The position numbers and the translations under genes were made by a program. A stretch of DNA of 64,000 bases from assembly GCF_964355755.1 (NCBI RefSeq), contig NC_092680.1:5805001-5869000 (forward strand), given 5' to 3'. This DNA comes from Antedon mediterranea (taxonomy: Eukaryota; Echinodermata; Crinoidea; Comatulida; Antedonidae). Numbering within the stretch: the stretch's first letter is position 1; the number at the start of each line of letters is the position of its first letter. This document shows positions 1-64,000 of the stretch, piece by piece. A model generated the notes under the pieces. That model did not search any database. It worked only from the letters and a program-made list of their open reading frames with translations, and was not told the origin of the DNA.

Positions 1-1322
1 CATCCAATAAACAATATATTCATAATTCTATGTATCGTGGGAATATTTTTGTATCGCTTGTGTAAATGATACATTCTGAAACCTATCGGAATTAAAGTTA
101 ATACTAGGATAATGAAATGATTTTAAACCTATCAAAAATATCAGAGTTACGTCACAGGAGGTAGATTTAACCAATAATTGATTCGGATCAGCTTAACTCC
201 ATTCTTCTATGCTTAAACTCTACATGAACATAGTAAACTGTAAGGAGCAGCTTTTTGTTTGGAGCGTATCATTATTTATAATACCTAGACATGACTGTCT
301 AGCCCAATCATTATAATGCTTTATGACTGTCGATCTTAACTAATATAATAATTCATTTTTCAACACAATAACCAATGATTGTTCCACAAATGATTTGAAG
401 TGAACATGAATTCTAAAATCAGAATTAAATGTAGCCAATAAAGTTTACTTGAAACTTTTCTGACATTTAAAGCTATAAATTACATTTAATGGAAATCCAC
501 CTTTAATGTGAAGATTTCGATCTTGGTTTTATAAATAATGTACCCAATCGTAGAGGTCAATCATAAAGATATTATAGTGAACTGTAATATCTCTATGGGT
601 CAATCAAGTTTACTTCCACCCAGTCATAATGTGAAGACAGCTTTAGGTTAACTGCAGGTTGGACACAATGATGAAATTCAATTTTAATAGAATGGCTAAT
701 TCAGGTTGTGGACCTCTGCCAATTAGTGCATTGCGACCTAAATTGTTTTCATTGGGTGTTATAAAGGTTGTACCCAATCGCAGCGAGAGTAGCTATTTTG
801 AAATATTGGTTACTTATTGATGAACTTTTGCACGTGATTGTCTATTTTCAGTTTTTAGTATAATATTCAAAGTTGAAAGTCTTTTTCATGTAGTGTTTTT
901 GCAACAGTATTTTTCTACTATGACGACAAGCACAAATAATTGTATTTTCGAACACCTGGGAACACCTAATGGCATTTATCCTCTTATTAATTTTTGTATT
1001 TTGTAAATCATGTATATGCATTTTAATCTGTATATTTTACTGTACTGTGTGTTTCACTTTGTGTTTTAACATTTTACTGATTTCATTCTATTTTTATATT
1101 AAGTTACCATGAGAAAAACCAATTTCAAATCTTTCGCTGAAATATTTGACAATAAAGTTATCTTGTATCTGACAATATTGTATTCCTTTCATATTCTAAA
1201 TATTTAGTATAATTTGTACATGAATTGATTGAAGGGGTAAAATCTAACTAGAGTATCTTTGTTTACAGATTCTAATTTTGTATATACATTGCTTTGTATA
1301 TACCTGTATAGGACAAACAAAA
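1..1322. other. non-coding flank upstream of UBAP2 homologue
   Basis: No convincing coding exon is visible on either strand. An AATAAA lies at 1151-1156, so part of this could be the 3' UTR of a plus-strand gene starting outside the window. It could equally be the first intron or 5' flank of the UBAP2 homologue: an AG at about 1310-1311 sits just before the start codon. Loosely repeated wording (variants of 'acccaatc' and 'gtcaatca') occurs but I cannot assign it to a family. Confidence 0.4.
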
Positions 1323-4300
1323 ATGGGAGCTACACGTGCAAATACAAAAGGGGGTGGGAAAAACAAAAACACATCAGATAAAAACACAACACACACGGCT
1401 GCTAAGTCTGTAACGGTTTCCGAGTCACCATCAAGTAAAAAGGTGAGTTTATTTTGATCATAATATAGGCAGGTGAACTTGTTACCAAATTCAACTTCAG
1501 TCGCTGATGTAATTGTCATTCAGCTTAAACTAGGCACAGCTTATTAATGATATGGTATGTTTTTAGATGCAGGCAACACCAGATCAATTACGAATGGCCC
1601 AAATGTTATCATCTGATGTTGGTAGTGATAAAAGTGTTGAAGTAAATAAACAAGTTCAACAGGTACCGTGTACAATTAAACTTTTTGTAATAATATTTAT
1701 TTATAATATATGAAAAGATGTCTTGTTTTTCAATACCAATTTGCAACTTTTAAAAATTTTTTTGTAATAAACTATCTCATTATTATAATTGTCTCCTTAA
1801 TTATATATAATATACTGATGTACAGTAATTATAATGATTGGTCATCTGGGCCTAAAATATAACAAAACTGTGTAGAGGAATCGACACATCCCAATGGCAT
1901 TCTTGGGTCTTCTCAAATCGAAAGCTTCATATCCGATTATCTGTCTTATCGGATTCTGAATCCATTGAAAGTTTGAAGCTCTGTCTACATTATCAAACTA
2001 GTTTGACAAAAAATGTGTGATGTGCCCAAATATGGTACTGATATGACATCATGTCCATATATGGGCACATCACATTTTTTTTTGGCAAACTAGTTTGATA
2101 GTGTAGATAGAGTCAGTCAATCAGGTTACTGTACTGTGCTGAACCGTCATCCTCAGTACATGTCCTAGACATACAAACACATTACACATTTAAAACCTTG
2201 TTAATGACACCTTGTTGTATTTATAGATTATGGATGTCACTGGTAAAAGCGAGGAAGCTATTTTATCAGCCCTTTATGATTGTAATTACCAAACAGAACA
2301 GGCTATCGTAGCACTAATTGAAAGTGCTGATGATTCGGTAAGTACACTTTTTTTTTTTCTCATCAAAGAGAAGTTTTAGTCCTGAGTACAATGAGTTTTA
2401 TTTACAGTATTATTTAACATCTTACATATCATGCTGCACATTTTTAGGCAATCAAAATCATACCATGTCATACAAAATGTAGTTTCACAATTCAGGGTTT
2501 TAAGTCTATTGTTTTTCTAGCATACTTGGAAGTTGTTTATTTTTATTCATAAGTTAATATCTAATGTACTAGAAGAACTGGGTTTCTAATACCTGTTCAC
2601 ACTAAAGAAAACCTGATCACAATATTGCTTGTAAATGATGATAACCCCTGACACCTCATTTGAAAACATATCATCTCCATGGTTGTCATGATACCATCTT
2701 TTCATTCATATCTGATACAAGTAATAAAATTGCGAAAACAAATTTGTGGTGCAGCGTTGTGTTGGCAGTGTATTTATTCTCAATCAGTTGTAACTATTAA
2801 TGTGAGTTTAAAGTTTTAATAATGTTTATTTTTTCTTTATTAAGAATGAGTGGCAAACCATTAGCAGTAAGAAAAGCAAATCACAAAATACACAGTCAAA
2901 TAAACAGAGTGATTCCACTATAGACATTAAAGAAAAGTCCGACAAGAGGGATCGTGGTGATCGGGGAGACAGGGAAGATTTTAAAGATGGAAAGTCACGA
3001 GAAGGAAGGTCGAGCAGAGGTCGTGGTCGAGTACCACCACGTATGGCAAGAGGTAATTTATAGTTTTTGACAGTCCACCCATCCTTTTTAGAGAACCTTT
3101 GTCTTCCAATAATTTGTGATAATTTCCTTGTCGCAGGGCGTGGTCGAGAAAATGGATCAAGTCGAGACAATGATGACCAAAGTTTTGGTGGGGATCGAGG
3201 CTTTAGCAATGACCGAGGTGGTTTTGGCAATGAACGACGAGACAGGAATGAATCTGGTAGAGGACGAGGAAGAAGATTTGGTATGTGTTTCAGTCTATTA
3301 ACTAATTATAATAATAACGGCCTGTTCACACACAAACATGAATCATTAGCTTATATCCCAGAGTGAGCTTGTGGTAGTCTTGCGTCCGTTTATTTATAGT
3401 GGTGAATATAGGTATAAATGGATTAACACAAAATGATATTATTTATTGATATAAATTATTATATCTAAAAATGTTGTTATCATTATATATGATCTTTTTA
3501 GATCACATGAATGGCAGTGGAGGAAGACGAGGGGGTAGAGGGAGCTCGAGGTCTTTTACAAACTCTAAATTTGGGTAAGTTATCTTGTAATGTTACAGTG
3601 TAAAGAGCTCTACTACATACTGGTTAATTATATGATTTATTTAATTCATAAGTTATGATATAGTGTAGTATAGTACTAACCTTTCTATAATACTACACTA
3701 TTGAATGGTGTAAAAAGGTATTCATTTTGAGATATTGCTTGTAAATGATGATAACCTCTGACACCTCATTTGAAAACCTATCATCTCCATGGTTATCATG
3801 ATACCATCTTTTCATTCATATCTGATACAAGCTCATTTTCATTGCACTAAAACAACTAAAACCAATCAATATGCCTATTAGTATCTGGCGTTAATGTTTA
3901 AGAGGTATTGTTTACAAATGCATAATTATTTTGTTTTATATTTATGGGCATGGTTTTTGCTTGGTTGTTAAAGCTCTGTCTACACTATCAAACTAGTGTG
4001 ATGTGCCCAAATATAGTAGCGGTATACCCAAATACGGTATGACATAATTATGTCCATATATGGGCACATCACATTTTTTTTGTAACATAGCTGGATAGTG
4101 TAGACAGAGCTTAACAGTAGTATCAAATGCATTATATCATGAAAGCACACACCCAATGCTGTCCATATTTTTTGCATGTAAATTTAGTGATATAGTATAT
4201 ATGATGAAAAACGCTGTTTGTTTTCATTCAGAACATTTGAAGGAGATGCATTTACAGGGGCAAAACCGGGTGATAATGTTTGGACCAATCCACCAAAAAC

Positions 4301-7300
4301 ATCAGATCTAAGGAATAGTAGAAGCAATGCCAGTAATTTCACAGCTTCAAGTGAGTAGTTACCAGTAGTAGATATTTTCCTGAGGTGTATCGATTCAGAA
4401 AAACAAAATAAATTTTCACCCATGCTGTTACACTTTTAATTTTATTTTTAACACATAGCCAATATAAATAAAAACATCCACTAACCTAACAGGCTGAGAG
4501 AACAAATGAATAAAATATTTTTCAATTATTTAGATTTTAGAACTGAAAATAGTTAAAACTATCATACAATTTATCAATACCAATAACATTTTAAATCTTT
4601 TAAAAGCTAATCTTTGGAAAAAAAAACTCTCTTTGTAAAGTGTACTATTATAGTACAAAGCAGCCTGATCATTAATAATATCTACCATTATGTTTTTTAT
4701 AGCGTGGGATGGTGTACCAAAGTCAAAACCTTCAGTAAACCAACCAGCTGATGATTGGGGAATTGATGATTGGACTGGCGACGTAAGTTGATTTAAATAT
4801 TTTGTAGTGAGATTTCATTTCAACAGAGGGCATGTTATTTAATATTAGTGAAAATAGAGATAGCTCAAGATCTTAATGATCTTTTTTCAAAGAGTATATT
4901 AGTTCTAAAAAGGAGAGACGATCACTTCTGAGGACAATCAAAGTATATTGATTGAAACGTCGAGAATCTCAAAAAACCTTTCACAACTAATATGTGTGGT
5001 GTACCGCAAACTTGTTATGCTTGCATATTGTCATAATCAAAATCAGTACGAAAATCATTATACCATGTCACTATACCATTTAGACTTCTTTAGTAGATAT
5101 TGCTGCTTGTAAATGATGATAACCTCTGACACCTCATTTGAAAACCTATCATCTCCATGGTTATCATGATACCATCTTTTCATTCATATCTGATACAAGC
5201 TCATTTTCATTGCAATGTTAAAACAACTAAAACCAATCAATATGCCTATTAGTATCTGGCATAAATGTTTAAGAGGTATTGTTTATAAATGCATAATTAT
5301 TTTGTTTTATAGCTAAGCAAATCACAGGTGTTTACCCCAAGTACAACAGTCTCTTCAACATTTAAAGAAGAGTCATCTCCACCAGTGTACACTCCTAGTA
5401 TGGATTCTGCAGTTGTATCAAGTACTATATCGGCACCAGGCTCTCAGCCACCAATGTCACAAAGGTTAGTGCGAGCAGATCATACTATCGGCTTGGTTCT
5501 TATTAGGATGTAAGATAGGGCGTGAGCGCAACACAAGCATTGACCAATGACAAGCAACAGTTTGAATAATCCATTGCTTGTGATTGGTCAAATTACTTTT
5601 TTTCAAGTCTGGTGTAAACAGTTTTACAAAAATTGAACTGTAGGTCATATGAATTAGGTTTATTTAAAATTAATTTAATGTAATTGCTTGTAAATGATGA
5701 TAACCTCTGACACCTCATTTGAAAACCTATCATCTCCATGGTTATCATGATACCATCTTTTCATTCATATCTGATACAAGTAATTTTAGAGCGTAGTTTT
5801 GTTTATTAGCAGTGTTTTATTAACATATTATATATAGTATATGTACTTATTATTTATTCTTTATACTGGGTAGCCTCTTCAGTCTAAGACTGTTCTCCCA
5901 CAGGGTCCAGTGTATATATAAGTTTGGCTATGGTTTTTCAGTGACTGTGTGTGAACTAGTACACCGGGGTAACCTCCTACTCGTCTCGAAAGATGTACTA
6001 GGTTCTTTAAAGTGCACATAAGCCAGATGTGTACACTGGACCTACGGTTTATAGTTCTTATCCGAGAAGATGCATTCTACCTCCAGAACCATGGTGCGAG
6101 TGAGTCTTGAACAAAAGATATTAATTATTGATGTAATTTTGTTATAGCATTGATCTGGCAACATTGTTAGGCAAGGTACCTGGTTCTATGTCATCTACTT
6201 CACCATCAGTGGGTGAATCAATCCAACCACCATCAAGGCCGCAAACAGATGTCTTTACACCATTTGTAGAAATGAAGTCTCAGACACACGCAAATAAACA
6301 ACATGACCAGGTAAATTGTTATTTGTAATACCACATTAAAACATTTAACTTATACAGTAAATGACACTAAAATCAAAAGCTTACATATTCGACTTGACGT
6401 ACAGCAAATACTACAAGACAATACAGTAGTACCTATTTTAAGACGCGCCTTAAAGGGAACACTTTCCTGTGGGAAAAAAACGAAATATATGTTTTAACCC
6501 TAAAGCCAAACCTATTCAGGAGAAACTCCTATTAGGAGTATATGTTCTTCGGTCCGGAAGGTGTCCCCTTAGTAAGGTTCTACTGCGTTATTTTAGTAAA
6601 TTAAAACATTTTTGGAAAGTCTTATCTAGCAACACTGTCCTTTTATTTTGTAGATTGTCGTACCCGTACAACAAGTAGGTATTCAGCAGCAACGGCCTAC
6701 ACCGGTTTCTAACCAAGTAAAATCAACAAGAAAGAAACTGCCTCCGCCATCAAAGGTATGTGCACACCTGCATTCTTTAACCATGATTATCAGTATTTTA
6801 TTAAAATTGCCATTATCGCTGTCATGATTATTATCAGTACCGTCAAAATCACTATCATCAAAGTCAGATCATTGCTTGTAAATGATGATAACCTCTGACA
6901 CCTCATTTGAAAACCTATCATCTCCATGGTTGTCATGATACCATCTTTTCATTCATATCTGATACAAGTAATGCTTATGTACTCCTTGATGATTGTTGAT
7001 CAAAAACTTGTCATTAATACAAGTTAAAAGATAGATAGATAGTTTTTGTATATGTTTTGGGTATTTTTTTTTTATTATTTTGTGCGACATGTCTACTAGG
7101 CCCTCAGTCTTGTACTGAAGAGGTGAACCAGTTTAAAGAAAGAAATAAATAGTCACAAAATTCACATTTTTATTTAACTTTTTATTTGATATTTTCATAG
7201 TATTGGTGTATATTTATCTTGGTTGACAATTTAAATGAAGTTTTCTTTCTTTTTTATGGAAATAACAATTTTCAGCCGTTATACAAAAACTGAATGAATC

Positions 7301-10300
7301 TAATTCATGTTTCTCAGATTCCGGCATCAGCAGTAGAGATGCCAGGGTCAACTCGTGGGATTGGAGCATTGGATGTACAATTTGGTGTTATGGACATGAA
7401 TAGTGACCAATCATCAGGATTCGGCATTGGAATCTCGATACCGTCATCATCATCTGTACCATCTGCAGCGCCGCCTTCAACATTACCAGTCAGTAATTCA
7501 ATGCCACCAGGAATAACGCAAAAAGCAGTTTATAGGTGAGATTACACTACTTAAAACCCATTTCAGTTAAGATTATACCTGGGCCTTTGAAACCAACTTA
7601 TCCCAGGCAAATAACTAAGACTGAACAGGCCCATGGTCGGTCCACTGCTGGACCAATGGAGGTACACCTAATTGGTGACAGTGGCTTAGGCTGCTTTTAT
7701 TTTTTTTTGTATTTCATACTCATCCAACAGCGAGAACAAACTCGCCAATTACTGGATGAATAAACGTTTGTGCTTTCCTGGCAGCTAGTGACTATGATTT
7801 TATATTTTCTCCTTTGTTGATTTGTATTATATTTTGTAAAATGTATCTTTTGCCTGAATAATAATAATAATAATGTGTTTGCATGACGCTTCCAGAGGTC
7901 TTTCTTTCTCATACCAGTACGGTAGGCGTAGCCAAATATCGTTTGATTTCATCTCTCTATCATTTACACTCTGTTCATTATTATTATTTATATTGCTTTA
8001 AATCATGGTATGAAAATATGTAAGGTTTTATAATTGTATAAATGCTCAATCCAGGACAATAAGTAAAAATCAATTTATATAGAATATGCTTAAATGATGA
8101 CAAAGTTTGAGGTCTCCTAATATACTTTATAAATTGTATGTATGTGAGGATTTCTTTTTAATCTGATTAGCATTATTCTTATACATTCTTTGTACACATT
8201 ATTTTCATGCCATGTATGCCGTATTTCTCCATTATTATTAATATCGTTTGTTTTTTTAGTGTTGAAGACAATAGTGTATCAGGTAGTTATGCGTACCCAT
8301 CTCAGAGGAGCGATACGTCGTACTCGACAAATAATGCCGGGAAAGTGCACATACCATTTGGCTTTGAACAAACAACCATTACAGATAAGACCTCACAAAA
8401 CAAGGTAATTAATAAATTTCAATTTGATTTTCATTTCCACAATATTATAACATACATACAGGATAATAAATGCAATGAAGTAATCATGTGGGGGAGAGTC
8501 ATATAAGTCACAAAGACTTTTAAGTCTGACCCACCCCAAGATATAACATTATTAAATACGAATACGAAAAAGAAAAAAAAATATAAATAAACTAATTATA
8601 AATAAAAGAAAACAAAGCTACAATTTCTATTTAAACGATATTATCCGATCTGTTTATCATATCTTGAAAGTAAATAGTTCTTGTATACTAATTTAAATTT
8701 AGAAGTTGTAGATGCATTTTTAATATCTAATTTAATTTGTATTTGTATTGTCACTATATGTGAAAAGAAACCCCACCATAATTAAACAATGATACACATT
8801 TGACAATAACAACAACATTTTTTTTAATTTTATTTTTCTTAATTCAAACAGTAGTTTTATAGGTAACATATTTTTTTACTAAAAAAATTAATATTGTTAC
8901 ACACAGATACAAACTCCGGTTGTTATTCCTCTGCCAAATCAGAATGATTTAAAGCCAAATTCATACATGAGCCCACAGAAACCACAAAACCAAGGGTCTA
9001 TTGACGCATACTCAGCTAACCAACAATCGCAAATGCCAAGGACTGCCGCATCCACCTTATCGTCCAGTGGACTCTCATCAACGAGTGCTCTTCATCAGCC
9101 TGCAACTGGTTATTCTACTGGCTCTCAATCTCTTGGTTCAAGATCGGTGAGTTATTACCCTACAAGCTTGAATCTATTGAATTTGAATGTGAACCTAGTC
9201 TTAAGCTCAAAAAAATGTGATGTGCCTATATATGGACACAATGATGTCATATCACTACAATATTTGGGTATATCACTACCATATATACATCACACATTTT
9301 GTCAAACTACTTTGATAGTGTAGACAGAGCTTTAGCTTTCTATAGCTACTTCTCTGTTTCAGTGTTAATTTGCACTATGAAAAGAAAATTCTATTATGAT
9401 CACTCAAAATGATGTTATCAATACTTTCGTTCTTCTGAATGAACATTGAGGAACATACCTGTATCCACTGATTGAGTAAAATCGATTTTTGTTTTAAATT
9501 TGAAACAAATAATTATGGATTTCCTCCAAGCACAGAAATGTGGATTTCCATGTATTATCAGTATTAAGTTTATATCAATCAATGACTTATTTTTGCAGAG
9601 TCAGAATTCTTATGGCAATAGTGACCAATCATCAGGAGGGGCGAGTGTACTAGCCAACTCGCGACCTACAGTTAAAGCAGATTCATACACAGGGTCGGGA
9701 TCAGTCTCGGGACTGAACACTGTCATGCCATCAAGTGCCCATGGCAAAGGCATCAATCCTGGAAGCCATAATCAAGGCTTATCCAATACGGTTCCTTCAG
9801 GATTAAATACCTCGGTGCCAAGTAGTCTAACAGGAACAGGTGCTTTTGGTTCCTCGTCTCTTAGTTCTTCAAGTGCAAATAGCAAAATTACAACAAGTAT
9901 TGGCGGTGGTGCCAGTGCTCTGGGTGGTCTGACGAACACTTCTCAATCTACCAGCCACTCTGCACTAGGATCTAGTTCTTTGAATACTGGTTTGAGTGGT
10001 AATAACCAAATGAGCTCGAGTAGCGCATCAACGCACACAAGTGTACAGACTTCACCAATGTCATCTAGTAAAATGGGACTTGATGCAAGGGTAGGTAGTA
10101 GTAAGATAACTTTGTTTGTAGGTACATTTGTTTACCTTTCTACGTTAATTTAATATCTACTGTAACAATAGCCATAAAGAATATGTGACATTGATAACTA
10201 GGTATTCATAAAGACATGATGATTATTCATAGCAAACAAAAATATTTATATAAAAAAATATTCAGGTATAAATCATTCTTAATTACTTTACTTTGTTACT

Positions 10301-13300
10301 TTAAATATTTTTAATATAAACTGGAAATGCCATTCTCTCGTAATCATTTTTAATTGGATCTAAATACATAGAACCTAGAGTAGGGGGGTTTCCTTAGTGT
10401 ACTCGCCCAGTCCTTGTTAAATCGAGACAGATGGACGGGCTCCGCTTTATTTTTTGCTCAACATGAATGGATCATTTTGCGATTATGCCGAAAAATGAGG
10501 TCCTGCACAGTAAATATGATGATTGTATATATTGAATTTTGTACAGTTGGACAATAGTAATCATATAGCTAGAGGCACGTCTGGTATGGTACCATCACAA
10601 GTGTCGTTACCATCAGCATCGTCATTAGGAGTCTCTCCAGTCACGGCCAGTACAACCTCATCCTCTTCACTTGGTTACATAAGCTCATCAAATTCCTCAT
10701 TACTTTCATCGACAAGGACAACGCAGGCATCAACAAGTAAGTATATTATTATTTATACTGGGTAGCCTTTCAAAGACTGTTCTCCCAGAGGGCCCAGTGT
10801 ATAGTATAATACTATGATCCCGAAAGATGTACTAGGTTCTTTAAAGTGCACATAAACCATTTATAGTCCATATCTGAGAAGACTCGTTCTATACCACCAA
10901 AACCATGGAGCAAGTGAGCCTCGAACCCTTGTTGATGTTATGGCTACGTATTACTGTCTTAACTGCTCGGCTGCTCGCTCATTAAAATGTTTTTTTATTG
11001 TTTGAAAGATTCTTCCATGCCGTAAGCTCTGTCTACAATATCAAACTTATTTGACAAAAAAAATGTAATGTGCCCATATATGGACACGATGTCATCACTA
11101 CCATATTTGGGCAAATCACACTTCTTTTGTCAAACAAGTTTTATAGTGTAGACAGAGCTTTAGTAACACAGTATAAAAAATGTTATTTTTCATTGTACTA
11201 GTGTAATTGATTTTTCAACCTTTTGCTTATTTATCTTTTTCAGCAAAAGCTGCACCAAATCTGCCACCTGGCATGCCGCCTCTTCTACCGAATCAGTACC
11301 TGATGCATAATCCACTACTTGTCAATGCTTATGTAAGTGATTGTTTTTTTTTTAAAGCTTTATTCATATATAATTAAAGCTTAGAATTGGAGATAGTATG
11401 ATCATTTTAAGAATTATGTTATGTGCATGATTTTCCTTGAAACTAAGTAAAGAGTAAGTAGTAATATTAAAACCAATTTTATAATTGTATAAATGCTCAA
11501 TCCAGGACAATAAGTAAAAATCAATTTATATTGAAAATGCTTAAATGATGACAAAGTTTGAGGTCTCCTAATATACTTTATAAATTGTATGTGAGGATTT
11601 CTTTTAGTAATCTGATTAGCATTATTATTATAAAATTTTTTTACACATTACATTTTTTTCATGTCGTATTTCTCCAATATAATTAATACTGATTATTTAT
11701 CTAGTGTTAAAGACAATAGTGTATGAAGCACTGTCTACATTTTCAAACTAGTTTGACAAAAAAAGTGTGATGTGCCCAAACATGGTAGTGATTTTCCCAA
11801 ATATGGACTTGATGACATCATCATGTCCATATATGAGCACATCACATTTTTTTATAATTAGTTTGTATTCTCATGATTTAGTTTAATTTTTTCTAGGCTC
11901 CACAATATTTTAATCTTGATGATGCAATGATGTTACAATCCAGAATGACACTTGTAAGTATATGTAAATATTAAGTCAAACTTAATAATGTTATGCCAGG
12001 TATGTTTGGATGATGATAAAAATTGCGCATTTTTCTGAAATCTGATGATCTCATTATCAGTGTAGCACTGACAAACATACCTGATATATATAACATTACA
12101 TTTTTTTAGATCATAGTCATTACATATTAGATAAAACAGTGGTCTGTTAATAGAGTTTTTATTGGGGTAAAACCAATGGAGTTAGGTCGCCGTGTGGACA
12201 CATAAGACACTTGACTTGAGTCCCAGTAAGAGACCAAATGAGATCAACTCCTGACTGTACCTGGTTGAAAATAAGTCTTTAAATGTAAATATGTCATTCT
12301 TTTTGACCAGTTTCAACCACAGCAGACGGCGGCGCTGGCTGCAGGTCGTGATGCAGGTTCCTTAGGCACTACACCTTACTCGGTGACGGAAGCAAATAAG
12401 TTTGGGAGGACGGATGCCTCATCTCCCGTAGCAACAATTGCTACACAGCAACAAACACAACAACAAGGTAAATTTTGTATTCCTACATTTTTTTTAATTA
12501 ATAAAAAAAAAAATTCAAATTTCCTATTTAAACTGCTTTTCTAATTGTTTTATTTTGTGTTAATATATAGTAAAAAATAAAATATATAGTACATAGTAGT
12601 ATGGTCCTTAGAATGGACCATGTAAACAAAATTGTGAATATTTGTACAGAAAGTTTTTTTAACACTGAAATGTGGATAATTAATGTATTTATTTGTTTTT
12701 TATCTTCAGGACAAACAAATCATCACCAAACACAAACAGCACAACAGCAGCCATCATTCCACCCCACAGTTCCTCCCGGCTACAGCTACGGAGGGTTCCC
12801 ATTTTATCCGGCAGGATTGGCAGGCCCAGTCCCAGGATTACAGTATACGCCAGCTGCGGCAATGTTTCCCACAAATATGGTGAGAATTATTATCCTATTG
12901 TCATAAAGGTTATGTACATTGTATTCATAATTTATGTGTATATTATTTATCTGCTTTCAAACTGTATTGTCTCTTTCTTTTCTTTTTTTCCAGATTCCCC
13001 AAGCAACTAGATCACAATCTGGAACTACGCCACACACAGGTTTTCAACATAGCACATACGGCCAACACAATTCTCATACCACATTTGCCACAGGTATGTA
13101 ATGGCTGTGTTGTGTTCCTTAAGCTCTGTCTACACTATCAAACTAGTTTGTGCCTAAATATGGTAGTGATATGCCCAAATATGGTAGTGGTATGACATCA
13201 TCATGTCTATATATGGGCACATCACATTTTTTTGTCACATAAACTTTGATAGTGTAGACAGTATACAGTTCAACCTCTAGAAACGGCCCTACAATGTCAC

Positions 13301-16300
13301 TCTTTAAAATATAAAATTTGTGCAGATCCAGCAACTTTCTTATCTGCATATGTATAAAAAAATAAACATTTCAATATTAATTTTTTTAGATAAAAACAAT
13401 ATCTCAATATGATGTATTTATATACTTTCGTTCTTCTGAATAATTTTTGAGGAATACTTCTGTATTTTCTGATTGAGATTAAACTAACAAAATGATTTAA
13501 GCTTCTGTTTATAGTTTTCTATTTCAATAACATGCTAGTACTTTATGTTCATCTCGACTTGAAAATTTAAATTTTTTATTTTCTACGAAATTATAAATTC
13601 TTTTGTGATTATGTAATTCTTTTTAGGTTATGATGATCTATCGGCGACACAAGATTTCAAAACTGGGTATGGAGGAGTTTCGCAAACACAAAGTAAAAAT
13701 ACAGGTAAGCTGATAATATACTAACCATATTCTAATTCATGTATTTTCAGTGGTAATTTCAGGTGGGTTTTTAAAAATGAATAGGATGATTTAAAACGCT
13801 GCTAAGTATCATGCATTATGGAGTTAATTGGTCAGATTTGTTGCTGACGTAAATTGTAGTTCTCTGTACATTCAGAACATTGTTCTCAATGAACGGAATT
13901 GAAGTACAATTTACGTCAAATTAAAGCAAAACATCTGACTAATCAATGAAAGATTCTTGTTATTGAATGCGTGTCATTTCCTTTACTGTATCTTCACAAA
14001 CTGTCCAGAAACAAATTATAGTACTGAGAATAGGCTATCAAGTTTACAATTATGCTATACGGGTTCAAAATTTCACTTTGTGTGTTTTAACTTGATACTA
14101 TTAAATAGTAATGTAAATTATATCTTTAAAAACCTCATTTAAATACAATATTTCACAATAATTCATTTCTCTGTAGTATAATCTTGAAACTACTACTACT
14201 TTGTCCTTGACACTGCTTTATATATTGAACACTTTACAACTGAATTGAATATTAATTAAATAACACGATTAACTTCTCTGCTGTGTTTATAAATGTACAC
14301 ACAATAGCAATGGTTGATAACAATGTTAATGTGCTATTAGTATAAGTGATAATTTCCTGTCTAAAAAATTAATTTTATAAAATGTTTGCTACGCTGACAC
14401 ACAGCCAATGTTCATGGTAACATAAACTCAGATTTTGTAGTGTTTGTTTGTCATTATGTTTTTAGTATGTGCCAACTTCAATGTGTTTAGCTCTGTCTAC
14501 AATATCAAACTAGTAAAAAAAAAATGTATGATGTGCCCAAATATAATAGTGATATGCTTAAATATGGTAGTGATATGCTCAAATATGGTAGTGATATGCT
14601 CAAATATGGTAGTGATATGCTCAAATATGGTAGTGGTATCCTTCAATATGGTAGTGATATGACATCATCATGGCCATATATGGGCTCATCACATTTTTTT
14701 GTCTCATAAAGTTGATAGTGTAGACAGAACGTTATACTAATGTTTGCTGTGGTATCTAATTCTTGCATGTTTTTTCCATGTTTTTCACAGTGGGAAGAAA
14801 TTCAGGTAATTTACTGCATGTCTATCAATGAAACTAACATTAACTTAGTGCTGCCAAGAAACTGAAAATCAAAATAATTCTTTAAACCAATTACTTTTAA
14901 ATACTATAGTTAATACAGTAGAACCTCATATTTACGTACCCTGACCCTACAGCAGCGACAGATTTTATTGATAGAAAATACAAGAACATTATTTATAACA
15001 CTTTATTTAAACATTGTGCAACCTGCATCTACTTTTTTAGTTAGGCCTCGCGTTTAGCTAAGCCTACTAGCCTGGCCTAGATAGTATAGACCTAGCTAGT
15101 GACCACCTACATGCTGTAAGTAAAGTCTTCTTGCTACACATTTCTACAATTGTGTAGCAAAATATACTATAGAAAACTATGTTTCTTGATTCAAACATCA
15201 GTTTTATTAGCAATATTGCTAAACAAAATTTTAAGATGAAATTTTTCCCTACATAAAATTAAGGTTCTACTGTAGATCTCTGAAAAGAATCTTGCAGACC
15301 AAAGTAAACTAACAGTGCTAACCTTTCGGATATTTGTTTTGTGTTGTCTGTGTTTTTTTATTTAATATTTTTACTAAAAAAAATAAATGCATTTCGTAAC
15401 ATTTGCAAGGGATAAACATATTAACACTAATAATAATAATGAAAATGTTATTATATTAATATGATTAAATATAAAATTATTATTTTAAAATTAGCATGAT
15501 TTAATAGGACTGTTGACTACTAACATTCCGTTACAACAATGTTTTGTTTTATTGTCATAAAATAGTCAACCAATTCTCCCAATACCACAAGCTGTCAACA
15601 ATGGTTACAATTTTGTAAAATTGTATTCGGGCACCGGGGGAGTTTTGGACAGGCCCAACGATATATAATATTGGGCCAGCTTAAAGATATACTGTACGGT
15701 ATTGGGAGAGTTGACTGTTAGTAAATATTTCATTATTTATAAGTGTAGCATGATTATGTAGCATATGATTTCATGGGATGCTACAGACTTCAGTGGCAAT
15801 TGCCATACTGTCCGTATATAAGTTACTACTAAACAGTAGTAGAGATAAGGCTGAATAGTTTGTTTGCACTCAAGTTTCTAAAGTTTGAATGAAAAGTGAA
15901 CCCAATTTAATGTCCCCTTATTAGGGTCGTTCCTAGTGTTCAGCATATTGGCCCTTGTTTGTTTCACAGGAATGCGTCCCTTAATAGATGGTGTTTTACT
16001 GTATTTTATGAACTTTATTATATTTTTATGCTTTAATTTAATCTCTTTTCTTTTCAGCTGTAACATCATCTTCTGGGCCATCAGATTTAACTGGTTCTTC
16101 ATACACAAACAAGACACATACTGGTTTTGATTCAAAGAGTTTCCATGGCACTCCGCCACCTTTCAACATCCCACTTGCTGGGGCCGGTCAAGGAGGACAC
16201 ATAAATCCATCACCTTATGCTCATACTCACAGCCCGTTTGTACCCATGATGCAACAACCACACATCCTTCCCCATCAGATGCATAGCGATGGACAAGGTG

Positions 16301-16386
16301 GATCGACGCAACGCTCGCAAACATCCGCCACCCAGGGTAATAAGGGTACGTACGGTAATAAAGGAACGTATGGCTGGGGAAGCTAA
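1323..16386 (+). CDS. UBAP2L: UBAP2/UBAP2L (lingerer) homologue, 24 coding exons
   Basis: Exons in continuous phase: 1323-1442, 1567-1662, 2227-2337, 2845-3052, 3137-3280, 3502-3574, 4232-4350, 4703-4782, 5313-5464, 6148-6310, 6654-6755, 7318-7535, 8260-8404, 8907-9146, 9599-10090, 10547-10736, 11244-11332, 11897-11953, 12311-12467, 12710-12879, 12994-13093, 13627-13704, 14791-14805 (15-nt microexon), 16058-16386. They encode about 1,215 residues against about 1,090-1,120 in human paralogues. Visible domains: a UBA domain (residues about 73-109, ending NYQTEQAIVALIES), an arginine/glycine-rich segment (about 150-250) of the RNA-binding and arginine-methylation type, the family signature IPASAVEMPGS (from about residue 457), a long Ser/Thr-rich low-complexity region, PNQYLMHNPLL, and a C-terminus ending YGWGS. 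UBAP2-type proteins act in stress-granule assembly and bind ubiquitin pathway factors and ribosomes. A single ancestral gene would be expected in an invertebrate; the choice between UBAP2 and UBAP2L is arbitrary. Its introns host the snoRNA candidates below. Confidence 0.93.
1976..2113. mobile_element. palindromic MITE, AAGCTCTGTCTACA family
   Basis: About 140-bp near-palindrome with terminal inverted repeats AAGCTCTGTCTACA(C)TATCAAAC and a central CCATATATGG-like core. The best-preserved copies are flanked by TA, suggesting a mariner-type non-autonomous element. This copy lies in an intron of the UBAP2 homologue. Confidence 0.8.
2625..2724 (+). ncRNA. intronic box C/D snoRNA, family A copy 1
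   Basis: Terminal stem TTGCTTGTA/TACAAGTAA (9 pairs, one G-U), box C ATGATGA at 2635-2641, box D CTGA at 2712-2715. It lies in sense orientation in the intron between UBAP2 exons 3 and 4, about 120 nt before the acceptor. It differs from copies 2-4 at only a few positions while the flanking intron is unrelated, so the 100-nt unit itself seems to be the conserved entity. The unit between the boxes is about 70 nt, normal for this class. Confidence 0.85.
3735..3834 (+). ncRNA. intronic box C/D snoRNA, family A copy 2
   Basis: Same unit as 2625-2724: box C at 3745-3751, box D at 3822-3825, 7-pair terminal stem. The 3' flank to about 3943 is also shared with copy 3, showing that these two copies arose by duplication of a block of intron. 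A MITE at 3971 lies just downstream. Confidence 0.83.
3971..4112. mobile_element. palindromic MITE, AAGCTCTGTCTACA family
   Basis: Both terminal inverted repeats are preserved (left 3971, right ending 4112), with the family's ATATGGGCACATCACA interior. It is intronic, just downstream of snoRNA family A copy 2. Confidence 0.8.
4870..5020. repeat. dispersed repeat with GAAACGT(C/T)GAGAA core
   Basis: The stretch from CTGAGGACAATCAAAG to GTGTGGTGTACCGCAAACTT is repeated with changes at about 39862-39950. The shared pieces are CTGAGGAC, GAAACG(T)TGAGA and GTGGTGTACCGCAAACTT. It resembles 3' ends of invertebrate retroelements, but no coding part is present. Confidence 0.5.
5103..5201 (+). ncRNA. 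intronic box C/D snoRNA, family A copy 3
   Basis: Box C at 5113-5119, box D at 5190-5193, stem GCTTGTA/TACAAGC (7 perfect pairs). The D box lies about 120 nt upstream of the splice acceptor at 5312, close to the spacing favoured for intronic C/D snoRNAs. The stretch from here to the acceptor is duplicated at 3735-3943. Confidence 0.85.
5683..5784 (+). ncRNA. intronic box C/D snoRNA, family A copy 4
   Basis: Stem ATTGCTTGTA/TACAAGTAAT, box C ATGATGA at 5694-5700, box D CTGA at 5771-5774. The interior is identical to copies 2 and 3 by eye. The intron around it also holds a SINE copy (5868-6115). Confidence 0.85.
5868..6115 (-). mobile_element. tRNA-derived SINE copy (minus orientation)
   Basis: Shares several blocks with 10752-10980 (ACTGGGTAGCC, GACTGTTCTCCCA, GATGTACTAGGTTCTTTAAAG). 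In reverse complement it matches the body of the SINE at 49585-49975 (TTAAAGAAC(C/T)TGGTACA). Intronic. Confidence 0.65.
6424..6585. mobile_element. non-autonomous element with CAGTAG(A/T)ACC ends
   Basis: The left end CAGTAGTACCTATTTTAAGAC is preceded by TA. The right end is AAGGTTCTACTG. An internally related, partly decayed copy is at about 36173-36335. The ends resemble those of pogo/Tigger-type elements of the Tc1/mariner superfamily. Confidence 0.65.
6871..6972 (+). ncRNA. intronic box C/D snoRNA, family A copy 5
   Basis: Stem ATTGCTTGTA/TACAAGTAAT, box C at 6882-6888, box D at 6959-6962. It carries one interior substitution shared with copy 1 (GGTTGTCATGAT instead of GGTTATCATGAT). 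The host intron is otherwise unrelated to those of copies 1-4. Confidence 0.85.
7985..8284 (+). repeat. intron/exon block duplicated at 11478-11726
   Basis: From about 8029 the sequence TATAATTGTATAAATGCTCA onward, through snoRNA B, the acceptor at 8259 and the first 25 nt of the exon, recurs at 11478-11726. The second copy keeps TGTTAAAGACAATAGTGTAT, a decayed exon start. It is a tandem-order segmental duplication inside one gene. Confidence 0.75.
8086..8173 (+). ncRNA. intronic box C/D snoRNA, family B copy 1
   Basis: Stem ATGCT/AGCAT, box C ATGATGA at 8094-8100, box D CTGA at 8163-8166, ending 86 nt before the acceptor at 8259. The segment before box D reads GAGGATTTCTTTTTAAT and would be the guide; I could not place an rRNA or snRNA target. 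A near-identical copy is at 11537-11622. Confidence 0.75.
9203..9333. mobile_element. palindromic MITE, AAGCTCTGTCTACA family
   Basis: The left end is shortened; the right TIR (GATAGTGTAGACAGAGCTT) is intact. It is intronic, immediately upstream of SNORD59-like copy 1. Confidence 0.78.
9400..9480 (+). ncRNA. intronic box C/D snoRNA, SNORD59-like, copy 1
   Basis: Stem ACTCAA/TTGAGT, box C ATGATGT at 9409-9415, internal D' CTGA at 9435-9438, box D CTGA at 9468-9471. The 12 nt before D' (9423-9434, ACTTTCGTTCTT) are perfectly complementary to the conserved 18S rRNA stretch AAGAACGAAAGT. The D'+5 rule places methylation on the second A of GAA. This is the site I know as guided by human SNORD59 (18S Am1031) and yeast snR54. 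The host differs from that of the human snoRNA. Confidence 0.87.
10752..10980 (-). mobile_element. tRNA-derived SINE copy (minus orientation)
   Basis: Related to 5868-6115. Its far end reads GAGCCTCGAACCC, the complement of a Pol III box B (GGTTCGAGGC), consistent with a tRNA-derived head transcribed leftward. Confidence 0.65.
11034..11160. mobile_element. palindromic MITE, AAGCTCTGTCTACA family
   Basis: Complete copy with both TIRs, flanked on each side by TA. Intronic in the UBAP2 homologue. Confidence 0.8.
11537..11622 (+). ncRNA. intronic box C/D snoRNA, family B copy 2
   Basis: Box C ATGATGA at 11545-11551, box D CTGA at 11612-11615, stem ATGC(T)/(A)GCAT as in copy 1. It differs from copy 1 by a 4-nt deletion and a few substitutions near box D. 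It lies inside a duplicated block (about 11478-11726) that also includes a decayed copy of the start of exon 8260. Confidence 0.75.
11726..11865. mobile_element. palindromic MITE, AAGCTCTGTCTACA family, 3'-truncated
   Basis: Left TIR present (one mismatch); the right end decays after CACATCACATT. It is inserted at the distal edge of the duplicated block that carries snoRNA family B copy 2. Confidence 0.75.
11997..12083 (+). ncRNA. intronic box C/D snoRNA, SNORD82-like
   Basis: Perfect 12-pair terminal stem CAGGTATGTTTG/CAAACATACCTG, box C ATGATGA at 12010-12016, D' CTGA at 12035-12038, C' CTGATGA at 12042-12048, box D CTGA at 12068-12071. The guide before D (12057-12066, TCAGTGTAGC) is complementary to GCTACACTGA, a universally conserved 18S stretch. 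The D+5 rule selects the A of GCUA, the site I recall as 18S Am1678 guided by SNORD82. The D' guide (TTGCGCATTTTT) has no target I recognise. Confidence 0.88.
13121..13261. mobile_element. palindromic MITE, AAGCTCTGTCTACA family
   Basis: Left TIR intact; the right TIR ends at TGTAGACAG before diverging. Intronic, upstream of SNORD59-like copy 2. Confidence 0.78.
13401..13479 (+). ncRNA. intronic box C/D snoRNA, SNORD59-like, copy 2
   Basis: Stem ATCTCAA/TTGAGAT, box C ATGATGT at 13409-13415, D' guide ACTTTCGTTCTT at 13424-13435 followed by CTGA, box D CTGA at 13469-13472. The stem differs from copy 1 on both strands yet still pairs, and the guide is unchanged. The sequence before box D has diverged between the copies, so only the D' guide looks functional in both. 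Confidence 0.86.
13827..13947. mobile_element. 121-bp hairpin MITE
   Basis: Imperfect inverted repeat: ATTGGTCAGAT and GACGTAAATTGTA on the left mirror TACAATTTACGTC and ATCTGACTAAT on the right. It lies in the 1.1-kb UBAP2 intron before the microexon. Confidence 0.65.
14489..14730. mobile_element. expanded palindromic MITE with internal 21-bp tandem array
   Basis: Same TIRs as the AAGCTCTG family, but the interior unit AAATATGGTAGTGATATGC is repeated about six times (roughly 14535-14660), making this copy about 100 bp longer than its relatives. Confidence 0.78.
14916..15272. mobile_element. non-autonomous pogo-type element, TA target duplication
   Basis: Starts CAGTAGAACCTCATA and ends AAGGTTCTACTG, flanked on both sides by TA. 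The interior includes a CTAGGCCT-rich stretch and a block (about 15130-15250) that recurs at 19505-19640. No ORF. Confidence 0.7.
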
Positions 16387-18744
16387 ATTTGAAAATACCG
16401 ATTAATTTCGGCATTGTTTAGAATGCTTGTATAAAATGTGGTTCTTGGCCAGAGAGAACTCTTATTATTTGCTAGATTTTCACCCCTCTTTGTACAAATG
16501 TAGTATACAGAAAAGCAGTTGTGCCTATGCTTCTTACAAATTCATGGCTTCTCGGATGTTTTTTTTTTGTATGTATGTAGTTTTTCAAAAATTAGTGTGT
16601 TTATATGTAAGTGGATTTTGTAACAGAATTAAAAATGTCTTCATAAATATTAAGAAAGTTTTTACGCAAAATACGCAAGAAAAAAAAATTTTAGGCGTGG
16701 TTAATGTCTCCCAGGAGACATACAATTTGTGATATTTTGTGTGTAAAATTTGGTTCAAAAAGTTTTAATTTAAGATATTGAAAACATCGTGTACATATTT
16801 TAAAGCTAAAGAAACAACAGATTTCTAGAGAATTTGCATATAAGGTCACAGAGGTTATAATACTGCTGTGCACAGCAATGTTGAGTGTGGTCTGAAATAG
16901 TAGTATTAAAATTGATGTATCTGTTTCAATGTTTAAAATACAGCCATTTCAAATCTAAAATAGGAGTTTTAACTGCACACCACTAATATGTCAAGTAAAA
17001 AAAAATCATTTTGGGCATGCTCGTGTTTCTGGGCATGGGCAGAATTACTTTTTTTTACTCGACAATCAACTGGCACACATCATGAAATCGAAAACTCCCT
17101 ATTATTGAGTATGGAGAATACACACTTGCATGAAAATATGTATTAAACTGTAATTTTAAAAGTATACAATAAATTATAACAAATCAGATGACACATTTAA
17201 ATATAATTGTTTTATTTATGGTGTTCTAAAAGACTTTAAAACCTGATAGAACACAAATTTCTCATATATTTTTTTCTTTCAAAACAATTTGTGAGTAAGG
17301 TGCTAATGATTATTCATAGCCTGAATGAATGATTTAGATATAATTATGCATTTTAAGTCCTTTTTTTCCTCTCTACTTACGATTCTATCATTGCGAGCAA
17401 TTCTATAGTCTGTCTTACACTTATAAAAATCTAACCAAGCTCATTAAGGTCGCAGGTAAAGATTGGAATGATATAAGAGATGGTAACAAGCATATGTACT
17501 GTATAATAACACCTGAAATAATAGCTAAACCCACCTGTGTTTTTAACGCATGTTTTGAATTGACACCTGTATATATTCATCACCTGTGTAATAACACCTG
17601 GAATAATAGCTAAAGACGCCTGTGTTTTTACCACATGTTTTGAATTGACACCTGTATATATTCGTCACATGTGTAATAACACCTGAAACAATAGCTTATG
17701 ACACCTGTGTTTTCACTACATGTTTTGAATTAACACCTGTATATTCATCACATGTGTAATAACACCTGGAACAATAGCTGACAACACCTGTGTTTTAAAT
17801 TGACACCTGTATTTTCGTCACATTATGTAATAACACCTTGAACAATAGCTGATAACACCTATGTTTTTTCACTACATGTTTTGAACTAACATCTGTATAT
17901 GCATCACATGTGTATTTCATCTGGAAATATTATTGATCACAAGTTTGGTAAATGACACTTGGCAATCCACTTTCTTTATTTTTATTGCATGCATTTTTGT
18001 AGAAAGCTGTAATTTATTGTTTCAAAAGTTAATTTATTTGGTGTTTGATAAATACTGTAAAGCCCTCTTGTCATGCAATAAAATAACTAAAAAACATTTT
18101 TTCAAATTCATTTTTTAATGTACTGTACAATTAAACTACATCAGTGTTATAAATAATGTAGTTTATATTTATTTGATTCGACTTTATCGACACAGATCAA
18201 TTTTAATGATAAATTCCATATGTTTTAACTCATGTTCTGTATAAACAATTTCTGTTTGAAAAAATACCAAATATAGTAATTATTATAACCATATTTGGTA
18301 TTTATAAAATGTCCTCTTGCCTATGTGAAATATAGATAAGTATTTAGACCAAGAAGTGGCATTGTGTTGCATGATCATAAGCAGTTTGGAAACTCGTTTA
18401 ATTAGTGTGTGTGTTTGTAATTGCCGCCTATGGAATGTAACAGAGATGTGCACAGTATTTAATTGAGATTTTCTTCGAATTCAGTGACATCATTATGACG
18501 TCATTCATTGCTTATAGATTATCGATCAGTTTTTGTGATTATGTGTAAGACTAGCATTTTAAGAGAAAACCATACAAATATCAGGTCTTGTATCTTCACT
18601 TTGTCATCTGTGTAAATTATCTTATTTGCATATATGTAAATTATCCTTGAATTTCAAGCATCCATCATGAGATGTGCAGTTTTTGTTATTCAATCTGTAT
18701 TTATTTCTTTAACATGACTTAATATACTATTTGAAGAGAATAAA
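16387..18744 (+). other. probable 3' UTR of the UBAP2 homologue
   Basis: No coding potential on either strand. Poly(A) signals AATAAA occur at 17168-17173 and 18739-18744; the second would include the 17505-17920 minisatellite. An 11-bp hairpin (ATACCAAATAT/ATATTTGGTAT) lies at about 18264-18304, and a palindromic TGACGTCA at 18496-18503. Which signal is used cannot be told from sequence. Confidence 0.5.
17505..17920 (+). repeat. minisatellite, about 85-bp unit, about 5 copies
   Basis: Each unit contains ATAACACCTG, AATAGCT, ACACCTGTGTTTT and TTTTGAATTGACACCTGTAT. Two units contain TGTATATA, which fits the Pumilio element TGTANATA. Units diverge towards the right end. Confidence 0.8.
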
Positions 18745-19860
18745 ACAGGATCTTTAATGATAGTTTGTCCAAGAAAGAAATTGTCTGTTTCTTTGGTATA
18801 CAGTCTTCTTCTTTTCTTCGCGGTTGGATTTACTGCTTGCTGTCCTCCTCCCTCTGTGTACGTGTCTTGTGTGCAGCGCATATGTACCATAAAAGCGCGT
18901 ATTAGTATTATACTGCTAGCTGGGGGGGGGGGGGGAGGAAAGAAAGAAAGAACTCATTGTCGTCGGTCTTTTGCACGTGTCATTTTGATGAGACTACTGG
19001 CTCTCTCTTCTTCTCTTCTCAGCTCCATCGTCGGCGGTGGTTCATCATTTTTTCAAGTAATAGAGTTTTGGTATGTTATTTTTTTAACAATTTTGTAAAA
19101 GGACTACGTTTTATGATGGACAGCAATACACGACTGCGTTTAAATTCAATGAATTTCTTTCTAATTTTAATTCTGACTTGTTCATTCAGATGGCTTTTTT
19201 AGGAGGCTGGGAGAAGCCTTGAGCTACGCGCTGCCTGTCAGATCAGACGAGGCATCATATGCATGCAACACACAGGCAGCAGAGGGGATGATGTGTGTGT
19301 CGTGTGGTGGGCGGTGTATACATCATCATATTGTATTTCCATCATGTGTGTGTCCGTCCGTCCCTCCGGCCCGGTTGCGAATTTTATATTCCTCCACCCA
19401 CGTCTCGACTTGTACTGAAATAAGTCTGGGGGACTACCTAGCCTAGTAGGCCTAGTAGTTGCATGTAATAATTTCGCCAGTGTAGCATAGCAAAAAGCTA
19501 TACAAACAAAACAACCTTATTGCTGCTACACATTTCTAAAATTGTGTAGCAAAAAAGGCAATACAAAACTATGTTTCTCGACTAAAAAATCAGTTTGATT
19601 AGCAATAATTGCTAAACAAAATTTTAAAATGAAATTTTTCCCTGAGTGGTAGGACTAATATTATTATTGAAAATATAAAGTCTGGCTAGGTAGGGCTAGG
19701 CCTAATTTAATAATAAAATAATTAGGCTAGGCCCATTTATTTTTCCTCTCTTTCAGTCAGAAGTTAGAATATCGCATCAGAAGTTTGATCGACTCTACAT
19801 ACAGTACAGAACACAAGAATAATTTTTTATTTATTAAAAAAAATCTAGCTTTCAAAAAAG
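18745..19860. other. intergenic stretch with a G13 run and repeat fragment
   Basis: Contains a poly(G) run at about 18921-18933 followed by GAAA repeats, and a (GT)n-rich patch around 19290-19350. A block at 19505-19640 is shared with the pogo-type element at 14916-15272. The last few hundred bases probably hold the promoter and 5' UTR of the next gene. No exon recognised. Confidence 0.4.
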
Positions 19861-20249
19861 ATGAGGTTGATTCTGATACTTTTGTTTTTAGTCACAATGT
19901 TTACAAGGATCAATGCACAAGGTAAGAATTAATGATTTGTGTCTCTTTCTTATCTTATAATTTATATAAGTTGCATTGCATTGTTGCATTCATTTGTTAC
20001 TACTACAGTATTATAGGCCTATTATATTTTGTGTTTTTTTTAGCTGAACCTGAAGCAACGGAAACAGGTGTCACAGCGGTCACTGAACTTGAGCCTGAAG
20101 GGGAACCAGAGCCTGAAGAGGAACCAGAGCCTGAAGAGGAACCAGAGTATGTATCTCCAACCACAGGTTTCGCAACTACTCTTAATGCATCTTCGTGGCA
20201 GATACTACTGCTCTCTACGCTTTTTGTACAGAAGATGGTGCACTTTTAG
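19861..20249 (+). CDS. small secreted/GPI-anchor-like acidic EP-repeat protein, two exons
   Basis: Exons 19861-19921 and 20044-20249 (GT/AG, phase 1) give 88 residues. The first 20 (MRLILILLFLVTMFTRINAQ) form a clear signal peptide. Residues about 21-55 are acidic, with tandem EPEPEE-type repeats. The tail after LNASS is hydrophobic (WQILLLSTLFVQ) with no following hydrophilic domain, as in GPI-attachment signals, though it ends in KMVHF. No enzymatic domain or family is recognised. AATAAA signals follow at 20580-20585 and 20623-20628. The splice site falls exactly after the signal peptide, a common exon arrangement for secreted proteins. Function unknown; a cell-surface or secreted peptide is inference. 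Confidence 0.72.
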
Positions 20250-20721
20250 AGCCCTACCCATTGAGACATCATTTCCTAATTGCACTGTGATTCGTGAGGT
20301 TATACCATTTCAACTGAAGATGTCACTGTTGTATACATAATATTTCATATTCCCTTATCTTGTTAACCAGTTGAACCAGGCAACACAACTGTGTATATGT
20401 AAACCAATGTAATTGTGCATTTGAACAGTTAAAATACTCGCTTCTTGTGCAGAGAGATTTGTATTGTTATATAGACTGACATTTGTCATGACTTTTACCA
20501 AAACAAAACAATAGAACATTTGCACTATTGTTGAACACAGATCATTGTTTTCAAAATGATAAATCAACTGTGATGATCTAATAAATATGTTTTCTTGTTA
20601 TGAATGAGTAATAATAATTGTGAATAAATCGTTGAGTTTTAATTAAATCGTATTAGGCCTACTGAATATGTTTAAAAATTAACGTCAAATCTAAAAAGAA
20701 CCACTCTCTCTGTCACTAAAA

Positions 20722-20924
20722 CCTAGTCTACACTGGCGAAGTTACTTTGAAATTTGCAAGGAAAGTTAGGCTGCCTTGACATAATTCTGAGATTTTGGAA
20801 CCGTCAACAAATTATCAAATAACTACTTGGCGAACCTACAAGGGGACAAATTCGACAGCTTCCGGAAACAGAGACCGTAGTTTTTCAATAAAAGTTTGGT
20901 AACGTTTTACTAGTGTAGATTAAA
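20722..20924. mobile_element. MITE, TAGTCTACACT ends
   Basis: Left CTAGTCTACACTGGCGAAGT and right GTAACGTTTTACTAGTGTAGA form imperfect terminal inverted repeats about 200 bp apart; no ORF. Confidence 0.6.
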
Positions 20925-20933
20925 GGCCAACCA

Positions 20934-21083
20934 GGCCAACTCAGACAGCATCGTACGACGGGGCCGGACGAAATGTCTTGACTCGTCGGTGCTGGCGGGC
21001 GTAGTTTTTATGTCGAGGGAAGTACTTTAAACATGTTTAATTTTCTCGACAACGACTCGTCGTACAACGCTGTCTGAGCTTGC
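20934..21083. mobile_element. MITE, CTCAGACAGC ends
   Basis: AACTCAGACAGC...GTACGACG on the left is mirrored by CGTCGTAC...GCTGTCTGAGCTT on the right. About 150 bp, GC-richer than its surroundings, adjacent to the preceding MITE. Confidence 0.65.
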
Positions 21084-21189
21084 CATTTATACATACCTAC
21101 GGTACTCGAAAGACGTGATTAATAATATTGAACATTTTATTCAATACAAATTTCAAATGTTAACCGGCGTTTAAACCAAATGCGTTGGC

Positions 21190-23823
21190 TCATGGTAATT
21201 TATGCAACGTCACTGAACAACAAGCCATTCCCGTGTAAGCTTTTGGAAAGTTGGGAAGTTCTAACCAATCATCTTTCTTCACGTCATAACACTCCACAGA
21301 ATCTAACCACTTCTCTGAATCCCAGCTGTATCCTCCAAGAATGTATATTCGATTCTTAACAACACATCCAGACGCTTCTGCCCGTGGGGTCGGGAGGTGA
21401 GTGACTGACATGGTCCATGTATCTGTAGCCGGATGGTATTTGTCAACCGCAGACATACAGTGTAAGTGGCCTTGGGTGTCCACAGTGGCTCCACCGATTA
21501 AGTACATAAAATGTCCGACAGGAAGTAGCATGGCAAAGAATCGCGAAGACGCAAGTGGAGACATCAACATCCATCGGTTACTGGTGCAATCAAACCTTTC
21601 TACTTTATTTGATAACTTTAGATTTCCTAAAGAAAAAAAACCAATGTTAAGAAAGCAGAAGTTTTAGAAAAAAAACCCGATATGACGGTATGGCCTACCA
21701 CGGCGATCAATGTTCCGAATGACTGCACTACTGTAGGCCTAATGTCATTTTAAAATTATGATTGCGTCAACCCTAACCTGAACCTCCAATTGCAAATATC
21801 CACTTAGAATGTGACTGGACAGCAATGCATCGTCTTGGTGAGCTCAATGATGCTACTGCCTCCCACTCATCAGATAGTGGATTGTAACGTTCGACATCCG
21901 CTAAAGATACACTATCGTTTACTCGCCCACCTATGGATTATCATACAAAAAAAGCAATTACTAATTCGATTCAATTATTAATATCATTTCGATTCTTTTG
22001 GTATTTGGATCATCGATTCTCATGAATTTTTTCGCCTAATGTTAAAATAGGATCAATAAGTAGAGGTTATAGTATAGTCTTACCAACAGCATAAATCTTC
22101 CCATCCAATACGCCCACTTGGAAGCTTTCACGAGCTCGTTTCATGTCTGCAATTTGGATCCAGGAATCCGTACGCGGATCATAACGAAATGCCGTTTTGA
22201 GTGGCACATCTTGTTTGTTAGTTGTCTCTCGGCCACCGATTATGTACAGGAAACCACCAAGATTTACCACTTAGCAGAGAAGAAATTTGTATTTTATACA
22301 GTATAAACTATAATTAGTACTCTTATGTTATAAAAAAATGAATATATTTAGATTCTGGCAAACTTTTGTTTGCAAACTCGAGCAAAGAAAATGTTTCTGA
22401 AGTTTGCTAAAGTTGCCAAAGCTTTTGATAGTCAATACTCTATACTCTGAAAACTTGAGTTTGAAAACTGATAATAATGATAATAATAATGTAAACAAAA
22501 GAGCTGCATCGATTGTGAAAGTTAGAGGGCATAGATTACAAGAGGAAGTAGAGATTGATATGTATTAAATGAGAGACTGTATGAAATTAAAAAATAATTT
22601 CCTTGCGACCTACCAGCATGATGATGCCTTGGCTGTATCATTTCTGTCAACGCACTCCAATTTTGTGTAATTGAATTAAAATAATGTATTGTCTGACACA
22701 CTGGCTCGTTGGCCAGTCTTGGATGGCCACCAACTGCCACAACCGTCGGAATCTTTAGCATCGACCTTGGAGCTGTTCTTGGAGACTGCAGAATACTCTG
22801 TCGAAGAGGAAGACAATGATAGTGCAGTGCTTCTTTCAAAAGTTCTTCGCATAGTGGAAACCTCAAAATCTTTGGTTCCACATGGTCAACCAAATCTGGC
22901 GGTTTGATCATAGGCAGACGAACATTCTCAAGTAAATTAAGTGCGTACTTCAGACGCGTATCATCCACATTAATCCATGACATAACAGCTTCAAACACCT
23001 GTAACTCACTATCCACAATAAGATCGTCTCTTGATATTAATAGCAACAGAGACTTGTAAGGAAGGAAATTGAAATCTTCACTTTTAGTTACAAATAAAAA
23101 GTTAGTAGCGATGACTTTACAAGCCGCTTCTTCGATATCTGGCATATTTTCAAAGTTTGAAATTAACGACAGTGTTTTCAAACAAGTTTCACGACACAAG
23201 TTGTCGTTCAGGTAATGACAACATATTTCAATCGCCAAGTTTATCTTTAGGTAATCTGCGGCTTTTAACAGTTCTTCGACATTGTTGAAGCTAACGTGGA
23301 GTTTAGTCGTGTAAATGAATTCAAGGAGCACACTTAACGTCTCATACTCAATGCCATGTAGACTATACTCAAACAACTCATCTTCGGAATCTTTTGTAAA
23401 CATTTGGCGGAAGAAATCACTGCAAGCAGACAATACCAACTTGTGCGCGCCAATTTTCTTTATATCTACAGCAAGTACTACGTCGTTGAGTTGCTTTTCT
23501 TTCCATAACTCAGCCATCACGTGAAGAACTGCAGATGCTTGACTACACTCGCAGGAATGTTTGCTTTGTGCTGCAGTCGCTTTGTCTGGCCATTCGTCTT
23601 TCCAGTGATGTATGCCATTGTGGTAAATTCGTGGTCTGTATTTACTGCTTTCCTCGTGAGAACAGGTGGCCACGCCATGTCGACTTACAGCTGTAAGTGT
23701 ATTTCCCGGACCTGTACCGGTACCAGTTGTTAAGGCTAGCAGGCCTCTTTTTGTCGAATAACGAGGTGCTCTGTCACTGATGAAACTTTTTTGGCTTAAA
23801 TGTTGATTGTTTGATAAATTCAT
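21190..23823 (-). CDS. BTB-BACK-Kelch protein (KLHL family), four exons
   Basis: Exons on the minus strand: 23823-22614, 22269-22084, 21930-21778, 21626-21190; phases agree and give about 661 residues. After a divergent N-terminal 90 residues comes a BTB domain (about 105-210; LNDVVLAVDIKKIGAHKLVLSACS is its core, quoted in part: GAHKLVLSACSDFF), a BACK domain (about 210-345) and six Kelch blades (about 360-655) with repeated GG plus Y/W spacing (YIIGG, YAVGG, FAIGG, YLIGG, YILGG). KLHL proteins are substrate adaptors for CUL3 ubiquitin ligases, recruiting CUL3 through BTB-BACK and substrate through the propeller. I cannot assign a specific vertebrate KLHL. The donor of exon 3 has two in-frame options 6 nt apart (GGA G|gttcag or TCA G|gttagg). 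Confidence 0.9.
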
Positions 23824-24336
23824 TTTACCATCATTGCGTTAGACATTTTATTAATACTGATAACTTAATCCAGGTTAAGTATCTTTAGTTCGCGCGCATT
23901 TGTTTCAGGGATGTTGTCATGGGGCTCGAGCGTACTGCAACTAATGGCGCAATACGCGCATTATAAAAACAATTCCAAACCTGATAACGTTGACAGGCTT
24001 CTGTTTCTGTTTACAACATTTTTAATACATCTGCTGCAGAAGTGTACTGCTTTACGATTTATGTTATATTTTACAAAAATTCTAGACATGGTGAGTGGCC
24101 AGAATCCACCTCATCCTATCCAATCCCCTCCACCATCAAGAACCACCACCACCAACACCACACCACCAAGTTAAGTTAAGCACGCCCTAAAAAAAGTTTT
24201 AGCTAAAATGTATATAGAGGGCGCTATATAGATTCTGGATTGATTTTTGATGCCCTGGCTACCTGATGCTTTTTCTCTGACTTAACCTCCTTGGCCTGGC
24301 CTTTTAGTAGAAAAATAGGCTAGCTTATATGTAATA
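23824..24336. other. divergent intergenic region between KLHL and TPGS2
   Basis: Head-to-head arrangement, about 510 bp apart, so probably a shared promoter region. A plus-strand open frame of 87 codons here has no family resemblance and ends in a CCACCA microsatellite; I do not call it a gene. Confidence 0.45.
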
Positions 24337-27300
24337 ATGAGTGACTCTTCCGGTTTACCTCCTGATCTCTTTGATCGACTAACCCTGAGTGTAGTTAAAT
24401 CATTAGGTAGGCTAAATATAAATATCTACTACTAGTCTAGTAGTACTAGCTAGGCTAGAGGGCCTACTAATCCGTCCCATACTACCTAGGCCTAGCTAGC
24501 CTAGGCCTACTACTAGGCTAGGGCTCCTCTATATATATAAGCTAGGACTAGGAGGGCCTATTTAGCTAAGCCTAGGCCTATATGCTAGGCCTAGCTACTG
24601 GGCCCACACAACAGACAATACATACTGTTTTATCCCACCTAGCTAGGCCTACCAAAAACACCTAGCTAGGCCTAGGCCTAGCTACTTCTAGCTAGGTAGA
24701 GGTTTAGATAGCGTAGATAGAGGTGCCTGTTTTAGAGAAGGCAAAAGAAGAGGAGAAGTAGTACATTATTAGTCATTATGACAGTACTGTATTTATTTAT
24801 CATACATATTTTCACAATGAAAAGAACATACCAATTTTAAACTTTTTAAACTTGTTATTTTTAAAATTGAAATGCATTGAATAAGAAATGAAATTATATT
24901 ATATAAAATAATAATAAATTATTTAATTATAATAATATTTAATAATCATGACTTTTAAATTTAGAAATGGCGAAAATGTGTCTAGGCTTAGCGCATCCCA
25001 TTAAAAAAAAATGCGAAAAACGTGACCAAATAGGCCTACATAAAAATGAACATTTGATGTTTTAAATATGAAATGTTTCCATTTTTTATAAGATGATTTT
25101 TTGTTTACTACTGATAGAAAAAAGACTAGGAGTATCAGACATATGTTTGAAAGAGATACCAGCTGCAGAGCGCCACCTTGTGTTATCGTGGGAACAGCGC
25201 AACTCATGCATTCTACCAGACGATCTTAAAAGATTCTATTTAACATCAAATGGATTTCATCTGCAGTGGTGTGTTAAATTTGAAGGTATTGAGACTTTTT
25301 AAAATAATGGTAATAAAAAGTATTGAACCAAAACATATATTTGTAATTAATAATTAGTAAATTATAAATACTTGGGAATAGCTCAAATATTTTAATTTCA
25401 ATCACATGTTTGCTGACAATCATGTGACAACTCACTTCCTGTGCTCTGATTAAAGTTGTTGTGAAATTCTTTGCTTTGCAAGAAGTAGAATCTAATTCAC
25501 TGAATGAAAAAACACACGTAGAATGCGAATATGCATGCGTGATGACGCTTTTGATTCTGCTGTTTGAAATCAGGTGATTAGAACATGTAATACATTATAC
25601 TGTATTAACTATATACCTGTGCACATATGCAAATTATTAGCATCTCTTCTGCATCCAGGTGCCACTGTGTTTATGTAAATTCTGTTTCTTTAGATCAACC
25701 ATTTCATTTGGGACTTATGGAAATAAATCCAATTGAGAAAGTTGCGAAACTCGCAGGTGGAAGGAACACATCAAATCTGCCCTCACTAGCAGACGTTGAT
25801 TACAACACTGATGATGATGACGAGACAGAGTATCTGAGTCATGGAAGAAAACAGCCGCATTTTGATCTACGTAGTCGTGTGTTTGAACTAGACCCTTGTA
25901 ATGGCTATGGAAAAACATGTTTAGTTTACAACAATACAACACAAGGTTTGAGTATATGAAAATGTCAACAACACATTTTTCATAGTTTTAATTTCCACTA
26001 GTTTGTGGTTTATTAATAGAAAGATTCTAGAAAGAAAGTGGGTAGGGTATTTAGGCAGTACTTAAAATATGAAATGTACTATTGTATAACCAGGTTTTGG
26101 CAACATCCACCACTGCTGATCTACAGTATTACTAACAAAAACAATTCTCAGGACTCGCCCCAGTACGTTTGCTAAGTTTAATGCCCAGTGGCATAACGCA
26201 GAGGCATGAGGCCCCTGGTTTATGGACCCTATGTGGCCTTCCAACACTGGAGGTTTCTGACGCCCTGCTCAGGGGCCTCATAAGCTCCGGTCCCCCCATA
26301 AGCTCAGGTACCCCCCATAAACTCAGGTCCCCCCCTCCCCCATAAGCGCCGGGCCCTTGGGTTTAGCTCATAGATACTCTATCTATTTAGAATAAAATAA
26401 CCATGAACTTTTTACTTTATTTCGTTCATTCTTTTTTTGTTAGGTGTACCAGCCACTGATTCCGACATCTGGTTTCTGGACCGTTCTCTTCATTGGCACT
26501 TTATAGCAGATACATTCAGCCAATACTTCCGATTAATGATCATGAACCTGGGCCTGCCTTTATGGCATTTTACTCTCACTGATATTGGCTTACCAAATCA
26601 TGCGCAGGTTGGTATTAAAGATGTTTTAGATGAATAATAATCATGCAGTGCAGAGAAATAAAGTGGTCACAAGAAAAGGGAACAATCTATGTTCAAGCCA
26701 CTGGGTTGTCAAAGGCCTTTGTGAAAAAGTTGTCAGGTTGAAACCTATACCAACCGTACTGTTGTATGTTTGTTGTCATTCCATACATTTATTTCAATGG
26801 TCATGCTCCAGAACTGCGCTCTCTGTGAGAATAGTCTTGTACCGAAGGGAGGTCACCCAGTACAGTATATAAAAAAATACTTTAATTAATAATTTTTAGC
26901 AATGGTTTTACATGTATGCACCTCTGCAATTAAACGTAGAAGTTCATCAAGAGTCAAAGAAAAGTTCTACAAACAAGAACTTGGAAGAAGTGAGCAATAA
27001 AATAGACGTCAATAAAGTGTTCAAAGGGAAGAGTGACAAAAAGTAATGTTTATATTTTCAAAATTTTCCTAAAAAATCCTCCTTAACTTTTAATTGTAAG
27101 TTTACCATTTGAATATAAAACTTCCAATAATGAACTTGTACAGTAATAATAGTTTTCCTTCATTGTGATCCTATCAACATCTTAAAATAATATATGTTGT
27201 CAAAAATTTATCATGTGTGCAGTGTTTAGTGACATCTTGGTTGTTATACCCTATACCGTATGCTAGCTGTTTTCAAACCAGAATATCTATATTTCACGGA

Positions 27301-27599
27301 AAGAGGTTCTTGGACTTCACATTTTTTTTAAAACTATTTGTTTTTATGCATTTACTTATTTACTCAATTTATTTAGATCAAAGTCATTAGCATCTGTTAC
27401 ATCTAAGAAGAAGACATCTTCGTCAAAGTAAGGAATGATTTAAATAACATAACAATAAAGAAGTATTATTTAATATTTTGTTGATATTAACCAACTTTTT
27501 TCATGGCTGAAGATGTTGATGATTTTTAATAAAGTGCCATCTATTTATTGTTTTAGGTTAGCAAGTGTGAGAGCGACATTATCATCAAAAGTAAGGTAG
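24337..27599 (+). CDS. TPGS2: tubulin polyglutamylase complex subunit 2
   Basis: Exons 24337-24406, 25118-25285, 25694-25945, 26444-26607, 26900-27042, 27377-27427, 27557-27599; phases agree and give about 297 residues (human about 300). Family landmarks: PAAERHLVLSWEQRN, DDLKRFYLTSNGFHLQW, FDLRSRVFELDPCNGYGKTC, DIWFLDRSLHWHFIADTF, YFRLMIMNLGLPLWH and the basic C-terminal KVFKGKSDKK tail. TPGS2 is a non-catalytic, SMI1/KNR4-like subunit of the TTLL1 polyglutamylase complex that modifies tubulin in cilia and neurons. The last exon either stops at TAG 27597-27599 or could splice at the overlapping GTAAGG; I chose the stop. The upstream intron contains the CTAGGCCT-rich block. Confidence 0.93.
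24465..24715. repeat. palindromic CTAG/GGCCTA low-complexity block
   Basis: Dense overlapping CTAGGCCTAG, AGCTAGG and CCTAGGC words, all self-complementary. Similar blocks occur at about 45255-45350, 60475-60745, 61195-61348 and 62115-62190, always outside exons. Confidence 0.75.
26180..26372. repeat. dispersed repeat with CCCCATAAGCTC units
   Basis: Begins near CCAGTGGCATAACGC and includes three or four copies of CCCCCCATAA(G/A)CTCAGGT. Related wording (GGGCCC(C)TGGGTTTAGC, TTATGCCACTGG) occurs at 57360-57475 and around 40186-40480. TPGS2 intron. Confidence 0.5.
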
Positions 27600-28252
27600 T
27601 ACTTGAGAAGTCTATAAGCAGTGTTACACGGCAAGACATGATTTGATGTGCAATTCAAAGGGCTCCCTATACTAGGAATGTAAAAATATAGGCTATAGGA
27701 GTACAAATGTGTATTCAATATATATATAATTTGATCTCTTTACCGCGCCAATTTCTGGTTCAAACCTTGGTCGGGGCGGCTTTTTCACAGATATCTTCAT
27801 CTTTACTGTCTATAAATTATTTCAATTTCTAGTATATCATTGGGTGGTTTAAAGTTTATCTATGCCTGTCAAATTAATGTATATTGTTTAAATTAATTAA
27901 TACATTTTCAGTGTATCACCTGGCGGTTTAGAATTTGTTCTGTGCCCCATATCTCTATTTATTGTCTTTTTTATATATATCAAGTAGTATACGTATGAAA
28001 CGCCATATGTGCCAAAATATTTATCTTTTTACTAATATTAAGTCAAAACTCTGTCTGGAACCCAGACTAGTGTTGTTTATATATTTACACACACATGTAA
28101 ACAGAGAAAAATAAAGAACAACATAAACTGTACATTTTTATTTGTTTATTTTTCATATTTTGAAATTTGTACAACTAGAGAATACTGTATGTCTACAGTA
28201 TATTAAAAAAGGTTAAATAAATGACTGTATTTTACAATTGATACCTTTTTCT
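27600..28252. other. convergent 3' regions of TPGS2 and SUPT7L
   Basis: AATAAA at 28110-28115 on the plus strand and TTTATT (minus-strand AATAAA) at 28145-28150 lie only about 30 bp apart, so the two transcripts probably end close to each other or overlap tail-to-tail. No other feature seen. Confidence 0.55.
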
Positions 28253-31200
28253 TCATTTCTTCCTCCTAAAATAAATAAAAAAACATTTATTTAGTCAAAT
28301 TCCAGGCATAAACAAACATTTTAAAATTCCAACAAAATAGGTAAAATTTACATATTTATATTGTGGTAAATATCTTTCATCTCAAGACACGGTTTCATAA
28401 TACAGTACATTATGTTAATTCCAATTAAAATCCAACAAGTTTTAAATACTGCACAATACTACAATCAACTTACTTTTTTCTTGGATTACCAACACTAACT
28501 GGAGAAAGAGCATCTAAATTAGATGACCCAGAAGGTGAAGGGCCAAGGGTCAAACTATCACTATCATTCTATGAATAGAAAGTAAAACAATCTTTACATT
28601 GAAGAATAATAATAATATTATTTTAGGGAACTTTTGATTTCTGACAAACTAGCCTAGGATGGACCTAATCTGCCAAAACTGCATCAAGGAATCAAGTGAC
28701 CTAGGAAACGCATCCCATGCCCTTGCACCTAGGTCATGGGTCATAGCAAATCAAATCAAGGGTTACCTGTGAATTTCTGTCTGTACTATCGTTAGCACTT
28801 GAGTCTTTGTCTGCATTTTCAAGTTTTATCTGCCCTTCCAGCCACTGAGCAGCGTCATTGTCTTCACTGGTGCTAGCAGCCGTCCTTGTGTTTTCCTCCA
28901 TCTCTAGTGCTGTCAGATTCTGGAAGGTTATCCCAGGGGTACTGGCATCTGGTAACTGATCAAGGAGATCGGGAAAGTTGTCCGAAAACTGGATATCGGA
29001 ACATGGTTCCTGGTTTACTCTGGGTAGTAAAAATAATACGGTATTTACATAACCATCATAAATTTACTTTCAAATGAATTTCTTGTTCAAAAATGATAAA
29101 AAAGGGTTCTACTTAGCAAATTTATTTTAAAAAATCAACTGAAACTTACCGGGATGATGGTTCTACTGGATGTCTGATAGGGTTCTATGTAGTAAAGTAA
29201 CATCATAATATTAGCATACAAAATATGAGTAAAAATAATTCTTTTACACAAAACAATATTTAATCTAATATAGAATACAGTTAATTCTGAAAAATTTTGA
29301 ATAGGTTTTTGGCAGATCACATGGCTAAAATTGTAAAATAAAGTGCTGAACTTAATGATCTATCTTAAGCTCAAACTAGTTTGACAAAAAAGTGTAAGTG
29401 TGATGTACCCAAATATGGTAGTTATATGCCCATATATGGGCACATCACATTCTTTTGTCACATAAAGTTTGATAGTGTAGCTTTAGGAATTTCATCTGTG
29501 ATATACGTAACCATTGAAGCATCTTTGCAATTTCCGCGGGACTCCCTTTGGATCTGCCTATGTAAAAATAACTTCACATATTTATTTAATTAAAAACTTA
29601 CAATTAAACTTTGATATTGGTCTTGCAATTTGTTATTCTTTCTTTCAATGAAATCATGATAATCTTTAATTCTTGTTTTCCAAAACTGATACAGCACTTC
29701 TGTATTTTCAATGTTGCTATCTTTGAAGACGTCGGTTAAAACATCCTGAAAACTTGTCGTGCCGTACATTGCTTCCCGATCCACGGCTAATCGCAATCGT
29801 TTGCAGAATTTTAAGTAGTATTCATGAAGTAGATCTGTTAGACATTCCAATGCTGATTCCTGACACACTGAAAATAACAATTGTGTTTGTCAACCATATT
29901 GCATTTTAAAAAGTATGAAAGAATATGGACATAAATATAATTGTCAGTGGCGGATCCATGATTTTAAAACAAGGGGAGGTTGGCACAGGGTCTAGAAATT
30001 TTGATATAAGCACTGAATTTAACCATTTTATTCGTCAAATGGGGTTATATACTGGAGTGTATTACAATAATGCGGTGGACATAAATTATTGTGACAAATA
30101 GTAATACAAATATTTTAATATTGTGTTATGTGCTACATTTGTTTTCGCCAATATATTACTATTGAGAAAATCATTATAAAAAGAAATTTACTTTCAAAAC
30201 CTGAATGAGCACTTATAGTGGCAACTGCTCTCCTCAACAGTTGCCTAGTAACACTGTCATCAATTCTAATCGTGCCTTCATCATGCAATAATGGTAGTGA
30301 CCTATAATAACAAATAAGGAATACTAATTTAACTATTATATCTTTATATTAAATATTTATCATTAACTGTAAAAATAAAAAGGGTTAGAGTTAATATAAT
30401 GAAAATAATATTTTAATAAAATATATTATATTATTACAATTAATTAGGGTTGATTAGTAAAACTTTATTGATCATAATTGATAATGTTTCTAATATTATA
30501 TAATTATTATTGTACTTTAATTATTAATATTATATATATTACAGTATATTATATATGTTATTATATTACAATATTATTATTTTGTAGTACACTATACACT
30601 ATTTTCCTCTATTGTATTAGTATAGGAATTGCAATACAGACATAATAGGGAGGTTTCGCAACCTTACGAATACGATAACGAAAACGGATACATCATGCAT
30701 TTGTGAAACTTTTGAGCTGATCCCCATTTCATATTCGTAAAGCGTATTTGTGTTGACGAATATCACCAGTCATATTCGTAACTACAAAACGAGTATAGTT
30801 TTTTATCTATTTTGCACATTTTGCATTTGAATCAGGAATGATTCATAATTATAATATAATACTAGATTTATTGAAAGTAATTTACTAAAGTAATTTACTA
30901 AAATGCCAAGTCAATTTTGATAAATAGCAGTTTTTAAAGTCCTCACTCGCTTTGATGTTATGCTAGGCCTAGACAGCCAAGCACCAAGCAACACGTACCT
31001 GCGCTTCGCTCAAATTTACCGCAGTCATATTTTGAACGCGCCTCAATATTTCGTTGCCGTGCGAAACAGATTTTTTTATGGCTTACGAAAACGAATACGT
31101 GTGCGTGACGTATCCGTTTTCGTTATCGTATTCGTAAGATTGCGAAACCTCTCTATTGTTAGTACAGTAGTTACAAATTCAAGATTATTAATTTATATAT

Positions 31201-32537
31201 AGCATTTGTACAGAAGAATTAATTTAAAAGTAGATAAAAATCTGTGATAATACCATATGTGGCTCTGTGGTCTAGTGGTATGATACTCGCCCAGTAAGCA
31301 AGAGGTTGCAGGTTCGAATCCCACCAGAGACATTTTTTCATACAACTAAAAAATACGGAACTTTCGCCAATGAGCTATGCTCGACGCGATTATGAGATCA
31401 TGTTCCGAATTTTAGCACTGTTTCTATAATTTACAGTATGATTTATATAAAAATGAACTAACCTATTTTCAGATGTTTCCATTTTATTAGCAACCTTTAT
31501 TGATCCTAACACAGGGCTTGGAGGAATGTTTGGTGTTCTTCGTTCTATATCGATTTTCTGAAAGAAAAAAATTAAAAATAAAGAAAAACACTTTACTAAC
31601 ATCTGATCAAAAGAATAAAATATGGGCAACTCATCGCTACTAATGATACAAAAATTGTTGTGGAGCTGTAGCTTGGTGGTTAACATGCTCGCCTTCCAAT
31701 CCCAATGGTCCAGGCTTCCTAAATCTCTGTCTACACTTGACACACTACTTGACAAAAACAGTGTGAGGTGCCCAAATATGATAGTGATAAGCCCAAATAT
31801 GGTAGTGATATGAAATTATCATGTCTATATATGGAAACATCACATTTTGTTATCACATACAGTTTGATAGTGTAGATAGAGCTTTATTCCCAAAATGAAA
31901 CTTAGTTGATATGCATGATATAAAGTAGTTTATCTATCATGTTGGTTGATGAGTTACTTGCTGTTTGTGAACAAACATAATTGTTTTAAATGATACCAAT
32001 GTATACCTCTGCATGTGACAGTTGTCCATTGGCATTTTTCAGTTGTTGATTATGTTTTAAAAGTTGGATTGTGTGAAGGCTAATATAGTCTGGTCTACAC
32101 AAGTCGGGATGCAGTCTATAGTAAAATAAAACAATACACAAAGAAAATAGCGAGAATGGTTTTTCTTTACACACATCATTATGTGATTATATGATCTCTC
32201 TCTACGTAAACATTAGAAATTTAGAAATCCTCTTAAATATTAGTAGAAAAAATAATGTTAAATATCTTTATTTCAAAATATGGTGGGCAAAAAAGCAATT
32301 TTCACTCATAATGGTTTATTTTTTGTACATTTTGAGAGACCCTATAGAGAGACCAAAAAAATAACAATGGGGTTTGAGGTAAATAATTCCTTACAATGTT
32401 GGTTGTTTACGTGTAGATGGTTGTTGAAGATGAGAAACATCCAAGTGTAGAGGCTGAAGTTTAGTGAACGACAACTTCACATCCATGAATTTACTTCCAG
32501 ATTTTGCCGGAGGCAGCTCTCCCCAAAGACTGTTCAT
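28253..32537 (-). CDS. SUPT7L: STAGA/SAGA complex 65-kDa subunit gamma (SUPT7L)
   Basis: Minus-strand exons: 32537-32395, 32115-32007, 31557-31463, 30301-30192, 29867-29602, 29184-29150, 29019-28767, 28568-28474, 28265-28253; phases agree, about 371 residues (human 414). The start MNSLWGELPP matches the family. Other landmarks are LHTIQLLKHNQQL, the histone-fold core (ESALECLTDLLHEYYLKF, CKRLRLAVDREA), FWKTRIKDYHDF and the basic end NPRKKRKK. The last 13-nt exon supplies RKK and the stop; reading through the preceding donor would instead stop after one extra lysine. SUPT7L pairs through its histone fold within the SAGA core and acts in chromatin-coupled transcription. Introns contain a tRNA-like sequence, two MITEs and a 506-bp inverted-repeat element. 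Confidence 0.92.
29366..29486. mobile_element. palindromic MITE, AAGCTCTGTCTACA family, shortened
   Basis: Interior and inner TIR halves (CAAACTAGTTTGAC, GATAGTGTAG) are present; both outermost ends are trimmed. It lies in a SUPT7L intron. Confidence 0.7.
30648..31153. mobile_element. 506-bp non-autonomous element with long TIRs
   Basis: About 45-bp terminal inverted repeats: left GGGAGGTTTCGCAACCTTAC then GAATACGATAACGAAAAC; the right end is the complement with few changes. TA flanks both ends (30646-30647, 31154-31155). A CGAAT/ACGAATA-rich interior encodes nothing recognisable. In a SUPT7L intron. Confidence 0.8.
31261..31331 (+). pseudogene. tRNA-like sequence (Pro-type body, AGT anticodon position)
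   Basis: Good Pol III box A (TGGTCTAGTGG) and box B (GGTTCGAATCC), CTCGC/GCAAG anticodon stem and a run of six T just downstream. The acceptor stem has one mismatch, the T-stem two, and position 33 is C rather than T. The body resembles tRNA-Pro while the loop would read Thr. Best read as a tRNA pseudogene or young SINE head that might still be transcribed. Confidence 0.5.
31721..31884. mobile_element. palindromic MITE inserted in a tRNA-like SINE head
   Basis: TIRs AAATCTCTGTCTACACTT and GATAGTGTAGATAGAGCTT. It interrupts a tRNA-like sequence at about 31662-31715 (GTAGCTTGGTGGTTAA resembles a box A). Confidence 0.7.
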
Positions 32538-33269
32538 AATCTGAAATAAAATACAATTTAGCAACCATGATCACTTCCTCTATTTTAGTATTTAATGTAC
32601 CGACACTGTGAGACTTGCATACCGTAAACATAAATAAACATTCTGCTGGTCTCAGCGTGGCCTAGGAATTTCCAACTGGGATTTTCAGAGGATTTTAGCC
32701 CTAAATTATATTCTAAAATTGAGCTTTATACTATTTAATATTTGATGATCATTTTTTAATACTGAATAATTTGCTACAAAGCACAAAATGTAAGCTTAGG
32801 CCTACCTGGGCTAGGCCTAGCGTCGTGTGTGTTTACTTTTTTTCTGTTCAACTCTTCTTTTACAAATTCAGCATGGCGCCCTCTATCCTCTCAACCATGG
32901 ATAGGGGGAATTCCCATTTAATGTCAGTCGCGGTAAAAACATGTTTTGTTGATCTTGTTTGAAACTTTCCACTGCGGCGAAGCCTATGATTGATTATTTG
33001 TGGTAATTGATTATTGTGGTATGTTAAAGGAAAAAATCATTAATAATATAGGAATTTAAACAAACATTATTATGTAAATAAATTGTTGATGGTGGTGGGC
33101 CACAGACCATGGTCCATGCATGTGGAGGTAACTCCATGCCATGATGGACCATCCATCATGCACAGGCGGCTTATAGACAGATCACAGAAATGCTGTTTTA
33201 TTATAGTATCACACAATGCTTACATTAACATTCAGTTAACTCTCTGTAGGTCGACAGTGCTGTGGAAAG
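32538..33269. other. divergent region between SUPT7L and POLI
   Basis: Holds an acceptor-like TTTCAG immediately upstream of the SUPT7L start on the minus strand, so a 5' untranslated exon probably lies here. ATGGCGCC at about 32874 and a palindromic patch CCATGG/CCATCC at 33090-33155 are visible. A bidirectional promoter is likely but not shown. Confidence 0.45.
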
Positions 33270-36200
33270 ATGGAATCAAAGCGGTTGAAAAGACCTTTTG
33301 ATGATGTTGATCGAGATGATGAGACTGAAGATGATGCAGGTGAAACGGATGAGTGGTGCCAAAAGTGGTTACCGGCCACATCATCTATGACATTACCAGT
33401 ACAACAAGAATTAGTGATATCTTCCAACAATCATCAGTCGTCTTCGGGTAATAATAGTAATATTGTTCTGCCTGACCTTTCATCATCATGGAGGGACTAA
33501 TTAGTCCTAAACCGAATTTCCTCAGTTTCCAGTTAAGCTTGAGGACAAATACAAATACCTTATTTATACAGTACCTTGTTTTCAACCAAAAAAGACATGT
33601 GCAGAACTTACTTTATTTCATCTCTTGCTGGTCCATGATGACTAATTAAGGCTCTTTTTAACATTTTATTTTCCTTCTCAGCATCATCTGAACATGAGCG
33701 TACTATAATCCACATTGATATGGATTGCTTTTATGCGCAAGTTGAGATGATCCTAAACCCAACACTCGGAGATAAGCCATTAGGTGAGAATTTATTTTCT
33801 ATATGGCGCATTTTACAAATAAAATACCAGTCAAATAAATTGTTTAAGAATTTAAAGATGTATTGTCCCCCAAAAACAGGAAAACGGATTAATAGAATTA
33901 GACTTTATTATTTCACATATAAAAAGACAAAAGAAACAGTTAATTTTAGCCAAAAACCATTGTCTTTAAATTACTTTCAGGTATATAATGGTTTTTTTTT
34001 AACCAGTTTTTGGTCAAAATGAATAACTATTAGGTGACATTAAAATGGCATATGCAACAAAACAGTTGAAAAAAAATTTTAGGGGGACAATTTATCTTTA
34101 AAATAACTTTTTTTTTAAACAGGAATTCAACAGAAAAATATTGTTGTGACTTGTAACTATGTTGCTAGGGAACAAGGAGTTGGTAAGTTAAGTTATGTGA
34201 AAGATGCTTTGAAGATTTGTCCCAAGTTGGTTCTTGTAAGTGGAGAAGATTTAACCAAATATAGAGAGATGTCTTATAAAGTTACAGGTAAGCAAATGAT
34301 TTATTTATTCAAATGTCTGCCAAAATGCAAGGAAAATCTAAACATCCGTGCTAGTTGGTTAACCCAAATTTAATTCAATTCAATCACTTTCTGAACATGT
34401 TGTAAACAAATATTTTTTTATTCCGAAAATAAAATAGATAAATATGGTAATATAAATTTGTATATAGAACTGTCTATCCAGGTAGATTTTCATCTTTGAA
34501 ATAAATGAGGCAATATTACTATAATAATATTATACAACCTCTATTCACGTCACAAAGGGGTATCCATAATAGAGTTTTCTATATGTATTTATAATGCACT
34601 TTATACAGTAACACCAAACCATAATCCATTTTAGTGTTAATTTTTATTTGAAAACATGTAATTATTTACATTATTGTGGTTTTATATTTTCAGATTATTT
34701 ACTCCAATTTTGCCCTCTTGTTGAACGGCTTGGTTTTGATGAAAACTTCATTGATGTTACAAATCTTGTCAAAGACCGACAAGCTTCAAATAAAACATAT
34801 GATGTCAAAGGTCATTCATATTTTGAAGATAAAGGTATGTTTGTTATTGTTACTTGTAGGGGCAGATGCAGGATTTTTTTAAACAGAGGAATGTATAAAC
34901 ATATGATATTTAATAGTCTGTTAAAATACCAAAAAGTTCCAGTTTATTTTAGCACCCCCTAGCACTACCTCCTCCTGGTTCTGATAGTTTTTTTACTATA
35001 AGTAAACAAGTAATATTATCTTCCTTTAGTTCCCAGAATGCATTGTTCTTGTGGTTGTTATGAAAGACTGGCCATTGGATCTCACATTGCATCTGAGATG
35101 AGAGCTGGGTTAAAAGAAAGTCTAGGTTTGACAAGCTGTGCTGGAATATCTCACAACAAACTTCTGTCAAAGTTAGTGGCTGGAACGCATAAACCTAATC
35201 AGCAGACAGTGCTCTTTCCACATCAAGTAGACACATTATTGCTTTCGTTGAAAAGTGTACAACAAATACCTGGTATGTTTTTGCTTAATGCTGATTCAAC
35301 AGAAAATATGATTGTAATTTTGTTGCTAGAGAATAAATTTGTTGAATTTGTTTAGGAATTGGAAGCAGTATGTCTAAGAGGTTAGCTGCAATGGGGATTG
35401 TCTCTATCCAACAGCTACGGACAGAAAACCTAAACTCCCTACAACTAGAGTTTGGAATTCAAGTGGCTACAACCATCCACAACTTAAGCCATGGGCGTGA
35501 TCCTTCTCCTGTCACCCAAACTGGACCTCCACAGGTACCGTTTGTCATTGTAATTTGTAAAAAAAACAATATTTATAAGTGTAATGGTAAGCTTAAAACA
35601 CTGATAATGGATAATGATAATAGAAAGAACCGAGTCAAACAAACTGACATGGCCAACTGATCGCTGATTTACAAAAAAATCTTATTATTATATAAAACAG
35701 TTTTTTTGGTAGCCATGTCTTGTATTAAAGAGTTTTAACATATGTATTAGTACTGTAATATTATTACTAGAAAAATTGTAGGATTTGATATTAACAAGTG
35801 CACAGTAATTATGTCAATTTTTAATTTGTTTTATCGTCAGTCATTAAGTGACGAGGATTCTTTCATAAAGTGCAACTCTGTCGAAGATGCTCGAAACCGA
35901 ACAAGAGAAATCCTCAGAAATCTTCTTCAAAGGTAAAATAAAAATATCTTATCAATCATTCCATAAATTAACACCTTGTGATTGTAAGTTCCCAATACTG
36001 GAAATTCCAATTGTTACAGGTTGAGAGAGGATGGTAGAGTCCCTCATACGCTACGTATTGCTGTCCGAAAATTCTCTAAACCAAAACAGTGGACAAGAGA
36101 AAGCCGGCAGTGTCCATTTCCAGATGGTGTTCTTCAAGATTCTGATTCAGGTAAATATTTTTATTCACAGCCACAATAGAACCCCTCATTTAAGACACCC

Positions 36201-37609
36201 CTATTTAGGGAAATTTTCCACTGAGTCAAATGAACAAGGGGAAATATTGTTTTAACACTACAGCCAACCCAATTCAGAACACATACCTATTTAAATAGGA
36301 AACTTTTTGAGTTCAAAAGGTGTCATCTCTCTTTTGTTGCTACTTGTTTTCTGGATGAATGTAGCTGCTGTTGTAATTCAGTACTAAGGGCAAGAGTCTT
36401 GTGATTTGCCATCCACTTTTTTAATAATAATAATAATGCGCTGCTCTCACAGCATTTATTAGGTCCAATAAAAACATATCATCGGAAATTCGTTTTTTGT
36501 ACACTATTTAAAAGAACAATAAATATATAGGAACATTATACACACTATACAAAATTGCACAAAAACGAGATACACAGCAAAACAGAACCAAATTATCTAG
36601 TAACGGTGTTGTTGAAAACTGTAATTGACTTAGGGATAAATGATTTGGAATAACGGGTTGTTCGCACACGGTGGGATTGAAGTCGGATTAATGATGTCAT
36701 TTATATAAAAATGTTTAACCAGATTTTATTTTGAGACTGAATTGACGGATTCTTATCCTTTTATTTTAAGATAAAGTCATCGAAAAGATTCTAGATGTTG
36801 CAATGAATTTATTTAGTAAGTTAGTGGAAATCTCAAAACCGTTTCATCTGACACTCATAAGTGTTTGCTTCACCAAATTAGAAGATCGTTCGAAGAAACC
36901 GTCAATAACTACATATTTTAAGAAATCTACAGACGGACCGGCTGCCAACCAGAAAATTGATATCTTAAAGACGCGATCAAAGAAACCTTCAATTGATACA
37001 TATTTCAAGAAGCCCATGCAGCAACATGATCCTGGCAAACATAGCAGAACATTTGAAATAAAAGACATTCAGAAGGTTAACAGTTTCTTTCAAAAAACTG
37101 AAGAAAACACAATGAAAAAGCAAAAGGTAAACCATAGCTCATCTGACAATTCTTCAAAAATCTCGGAGAACAGAAAACTGATTTCTGAACTCTTCTCTGG
37201 GCAGTCAATATCAAGTAAAGAACAAATTGTAGATAATTCTATACTTGACCTAGAATATAATTCCAAGAAAGCAATATTGGATGACAAAGAAATTAAATAT
37301 GTCGACACTAGCAAAACTTCAGAATGTCCATCATCTTCGAAATTTGAAAATAAAGATCAAGTCCAACATACTGCACGGCCAACAAAGATGGAAGATGAAA
37401 CAAACAATTCTCTTGACCTCGAATCAACACCTTCTGATTTCAATAATGATTTACCACCAAATGTTGATGTATCAGTTTTCAGCCAGTTACCCACTTCTGT
37501 ACAGAAAGAACTAATTGAGAACTGGAAACGAGAAAAGACAAAATTGCAAGTGAAACCAAGATCAAAGGAAGTAAAGAAAAGCATAAAGGAGTTCTTTACT
37601 ACAAAATAG
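33270..37609 (+). CDS. POLI: DNA polymerase iota
   Basis: Exons 33270-33447, 33682-33783, 34123-34287, 34694-34834, 35030-35272, 35356-35534, 35841-35932, 36020-36150, 36771-37609; about 689 residues (human 740). Y-family landmarks: IIHIDMDCFYAQVE (metal-binding Asp), YVAREQGV, LGFDENFIDVT (second carboxylate cluster), the LTSCAGISHNKLLSKLVAG and KPNQQTVLF fingers, IPGIGSSMSKRL helix-hairpin-helix, SLSDEDSF, and RESRQCPFP in the little-finger region. The C-terminus has two near-identical PIP-like motifs (KKPSITTYFKK, KKPSIDTYFKK), one ubiquitin-binding motif (DVSVFSQLPTSVQKELIENW) and a final KKSIKEFF. POLI bypasses lesions, inserting opposite damaged purines, and is recruited by PCNA and ubiquitin. 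The 268-residue last exon carries all recruitment motifs. Vertebrate POLI has two ubiquitin-binding motifs; I see one. Confidence 0.94.
36173..36335. mobile_element. decayed relative of the 6424-6585 element
   Basis: Starts near AATAGAACCCCTCATTTAAGAC. Its interior follows the 6424 copy (TTTTAACACTACAGCCAACCCAATTCAG, quoted in part: ACAGCCAACCCAATTCAG) and it loses the right terminus. POLI intron. Confidence 0.5.
36420..36700 (-). mobile_element. non-LTR retrotransposon 3'-end relic
   Basis: The minus strand reads ...RTTRYSKSFIPKSITVFNN, which resembles the extreme C-terminal end of LINE reverse-transcriptase polyproteins, followed by stops and a (AAT)n tract. No intact ORF. Confidence 0.4.
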
Positions 37610-38456
37610 ACACATTATTTACATTTACTCACAAACAAATGTATCTTTTGTTTCATTTTAATGGAAATAGATGAATGTATAAACTTTTAAATAATAATTT
37701 GAATTATACGTAAATTATAATTGAATGTAATTATTCTTTATGAAACATCACCATAAATGGTTCTACTGATTGGTTCCACTATTGCAGCGTAGTTTCCTCT
37801 ACTGCAGCGTGGTTTCCTCTACTGCAGCATAGTTTCCTCTACTGCAGCATAGTTTCCTCTACTGCAGCATAGTTTCCTCTACTGCAGCATAGTTTCCTCT
37901 ACTGCAGCATGGTTTCCACTACTCCAGCATACAGTAGTTGCTAGTGATGCATCTGGTTCTGTAGCTTTGAAAGTGTCCATTTCATCATGAGTATGTTGTC
38001 CAGAGTCCCAACAAGTTTAGCAGTATCCAGGCACCCATTGACTCACATAGAATGTATCAGTGTATACTAATACTGTACACGTACTAACCCACCATGATTA
38101 GGAGCAGTTTGTAGTATCCAACAATTTTGTTTTGTTCCCGTTACCACAATCTCCCCCTTGTAAAATTACATTCTTCAACGTACCTACTAGGATTTCTTAC
38201 TACAGTACTCTACCTGACCTAACCTCGTGTTCCAACACCTGCCCTCAACGCCCACTCTTGTTCCCGTTACCACACAGTTCCCGCTCAAATTATCAATGCA
38301 ATGTTTTTCTACTGTTTTCAGTCAATATGAAACAATTCCAGGATTTCACATTAGAATGTATCAGTGTTCATTACATTATGTACAGCTTTTCCTATTCATT
38401 TACTGTAATTATGGCAGCAGTTCTATTTTAACAGTTCAAAGTTCAAGTTTCACTGT
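37610..38456. other. POLI/ANAPC11 convergent intergenic region
   Basis: 3' UTR sequence of both convergent genes with a 20-bp minisatellite at 37777-37930. No exon is recognised in the open frames here. Confidence 0.5.
37777..37930. repeat. 20-bp minisatellite, about 7.5 copies
   Basis: Unit ACTGCAGCATAGTTTCCTCT, nearly identical from copy to copy (G/A variation at two sites), just after the POLI stop codon. Confidence 0.92.
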
Positions 38457-41400
38457 TCATTCTTTAAACTTCCATTCCTGGCGACACATTGGACATTGTT
38501 GATGTACTTGCTGGGATTGTAGCCACTTTAAAATACAGTGCATATGAAATACATGCGAACACTGTCCCCAAACTGAAATAAACAAAAATTGTTATAACAA
38601 AATTATTAATATACAGTGTGTATAAATACAGTAGATATCCAACTTTTGGAAACTTTTTTGGCAAAATATATTTTACAGTTCACTTTTGCTAACTCCCATC
38701 AATGGGACATTCCTATTAAGGTGACAATTTGTTCAGTCCCTTGTTATATAAGTTCCCTGTATTACCATCATTTTAATGCATTGTTGGTATGCATGCTTTG
38801 TTTTTTTCTCTATATTATAGAGGACCAACTTTGGTAAGAGAGTTTGGAATATCATGACAGTAGAACTCCTCCTGGGGAAACACAACTACACAAACAAATA
38901 TATAACTAACTGCACCTTTATTGGCCAAACTAAAAATAACATGTAATGCAGACACAAGTATACATAACAATTATTATATAATTGTGTGAATAAATAACAC
39001 AGTGATATGTATTAGATGGTTCTAATTTAAAGAAGAGAAGTTGGTTCAACATTTGTCAGTACATTCAAACACATTATATATTTGTACATAGTTTAAATAA
39101 CGGTAAATAAATAAAAAGTGTTTAGAAAAATAAGTGCTGATCTTTCTTTTTGATATACAGTAATAAGTAACCATTATTTGGATCATAATTCTATAAAAAA
39201 AGATGGAAGAAATTTACTTTTACAAAACCAGGAGTTATCACTTACAAGTAAAGTATTAATATTATATTTGATATCGCAGAAATATGATAACTCTTAATCG
39301 CAAAGTTTGCCTTATGCAATATAAAAAGCACCATTTGAAGTTTTGAAGATTTTCCACTCACACGAAAATTTAAAAAACTAAAAACTATTTGTAATGTATA
39401 AATATATGTATAAACAAATTAAGAAATTTACCAATAAATATTACTTTCATTCAATGACACGACACAGAAGACTCATTAGTTAGCAATACAGTACAGATTA
39501 TTGTAAATACTCATTAAAAACAGTATAAAAATGTGTGATATCATAATAAAAGCACCTATATTCACAACGATTGCAAAACTGTAAAATAATAGCATGTGAT
39601 TCTAAATTTGTGCATTTTACAATTAATATATATTTTTTTTAATTAAATAGTAACAATTTAAAGTACAGTAACTGATTTAAGATTTAAGCCATGATTGAAT
39701 CATGGCTAATTGCCTCTGGTTATTTGGAATCAGTTTTATACTATGTTTAAACATGATGAGTGCATTCACTGTGTGAACTTGCCATTGTTTCTGGCTTTCA
39801 CACCAGTTCCCACCCTTTCCACTTATATTCCAAGTTTCCTGGACTTTCTGCATTCTCACTCCTGAGGACTATCAAAGCATATTGAACGAAACGTTGAGAA
39901 ACTCAACAGTTCTTTTTAGAACTAATACACGTGGTGTACCGCAAACTTTATATGTTTCATACTGTAGAGGGCTATAATATAACCTTTGAAACATAGTGAA
40001 CTAAATTATGCTGAATAAACGCATTTTGATTTTAGAACTTTGGTGAGCACATTTAATAGGTATTCTTTTTCAACATTCACTATATATTCAAACTAGAAAA
40101 ACTGTAAAAACATGAATAGCACACATTCAGTAAAAAGCCAATTCTTGAATCAGCATACAATTTCACACAATGATTTAGCGGCGGCAATGAGCGCATACTG
40201 GCTAAACCTAGGGGGCCCAGAACTCGAGAGCATAAGCAGCCCTAAAGCGTGGTTCTCACCAGCGACGCAACACAAGGACGTAATACAACGCAAGTGAATT
40301 GACCAATCACAAGCGATGGCTTATTCGCTTGTAATTGCTGTCTATAACTTCGCTTGTCATTGGTTGAAACGCTTGCGTTGCGTTTACGTCCTTGCGCTAC
40401 GTTCTAGTGGGAACCAAGCTTTAAGCTCCTTAGAAATAATAAACCCTTTGCCCTGTATGTTATGCCACTGAAATTGAGTTACATAATACCAACTTATACA
40501 AATTTGGGAATGTATTCAACGCAAAACTGAGTATCATAGCAACACAGGCATGCCAGACGGTGTACTGACAACATACCGAACCATTTACAGATTAAGAAGA
40601 ATACATCACTGATCACAAAATTACTATATAAAAACTGAATTAGTAAACAATCTATATATTGGTGTTGAAAATTCAACGCAAGTCTTTAGAGCAGTGAGAA
40701 ATAACGGCAGATTCAACTTTAAGAAAGGAGTCATATTGTTCATTTCCAATATGATCCAAATAACGCCTGACAGTTGCAAGAGCAATCAAAGCTTCTGTTG
40801 AAGTTGGAACGTCTGAGGGTTCGATTCTTCTTTGCTTTCTCCTCTGTGGAGGCCTTTGTGCCCTTGGCTCAACAAAGTCATTGTTTACATTTTGTGCTGG
40901 GGTGCTTGAAACACAAACATAGTCACCCTGGCCAGTTGATGTACCTGGTTGAAACTCTGAAGAAGACCCTTTCAACTGATAAGCAGACTTTTTGGAAACT
41001 TGTTTTCTCTTTGATAAATTACTGTTACCATAGTAGTCATTGAGTCCATCAGAGGCATCACTTTCTAAAATATCTTCACCAGAAGCAGGTTCAAAATGGA
41101 CACCATCATAATCTGTAAATTGGCGAGGTATGATTTGCCTTTTGCTCCTTCTAAATTGTTGGATTTCTCTGCTAGACTCTCCGTCTGAGTTGGCAACAAG
41201 ATCAACAAACTCATCATCTTCATCATGCAAGGGACCATCTACCGGTATTGAAGGATCATTATTTGTATTGTTCATTTCATCTTCACCAATCACAACTGGA
41301 GCAATGTTGTCATCTATGGAAACATAGCTAGAAAACTCATCAATTGTCATTCCTTCTGGAGGTGGATCATCTTCATTGGTTGTCCACATATTGTCTTCTG

Positions 41401-43937
41401 CACTATTCTTTAAGCCAGCTTTGGCAAAAGCTTCCTGAATAATCTGTTGATTTACATTCTTCCAGGCATTATGAATCATATGTGCAGAATCTAGAAGATC
41501 AACATCATATGCAATAGCTTGACTAATAGCTTTTGAAAATATATCCCCTTCACTCTTAGCAGACAGTAAGATCCTTTCTACAATTTGCCTCCTATAGCAT
41601 TTCTTAAACAGAGATGTGATTCCATGATCAAGCGGCTGTACAACATTCTTTGATTGTGGAAGTATTACCAAATTAATATTCGTCAGTGAAACATTGACAG
41701 AAGATGCAGCAGTGAGCTGAACAATCAACGCAACTTTTCTATTCTCTTTTGATAATGCTTCATCAAATCTCTGCACCCATTCGGTAAAGATACCAGGAGA
41801 CATACATGTGTCTTCGCTACTAACATAAGTAACTGGTATATTATTAATACCTTTAAAACAATCACGTGACCCTTCATCCTGTCCAATAACCCACACTTCT
41901 GATTTGTCAGATCCAGTCATATTAGTTGCCATAACAACTGATATAATATCCCATGGGTTCTTTTCAGTCATTGTGGCTTCATACTTGAAGCCAGAAAGTT
42001 TCTGTGGTAAGGCACGATAGTACAGTGCTACTGTGCCAATGTTATAAATATCATTCGTGTCATATTTTAATAACAATGATCGCATTGTGGCTGTATGTTT
42101 AGCAGTGGAAGTGTCTTTTGTTGTGGAATTGGAATACATTCCTTGTGCTAGATCTTGATAATGTGTTATTGGAGAGATGTTGGTATTTGTATCATTCATT
42201 AATGACTGATTGGATTGGTGACTTGAAGCATCAGCATTGTTATACTCTAGTGTGTCGTCCAATGGCATTTTCATTAGGTTAACTTTATTAACTGTTGCCC
42301 AATTCTGTAACCAAAACCGAGAAGGTTTAAAATCAAGCCTGCCAATGTTTTTCGCGATTACACAAGCTTGTTTCATCAACGTATCTCTAGAAGGAGGCTT
42401 TTTCTCACATGATGTGTCGTTTATCCAAGCAAGAAGAGCTTCTTCGACATCCTGGTACCTCCTGCGTCGGATTTTCTTCTGGTCAGGATTTTTGTTATTT
42501 TTCCATGCTGCTAATAATGTCTTTTTCTGTTTTGCAATGCGAAAAATTTGTAACTTAGAAATTCCAAATAGATCTGCGATTTCTTTGGCTGAACGATTGT
42601 GCTCCAATGCTTCAATAATCTCAAGCTTCTGCTTAACTGTCAAAATCTTTCTTCTTTTAACAACCACCAATCCTTGGAAATGGCTCTTTTTTCTAGTTGC
42701 CATCACTATATAACTTCTTTATTGGTTCTTTCTCGTCATTCTACAGAACTGTAAAGACAAAATGTGAATTAACTTGTACTTGCACAGCAAATAACTTCCA
42801 TAAGATTAAGATCAATCTTCCATAAAGTTTTTTTCATTTCAAATCAGCTTGATGGTTCTTTAGTTTTACGTCTATACATGCGAGATCTATGAAGTTACTG
42901 TGTACCTGTATCAATGTATTGTATTTCTTTGAGACACCTTTTAGTTAGTGAATGAATGAATTGACAAGAACTGAGATTGAAATTCTGTATGTAATAATTT
43001 AAATAAAAAATCCAACCAAACAACATAATTCATCTAATTACTTTCACAAATTGTAGAACTTTTTACCTAATAATCAAGTCAAGTCAATTTCCTTTGGATT
43101 TCTGTTGTAAAATTTACTAATTTCACAGTTAGTAGTACAGACTCAATCGAGAGAATGACATTGATGTTGCACAATCAAAGTTCTACCAATGATCTGGGCT
43201 TAAACATTTATAGCACAATGAAGGTTTCAAGTTCATGGTTAGTCCATGGTGTTTTTGATTACCTACTATAGTTAGGATAAAGACATGCTTAGTGTATTCT
43301 AAAAAAATGTCCTCATTGCCGTGCACTATTTTAATGGTAGTCATCACCCCACTCTTACAATGGTAGAGTCCATTATTGGTTATTGTCCCAGGTGGTTAAT
43401 GTCCTTGAAGTTTACTTTTTCCCTTCCTACTCCTGCGTTCCATAACGCTTCCTATAATTCAGAATATACCTACCTAGGGGACAATCATCTCCTGGCATCT
43501 TACAGTCCGGACAGCATCCATCAAATGGCATTCGACAGATACCACAGTTGTCATCGTTTGCCACCCATCGCCATGTTGCAACTCCTGTCCAACTGACATA
43601 AAAAAATAAATTTTGATAACATAAATTTATATACAAATATTTTTTTAATGCAATCATAGAGATATTATAGATTTCTATGGTGCAAATACATATGCCTACC
43701 AGATAAATCAATACAAAACTGACTTTTCTGATTGACAGTTCAAAAACTCATTTGTATCTATTCAACTCTCTGAATCATGAATGAATGCCATTCTCATCCT
43801 CAAATTACTGCTATAATTTTATCAAATCAACATATTTATTTCTAATATTTTTAAATTGAAAATTATAAATAAAATGTTATTTTAAATTTATAAAATAATT
43901 ATTTAAAATAGACTTACCCTTTAATTAGAGTAAACAT
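38457..43937 (-). CDS. ANAPC11: anaphase-promoting complex subunit 11
   Basis: Minus-strand exons 43937-43918, 43592-43474 and 38572-38457 give 84 residues, the same length as human APC11. The RING-H2 ligands are all readable: NCGICR, CCPDCK, DDCPL, GQCSH, FHMHC and CPMC. The C-terminus RQEWKFKE is the family end. APC11 is the catalytic RING subunit that, with APC2 and an E2, ubiquitinates mitotic cyclins and securin. The first exon (MFTLIKG) was chosen by phase and because it puts Trp at residue 8 as in the human protein; its sequence otherwise differs from the usual MKVKIKC start, so this exon is less certain. The 4.9-kb last intron contains the pogo-derived gene in the same orientation. 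Confidence 0.9.
38573..40672. other. ANAPC11 intron, distal part
   Basis: AT-rich and without exons. It contains a copy of the GAAACGTTGAGAA repeat (39862-39950), part of a GGGCCC/TTATGCCACTG repeat, and a MITE nested inside it (40243-40423). Confidence 0.5.
40243..40423. mobile_element. MITE, TAAAGC-TGGTTC(C/T)CAC ends
   Basis: TIRs TAAAGCGTGGTTCTCACCAG and CTAGTGGGAACCAAGCTTTA flank ACGCAAG/CTTGCGT arms. Relatives are at 47357-47494 (GGTTGGTTCCCAC/GTGGGAACCAACC) and as a fragment at 5515-5605. It is inserted in an older GGGCCC repeat. Confidence 0.7.
40673..42706 (-). CDS. pogo/Tigger-derived (CENPB/JRK-like) protein with degenerate DDE triad
   Basis: One uninterrupted 677-codon ORF, ATG at 42706, nested in an ANAPC11 intron. 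Residues about 18-66 form a Psq/CENP-B N-type HTH ([13 protein letters not shown]...[12 protein letters not shown]). Residues about 78-147 are the Tc5/CENP-B HTH. Residues 210-430 are the DDE_1 region, with [42 protein letters not shown] and AWKNV in family order. The first catalytic Asp (family YNADETG) is replaced in YNIGTVAL (221-228) and the second (family LDNCPAH) in IVQLTAAS (328-335); only Asp360 of QPLD remains. An acidic stretch (about 440-510) and a basic, low-complexity tail follow, ending with the family-like [13 protein letters not shown]. No terminal inverted repeats were found near it. An open frame with a lost active site suggests a domesticated DNA-binding protein; a recently dead transposon is the alternative. 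Confidence 0.85.
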   Translation of the reverse strand: MMATRKKSHFQGLVVVKRRKILTVKQKLEIIEALEHNRSAKEIADLFGISKLQIFRIAKQKKTLLAAWKNNKNPDQKKIRRRRYQDVEEALLAWINDTSCEKKPPSRDTLMKQACVIAKNIGRLDFKPSRFWLQNWATVNKVNLMKMPLDDTLEYNNADASSHQSNQSLMNDTNTNISPITHYQDLAQGMYSNSTTKDTSTAKHTATMRSLLLKYDTNDIYNIGTVALYYRALPQKLSGFKYEATMTEKNPWDIISVVMATNMTGSDKSEVWVIGQDEGSRDCFKGINNIPVTYVSSEDTCMSPGIFTEWVQRFDEALSKENRKVALIVQLTAASSVNVSLTNINLVILPQSKNVVQPLDHGITSLFKKCYRRQIVERILLSAKSEGDIFSKAISQAIAYDVDLLDSAHMIHNAWKNVNQQIIQEAFAKAGLKNSAEDNMWTTNEDDPPPEGMTIDEFSSYVSIDDNIAPVVIGEDEMNNTNNDPSIPVDGPLHDEDDEFVDLVANSDGESSREIQQFRRSKRQIIPRQFTDYDGVHFEPASGEDILESDASDGLNDYYGNSNLSKRKQVSKKSAYQLKGSSSEFQPGTSTGQGDYVCVSSTPAQNVNNDFVEPRAQRPPQRRKQRRIEPSDVPTSTEALIALATVRRYLDHIGNEQYDSFLKVESAVISHCSKDLR

Positions 43938-45446
43938 CAGAAAACAAAACACAAGTTCAAAGTTGGGAGACATATGAAAGAGAAAAAACAACTCATTAAC
44001 CTCAAATAGGCCTAGTCATAATAAATACTACAGTATACGGCTAGGCCTCTATTAGCATAGAACACTGGACTCACAAGTGCCCCTCCGCTCCGCTCCGCCA
44101 GTGAAAAGTGGTGAAGCAAAAACAATAAAATCACATTCATGAAAGTCTCTAGGCCTAGCTCAACTTTTTATGACTGCTTGTTGCATATCATTTCGATTGT
44201 TATACTAAGATTTATTGGATTCTATTGAACAAAGAATTTCTTAGCTAAGCATACACTAACTTTTTACAGTAACTTTCATTCCCAAGAAGTGTACAAAATA
44301 ACACAATTTCTACAAGAAAATCTTGAAAATGAACACTTCACGCACAGGAGGAGAGTGCCTAAAACCAAAGAACTTATAACACAAGAATCTCCTGTTCTTC
44401 AATTTGCATTCAAAACACAGTATCGGAAGTACAGGGTTAAAAGGTCAAACTGGGCGACGCCATTTCACAGCATGGAGCAGCGCCCCCTCCAAACTAGGAA
44501 GTCAATTACTCTACCCCCTAGAGAGTATTAGCAGAACCCCTCTATGATTTTGACTTTCTAATTTGATGCGGGCGCCCTACTCCTCAGTCAATTACTCTAT
44601 CCCCCCTAGAGCATTAGCAGATCCCCTCTATGATTTTGACTTTCTAATTTGATGCGGGCGCCCTACTCCATGGCTCACAATGGCTCCACCCATAGCTTTA
44701 TTCTATCCCACAATGCCTTTCGAAATTGTTACGCGCTTCGGACGAACAGGAGATTCTTGTGTTATAAGTTCTTTGCTAAAACAGTGGAAATGCCTAAAAA
44801 GGAAAATGTACCGGTTCAGTAAAATATTTTTTTTAATGGTGTACAAACGAGCGATCAATTAAATATCATTCCACATATTATTGAATGCTCAATTTTGATC
44901 ATTGTATTTGCCTTTTCTCACCAAAATTATATATAATAATTTTTTTGTTAACAAAACAAATTAGGAAAACAATGTAATTACTTTTAAAATTAATTGTATG
45001 TATTTTAATTATTATATTAACAATTTGAATATATTTCTATTTTAAATAAATTTGAATTTGTGGAAAAGCCTACAAGAAAATGTCAGCCTCCTGCTGCTCG
45101 CGGTGTTCGTGATGGCGCGTGTATGTAAACAACAACTTTTGTAAACATTTCTCAAGAGACTGGTATAAAACAAGTTCATTTATTGTGAATAATGATAATT
45201 TCTAGTAGGAAATGCTAATGCTATCGAATATATATTATTATTACTCTATTTAAAATTCCTAGCCTAGGCCTAGGCCTAGGCTAGCCTAGTAGGCCTAAAA
45301 CTAGCCTAGCCTAGCCCTAGCTAGCTAGGCTCTCTAGCCTACCTAGTAGGCCCAACATTAACAATCAAATAAATAGAATAGCATGCATGATCCGATTGCG
45401 AGGCATAATTTAATTGGGCCAGCAGGGTGATCAGGGCCAGGGTAGG
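43938..45446. other. intergenic, between ANAPC11 and the fold-back element
   Basis: Contains an 88-bp tandem duplication (44501-44674) and a CTAGGCCT block at 45255-45350. An 80-codon plus-strand frame at 44289 shows no family resemblance. The rest is AT-rich and featureless. Confidence 0.45.
44501..44674. repeat. tandem duplication, two units of about 88 bp
   Basis: Each unit has GTCAATTACTCTA(C/T)CCCC, GAGTATTAGCAGA or GAGCATTAGCAGA, CCCCTCTATGATTTTGACTT and GATGCGGGCGCCCTACTCC. Confidence 0.88.
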
Positions 45447-45450
45447 CTAG

Positions 45451-47191
45451 CCGGTTTACGATGAAATCGGTCGCGTCTGAAATCGGTCGCGCTTGAAATC
45501 GGTCGCGATAAAATCAACTTCCGGTATTTTGTATGGCGCGCCGCTAGAGCTATACTTTTGATGAAATCGGTCGCGCTATTTTGTATGGATCGAGCGGGAT
45601 GCATGCTAGAGCGGGATAAACATTTTTCGTTTATATAAATTTAATTGATATTTTTTAGGAACTAGATTATTTATGTGGATATTTTTTACTTGGCTAATAA
45701 ATATTTATTATCAATCATTAGGCCTAAATTAATTTTTTTTTTTGTATTTCACAGGTCTCGGAGAAGGACTGTGTCTGTTCTAAATGGCCATTTCTAAACA
45801 CTTTTAAATATTATATTAGGCATAATGTTATATTAGGCATATAATAATTTACCTCTATTTATATGTACTGTAATTAATATATTATTATATAGAGAATATA
45901 CGTCTGCCGTGTCTTTTATTATGCAAACAATTACGTAAAAGAGAACAATTTATTTAAAAACAATAATTTTTACAATATAGCCCGTAAAGCCAGCGTATCC
46001 ATTTTTATACTTATGCATACTGTGGCAGATTATATCATATCCATGTCGTTAACAACATACTATTTTTATTTCTATCCGTTATGTAAGATAATATTAAGTG
46101 TATAATGATTATTGTTGAGGCAAATCACGTGTATATTTTTATTTCTAATGTTTAAAATAGTTTTTAGTAAAATGATCATTATATGCGGATGGTTAAAAGG
46201 CGAGTAACTGAAATAACCCTCCACATAAGCCATATCGGAGATGCGCTTTCTATGATCGTGCAGCTGTTTCCTCTAACAATACGTTATTTTGCTGACGGGG
46301 TTTCCCCTTTTTAAAAAACACGCACTTTGTTAGTGTGTCAACTCATGGACAAAACACGTACGATCGTTGTCCATGGCGAGGTAAAGATGACAGTTGACTG
46401 TATGATTTATATATAATGTACGTATATACGTCGGCGATACTATAGATTTTAATTTGAATATCGTTTATATCATTTATAATACAGTAATCATTTAATGTAA
46501 ATTTAAGTAAGTGCAACTCAGTGTCTCACATTCATACGCCGTTCGTAAATAAATGTTTAAATATCAGTGCAGATTACCTCTTTGAGAATCGTGTCCACCT
46601 TTATTATCCATACATTATTATTCTCACATCAATCATTGTACATCATAGTCCTACTGTAGGCCGGTAGATTGATTTATAACGGCATATTATTATATTTTAT
46701 TAATATCCTAAAACCATACGTAATTGTTTGCATAATAAAAGACACGACAGACATATATTCTCTATATAATATATTAATTACAGTACATATAAATAGAGGT
46801 AAATTATTATATGCCTTATATAATATTATGCCTAATATAATATTTAAACGTGTTTAGAAATGGCCATTTTGAACAGACACAGTCCTTCTCCGAGACCTGT
46901 GAAATTAAAAAAAAAATTAATTTAATGATTGACAATAAATATTTATTAACCAAATAAAAAATATCCACATAAATAATCTAGTTCCTAAAAAATATCAATT
47001 AAATATATATAAACGAAAAATGTATATCCGCTCTAGCATGCATCCCGCTCGATCCATACAAAATAGCGCGACCGATATAATCAAAAGTATAGCTCTAGCG
47101 GCGCGCCATACAAAATACCGGAAGTTGATTTTATCGCGACCGATTTCAAACGCGACCGATTTCAAGCGCGACCGATTTCATCTGACACCGG
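45451..47191. mobile_element. fold-back DNA transposon with about 480-bp inverted arms
   Basis: The left arm (45451-45937) and right arm (46717-47191) are inverted copies. The outer tips are CCGGTTTACGATGAAATC and GATTTCATCTGACACCGG, flanked by CTAG on both sides (45447-45450, 47192-47195). The subterminal regions contain three or four direct repeats of GAAATCGGTCGCG on the left and the complement on the right, as expected for transposase-binding sites. The roughly 780-bp AT-rich centre encodes nothing visible, so it is non-autonomous. Superfamily not determined. Confidence 0.9.
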
Positions 47192-47356
47192 CTAGCCCCT
47201 AGGTCTACCTTATTTAGGGCTTTAATTAGGTGCGCTGGTCTTGTAAGTTGTAGTAGTGGATGAATTGGGCAAGCGTGCAATAAAAGCTAGGCCTAGCTGC
47301 TGTAACTATAAATCTAGAAAATTCACAACAACAACTGAACACAGTGAACAGCACAA

Positions 47357-47494
47357 GCTTGGTTGGTTCCCACTCTCGGACGACGTAAAGCGCAACGCAA
47401 GCGAGTTGACATATGGCATGATTTATGATCTATCGTGTCGTTATTGGTCCAATTAGTTGCGTTGCGCAGTCTCTTTGGTGGGAACCAACCTTTA
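47357..47494. mobile_element. MITE, GGTTGGTTCCCAC ends
   Basis: Left GGTTGGTTCCCAC and right GTGGGAACCAACC with ACGCAAGCGAGT and TAGTTGCGTTGCG inside. Same family type as 40243-40423; lies 170 bp upstream of the TAF1C start. Confidence 0.68.
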
Positions 47495-47664
47495 GCGAAT
47501 AAAAGGTACTTGTGACTTTTTAAGCAGTTTTCAAAAAGATCCTTAATTTTCATGCTAAGTGAATAACTATGCAACCACTTAGCTACAGTAGCTTGCGTAA
47601 CCAATCTTTTAATTTTAATCAAACCTATTTTATTATTCTTTTTCTTTTAATCAGATAGTTTGAG

Positions 47665-50600
47665 ATGGAATTTCCGAAGTACAATTATCCATTGTCTTGG
47701 AGAAGAACTTCTGAGGACATCCCAAAACTTAGTGATGATTACGGTTGCTATGGAGCTGTTGCTTTTACAGAATCTGCATCTTCAAATGTAAATGACAATG
47801 ATAACTCGCAAACATCCAATTTTGCATTCAACTTTAAACGCAACCCTGGAAAACAAGAAAGGTGTCACTACACTGCCACGTCCACCAGTTTACCATTACT
47901 TCATCCAGAAGAAGGTACAGCATTTACAACCCAAGAGTCAGTAGTTGAATTAATATAGAAATTAATGACTACGTCAAGCATAAGTAAAGTACCGACAAGT
48001 CTGTTACTAACCTGTCTGCTAACCAGTATATAAATGTAATGAGTTGATTGGCCCAAGGGTTTTAAATGATGTGGAAGAACGTGACTTTTGACAACAAATG
48101 AGTTTTCTTGGCTTCTTGTATTTCTTATCGAAGTAATTATATTCATCTGTGATTCTGTTTTTTCTGAGATTTTCATGTAAATAAAACATTTCTTTACAAT
48201 AATAAAAGCCAAGAAACTCATTTGTTGTCATGAGTTCTCCCACAATAATGTAAGTCATTAAAAAAGTTACAAGATTTACACAGACATTTTTTACCCGGAA
48301 CTACCCTTTAAAAAAAAAGACTTCCATTGGCTGACACAACAGCCTTTATACCATTTTTATAGAATTTGATATCATTTCCTATGTTTCCGTATAATTTCAG
48401 ATCCGGGAATACCAGATGTAACAATAGAAGATCTATTTCAATATACATTAAGCTTTCGAAATAAAAACCAACCAGTAAGGAACAACCGAGCTGCTCAGCA
48501 GGTAACTAATATCATTCAAGTTATGTACTTATATATATTTTACTACACATAATCAAATATCGTATACTCTATCTAGTCTAACAATATATCAATCTTCTAT
48601 CGACTAAAGCCGAAGTATAGTCGTTATCTCGGGACCGTTCTATGGTCACCACCAGGTAGGCTTACTGTATCAAGGCTTTTATGAATGGATGACGAGTTGG
48701 GAGCAGGAACGCTAGTAGACCAAACCCAGTACCGTTTTGATTACGATCATGCGGGAAATTACCTCACAACATTTGTATAACCATAAGCAAATTGAAAGGT
48801 TGCAATCCATATAAGACGAGGGGAGTTGTTTTCTGTCATTTGTGGCCGAATCTGCTTTCAATTCAATAAATGTTTTTATATTCCTCATATTATTACTGTA
48901 CATTGTTATTTAAATGCAGAATATTGTGTATTTTAATGATATCACTTGTATTGATATTCTGTTATTTAATTTTAGGCTGCATATTTTTATAAAAATTACC
49001 CTGATATTGCATTTGACACAAGCGAAACCATTTTATCAGGGTGCTTTAGAACAGTTGGTGAAGGGCGTATTTATCAGGTAAATACTGTACTTCTTGTGTC
49101 TATACAAATGATATAAAGGCATATAAAATGTTAGTATGAATCGGTGTGAATTACAATTTTGTAAATTGTAAGTGTTTGTAGAACATGCATATTTACCATG
49201 CTAACAAGAGGTCTAATTAGCCTAGCTTATGACGTTGTTTGCCCCTTGGAAAAAGAGCAGAAAAGAGCCCTATTGTGGGCTTGCCCTCAATAAACATAAA
49301 ACTAATCTTTTTGTGCTTCACAGAAATATAAAAAGAAATACAGAAATTCAGTTGTACCTGTGAAGGTTGGTAATTTAGAGAAAGAAAATATGTACAGATT
49401 ATTAGGCGATGTACTGTCAGACATACCCATTGATTTAACACAGACATTACTACATGAAGAGATTGAATCATTATCAAAAAAAATCGTAAGTTTTATATTT
49501 ACAAATTCTGCTGTTATTGAGTTCTAAATAAAATAGATTATCCAAGTGAATAAAATATTTTTATATACAGCCACACTGTGTTGAAACACCGATTAAAACT
49601 ACATTGGGCCCGGTTGCGTTGTTCTGGATTAGAGTCGTCTGGGAATTGCGGCGGGTGCTGTATATACCAGAGAGTGATGATGTTATGATAATATTGGACT
49701 ACCATGTGATAGGCATGGGTTTGAGCCTATCTGTACCATACTGATTGCATCCTTAGGCAAGATGCTTTTCTCTCATTGCCTTGTCCTTTGGATGGGATTT
49801 AAAGCCGTTTGTCCCACTTACATGTAAATGTGCATGTTAAAGAACTTGGTACACTATTCGAAAAGAGTAAGGGATCGTCTGCCAGTTTGCTGATCTGGTA
49901 AGCTACCATGGGTCCATGGAGGACTTAATCCAAATTTCTTCAGTTTTCAGTTTAGCTTGAGGACCAAGAATAATACATTTAACATTTATGAATGAAAAAT
50001 ATTGTTTACAATATTTTATTTATCAAAGGTAAACAACCCATTATATTGTGGTGGGTGCATTGCATACCAACAAGTTCGCAAGAATGCTGGTGTAGTACTT
50101 GGTGTTTGTGGACCATCACTGGACATACTCAGTATCCTTTTTAATTTTTCATTTCCTCCAGCTACCAATTCAAGTAAACAATTATTACAGTATAGTCACT
50201 GTAGATATCTAAACACCATTCATTAAAAAAAATGAATTTGACTGGTTTTTGAGTAGATGTCCAAAGCTCTGTCTACACTATTAAACTAGTTTGACAAAAA
50301 AGCCCAAATATGGTGGTGATATGCCCAAATATGGTAGTGATATGGCATCATCATGTCCATATATGGGCACATCACAATTTGTTGTCACATAAAGTTTGAT
50401 AATGTAGACAGAGCTTTACATGCTTCTCCAAATAATTCCACTATCTTAATGAATACTAATAATAGGAAAATCCTAATTTTTTTTAATTAATTGAATGCTT
50501 AAAGGGAGATATATCAAGAGCGATTGGTGAATACTACCAGAGGGTGTTAGCTGGATTCCTACACATCTATCAACCCAAAACCTGCAACACTTTGTTCTTT

Positions 50601-53600
50601 GGGGTCATCCTCTACACAGTATTTACCAAGACTAAAGTGTTAATGATTAAAATAATATTATTCCTTAAATGATGGATTTTAGAAATTCAACCAATATCAG
50701 TTAAAAGGGTGTCTTCAAAGAGGAAGCATGCTGATTTTGATCATGTGCCAACATCACATTCCTCTTTTCCGTCACACACACCATCCCAAGATGTCACATC
50801 TTTGAAGTCACCCACACCATCCCGAAGTGTCGCATCTTTCACGTCGCCTAAACCATTCCACACATCTTCAACTCTACCACTAGTATCTTCAACACCACTA
50901 TGGAAGACCTCTTTATCGCCATCTGTCAATTCTCAAAATACCTCACAGTCATCTTCTGATGATATTGCAAGACCTGCACCATCTAAACGCGGAGGTGCTG
51001 ATTATAGACTCTTAACAGAAAAAGAACCGCACTTAATAGCATTCCAGGGTGTCATCAGGCAAATCACATCTACTAAAGCATCGTTTCAAGGTAAACCTGC
51101 TTTTCAATTCCTATAGTTTCTGTTGACAATTTATTTAAAATAAGTTGTTTTGCTGAAGAAAATAATAAAATCACTTTATATATATTTTGATGGAGTCTAA
51201 ATTTGTACAAATACAATTTTTGGAAACTAGTTAATAAATAAATATGTACATTTGTTGTTATATGTACTGTACAGAGTTTTGTGGACACTATTGTAATAAC
51301 ATTGGTTTACCAGGTAAATTAAACAACACTATTTTCAGTGGTATTGTTCTAGAGAAGTATAACAAGCCTTATCTCCTTGTCTCTCCATATTTTTATTGAA
51401 GTATATCAAGTACTTTTCTTGATACTTAGTGGCGCAACAGCTATTTATTTTATTTAATTTATTTTATTCATTTCGGCAATAAACATAAAATAATAATTAC
51501 AAAAAAAAAACCATAGAAATATGTATATATATATATGAAATACAAGACACGAAGCCGAGGAAAGACAAAAGCATTAAACAAAACGCTGACACCGGTAAGG
51601 TGTGTCTCTCCAACACAAACATTACAAATAACAAGAATATATACTAAAATAGTAGACATATCATTTCATTTAAAAAGTTAAAAAGTTTCTCTCCGACATT
51701 TAAAATATAGCTTTAGAGATAATTTAAAATTAATAAATGAACCATTAACAAAAATAAATTGCGAATCTCATTGGGTATGGAATTCCAAGTTCTAGTGAAT
51801 CTGGTCGGGATGCAAAATTTTGACATATCATTACTGGAGCGAAGATGCTTGAAAGTGAGAGTATCATGACGATTATTAACTATGAGTAAATTATAAATAA
51901 TAGATCTTTGATGATAAAGTAAAACATTGCAAACAAATAGAACAGTATAACAATCTCTAATAGCGATTGTGGATGGGATATCAAGAGTGTCTATATAAAG
52001 TGTGATATGGCCAAATATGGTAGATATAGCAGTGTGTCAATGCTATGAGTGCTCATTGGCTAAACCCAGTTTAAGCAGTGCCCTGAATCATCAAAATATG
52101 TCAAAAAAGGCTAAAAACTCCCGACCTCCAGCGTTCCAGGGTTCTATAACAAGGGGCCTAAGGCATCTGCGTTACGCCACAGATTTCTCATCTTTTAGAG
52201 CTTCTCGAATCTATTAAATAAGAATTAATATTACTTCTGAAAGGATATATATTATGTGTTACAAGTATTATTTTTCACCGTTTCTTCTTATTTTCAGAGC
52301 TTGTTTACGTGGGTATAAGAACGGATTATCACTGCTACATTTTAACAATTGAAAGCAATAGCGATGACCTGAAGTTTCAGATATTGCACACTGTGAAATT
52401 TCAACATCAACTCACATTTATTGCATTAAGGTATGCTACCATTTCTTAAGCCCTGTCTATCAAACTTTATGTGACAAAAAATGTGATGGGCCCATATATG
52501 GACATGATGATGTCATATCAACTATTTGGGCATATAACTACCATATTTGGCCATATCACACTTTTTTTTTTCAAACTAGTTTGATAGTGTAGACAGAGCT
52601 TTAGAGATTTAAATGTATTGAATCATAAAGTGGTGTAAACTGAATTGTCCAGAGAAAAAGTGTTTTCACTTGGCACATCACTCTGAGTACAATATGATAA
52701 AATTGATGCCAAATATAGCATTTATAATTGTTATTCATTGTATTATATTGTTAATGGCACTCACACCGGCGCCTTATGTTGTATTTCTTATAGCACCACA
52801 GTATCCCATCTCTTCAACACGCAACTCAAAATAATACTGTTAAATTACCCTGCTTCTGATAATAATAATAGTTCATTCTTATATAGCGCATTATAAGGAA
52901 ACTCTCAATGCACTGTACATAAATTAAAATAGACGAGAAGTGGGAATAATTTAAAGATATATTAGTACATATGAACCAAAATGCATAATTGTTTATGCTT
53001 TCTTACAGTCCCTTTATTCATGGTGAGTGTGTTATAACATTAGAAAATGGTGGAGTTGATTTAATCACTGAGTCAGGGTAAGATTAACTATTTTTGACAA
53101 TTTCATCAGCTACTGTATAGTTTTAGATGCATTTACTCAATCATAGCATATTTATGTTTTTCATCAAAATTGACATTGTGACAATAACATTATTTAACAA
53201 ACCACTAACTTAAAGCTCAGGTACAGGCATGAATTTTAAATATAATATTTGGTTAATTGTACATAAATCAAATATTTGTAACAGAAATCAAGACAAAAAA
53301 ACATGAATTCCCCTTAATATGGTCAAATACAAAATTTGGCAAAATTATTCCATAAAAACCAGGAAGACATTTTTTCAGTAGTTAGGTAGTTAACCTAATG
53401 TAATAACATGTCTGGTGACTCCCTAGACGGTAAAAAAAGATGGTGGATATACGGTTGATAATTTTTGCTATAGCATGAAAATAAAAATCTGAAGTTGAAT
53501 AAAAATATCAGAAATGTAATATTCAAGTTATATTACCTATATTTAGTCATCTGATAAAATTTTTTACCACACCGTTTATTTTTCATAGCTTTTTAAAATG

Positions 53601-56600
53601 CCTCTCTATTTACAAAATTTGTGTACAAAAGAATAGAGATTTTACTGTGTAATTTGAACTATCCCCCCACTGATAAGAAAGTGCTTATTTTCAACAAGCT
53701 CGTGTAACACAAATAAAATCCCAAAAATTATGAAACATAGGGGAAACTATAGATCGATAATTATTGGAATGTATGATCAATAGAAATTTTTTGCCCGCAC
53801 CTGGCCTTTAAGCCACACTAAAATTATAAATACGATATCATTAACCCCAAATGGTAGTAATAATTGTTTATTTTATAGTATTTTTCTTCCTTGTTTTTTA
53901 GTGTAGAGACTCAGATTTCACCTGTATTTGAGGGATTTACTGGTTCTGTGTGGAGGCAATGTCACTTTGGTAGTCATGCCAGGCTGATAGTATCAACAGA
54001 ACATAAAAAAATTGATCTAATAGATACAAAGGTGTGTAAAACAATACCATAAATCAAAGGTTTTATAATAATAAAGAGTGGCATTAGTAGGTGACATTAT
54101 TCAGCAAGGTGTATATATCACAGCGTTATTATAATAATAATAATATCTTGGATTTATAAAGCGCTTAGTGTTGTGAAACCTCTAAAGCGCTGTCACACAT
54201 ATTATCTTGGTAATTTTTGGATCAAACATGTATGGAAACGTACCCCCATAATGCAGCTAGTAATCAGCACAAAGTTGTGCCTTGAGCTTTACCAGATACC
54301 CATTTGTACACCTGGGTGGAGAGAGGCTTTTATTACATGCAACATTTCTACTCTTTTTACAGAACTATTTCTTGCGTTTAGCTTGGTAGCTTAGTAGCTT
54401 GTTTTTGTATTTCTAGGATACTGGACACCTGAAAGAAACAAATTTGTTCCAATTGCCAAGCAAGCATTTGACAACGTTGGAAGACATCTTGGTTTCTAGG
54501 CAGCATCCTAACAACTACTTCTTTCATTTTGTCGCTACTCATCACCAACTCTTGATGTTTGATGAGAGGTTGCCACAAGTACCAGTAAGGCTTCCAAAAA
54601 ATAATATTCTATAGTTATTCTATAAGTAGTTTTTGATTTGCAATCAATCCCTTGAAAATAGTTCATTTACCACGATGTGGCGAATTAATTCCTCCGTAAC
54701 TTACCATAGCACCACCTCAATTTAATGAAGTGGCGTAAGAGACTGATGGTTCGTATCAGAATCTTCCCTCCCTCTTCTTCTTTAAATGTTTCTTGAATTC
54801 AATAGTACTTTCAGCTTCTACAATGTTGGCAGGAAGTGTGTTCCAAACATTTATTATCCTTTGTGAAAAAAAATGCCGCCTACAGTTCAAACGGGCCAAT
54901 GTTTTATTTAGTTTCCAGCTGTGGCCTCTAGTAACTGAACCAATAGACAAATCAAAAAGTAAATCTCTATTAATATCCTCTTTTCCTCTTCAAATTGTGT
55001 ATGTTTCAATTAGGTCCCATCTGGTTCTTCTCTCCTCCAATGTTGTCAGATCAAATGCCATGTCAGGGACATTAGAGCGTGCTTCGTCACTACATTCCTT
55101 AAAACAAGTATTCTAGGTCCATGGGAGAACAAATGATACAAAATGCGCAGGTCCCGGCTGGTCAAAAATCCAACACTCTGTCCTATACAGTGAAAAATAT
55201 ATTAAAGATGCCAGGTGAACAACTGAAAGTTATTTAAATAAAATTGGACACAATTAAACTTCTTTTTTTTTAGATATTAGAGTGGAACCATTTATTGACA
55301 ACACCTCCAAACTACATCGATGTCTTTGCACCAGTAAACAAGGATCATGTGGTAATGGTAGCTTCTTATGCTTCCAATGAAGCTCACTGCTTCCAGTTTA
55401 AAGGTACCATTCGTCTTCTTTGTTTCTTTGTAATTTCCTTGTTGATTTATGTTATGTCATTTTGGTTTTAGTGTATTTTTTTATTCTTTAAGTGAAGAAA
55501 GCCAAACCTCCAAGTGTTGTTGGTCCTGGTTGGAAAATAGCGACTATCAGGTAAGTTAATTAAACTGCGACACAGTGCTAGCAATTTTTTATCGATCTGA
55601 TGATAATGATTTATTGATTGATCAATGATTCTTGTTAGCGTACCACAAACATGCTTGATTTCAACTTTAACGTGTCAGTCGGTTTGTTTGTTCTCCCTAG
55701 GGGTTGGTTCTCTCTTCTACCATCCCTACCATCAGCAAGCCATGTGTATGAAGCAGCAAGGCAGAGACTTGAGAAACCATTTATTGGTGTTTGTATTATT
55801 GGACATCAGTCAAGTAAACACTCGGGATTCACAACTCTTATGGTAATTCAAATAAAAATACACGACAAATGATTGTTCCCCGGAAAAATTAATTAAAACC
55901 TTTAATGTCATATAATAGTTATTCAATTTCACCAAAAATGTAATATTTATACCAATGTTAAGATTCCAGTTTAGTATAGATTTAATAGTAACAGTTTCAT
56001 TAATATCTATATTATTATTTTTAGCTTCCACCAATATCTATATCAGTGTCTGAATTAATTAAATTACTTTTTTCATCTAGTCCAATTCCCTTGGTGATGT
56101 CTTTTACCAAACGTACATATCAACCCATCACAGACCAGCATTGGATAAAACACTGAATGTGGGACCTGGTTGTCCAGAATTTAAACTCAACAAAGCTGAA
56201 TTAAAGAGGTGTTATGATTGGCTAAATGCTCTTACCCTTGACTATGAGAAAAACCCAATAGATGATGGATGCCTTGTTGATGCAAAGAAAATAGATGCAT
56301 CAGATTTATGTGAAGGTAAAATAATGCAATAATAATGATAACATTTGTGAGGTAAAATCAAAAACCATAAATAATTATTATTATAAACAATTTTTTATTA
56401 ATATTATAATCATAACAATAATTAAATAAGTATAAAATAATTGATTAACCAATTTATGACAGTCTAATCAATATACAAGATCATTACATCCAACTGCCAG
56501 CATCATTTGAATATACACTAATATAATCAAACATCGTATACCCTATCTCAAACAAATAATATCTACTATCAACTAAAGCCAAAGTATAGTCACCACCAGG

Positions 56601-57853
56601 TAGGCTTGCTTGATCAACACTTCTATGAATGGATGACTAGTTGGGAGCAAAAACACTAGTAGACCAACCCCAGTATCGTTTTGATTGATTACTTTTATTT
56701 TACATGTATTTTGTATTAGAGGTGTGCATGGAGTTGGAGCCTGACCCTGGATGTCCCTTCTGCTGCAAAGAACCAACAACAAGCAGGTATGGTCACATGT
56801 CACCATTGAATTGTCCAGCATGTGGCCTCAATCCAGACGTCTCATTTAATCTCTTAGAGAAGTATAATACAGAATCTTGTATCCTAACCAAAAAAAGTCT
56901 GGGAATGTCTGATGCTGAGGAAGAAGAGGAAATAATTGGAGATGACCTGGATGTTGAACTAAAAGGCTTGGATACAGATGAAGTTGGACAGGCGCTGTTA
57001 AGGGCATGGAAAGCATCAGCAACAGATATTGAGGTAGGTAACAGCTATACAATTAGGCGGATCAGAGAGTGTTTAGTGAATTTTGAAAATTACAATAAAA
57101 AAGATAGGAAATTAGATTAAGTTTAGTACAGAACTTGATTTTAAAATATTTAGGACCATGTCATCCCTATACTAATGACTGCATATCGATCAATTTATTT
57201 GGAATTACACATTTACACCAGTGGCACACACAACATGTTTACCGCCACAATACATAAAAATGTGATTAATATGGTGAAATACTACAGCTAATTAATATTA
57301 ATATGAATAGTAATAAACAACAACATGATAACTCTATTAAATTGTACAGATGCTAGAGACATAAGGCCCCCCTCCCCCTCAGGCGTTTTAATGCATGTTT
57401 TTTTCCTCTGGGAAACCTCTAGGGCCCCTGGGTTTAGCCTGTAAGCACTCATAGCCGTTATGCCACTGGATGCTAGGTGAATATACACAACACACTAATT
57501 AAAAATGTCTTTAAAATTGTGCTTATTCTAAAGTTTTTTCAAACAGTATATTTCAGTTGTTTGTGTAACTGATTTTGATCTCAAATTCACAGCCAAACGA
57601 TATAGGTACAAATACACCGAAAAGACAACATACAGACTCACAAGGCAAGTCAGGGAGACCACCAAACACACCGAACCAAGATGTTACAGATAGTAGGAAT
57701 GTTAACCAGGAAGAAATTCCATTATCACAAGATCCCGCGTCACAGGAAAGCATCGACATGTTCAGTCAGTCTAACTCTCAATCCCAGACTATTAGACAAT
57801 CGGGAAGAAAACGAAAACGACCGGCAAAATTACGCGGAGTAATGGGATTTTAA
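47665..57853 (+). CDS. TAF1C: TATA box-binding protein-associated factor, RNA polymerase I, subunit C
   Basis: Sixteen phase-consistent exons: 47665-47914, 48401-48501, 48976-49077, 49324-49485, 50029-50131, 50683-51090, 52298-52430, 53009-53077, 53902-54031, 54417-54584, 55274-55403, 55493-55550, 55701-55842, 56081-56315, 56720-57033, 57593-57853; about 921 residues (human about 869). Diagnostic matches: VGIRTDYHCYI (family RSDYHC), LLMFDERLPQVPILEWNH (family LYLVDERLPLVPMLKWNH), GDVFYQ and the basic terminus ending in MGF, as in human. TAF1C is the SL1 subunit that contacts RRN3 and recruits Pol I to rDNA promoters; the middle is WD-like. Exon 6 is Ser/Pro/Thr-rich. Exon 15 has CPFC and CPAC 17 residues apart, a possible zinc-binding insertion I do not recall from the human protein. 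Exon 13's acceptor was chosen at 55700 because the upstream AG would give the wrong frame. Confidence 0.92.
48078..48238. mobile_element. hairpin MITE in TAF1C intron 1
   Basis: Arms GACAACAAATGAGTTTTCTT and AAGAAACTCATTTGTTGTC are complementary over about 25 bp (with TTGGCTT/AAGCCAA inside), separated by about 100 bp. Confidence 0.65.
48555..48745. repeat. intronic repeat shared with 56520-56690
   Basis: Common blocks: ACTAAAGCC(G/A)AAGTATAGTC, CACCACCAGGTAGGCTT, CTATGAATGGATGAC(G/T)AG and GTAGACCAA(A/C)CCCAGTA. Both copies are in TAF1C introns; no terminal structure recognised. Confidence 0.7.
49585..49975 (+). mobile_element. tRNA-derived SINE, nearly complete
   Basis: Box B-like GGGTTTGAGCC near 49710, then GCATCCTTAGGCAAGATGC, a signature common in marine invertebrate SINEs, then TTAAAGAACTTGGTACACTA. 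It ends with CAGTTTTCAGTTTAGCTTGA, a tail also present at 33500-33545. Copies in reverse orientation are at 5868 and 10752. Confidence 0.7.
50263..50417. mobile_element. palindromic MITE, AAGCTCTGTCTACA family
   Basis: Full-length copy with TIRs AAAGCTCTGTCTACACTA and its complement. In the TAF1C intron between exons 5 and 6. Confidence 0.8.
51430..51990 (-). mobile_element. LINE 3'-end relic
   Basis: The minus strand reads FKHLRSSNDMSKFCIPTRFT then RTWNSIPNEI, which resembles the C-terminal part of non-LTR reverse transcriptases, followed by stops and AT-rich DNA. It sits in the long TAF1C intron after exon 6. Confidence 0.5.
52448..52602. mobile_element. palindromic MITE, AAGCTCTGTCTACA family
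   Basis: Both TIRs present, one with a short deletion. It lies in the TAF1C intron after exon 7. A solitary internal fragment of the same family lies at about 51992-52030. Confidence 0.78.
54125..54335 (+). mobile_element. LINE/SINE 3'-tail fragment
   Basis: (AAT)n, TTTATAAAGCGCTTAG, then ACCAGATACCCATTTGTACA and CACCTGGGTGGAGAGAGGC. This is the common 3'-tail wording of CR1/L2-like elements in marine invertebrates. A shorter related piece is at 52855-52930. Confidence 0.5.
54756..55110 (-). mobile_element. non-LTR retrotransposon reverse transcriptase C-terminus, decayed
   Basis: Minus-strand translation gives LEERRTRWDLIETYTI, a stop, RGKEDINRDLLFDLSIG, VTRGHSWKLNKTLARLNCRR, HFFSQRIINVWNTLPANIVE and STIEFKKHL. 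This is the classic C-terminal block of CR1/Jockey-type reverse transcriptases. It is truncated at the 5' end and has at least one in-frame stop. TAF1C intron. Confidence 0.82.
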
Positions 57854-59746
57854 TATTTTATATCTGTAAAGTACTTGCGTTGATTTCTATTGTATACTAT
57901 ATATATATGTACAGTAATTATGTAAAAGATATTGTAATGTTATTATTAATTATTATATATTCTAGGTTATTTTTATTTTTTTAGTAATGTGTTTTGTTGT
58001 GGGTCCCTACGAGACAAGTTTTTAACTTCTAGAAGGGATCCATGATAATAATGACTACCAATTACTGCTTTATCTATGTTCACTTTAATATCTTTTTTCT
58101 ATTTTATATATATTCATTCATTATTATCTAAATAAATATTATCTGAATCTGAATCTGAATCAGTATAATTTGGTGGGCGGGGAGGGTGGAAGCTTGGTTT
58201 ATCCAAATGTACTTGTAAGGTTTTAAACTGCATTTAAAACCTGCTTCAGGGTGGGTATATTCGCTAGTAATATTCTAAAGATACTGTACCAGTATTTTAA
58301 AAGTTTTGTTATTTTTTATGTTCTGACCCAATTGACAAGATGTTAGTTTTTATATATACCATAAATATAGTGTCTTATACAATTCAAATCAAGTATATAC
58401 AACTTCCATAATCATCTTAATTTAACATTTGATTCAGAATTAGTGATGAGACTTTTAATAATACACATTCTAATTCTGTGAAGGACAGCTCCTACACAAT
58501 CATTATCAGCGTATGTGTTTTGGTATATTGCAATGATATCGAATAAACTGGTGTTCTGTTTCATCTCTGGCCTTTAACAATATATGCTAAAGATGAAGTA
58601 AAGTCAGCACCTCCACAACTTTGTGTCTACAAGAGAATAGGGATGATGCAATTAAATGCAGGCCGGAATATTTTAATAGCTGATAACAATTTATATTTTA
58701 TCAGTTGAATGATTCACCCTCGCATGTCAATGACCTGAGTTGTCACATGACTGTTAAGATATTGAAGGTTTAAAAACTTTTGACATACACATTACAAACA
58801 ACACATTTCTTGAAAAACATTTATTACAATATATGGTTTCAAATTTATCATAAAATTTATCTTTTCTTATAGAATAATTATGAATATTTGAATTCAAAAA
58901 ATATTTTAAAAATTTGTTATTTTATTTTTTTTAAATTTAAAATGGAATGTTATATGAAATTGTCATATTTGTCAATTACACACAGCACATATAAATTCAT
59001 TATCCTTATTCAATGGTGCCACACTCATTTAAAATGTATGTACAGAGTTAATGGCAGTTACATACATGGTCCTAATACTACTCTATCTAAAGTTAATTCA
59101 TAGTACAGAGGTACTTTTTAAATCATACCCATACTAGTTTTAATCAATTGCAGAAAATTTAAATATTTTATTAACTAAATTAATTAGTTATTACAAAATA
59201 CAATTACATGTAAATCTTATTTTAAAATGCCACCACCAAACAAAATGTTGTCCAAATAATACTATGATGAAATTGTTGTGGCATGTACAAGGTTTTAATT
59301 ACTAAAATTAAGTAGGAGTTGCAGCAGCGTGCTATATTTCATTTATTTCTAGCCTCAAAATGCGTTCCACAGTCACCAAATGGCCGATTAGATATCATGG
59401 TTGTAACCATTTTATGAATCGGCTTGATTTCACCAGATCAAATTACAGTTAACTAATTGTTGGTGGCTGAACTGACCTAAATGTAAATTCATTTTATACA
59501 ATTTTAATAAAGCAGTTAAAATAATATTTGGGTAAGATTGCACAAATGTGATGACCATGTCGAGGTACTTCATAATCATTTGCCTGTGGTTCTCAACAAA
59601 TTCTTAGTGTAGATAACCTGATTGTAATTTATGAATAATCTTCAAGTTCATATTAGCATAGCGTTACGGTCAGATTTGGCCCACAGACGGCTAATTGAGA
59701 CCTTCATTGCATCATTTAGTATGGGCCTACCATATTACAGGTGTTA
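57854..59746. other. TAF1C 3' UTR and convergent intergenic region
   Basis: A LINE-like 3' tail lies at about 57990-58162 (GTGGGTCCCTACGAGACAAG ... AATAAATATTATCTGAATC with CTGAAT repeats). The remaining 1.6 kb is AT-rich, with no exon recognised on either strand. Confidence 0.5.
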
Positions 59747-60157
59747 CTAAAACAGGGCCAAAATTTTCCTCTCAAGAAATTCATTATCTTCTATAGCTGT
59801 GATGCACTGTAATATTGCAGGCACTTCAATACCTCTAATTAACAACACAGGTATGACGTTTTCCAGACAGTTTTTCAATGAATTCGCCAACGCTGCGTTC
59901 ATTTTATAACTAAATGTTCCACAATCCCTTGTTGAATTTGAAATTAAAAGGAATATGTAACGTGATTTACACATAGCTGCTATCATCTGGTTGCATTTGT
60001 ATTCTCCAACTGTCTCGTCTCTACGATCAAAATAAACAGTTTTTTCATGGTCCTCAAGAAATTTTCTTATGTTATTTGCATCTTCATAATCATTGTCATG
60101 AAACCACAAGAGTACATCATATTGATAGTATGGTGGTGGGAGATCCACAGCTGCCAT
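59747..60157 (-). CDS. small TIR-domain-only protein
   Basis: Uninterrupted 136-codon ORF starting MAAVDLPPPYYQYDVLLWFH. The order of elements fits a TIR fold: strand A YDVLLWFHDND (about 14-24), helix A ANNIRKFLEDH, strand B and BB loop VYFDRRDETVGEY (usual RDxxPG; here Val for Pro), strand C YIFLLISNS, helix C, strand D NVIPVLLI and a C-terminal FLERKI. There is no death domain, LRR, transmembrane segment or SAM domain. The Glu of catalytic TIR NADases is not evident (TFSYKMNAAL in its place), so signalling or decoy function is more likely than NAD cleavage; that is inference. An acceptor-like TTCCAG lies just upstream on the minus strand, so a 5' untranslated exon is probable. Echinoderms carry many orphan TIR genes. 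Confidence 0.75.
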   Translation of the reverse strand: MAAVDLPPPYYQYDVLLWFHDNDYEDANNIRKFLEDHEKTVYFDRRDETVGEYKCNQMIAAMCKSRYIFLLISNSTRDCGTFSYKMNAALANSLKNCLENVIPVLLIRGIEVPAILQCITAIEDNEFLERKILALF

Positions 60158-61348
60158 ATTGACAGTAAGTACTGTATCTGGAATGAAAACAGCAGATTCA
60201 ACTCATTAAACTAAATTAAAACACAAACGATATCATTATCAATGCATTGTACTGTATTTGTAACCCATTATTTATGGCCCATTTTATTATTTATGGAGTA
60301 TTACCAATTATTTATGGATAGAGTAGTAGTAGTAGGCCTACCACTATACAAAACAGGCTGCACCACAACAACAATCGTACAACAAGCTTAACGGTTAATA
60401 ATTAACCTATTTTAAAAACATTAAATGATTCTCCCGTTGCGTAAAAAAATTCCTACTACTAAAGTACTAGCCTAGACACTCTAGCTAGGAGGGGATAGCC
60501 TAATAATAGGCCTAGTTTAGGCTAGGCCAATAGATAGGCTAGCTATCTAGTCTAGGCCTACTTTTTTAAAGTTTATTACTATTAGGCTAGGCCTAGCTAA
60601 AGTGTAAGGCCTACTACTTACTAGCTAGGCTAGGCCTGGCCTCTACTAGTAGGGCCTAGTTAGGCCTATAATAGTATAAGGCCAGGCTAGGCCTAGGCTA
60701 GCCCTAGACTACTATAATTTAATACTAGGCTAGGGCCTTTATCTTTATCTATTATACCATAATTTACTTTCAAAAAGTCTGTAGAATATAAATAAGGATC
60801 AGGTAGCTAGCTAGACCTACCGGTAGCTCTCTTCTTGCTCTTTTTTCTTTAATTTTCTTCCCGCATGTCATAGTTCACTGCACACAAGTCCTTTTCTCTT
60901 CCCATAATACCATCTACTTCCTCTTTCAAAGCGTATCGCCTGAAAACGTAAGTGTTTTCCTTCAATGAGTTGAAAAATCCATTTAAATCAAGTGCACTCA
61001 ATTACATTTTAAAGTTTTAACTATATCTATATTTATAAATATAATTTTATGATCTTGATTCAGTGTTTAATAATCGAAAACAGTTTCTGTAACATTAAAA
61101 ATTACGTGTAAACACCAAGCACTTTCTAGGCCTATTATCATGAATAAATAATTTCAGTGTGAAAGTGCAGTAGCGCCCGACAGAACTAACCGGCCCTATC
61201 TAGCTAGGGCCTAGACTAACTTAACCAACTACATTCATTAAGAATTGAGTTTGTAATTACGCCAACTATTTGTGTAGCCTATCTAGCCTAGCCTAGCCTG
61301 GATGATAGGCCCTCTACTCTAGCCTAGAGAGTAGTAAGTAGGCCTAGG
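60158..61348. other. non-coding, CTAGGCCT-rich DNA upstream of the TIR gene
   Basis: Palindromic CTAG/GGCCTA low-complexity blocks at 60475-60745 and 61195-61348. No exon could be supported, though the 5' untranslated exon of the TIR gene probably lies here. Confidence 0.5.
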
Positions 61349-62114
61349 GGCGCTACTGCTGCAGTTTCGCACCACACAGTCAGTTGTATCTTCGATTTCT
61401 CACCTAAACTTCCCTTTTTCACACTTACAACATAATATTATGTAACATGTTTATACGTTTCGACCACTTACGAAGTAATTTTTTAAAAATAACAATACTT
61501 TTCAAAACATCAAAACAATACTGAACTCGCTGTCAACACACTGCGAAATGTTCGCCATCTTATATTTATCACTTAATTGCCAGAATGTATGCTTCATTTT
61601 CACCCCAAAAATGTAGAAACTATAGAGGGCAGTGTTATAAAATCCGATTACACATTATAACCTATGCCTATTTAATTTTGAAAGGCAAGAAATGTTTTCA
61701 GCTGGCGAAATAGAGGTTAAATTAATATCTCATTATTAGTATTATTATTCATATTATTAATAGTTCCTATCAATGTTTTATGTACGGACTTGTATCGTCG
61801 CCGTTTTGATATGTTCAGCTGGTTCTTTATAAAAAACCACCACTCTTTGCAGTTTTAAAATAAAAACAGAAAATAAAACATGCATTGATTTCTGGCAATT
61901 TTCTGATTCTAAAATGGCCACAGTTCGATCCAAGTATTCGCGGAAAAAGAACTGTTTTGAAAGGCATTTTTTATTGTGATAAAGGTAATATAACGGTGGC
62001 TAAATCATGGGAACATGTTACATAATGGCCCAAAATTGTATGATGTGGGCGTGAGAACAAAATTAAGCAAGAAATCGAAGAAACAACAGTGTGGTGCGAA
62101 ACTGCAGTAGCGCC
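61349..62114. mobile_element. 766-bp non-autonomous element, 8-bp target duplication
   Basis: TIRs GGCGCTACTG(CTGC)AGTTTCGC...CACCACAC and GTGTGGTGCGAAACTGCAG...TAGCGCC. GGCCTAGG directly flanks both ends (61341-61348, 62115-62122). The 8-bp duplication suggests a hAT-type element, with the caveat that this word is abundant locally. Confidence 0.75.
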
Positions 62115-62274
62115 GGCCTAGGCCCCTAGGCTAGGGCCTAGCTAGGCCTAGCCTAGAAGTAGTAGTAGTAGTAGGCTAGTAGGCCTAGTACTATAACTAG
62201 TAGAGGCTTGATGGCAGATGCTAGATTATAATAGGGGGTCTGATTATAAAATAATTTTTCTTAATAGCAGTATG

Positions 62275-63447
62275 CAGGGTTGTAGCTAAGAATTTTTGAG
62301 GGTGGAAAAAAAAAAATTTGAGGGTGGTTTTTTACTAAGCTTGCGAGCGAAGCGAGGAACTTAGGCTGGGGGCCAGGGGGCCGCCAAGGGCCCCCGGTCG
62401 GGGTTCAGGGGCGGAAGGCCCCTGAAAAAATTTGCTATATTGACCTTTATAAGACTCATTTTAATGATGGTTTATATGTGTAATTTTTTACATTTTTTTT
62501 TATTAATAATATTATCATTGTTCAGGTGAATGATTTTAATAAAGCAAAACATTACTTTTACCATGGACGTAATTATACGTACCTCCCGGTTTATACCTCC
62601 ATGCTTTGACAGTGTAAGTGTAGGCCTACCATTTGGACCTAAACATAACTGCCTTTGTGGTTACCTTGCCCCTGAAGAACGCCTAGGCCTAGCTAGCTTG
62701 CATGAATTAAATAAATTTGTTCGATTTAGCCGAGAATATTTTTTCAAGATAAAAACCTCTTATTGATATTCATGCCGCACAACAACCACGTAGAAAAACA
62801 TCACGATGTACTTACATGAACGAACGTACATTTCGCCAGGTCTGCGGCCTGGGCGATGAATGATCTAGGCTATCATCCGAGCCATACTACAGTATACTCG
62901 CGCTAATGATGTAATTCACAAAATAAAAAATAATAACAGTACAAGATATATAGTATGTTTCAATTCAATGTTTTTTTAATAAATACACGTAGTCGGGAAG
63001 TTACTCCACAAAGCAGTCGGCGTGGAACGGTTGATTAGCCTACAGTTTAATTCGCCGGTTTTTTTAAATATTCTCCATGATTCATTCATACAGAGGAGAT
63101 AAGAAAATCGTGCACAGCATGCAAAGCTAGCAAGCTGCATGCTAGGTTGTGATGTTCACTCAAGTGGAACTTGAGCGTACCGTCCAATCAGCATTAAGTA
63201 CATGACAGTTCTGCTTGGTTGATTTTCAACAAAGCTGTGTGTTTTGTGCTAGGCTTCTGCATTGTGCGATGTGAGCTTGTGTTAGCTAGAATATGCCCGA
63301 TATTTCGCGGAAAAAAAAGGAATTTAGGGTGGGCGGACAGGTACGTCTGACGCTGGGCGGAAGGCCTTAAAATTAGCTTTAGACTGGGCGGGAGGCTTTT
63401 AGGCAGGGCGGCCCCGCCCGGCTCCGCCCTGCACAATTACATCCCTG
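62275..63447. mobile_element. 1.17-kb non-autonomous element, AGTATG target duplication
   Basis: Ends CAGGGTTGTA and (complement of) CAGGGATGTA; AGTATG flanks both sides (62269-62274, 63448-63453). GC-rich direct motifs near both ends (GGCCGCCAAGGGCCCCCGG; GGGCGGCCCCGCCCGG) contrast with the AT-rich interior. No transposase ORF. hAT-like by its ends; superfamily tentative. Confidence 0.7.
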
Positions 63448-63657
63448 AGTATGAAATAAGCCTAGGCCTACAATCATCATGCACTCCGCTAGATTTAATC
63501 ACCGAATGAGAAAAGATTGTAAAGTTGAATTGAATTCCTTCTTTGTCCTGGAATTGGATGATGTATCCGATTTAATAATCATCATGATATTGTTTCACCG
63601 CTTATTGCAAACAATAGATAACATTTTTATTTATTTTTTAAATAGAAGCCTTTCAGG

Positions 63658-64000
63658 ATGACTCGCTATTCGCATGATGTTGATAACACTGCCAAGTGTA
63701 AGTTTATTAATTAATATTTCGATCTACAAAAGTATCTAATGAAGCATATTATTTGTCAATATGTTGTTACAACTAGTTTTAATGGTGCTAATGTTAGTAA
63801 TATTTGTTATTGCAGCTTGTAAGGCTCGAGGCTCTTATCTCCGTGTTCACTTCAAGGTAAGAAATTAATATAGGTATACAGATAAACAAATGAATGGCGA
63901 AAAAAAACTATATTGTTTGTATGACTGTTATGCATAGATTTGATTATTAATTTACAAAAGTTAGACAATATCAATACTGTATAAAGCTTAAACTTTATGT
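63658..64000 (+). CDS. RPL17: 60S ribosomal protein L17 (uL22), 5' part
   Basis: Exons 63658-63697 and 63816-63856 in phase give MTRYSHDVDNTAKSCKARGS then YLRVHFK, the highly conserved start of eukaryotic L17. The gene continues past the window edge. L17 lines the ribosomal exit tunnel. The ATG follows closely on possible acceptors (AATAG at about 63645 and TTTCAG at about 63656), so the 5' untranslated exon lies upstream. Vertebrate RPL17 introns host SNORD58; the two introns visible here show no C/D structure. Confidence 0.93.

Follow-up and report, generated by a model that had tools for sequence, protein, structure and literature searches.

The window, the whole 64-kb stretch of DNA that was analysed, contains on its + strand a gene of the UBAP2/lingerer family, which encodes a stress-granule protein and has box C/D elements in ten of its introns (Table 1). 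We placed the 23 exons by hand; 22/22 introns are GT-AG, and the exon with the start codon probably lies just upstream of those modelled. The host protein matched Pfam UBAP2-Lig (PF12478) with 52.1 bits, against a cut-off of 22.2, and its N-terminal UBA domain matched 1wj7_A (E 8.4e-13), a UBA domain of UBAP2L. These two matches bear out the initial annotation of the host as a UBAP2 homologue. All 11 genome matches to residues 1–461 of the protein fall within the host gene, and the RGG region is encoded in exons 3–5. We found no C/D element in the remaining 12 modelled introns. Palindromic MITE-like repeats are also present in the introns of the gene.

Table 1. The host gene, its intronic box C/D elements and associated stretches (window positions; WC, Watson-Crick).
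Feature	Position	Strand	Intron	Box C	Rfam match	Other details
Host gene, UBAP2/lingerer family	1567..16385	+				23 exons modelled, one open frame of 1175 aa
A1, SNORD60-like	2624..2725	+	2	2635	RF00271, 27.2 bits	box D ends 2715; 10 WC stem pairs
A2, SNORD60-like	3734..3835	+	5	3745	RF00271, 29.5 bits	
A3, SNORD60-like	5104..5203	+	7	5113	RF00271, 29.5 bits	
A4, SNORD60-like	5683..5784	+	8	5694	RF00271, 29.5 bits	
A5, SNORD60-like	6871..6972	+	10	6882	RF00271, 29.5 bits	
B1, C/D snoRNA	8086..8173	+	11	8094	RF00353 (best), 33.9 bits, gathering 45	
C1, SNORD59-like	9402..9477	+	13	9409	RF00160, 27.1 bits	D' guide 9423-9434 pairs 18S 982-993
Doubtful SNORD121-like stretch	9500..9578	+	intron of C1		RF01191, 22.1 bits, gathering 44	boxes C and D not recognisable
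Duplicated segment with B2	11477..11724	+				matches 8026-8279; copied 3' splice site, ~20 nt of exon 12
B2, duplicate of B1	11537..11622	+	16	11545	RF00353, 30.2 bits	
D1, C/D snoRNA	12000..12081	+	17	12010		12 WC stem pairs; D guide 12057-12066 pairs 18S 1471-1480
C2, SNORD59-like	13401..13479	+	20	13409	RF00160, 30.2 bits	D' guide 13424-13435 pairs 18S 982-993

Box-plus-stem scan and Rfam matches

We scanned for a box C (RTGATGW) followed 40–90 nt downstream by a box D (CTGA), the two being enclosed by a helix of 5 or more Watson-Crick pairs. We settled on this rule with the elements already known, and then kept it the same for the shuffles, for the opposite strand and for all other parts of the window. 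Over the full 64 kb, the scan returned 10 elements on the + strand, exactly the ten intronic ones, and 0 on the - strand. Dinucleotide shuffles of the gene (300 shuffles of positions 1571–16385) yielded a mean of 0.03 elements and a maximum of 1; 10/10 elements retain both boxes, at the 70–100-nt scale of C/D snoRNAs, and a closing stem of 5 or more Watson-Crick pairs, where 0.03 such elements are expected. Lowering the stem cut-off to 4 pairs added a single + site, at 59548, and raising it to 6 pairs led to loss of B1, with nine elements remaining. The longest stem in the scan is that of D1. For the 5/10 elements that were folded, the predicted structures were only modestly more stable than those of shuffles (z -0.66 to -2.33). 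All ten elements are intronic and on the sense strand, as is usual for animal C/D snoRNAs, one per intron. The initial annotation had described ten sense-strand C/D snoRNA genes of four families, each with a terminal stem, box C and box D, with one snoRNA per host intron and ATGATGT as the box C of the SNORD59-like pair; the scan, its shuffles and the spliced gene model uphold this description.

We also scanned 11.5 kb of the gene region against all Rfam families, and 31 matches were listed at E ≤ 10 (4 lower-scoring same-clan overlaps omitted). No snoRNA match reached the gathering score of its family, the best being 30.2 versus 39, 29.5 versus 42 and 33.9 versus 45 bits for RF00160, RF00271 and RF00353, respectively. 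The 47.6 kb downstream of the gene gave 7 matches at E ≤ 10, with no box C/D family among them.

Four families and their guides

Both family C elements carry the guide ACTTTCGTTCTT directly before the D' box CTGA, as in SNORD59/U59/Z159/snR54 (RF00160). This guide forms a perfect 12-nt duplex with the genome's own 18S rRNA, beginning at position 1 before D', and 0/200 shuffles gave as good a duplex. The fifth position of the duplex is 18S A986, the counterpart of the site guided by U59 in chicken, 18S-A-989 (PMC2653536), and the guide would direct 2'-O-methylation at the SNORD59 site. By contrast, the rest of the family C sequence has diverged, and the host differs, being UBAP2-like here and ATP5B in chicken. 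Since the scores of C1 and C2 stay below the RF00160 gathering score, we call the family SNORD59-like only, a label that the Rfam matches and the 12-nt duplex support as initially proposed. The stems of C1 and C2 differ by a double change from A-T to T-A that keeps the pair. Their D guides had no 18S match above chance. Among the genome matches to SNORD59 that were inspected (ranks 1, 2 and 5), we rejected the second-ranked, elsewhere in the genome, which lies inside a 91-aa same-strand open frame and is without the guide.

The D guide of D1 forms a 10-nt, box-anchored 18S duplex from position 2, and again 0/200 shuffles were as good. It is predicted to direct 2'-O-methylation of 18S A1474, human A1531 by our own count, which is not known to be a modified site. 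A further 10-nt match, at 18S 1674–1683, adjoins no D box and is for that reason taken as chance; the D' guide of D1 had no 18S match above chance. The initial annotation had claimed 18S-matching antisense elements for two families; families C and D bear this out, and in both the pairing is anchored on a box.

Family A, the largest, resembles SNORD60/U60/snR48 (RF00271), a likeness overlooked in the initial annotation. A 10-nt stretch of the RF00271 consensus, CUGACACCUC, recurs in all five copies at the same place after box C, and it matches the consensus exactly in the two alignments inspected. The guide is predicted to pair with a 28S motif over 11 nt in A2–A5 and 10 nt in A1; neither guide of A2 matched 18S beyond chance or gave a 5.8S run longer than 5 nt. 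In a whole-genome RF00271 search, A2–A5 were the top four of 6 matches at E ≤ 10, and these four were the ones inspected. The family is called SNORD60-like only, because its scores of 27.2–29.5 bits stay below the gathering score of 42. It also differs from SNORD60 in its longer D'-D half and in having five copies in UBAP2-like introns, whereas the chicken list gives one copy in another host (PMC2653536). Chicken U60 guides 28S-G-3825 (PMC2653536), and family A may likewise direct 2'-O-methylation at the SNORD60/snR48 site of 28S.

The SNORD82 label of the initial annotation is not supported: the 31 listed Rfam matches (E ≤ 10) include no SNORD82/Z25 family, and none of the three family B guides examined, from B1 and B2, paired with 18S above chance or gave a 5.8S run longer than 5 nt. 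The best Rfam match of family B is snoR31/Z110/Z27, with which it shares the boxes and some spacer letters; the scores fall short of the gathering score, however, and we do not file family B under RF00353. We also rejected a SNORD36/snR47 counterpart. The D guide of B1 pairs over 8 nt at 18S 626–633, but 27/200 shuffles were as good, the base it would target misses the register of SNORD36 by one nt, as we read the RF00049 consensus, and the pairing is lost in B2. A genome search for the SNORD73 family, made without a control, gave no match.

Origin of the array and alternative explanations

We conclude, with a probability of about 93%, that the UBAP2/lingerer gene contains ten intron-encoded, rRNA-guiding box C/D snoRNA genes whose families have grown by intragenic duplication. 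After transcription and splicing of the pre-mRNA, each debranched lariat would be cut back to the terminal stem, and the C/D core proteins (fibrillarin, NOP56, NOP58 and 15.5K) would assemble on boxes C/D and C'/D'; in all likelihood, the ten RNAs serve as guides for the chemical modification of rRNA. The families are proposed to have spread from intron to intron by duplication within the gene, while selection or gene conversion would have maintained the similarity of the snoRNA cores. Together with B2, a 3' splice site and the first ~20 nt of exon 12 were copied, so this duplication took place at the DNA level. Between boxes C and D, A2–A5 are 98.8–100% identical, and A1 is 96.3–97.5% identical to them. 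By contrast, the 50-nt flanks of the A copies are only 20–36% alike, except for ~100 nt of 3' flank common to A2 and A3. We saw by eye no poly(A) or target duplication beside the family A copies that would point to retroposition. The shared flanks argue for DNA duplication of A2/A3 and of B1/B2; A1, A4 and A5 may have arisen by either route.

Only some of the copies may be live, the rest (e.g. A1 or B2) being decaying duplicates and the array partly a graveyard. We regard this as rather unlikely. B2 differs from B1 by a 2-nt insertion, a 4-nt deletion and an altered D guide, the D boxes lie very unevenly, 93–406 nt, from the 3' splice site, and the common 3' flank makes A2 and A3 look like recent copies; yet boxes and stem persist in every element, and 8/8 elements of families A, C and D have an intact guide core. 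That the repeats are a mobile element merely resembling a C/D snoRNA is nearly refuted. Near-identical family A cores do sit in unrelated flanks, in a gene with MITE-like repeats in its introns, but a mobile element should be dispersed, and genome-wide DNA searches, which may miss diverged copies, returned 5, 2, 2 and 1 matches for families A, B, C and D, respectively, all in the host gene. Moreover, two families have 18S guides at the proper spacing from a D or D' box.

A broader alternative concerns the host: UBAP2 may have been an unbroken snoRNA host since the deuterostome ancestor, with SNORD121 first and positions 9500–9578 as its decayed remnant. Chicken UBAP2 carries SNORD121 in two introns, 13 and 15, as well as ACA40 in intron 27, chicken UBAP2L hosts an H/ACA RNA (PMC2653536), and SNORA58 is reported to have had its ancestral position in UBAP2L (PMC3511168). 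Positions 9500–9578 match SNORD121A over the whole model and keep CCAAGCACA of the guide region. The E value of this match is 3.3 when 11.5 kb are scanned with all families, 0.07 in 241 bases, and, by our own arithmetic, about 3.3/4227 = 0.0008 for RF01191 alone. However, boxes C and D are unrecognisable and the score is half of the gathering score. The Rfam scan of the gene region gave comparable scores for unrelated families (SNORA13 among them, with 22.8 bits), and the rest of the genome has 7 SNORD121A matches at E ≤ 10, of 23.9–38.4 bits. We rejected the best two of these 7 matches (38.4 and 36.1 bits) as palindromic AT-rich repeats that match many unrelated miRNA families. RF01191 did not appear among the 7 matches (E ≤ 10) from the 47.6 kb downstream of the gene, a weak control because 22 bits would sit near E 14 there (own arithmetic). 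An unbroken line from SNORD121 is, in our judgement, improbable. The initial annotation was right that vertebrate UBAP2 hosts SNORD121, as the chicken introns attest, and its suggestion of an ancient snoRNA host stands in so far as the UBAP2 family hosts snoRNAs both in chicken and here. The snoRNAs are different, however: 0/10 elements are SNORD121, whose only resemblance here is the boxless stretch, and neither the Rfam scan of the host gene nor the best 2 of 7 genome matches revealed an intact SNORD121. Because chicken UBAP2 hosts other snoRNAs than this gene, an ancient host is possible but unproven.

UBAP2-family genes as snoRNA hosts

The intragenic array described here is of a familiar type, the intronic C/D array that has expanded by duplication. 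As in gas5 and in chicken RPL17, PUM1 and GNL3, multi-intron C/D hosts formed by cis-duplication, paralogues lie in different introns of one host; the difference is that here a protein-coding UBAP2-like gene holds four families with ten members. We found no report of UBAP2 as a snoRNA host outside vertebrates in the literature searched. Human UBAP2L is a C/D snoRNA-binding protein that requires these RNAs to join G3BP1, and loss of its RGG region lowers snoRNA binding (PMC10104854), so the coincidence of host and binder is directly testable. It is conceivable, but very improbable, that UBAP2 is self-supplying, its own protein binding the intron snoRNAs via the RGG region, joining G3BP and seeding stress granules, with D1 in addition directing 2'-O-methylation of 18S A1474; snoRNA arrays would then recur in the UBAP2 family because the doses of protein and snoRNA are coupled. 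Taken as an array of rRNA-guiding snoRNA genes, the locus adds a large snoRNA host gene, predicts through the D1 guide a methylation of 18S (A1474), and places counterparts of SNORD59 and SNORD60 in a host other than their chicken hosts. It would be another instance of snoRNAs being acquired by a UBAP2-family gene, one whose RNA set differs from that of vertebrates.

Ten box C/D elements in a UBAP2-family gene

Joining hand-set exons at GT-AG introns gave a host gene of 23 exons in one frame, encoding 1175 aa; a start-codon exon probably lies upstream of these. The host protein matched Pfam UBAP2-Lig with 52.1 bits (cut-off 22.2), and its N-terminus matched PDB 1wj7 (8.4e-13), which we take to be the UBA domain of UBAP2L, in agreement with the initial annotation of the gene as a UBAP2 homologue. 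All 11 genome matches to residues 1-461 at E<=0.001 fell at the host locus. An RGG/RG-rich stretch of the protein is encoded in exons 3-5.

We scanned the 64-kb window for a box C of RTGATGW followed 40-90 nt on by a box D of CTGA, the two enclosed by a helix of 5 or more Watson-Crick pairs; this rule was fixed after the elements had been read, and controls were run under the identical rule. The plus strand yielded ten elements (A1-A5, B1-B2, C1-C2 and D1, in families A-D), the same ten that had been claimed from the sequence, and the minus strand yielded none. Dinucleotide shuffles of the host gene (n = 300) gave a mean of 0.03 elements and a maximum of 1, supporting the presence of ten C/D snoRNA-like elements in the introns of the UBAP2 homologue. 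They lie one per intron, in introns 2, 5, 7, 8, 10, 11, 13, 16, 17 and 20; the remaining 12 of 22 modelled introns contained no scan element. Lowering the stem threshold to 4 pairs added one plus-strand site in the window, at 59548, and raising it to 6 pairs left nine elements, with loss of B1. Fold z-scores for the five of ten elements folded ranged from -0.66 to -2.33. None of the snoRNA matches reached the Rfam gathering score, and downstream of the host gene, none of the 7 Rfam matches at E<=10 over 47.6 kb was a box C/D RNA. Other features of the window are listed in the table; inverted arms were found in 5 of 7 repeat stretches tested.

Repeats and other features of the window, by position; palindromic MITE-like repeats have ends AGCTCTGTCTACACTATCAAACTAG
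Position	Feature	Remark
1979-2112	palindromic MITE-like repeat	host intron
3971-4112	palindromic MITE-like repeat	host intron
near 9200-9335	direct repeat related to MITE-like repeats	
9500-9578	SNORD121-like stretch	intron 13, with C1
11024-11160	palindromic MITE-like repeat	host intron
11025-11159	miRNA family match	arises from MITE-like repeat; spurious in our reading
11477-11724	copied segment containing B2	source 8026-8279
11661-11724	copied 3' splice site and ~20 nt of exon 12, then MITE-like repeat	intron 16; possible cryptic exon
11759-11853	palindromic MITE-like repeat	host intron
near 13128-13262	direct repeat related to MITE-like repeats	
14492-14728	palindromic MITE-like repeat	host intron
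14529-14661	21-nt tandem repeat, 6.3 copies	within MITE-like repeat
14791-14805	probable 15-nt microexon of host gene	frame kept with neighbours
17500-17867	85-nt tandem repeat, 3.5 copies, and overlapping 71-nt repeat	3' of stop codon; probably in host 3' UTR
31260-31333	tRNA-Thr (AGT) gene	
59548-59621 (+)	further box C/box D pair	stem of only 4 pairs

Families and predicted rRNA targets

The two copies of family C scored 30.2 and 27.1 bits on RF00160 (gathering 39; hence "SNORD59-like"), and C2 and C1 ranked first and fifth among 11 genome-wide matches at E<=10. Their stems differ by a compensated change from an A-T to a T-A pair. Immediately 5' of the D' CTGA, ACTTTCGTTCTT forms a 12-nt pairing with own 18S at 982-993 (numbered on our own 1818-nt cut of an own-genome sequence, possibly 1-2 bases off a curated 18S), which none of 200 shuffled 18S sequences equalled; the fifth base of this guide is predicted to face A986. 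The D guides of C1 and C2 had no match to own 18S above chance. Chicken U59 targets 18S-A-989 and is hosted in intron 2 of ATP5B (PMC2653536). The duplex at 982-993 bears out the proposed SNORD59-like pair with an 18S antisense element. SNORD82, which the array had also been said to contain, was absent among the 31 Rfam matches listed at E<=10, a listing that leaves aside 4 same-clan overlaps, and this identity is not supported for family B, whose guides lack 18S pairing above chance: the B1 guide paired over 8 nt (27 of 200 shuffles as good or better), and the B2 guide and a candidate D' guide of B1 over 5 nt each. The best Rfam match of the two B copies was RF00353 (33.9 and 30.2 bits, gathering 45).

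Family A, with five copies, scored 27.2-29.5 bits on RF00271 (gathering 42; hence "SNORD60-like"). A CUGACACCUC block is present in all five, and equals the RF00271 consensus exactly in both printed family-A alignments. Genome-wide, A2-A5 were the top four of 6 RF00271 matches at E<=10, and A1 was absent from the six. The A2 guides had no match to own 18S above chance. Complementarity to the 28S motif GAGGTGTCAGA spans 11 nt in A2-A5 and 10 nt in A1. By analogy with chicken U60, a counterpart of snR48 whose 5' antisense targets 28S-G-3825 (PMC2653536), family A would have its target in 28S.

Family D, a single copy, has the longest stem, at the scan maximum of 12 pairs. Ten nt of its D guide, from position 2, pair with 18S 1471-1480 (0 of 200 shuffles equal), with the fifth base predicted to face A1474; its D' guide had no match to own 18S above chance. 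Since A1474 lies 41 nt 3' of the base matching human Gm1490, it would correspond to human A1531, which is not known to be methylated. A1531 makes a potassium-ion contact with eS19 (PMC10164566).

Growth of the array

DNA searches of the 354-Mb genome found five copies of A, two of B, two of C and one of D, all in the host gene, a missed match not being equivalent to absence. About 100 nt of the sequence 3' of A2 recur 3' of A3. The segment containing B2 also spans a copy of the intron 11-exon 12 junction, with its 3' splice site and some 20 nt of exon sequence; because these were copied along, family B was copied at the DNA level, and because exon 12 is whole only at B1, the direction was from B1 to B2. 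A1, A4 and A5 have unrelated flanks, with cores 96-100% like those of other A copies; strong selection, gene conversion and core-only copying are each compatible with this pattern. Growth of the array is the same process as the cis-duplication of C/D snoRNAs already described (PMC2653536, PMC8178906).

The UBAP2 family and snoRNAs

UBAP2 had been suggested to be an ancient snoRNA host. Chicken UBAP2 carries SNORD121 in introns 13 and 15 and ACA40 in intron 27, chicken UBAP2L hosts an H/ACA RNA (PMC2653536), and the ancestral position of SNORA58 is given as UBAP2L (PMC3511168). Thus, the family hosts snoRNAs in both chicken and A. mediterranea, but the snoRNAs differ between the two. The stretch in intron 13 resembles SNORD121A (22.1 bits), with CCAAGCACA retained, and has no usable boxes; reading it as a SNORD121 remnant, and UBAP2 as an ancient host, is an unproven interpretation of sequence. 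Genome-wide, SNORD121A had 7 matches (23.9-38.4 bits), none in the window, and the two best were rejected as palindromic repeats. These loci contain palindromic arrays of CTAGAAAACTCAGATCT type (L009, 4090-4230; L010, 4040-4145) that score on many miRNA models as well as on SNORD121A, scores that we read as false.

Human UBAP2L protein binds the C/D snoRNAs SNORD44 and SNORD49A, and this binding is reduced without its RGG region; SNORD44, SNORD49A and SNORD30 promote UBAP2L-G3BP1 association in vitro, and depletion of NOP56/NOP58 weakens this association and lowers stress-granule number (PMC10104854). FISH in the same study did not reveal snoRNA in granules (PMC10104854). The occurrence of a ten-snoRNA host in the family of this snoRNA-binding protein may be a coincidence, because human snoRNA hosts are often ribosome or translation factor genes (PMC8178906). 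A link between the hosting of ten snoRNAs by a UBAP2-family gene and the binding of snoRNAs by human UBAP2L would be conjectural, if worth testing.
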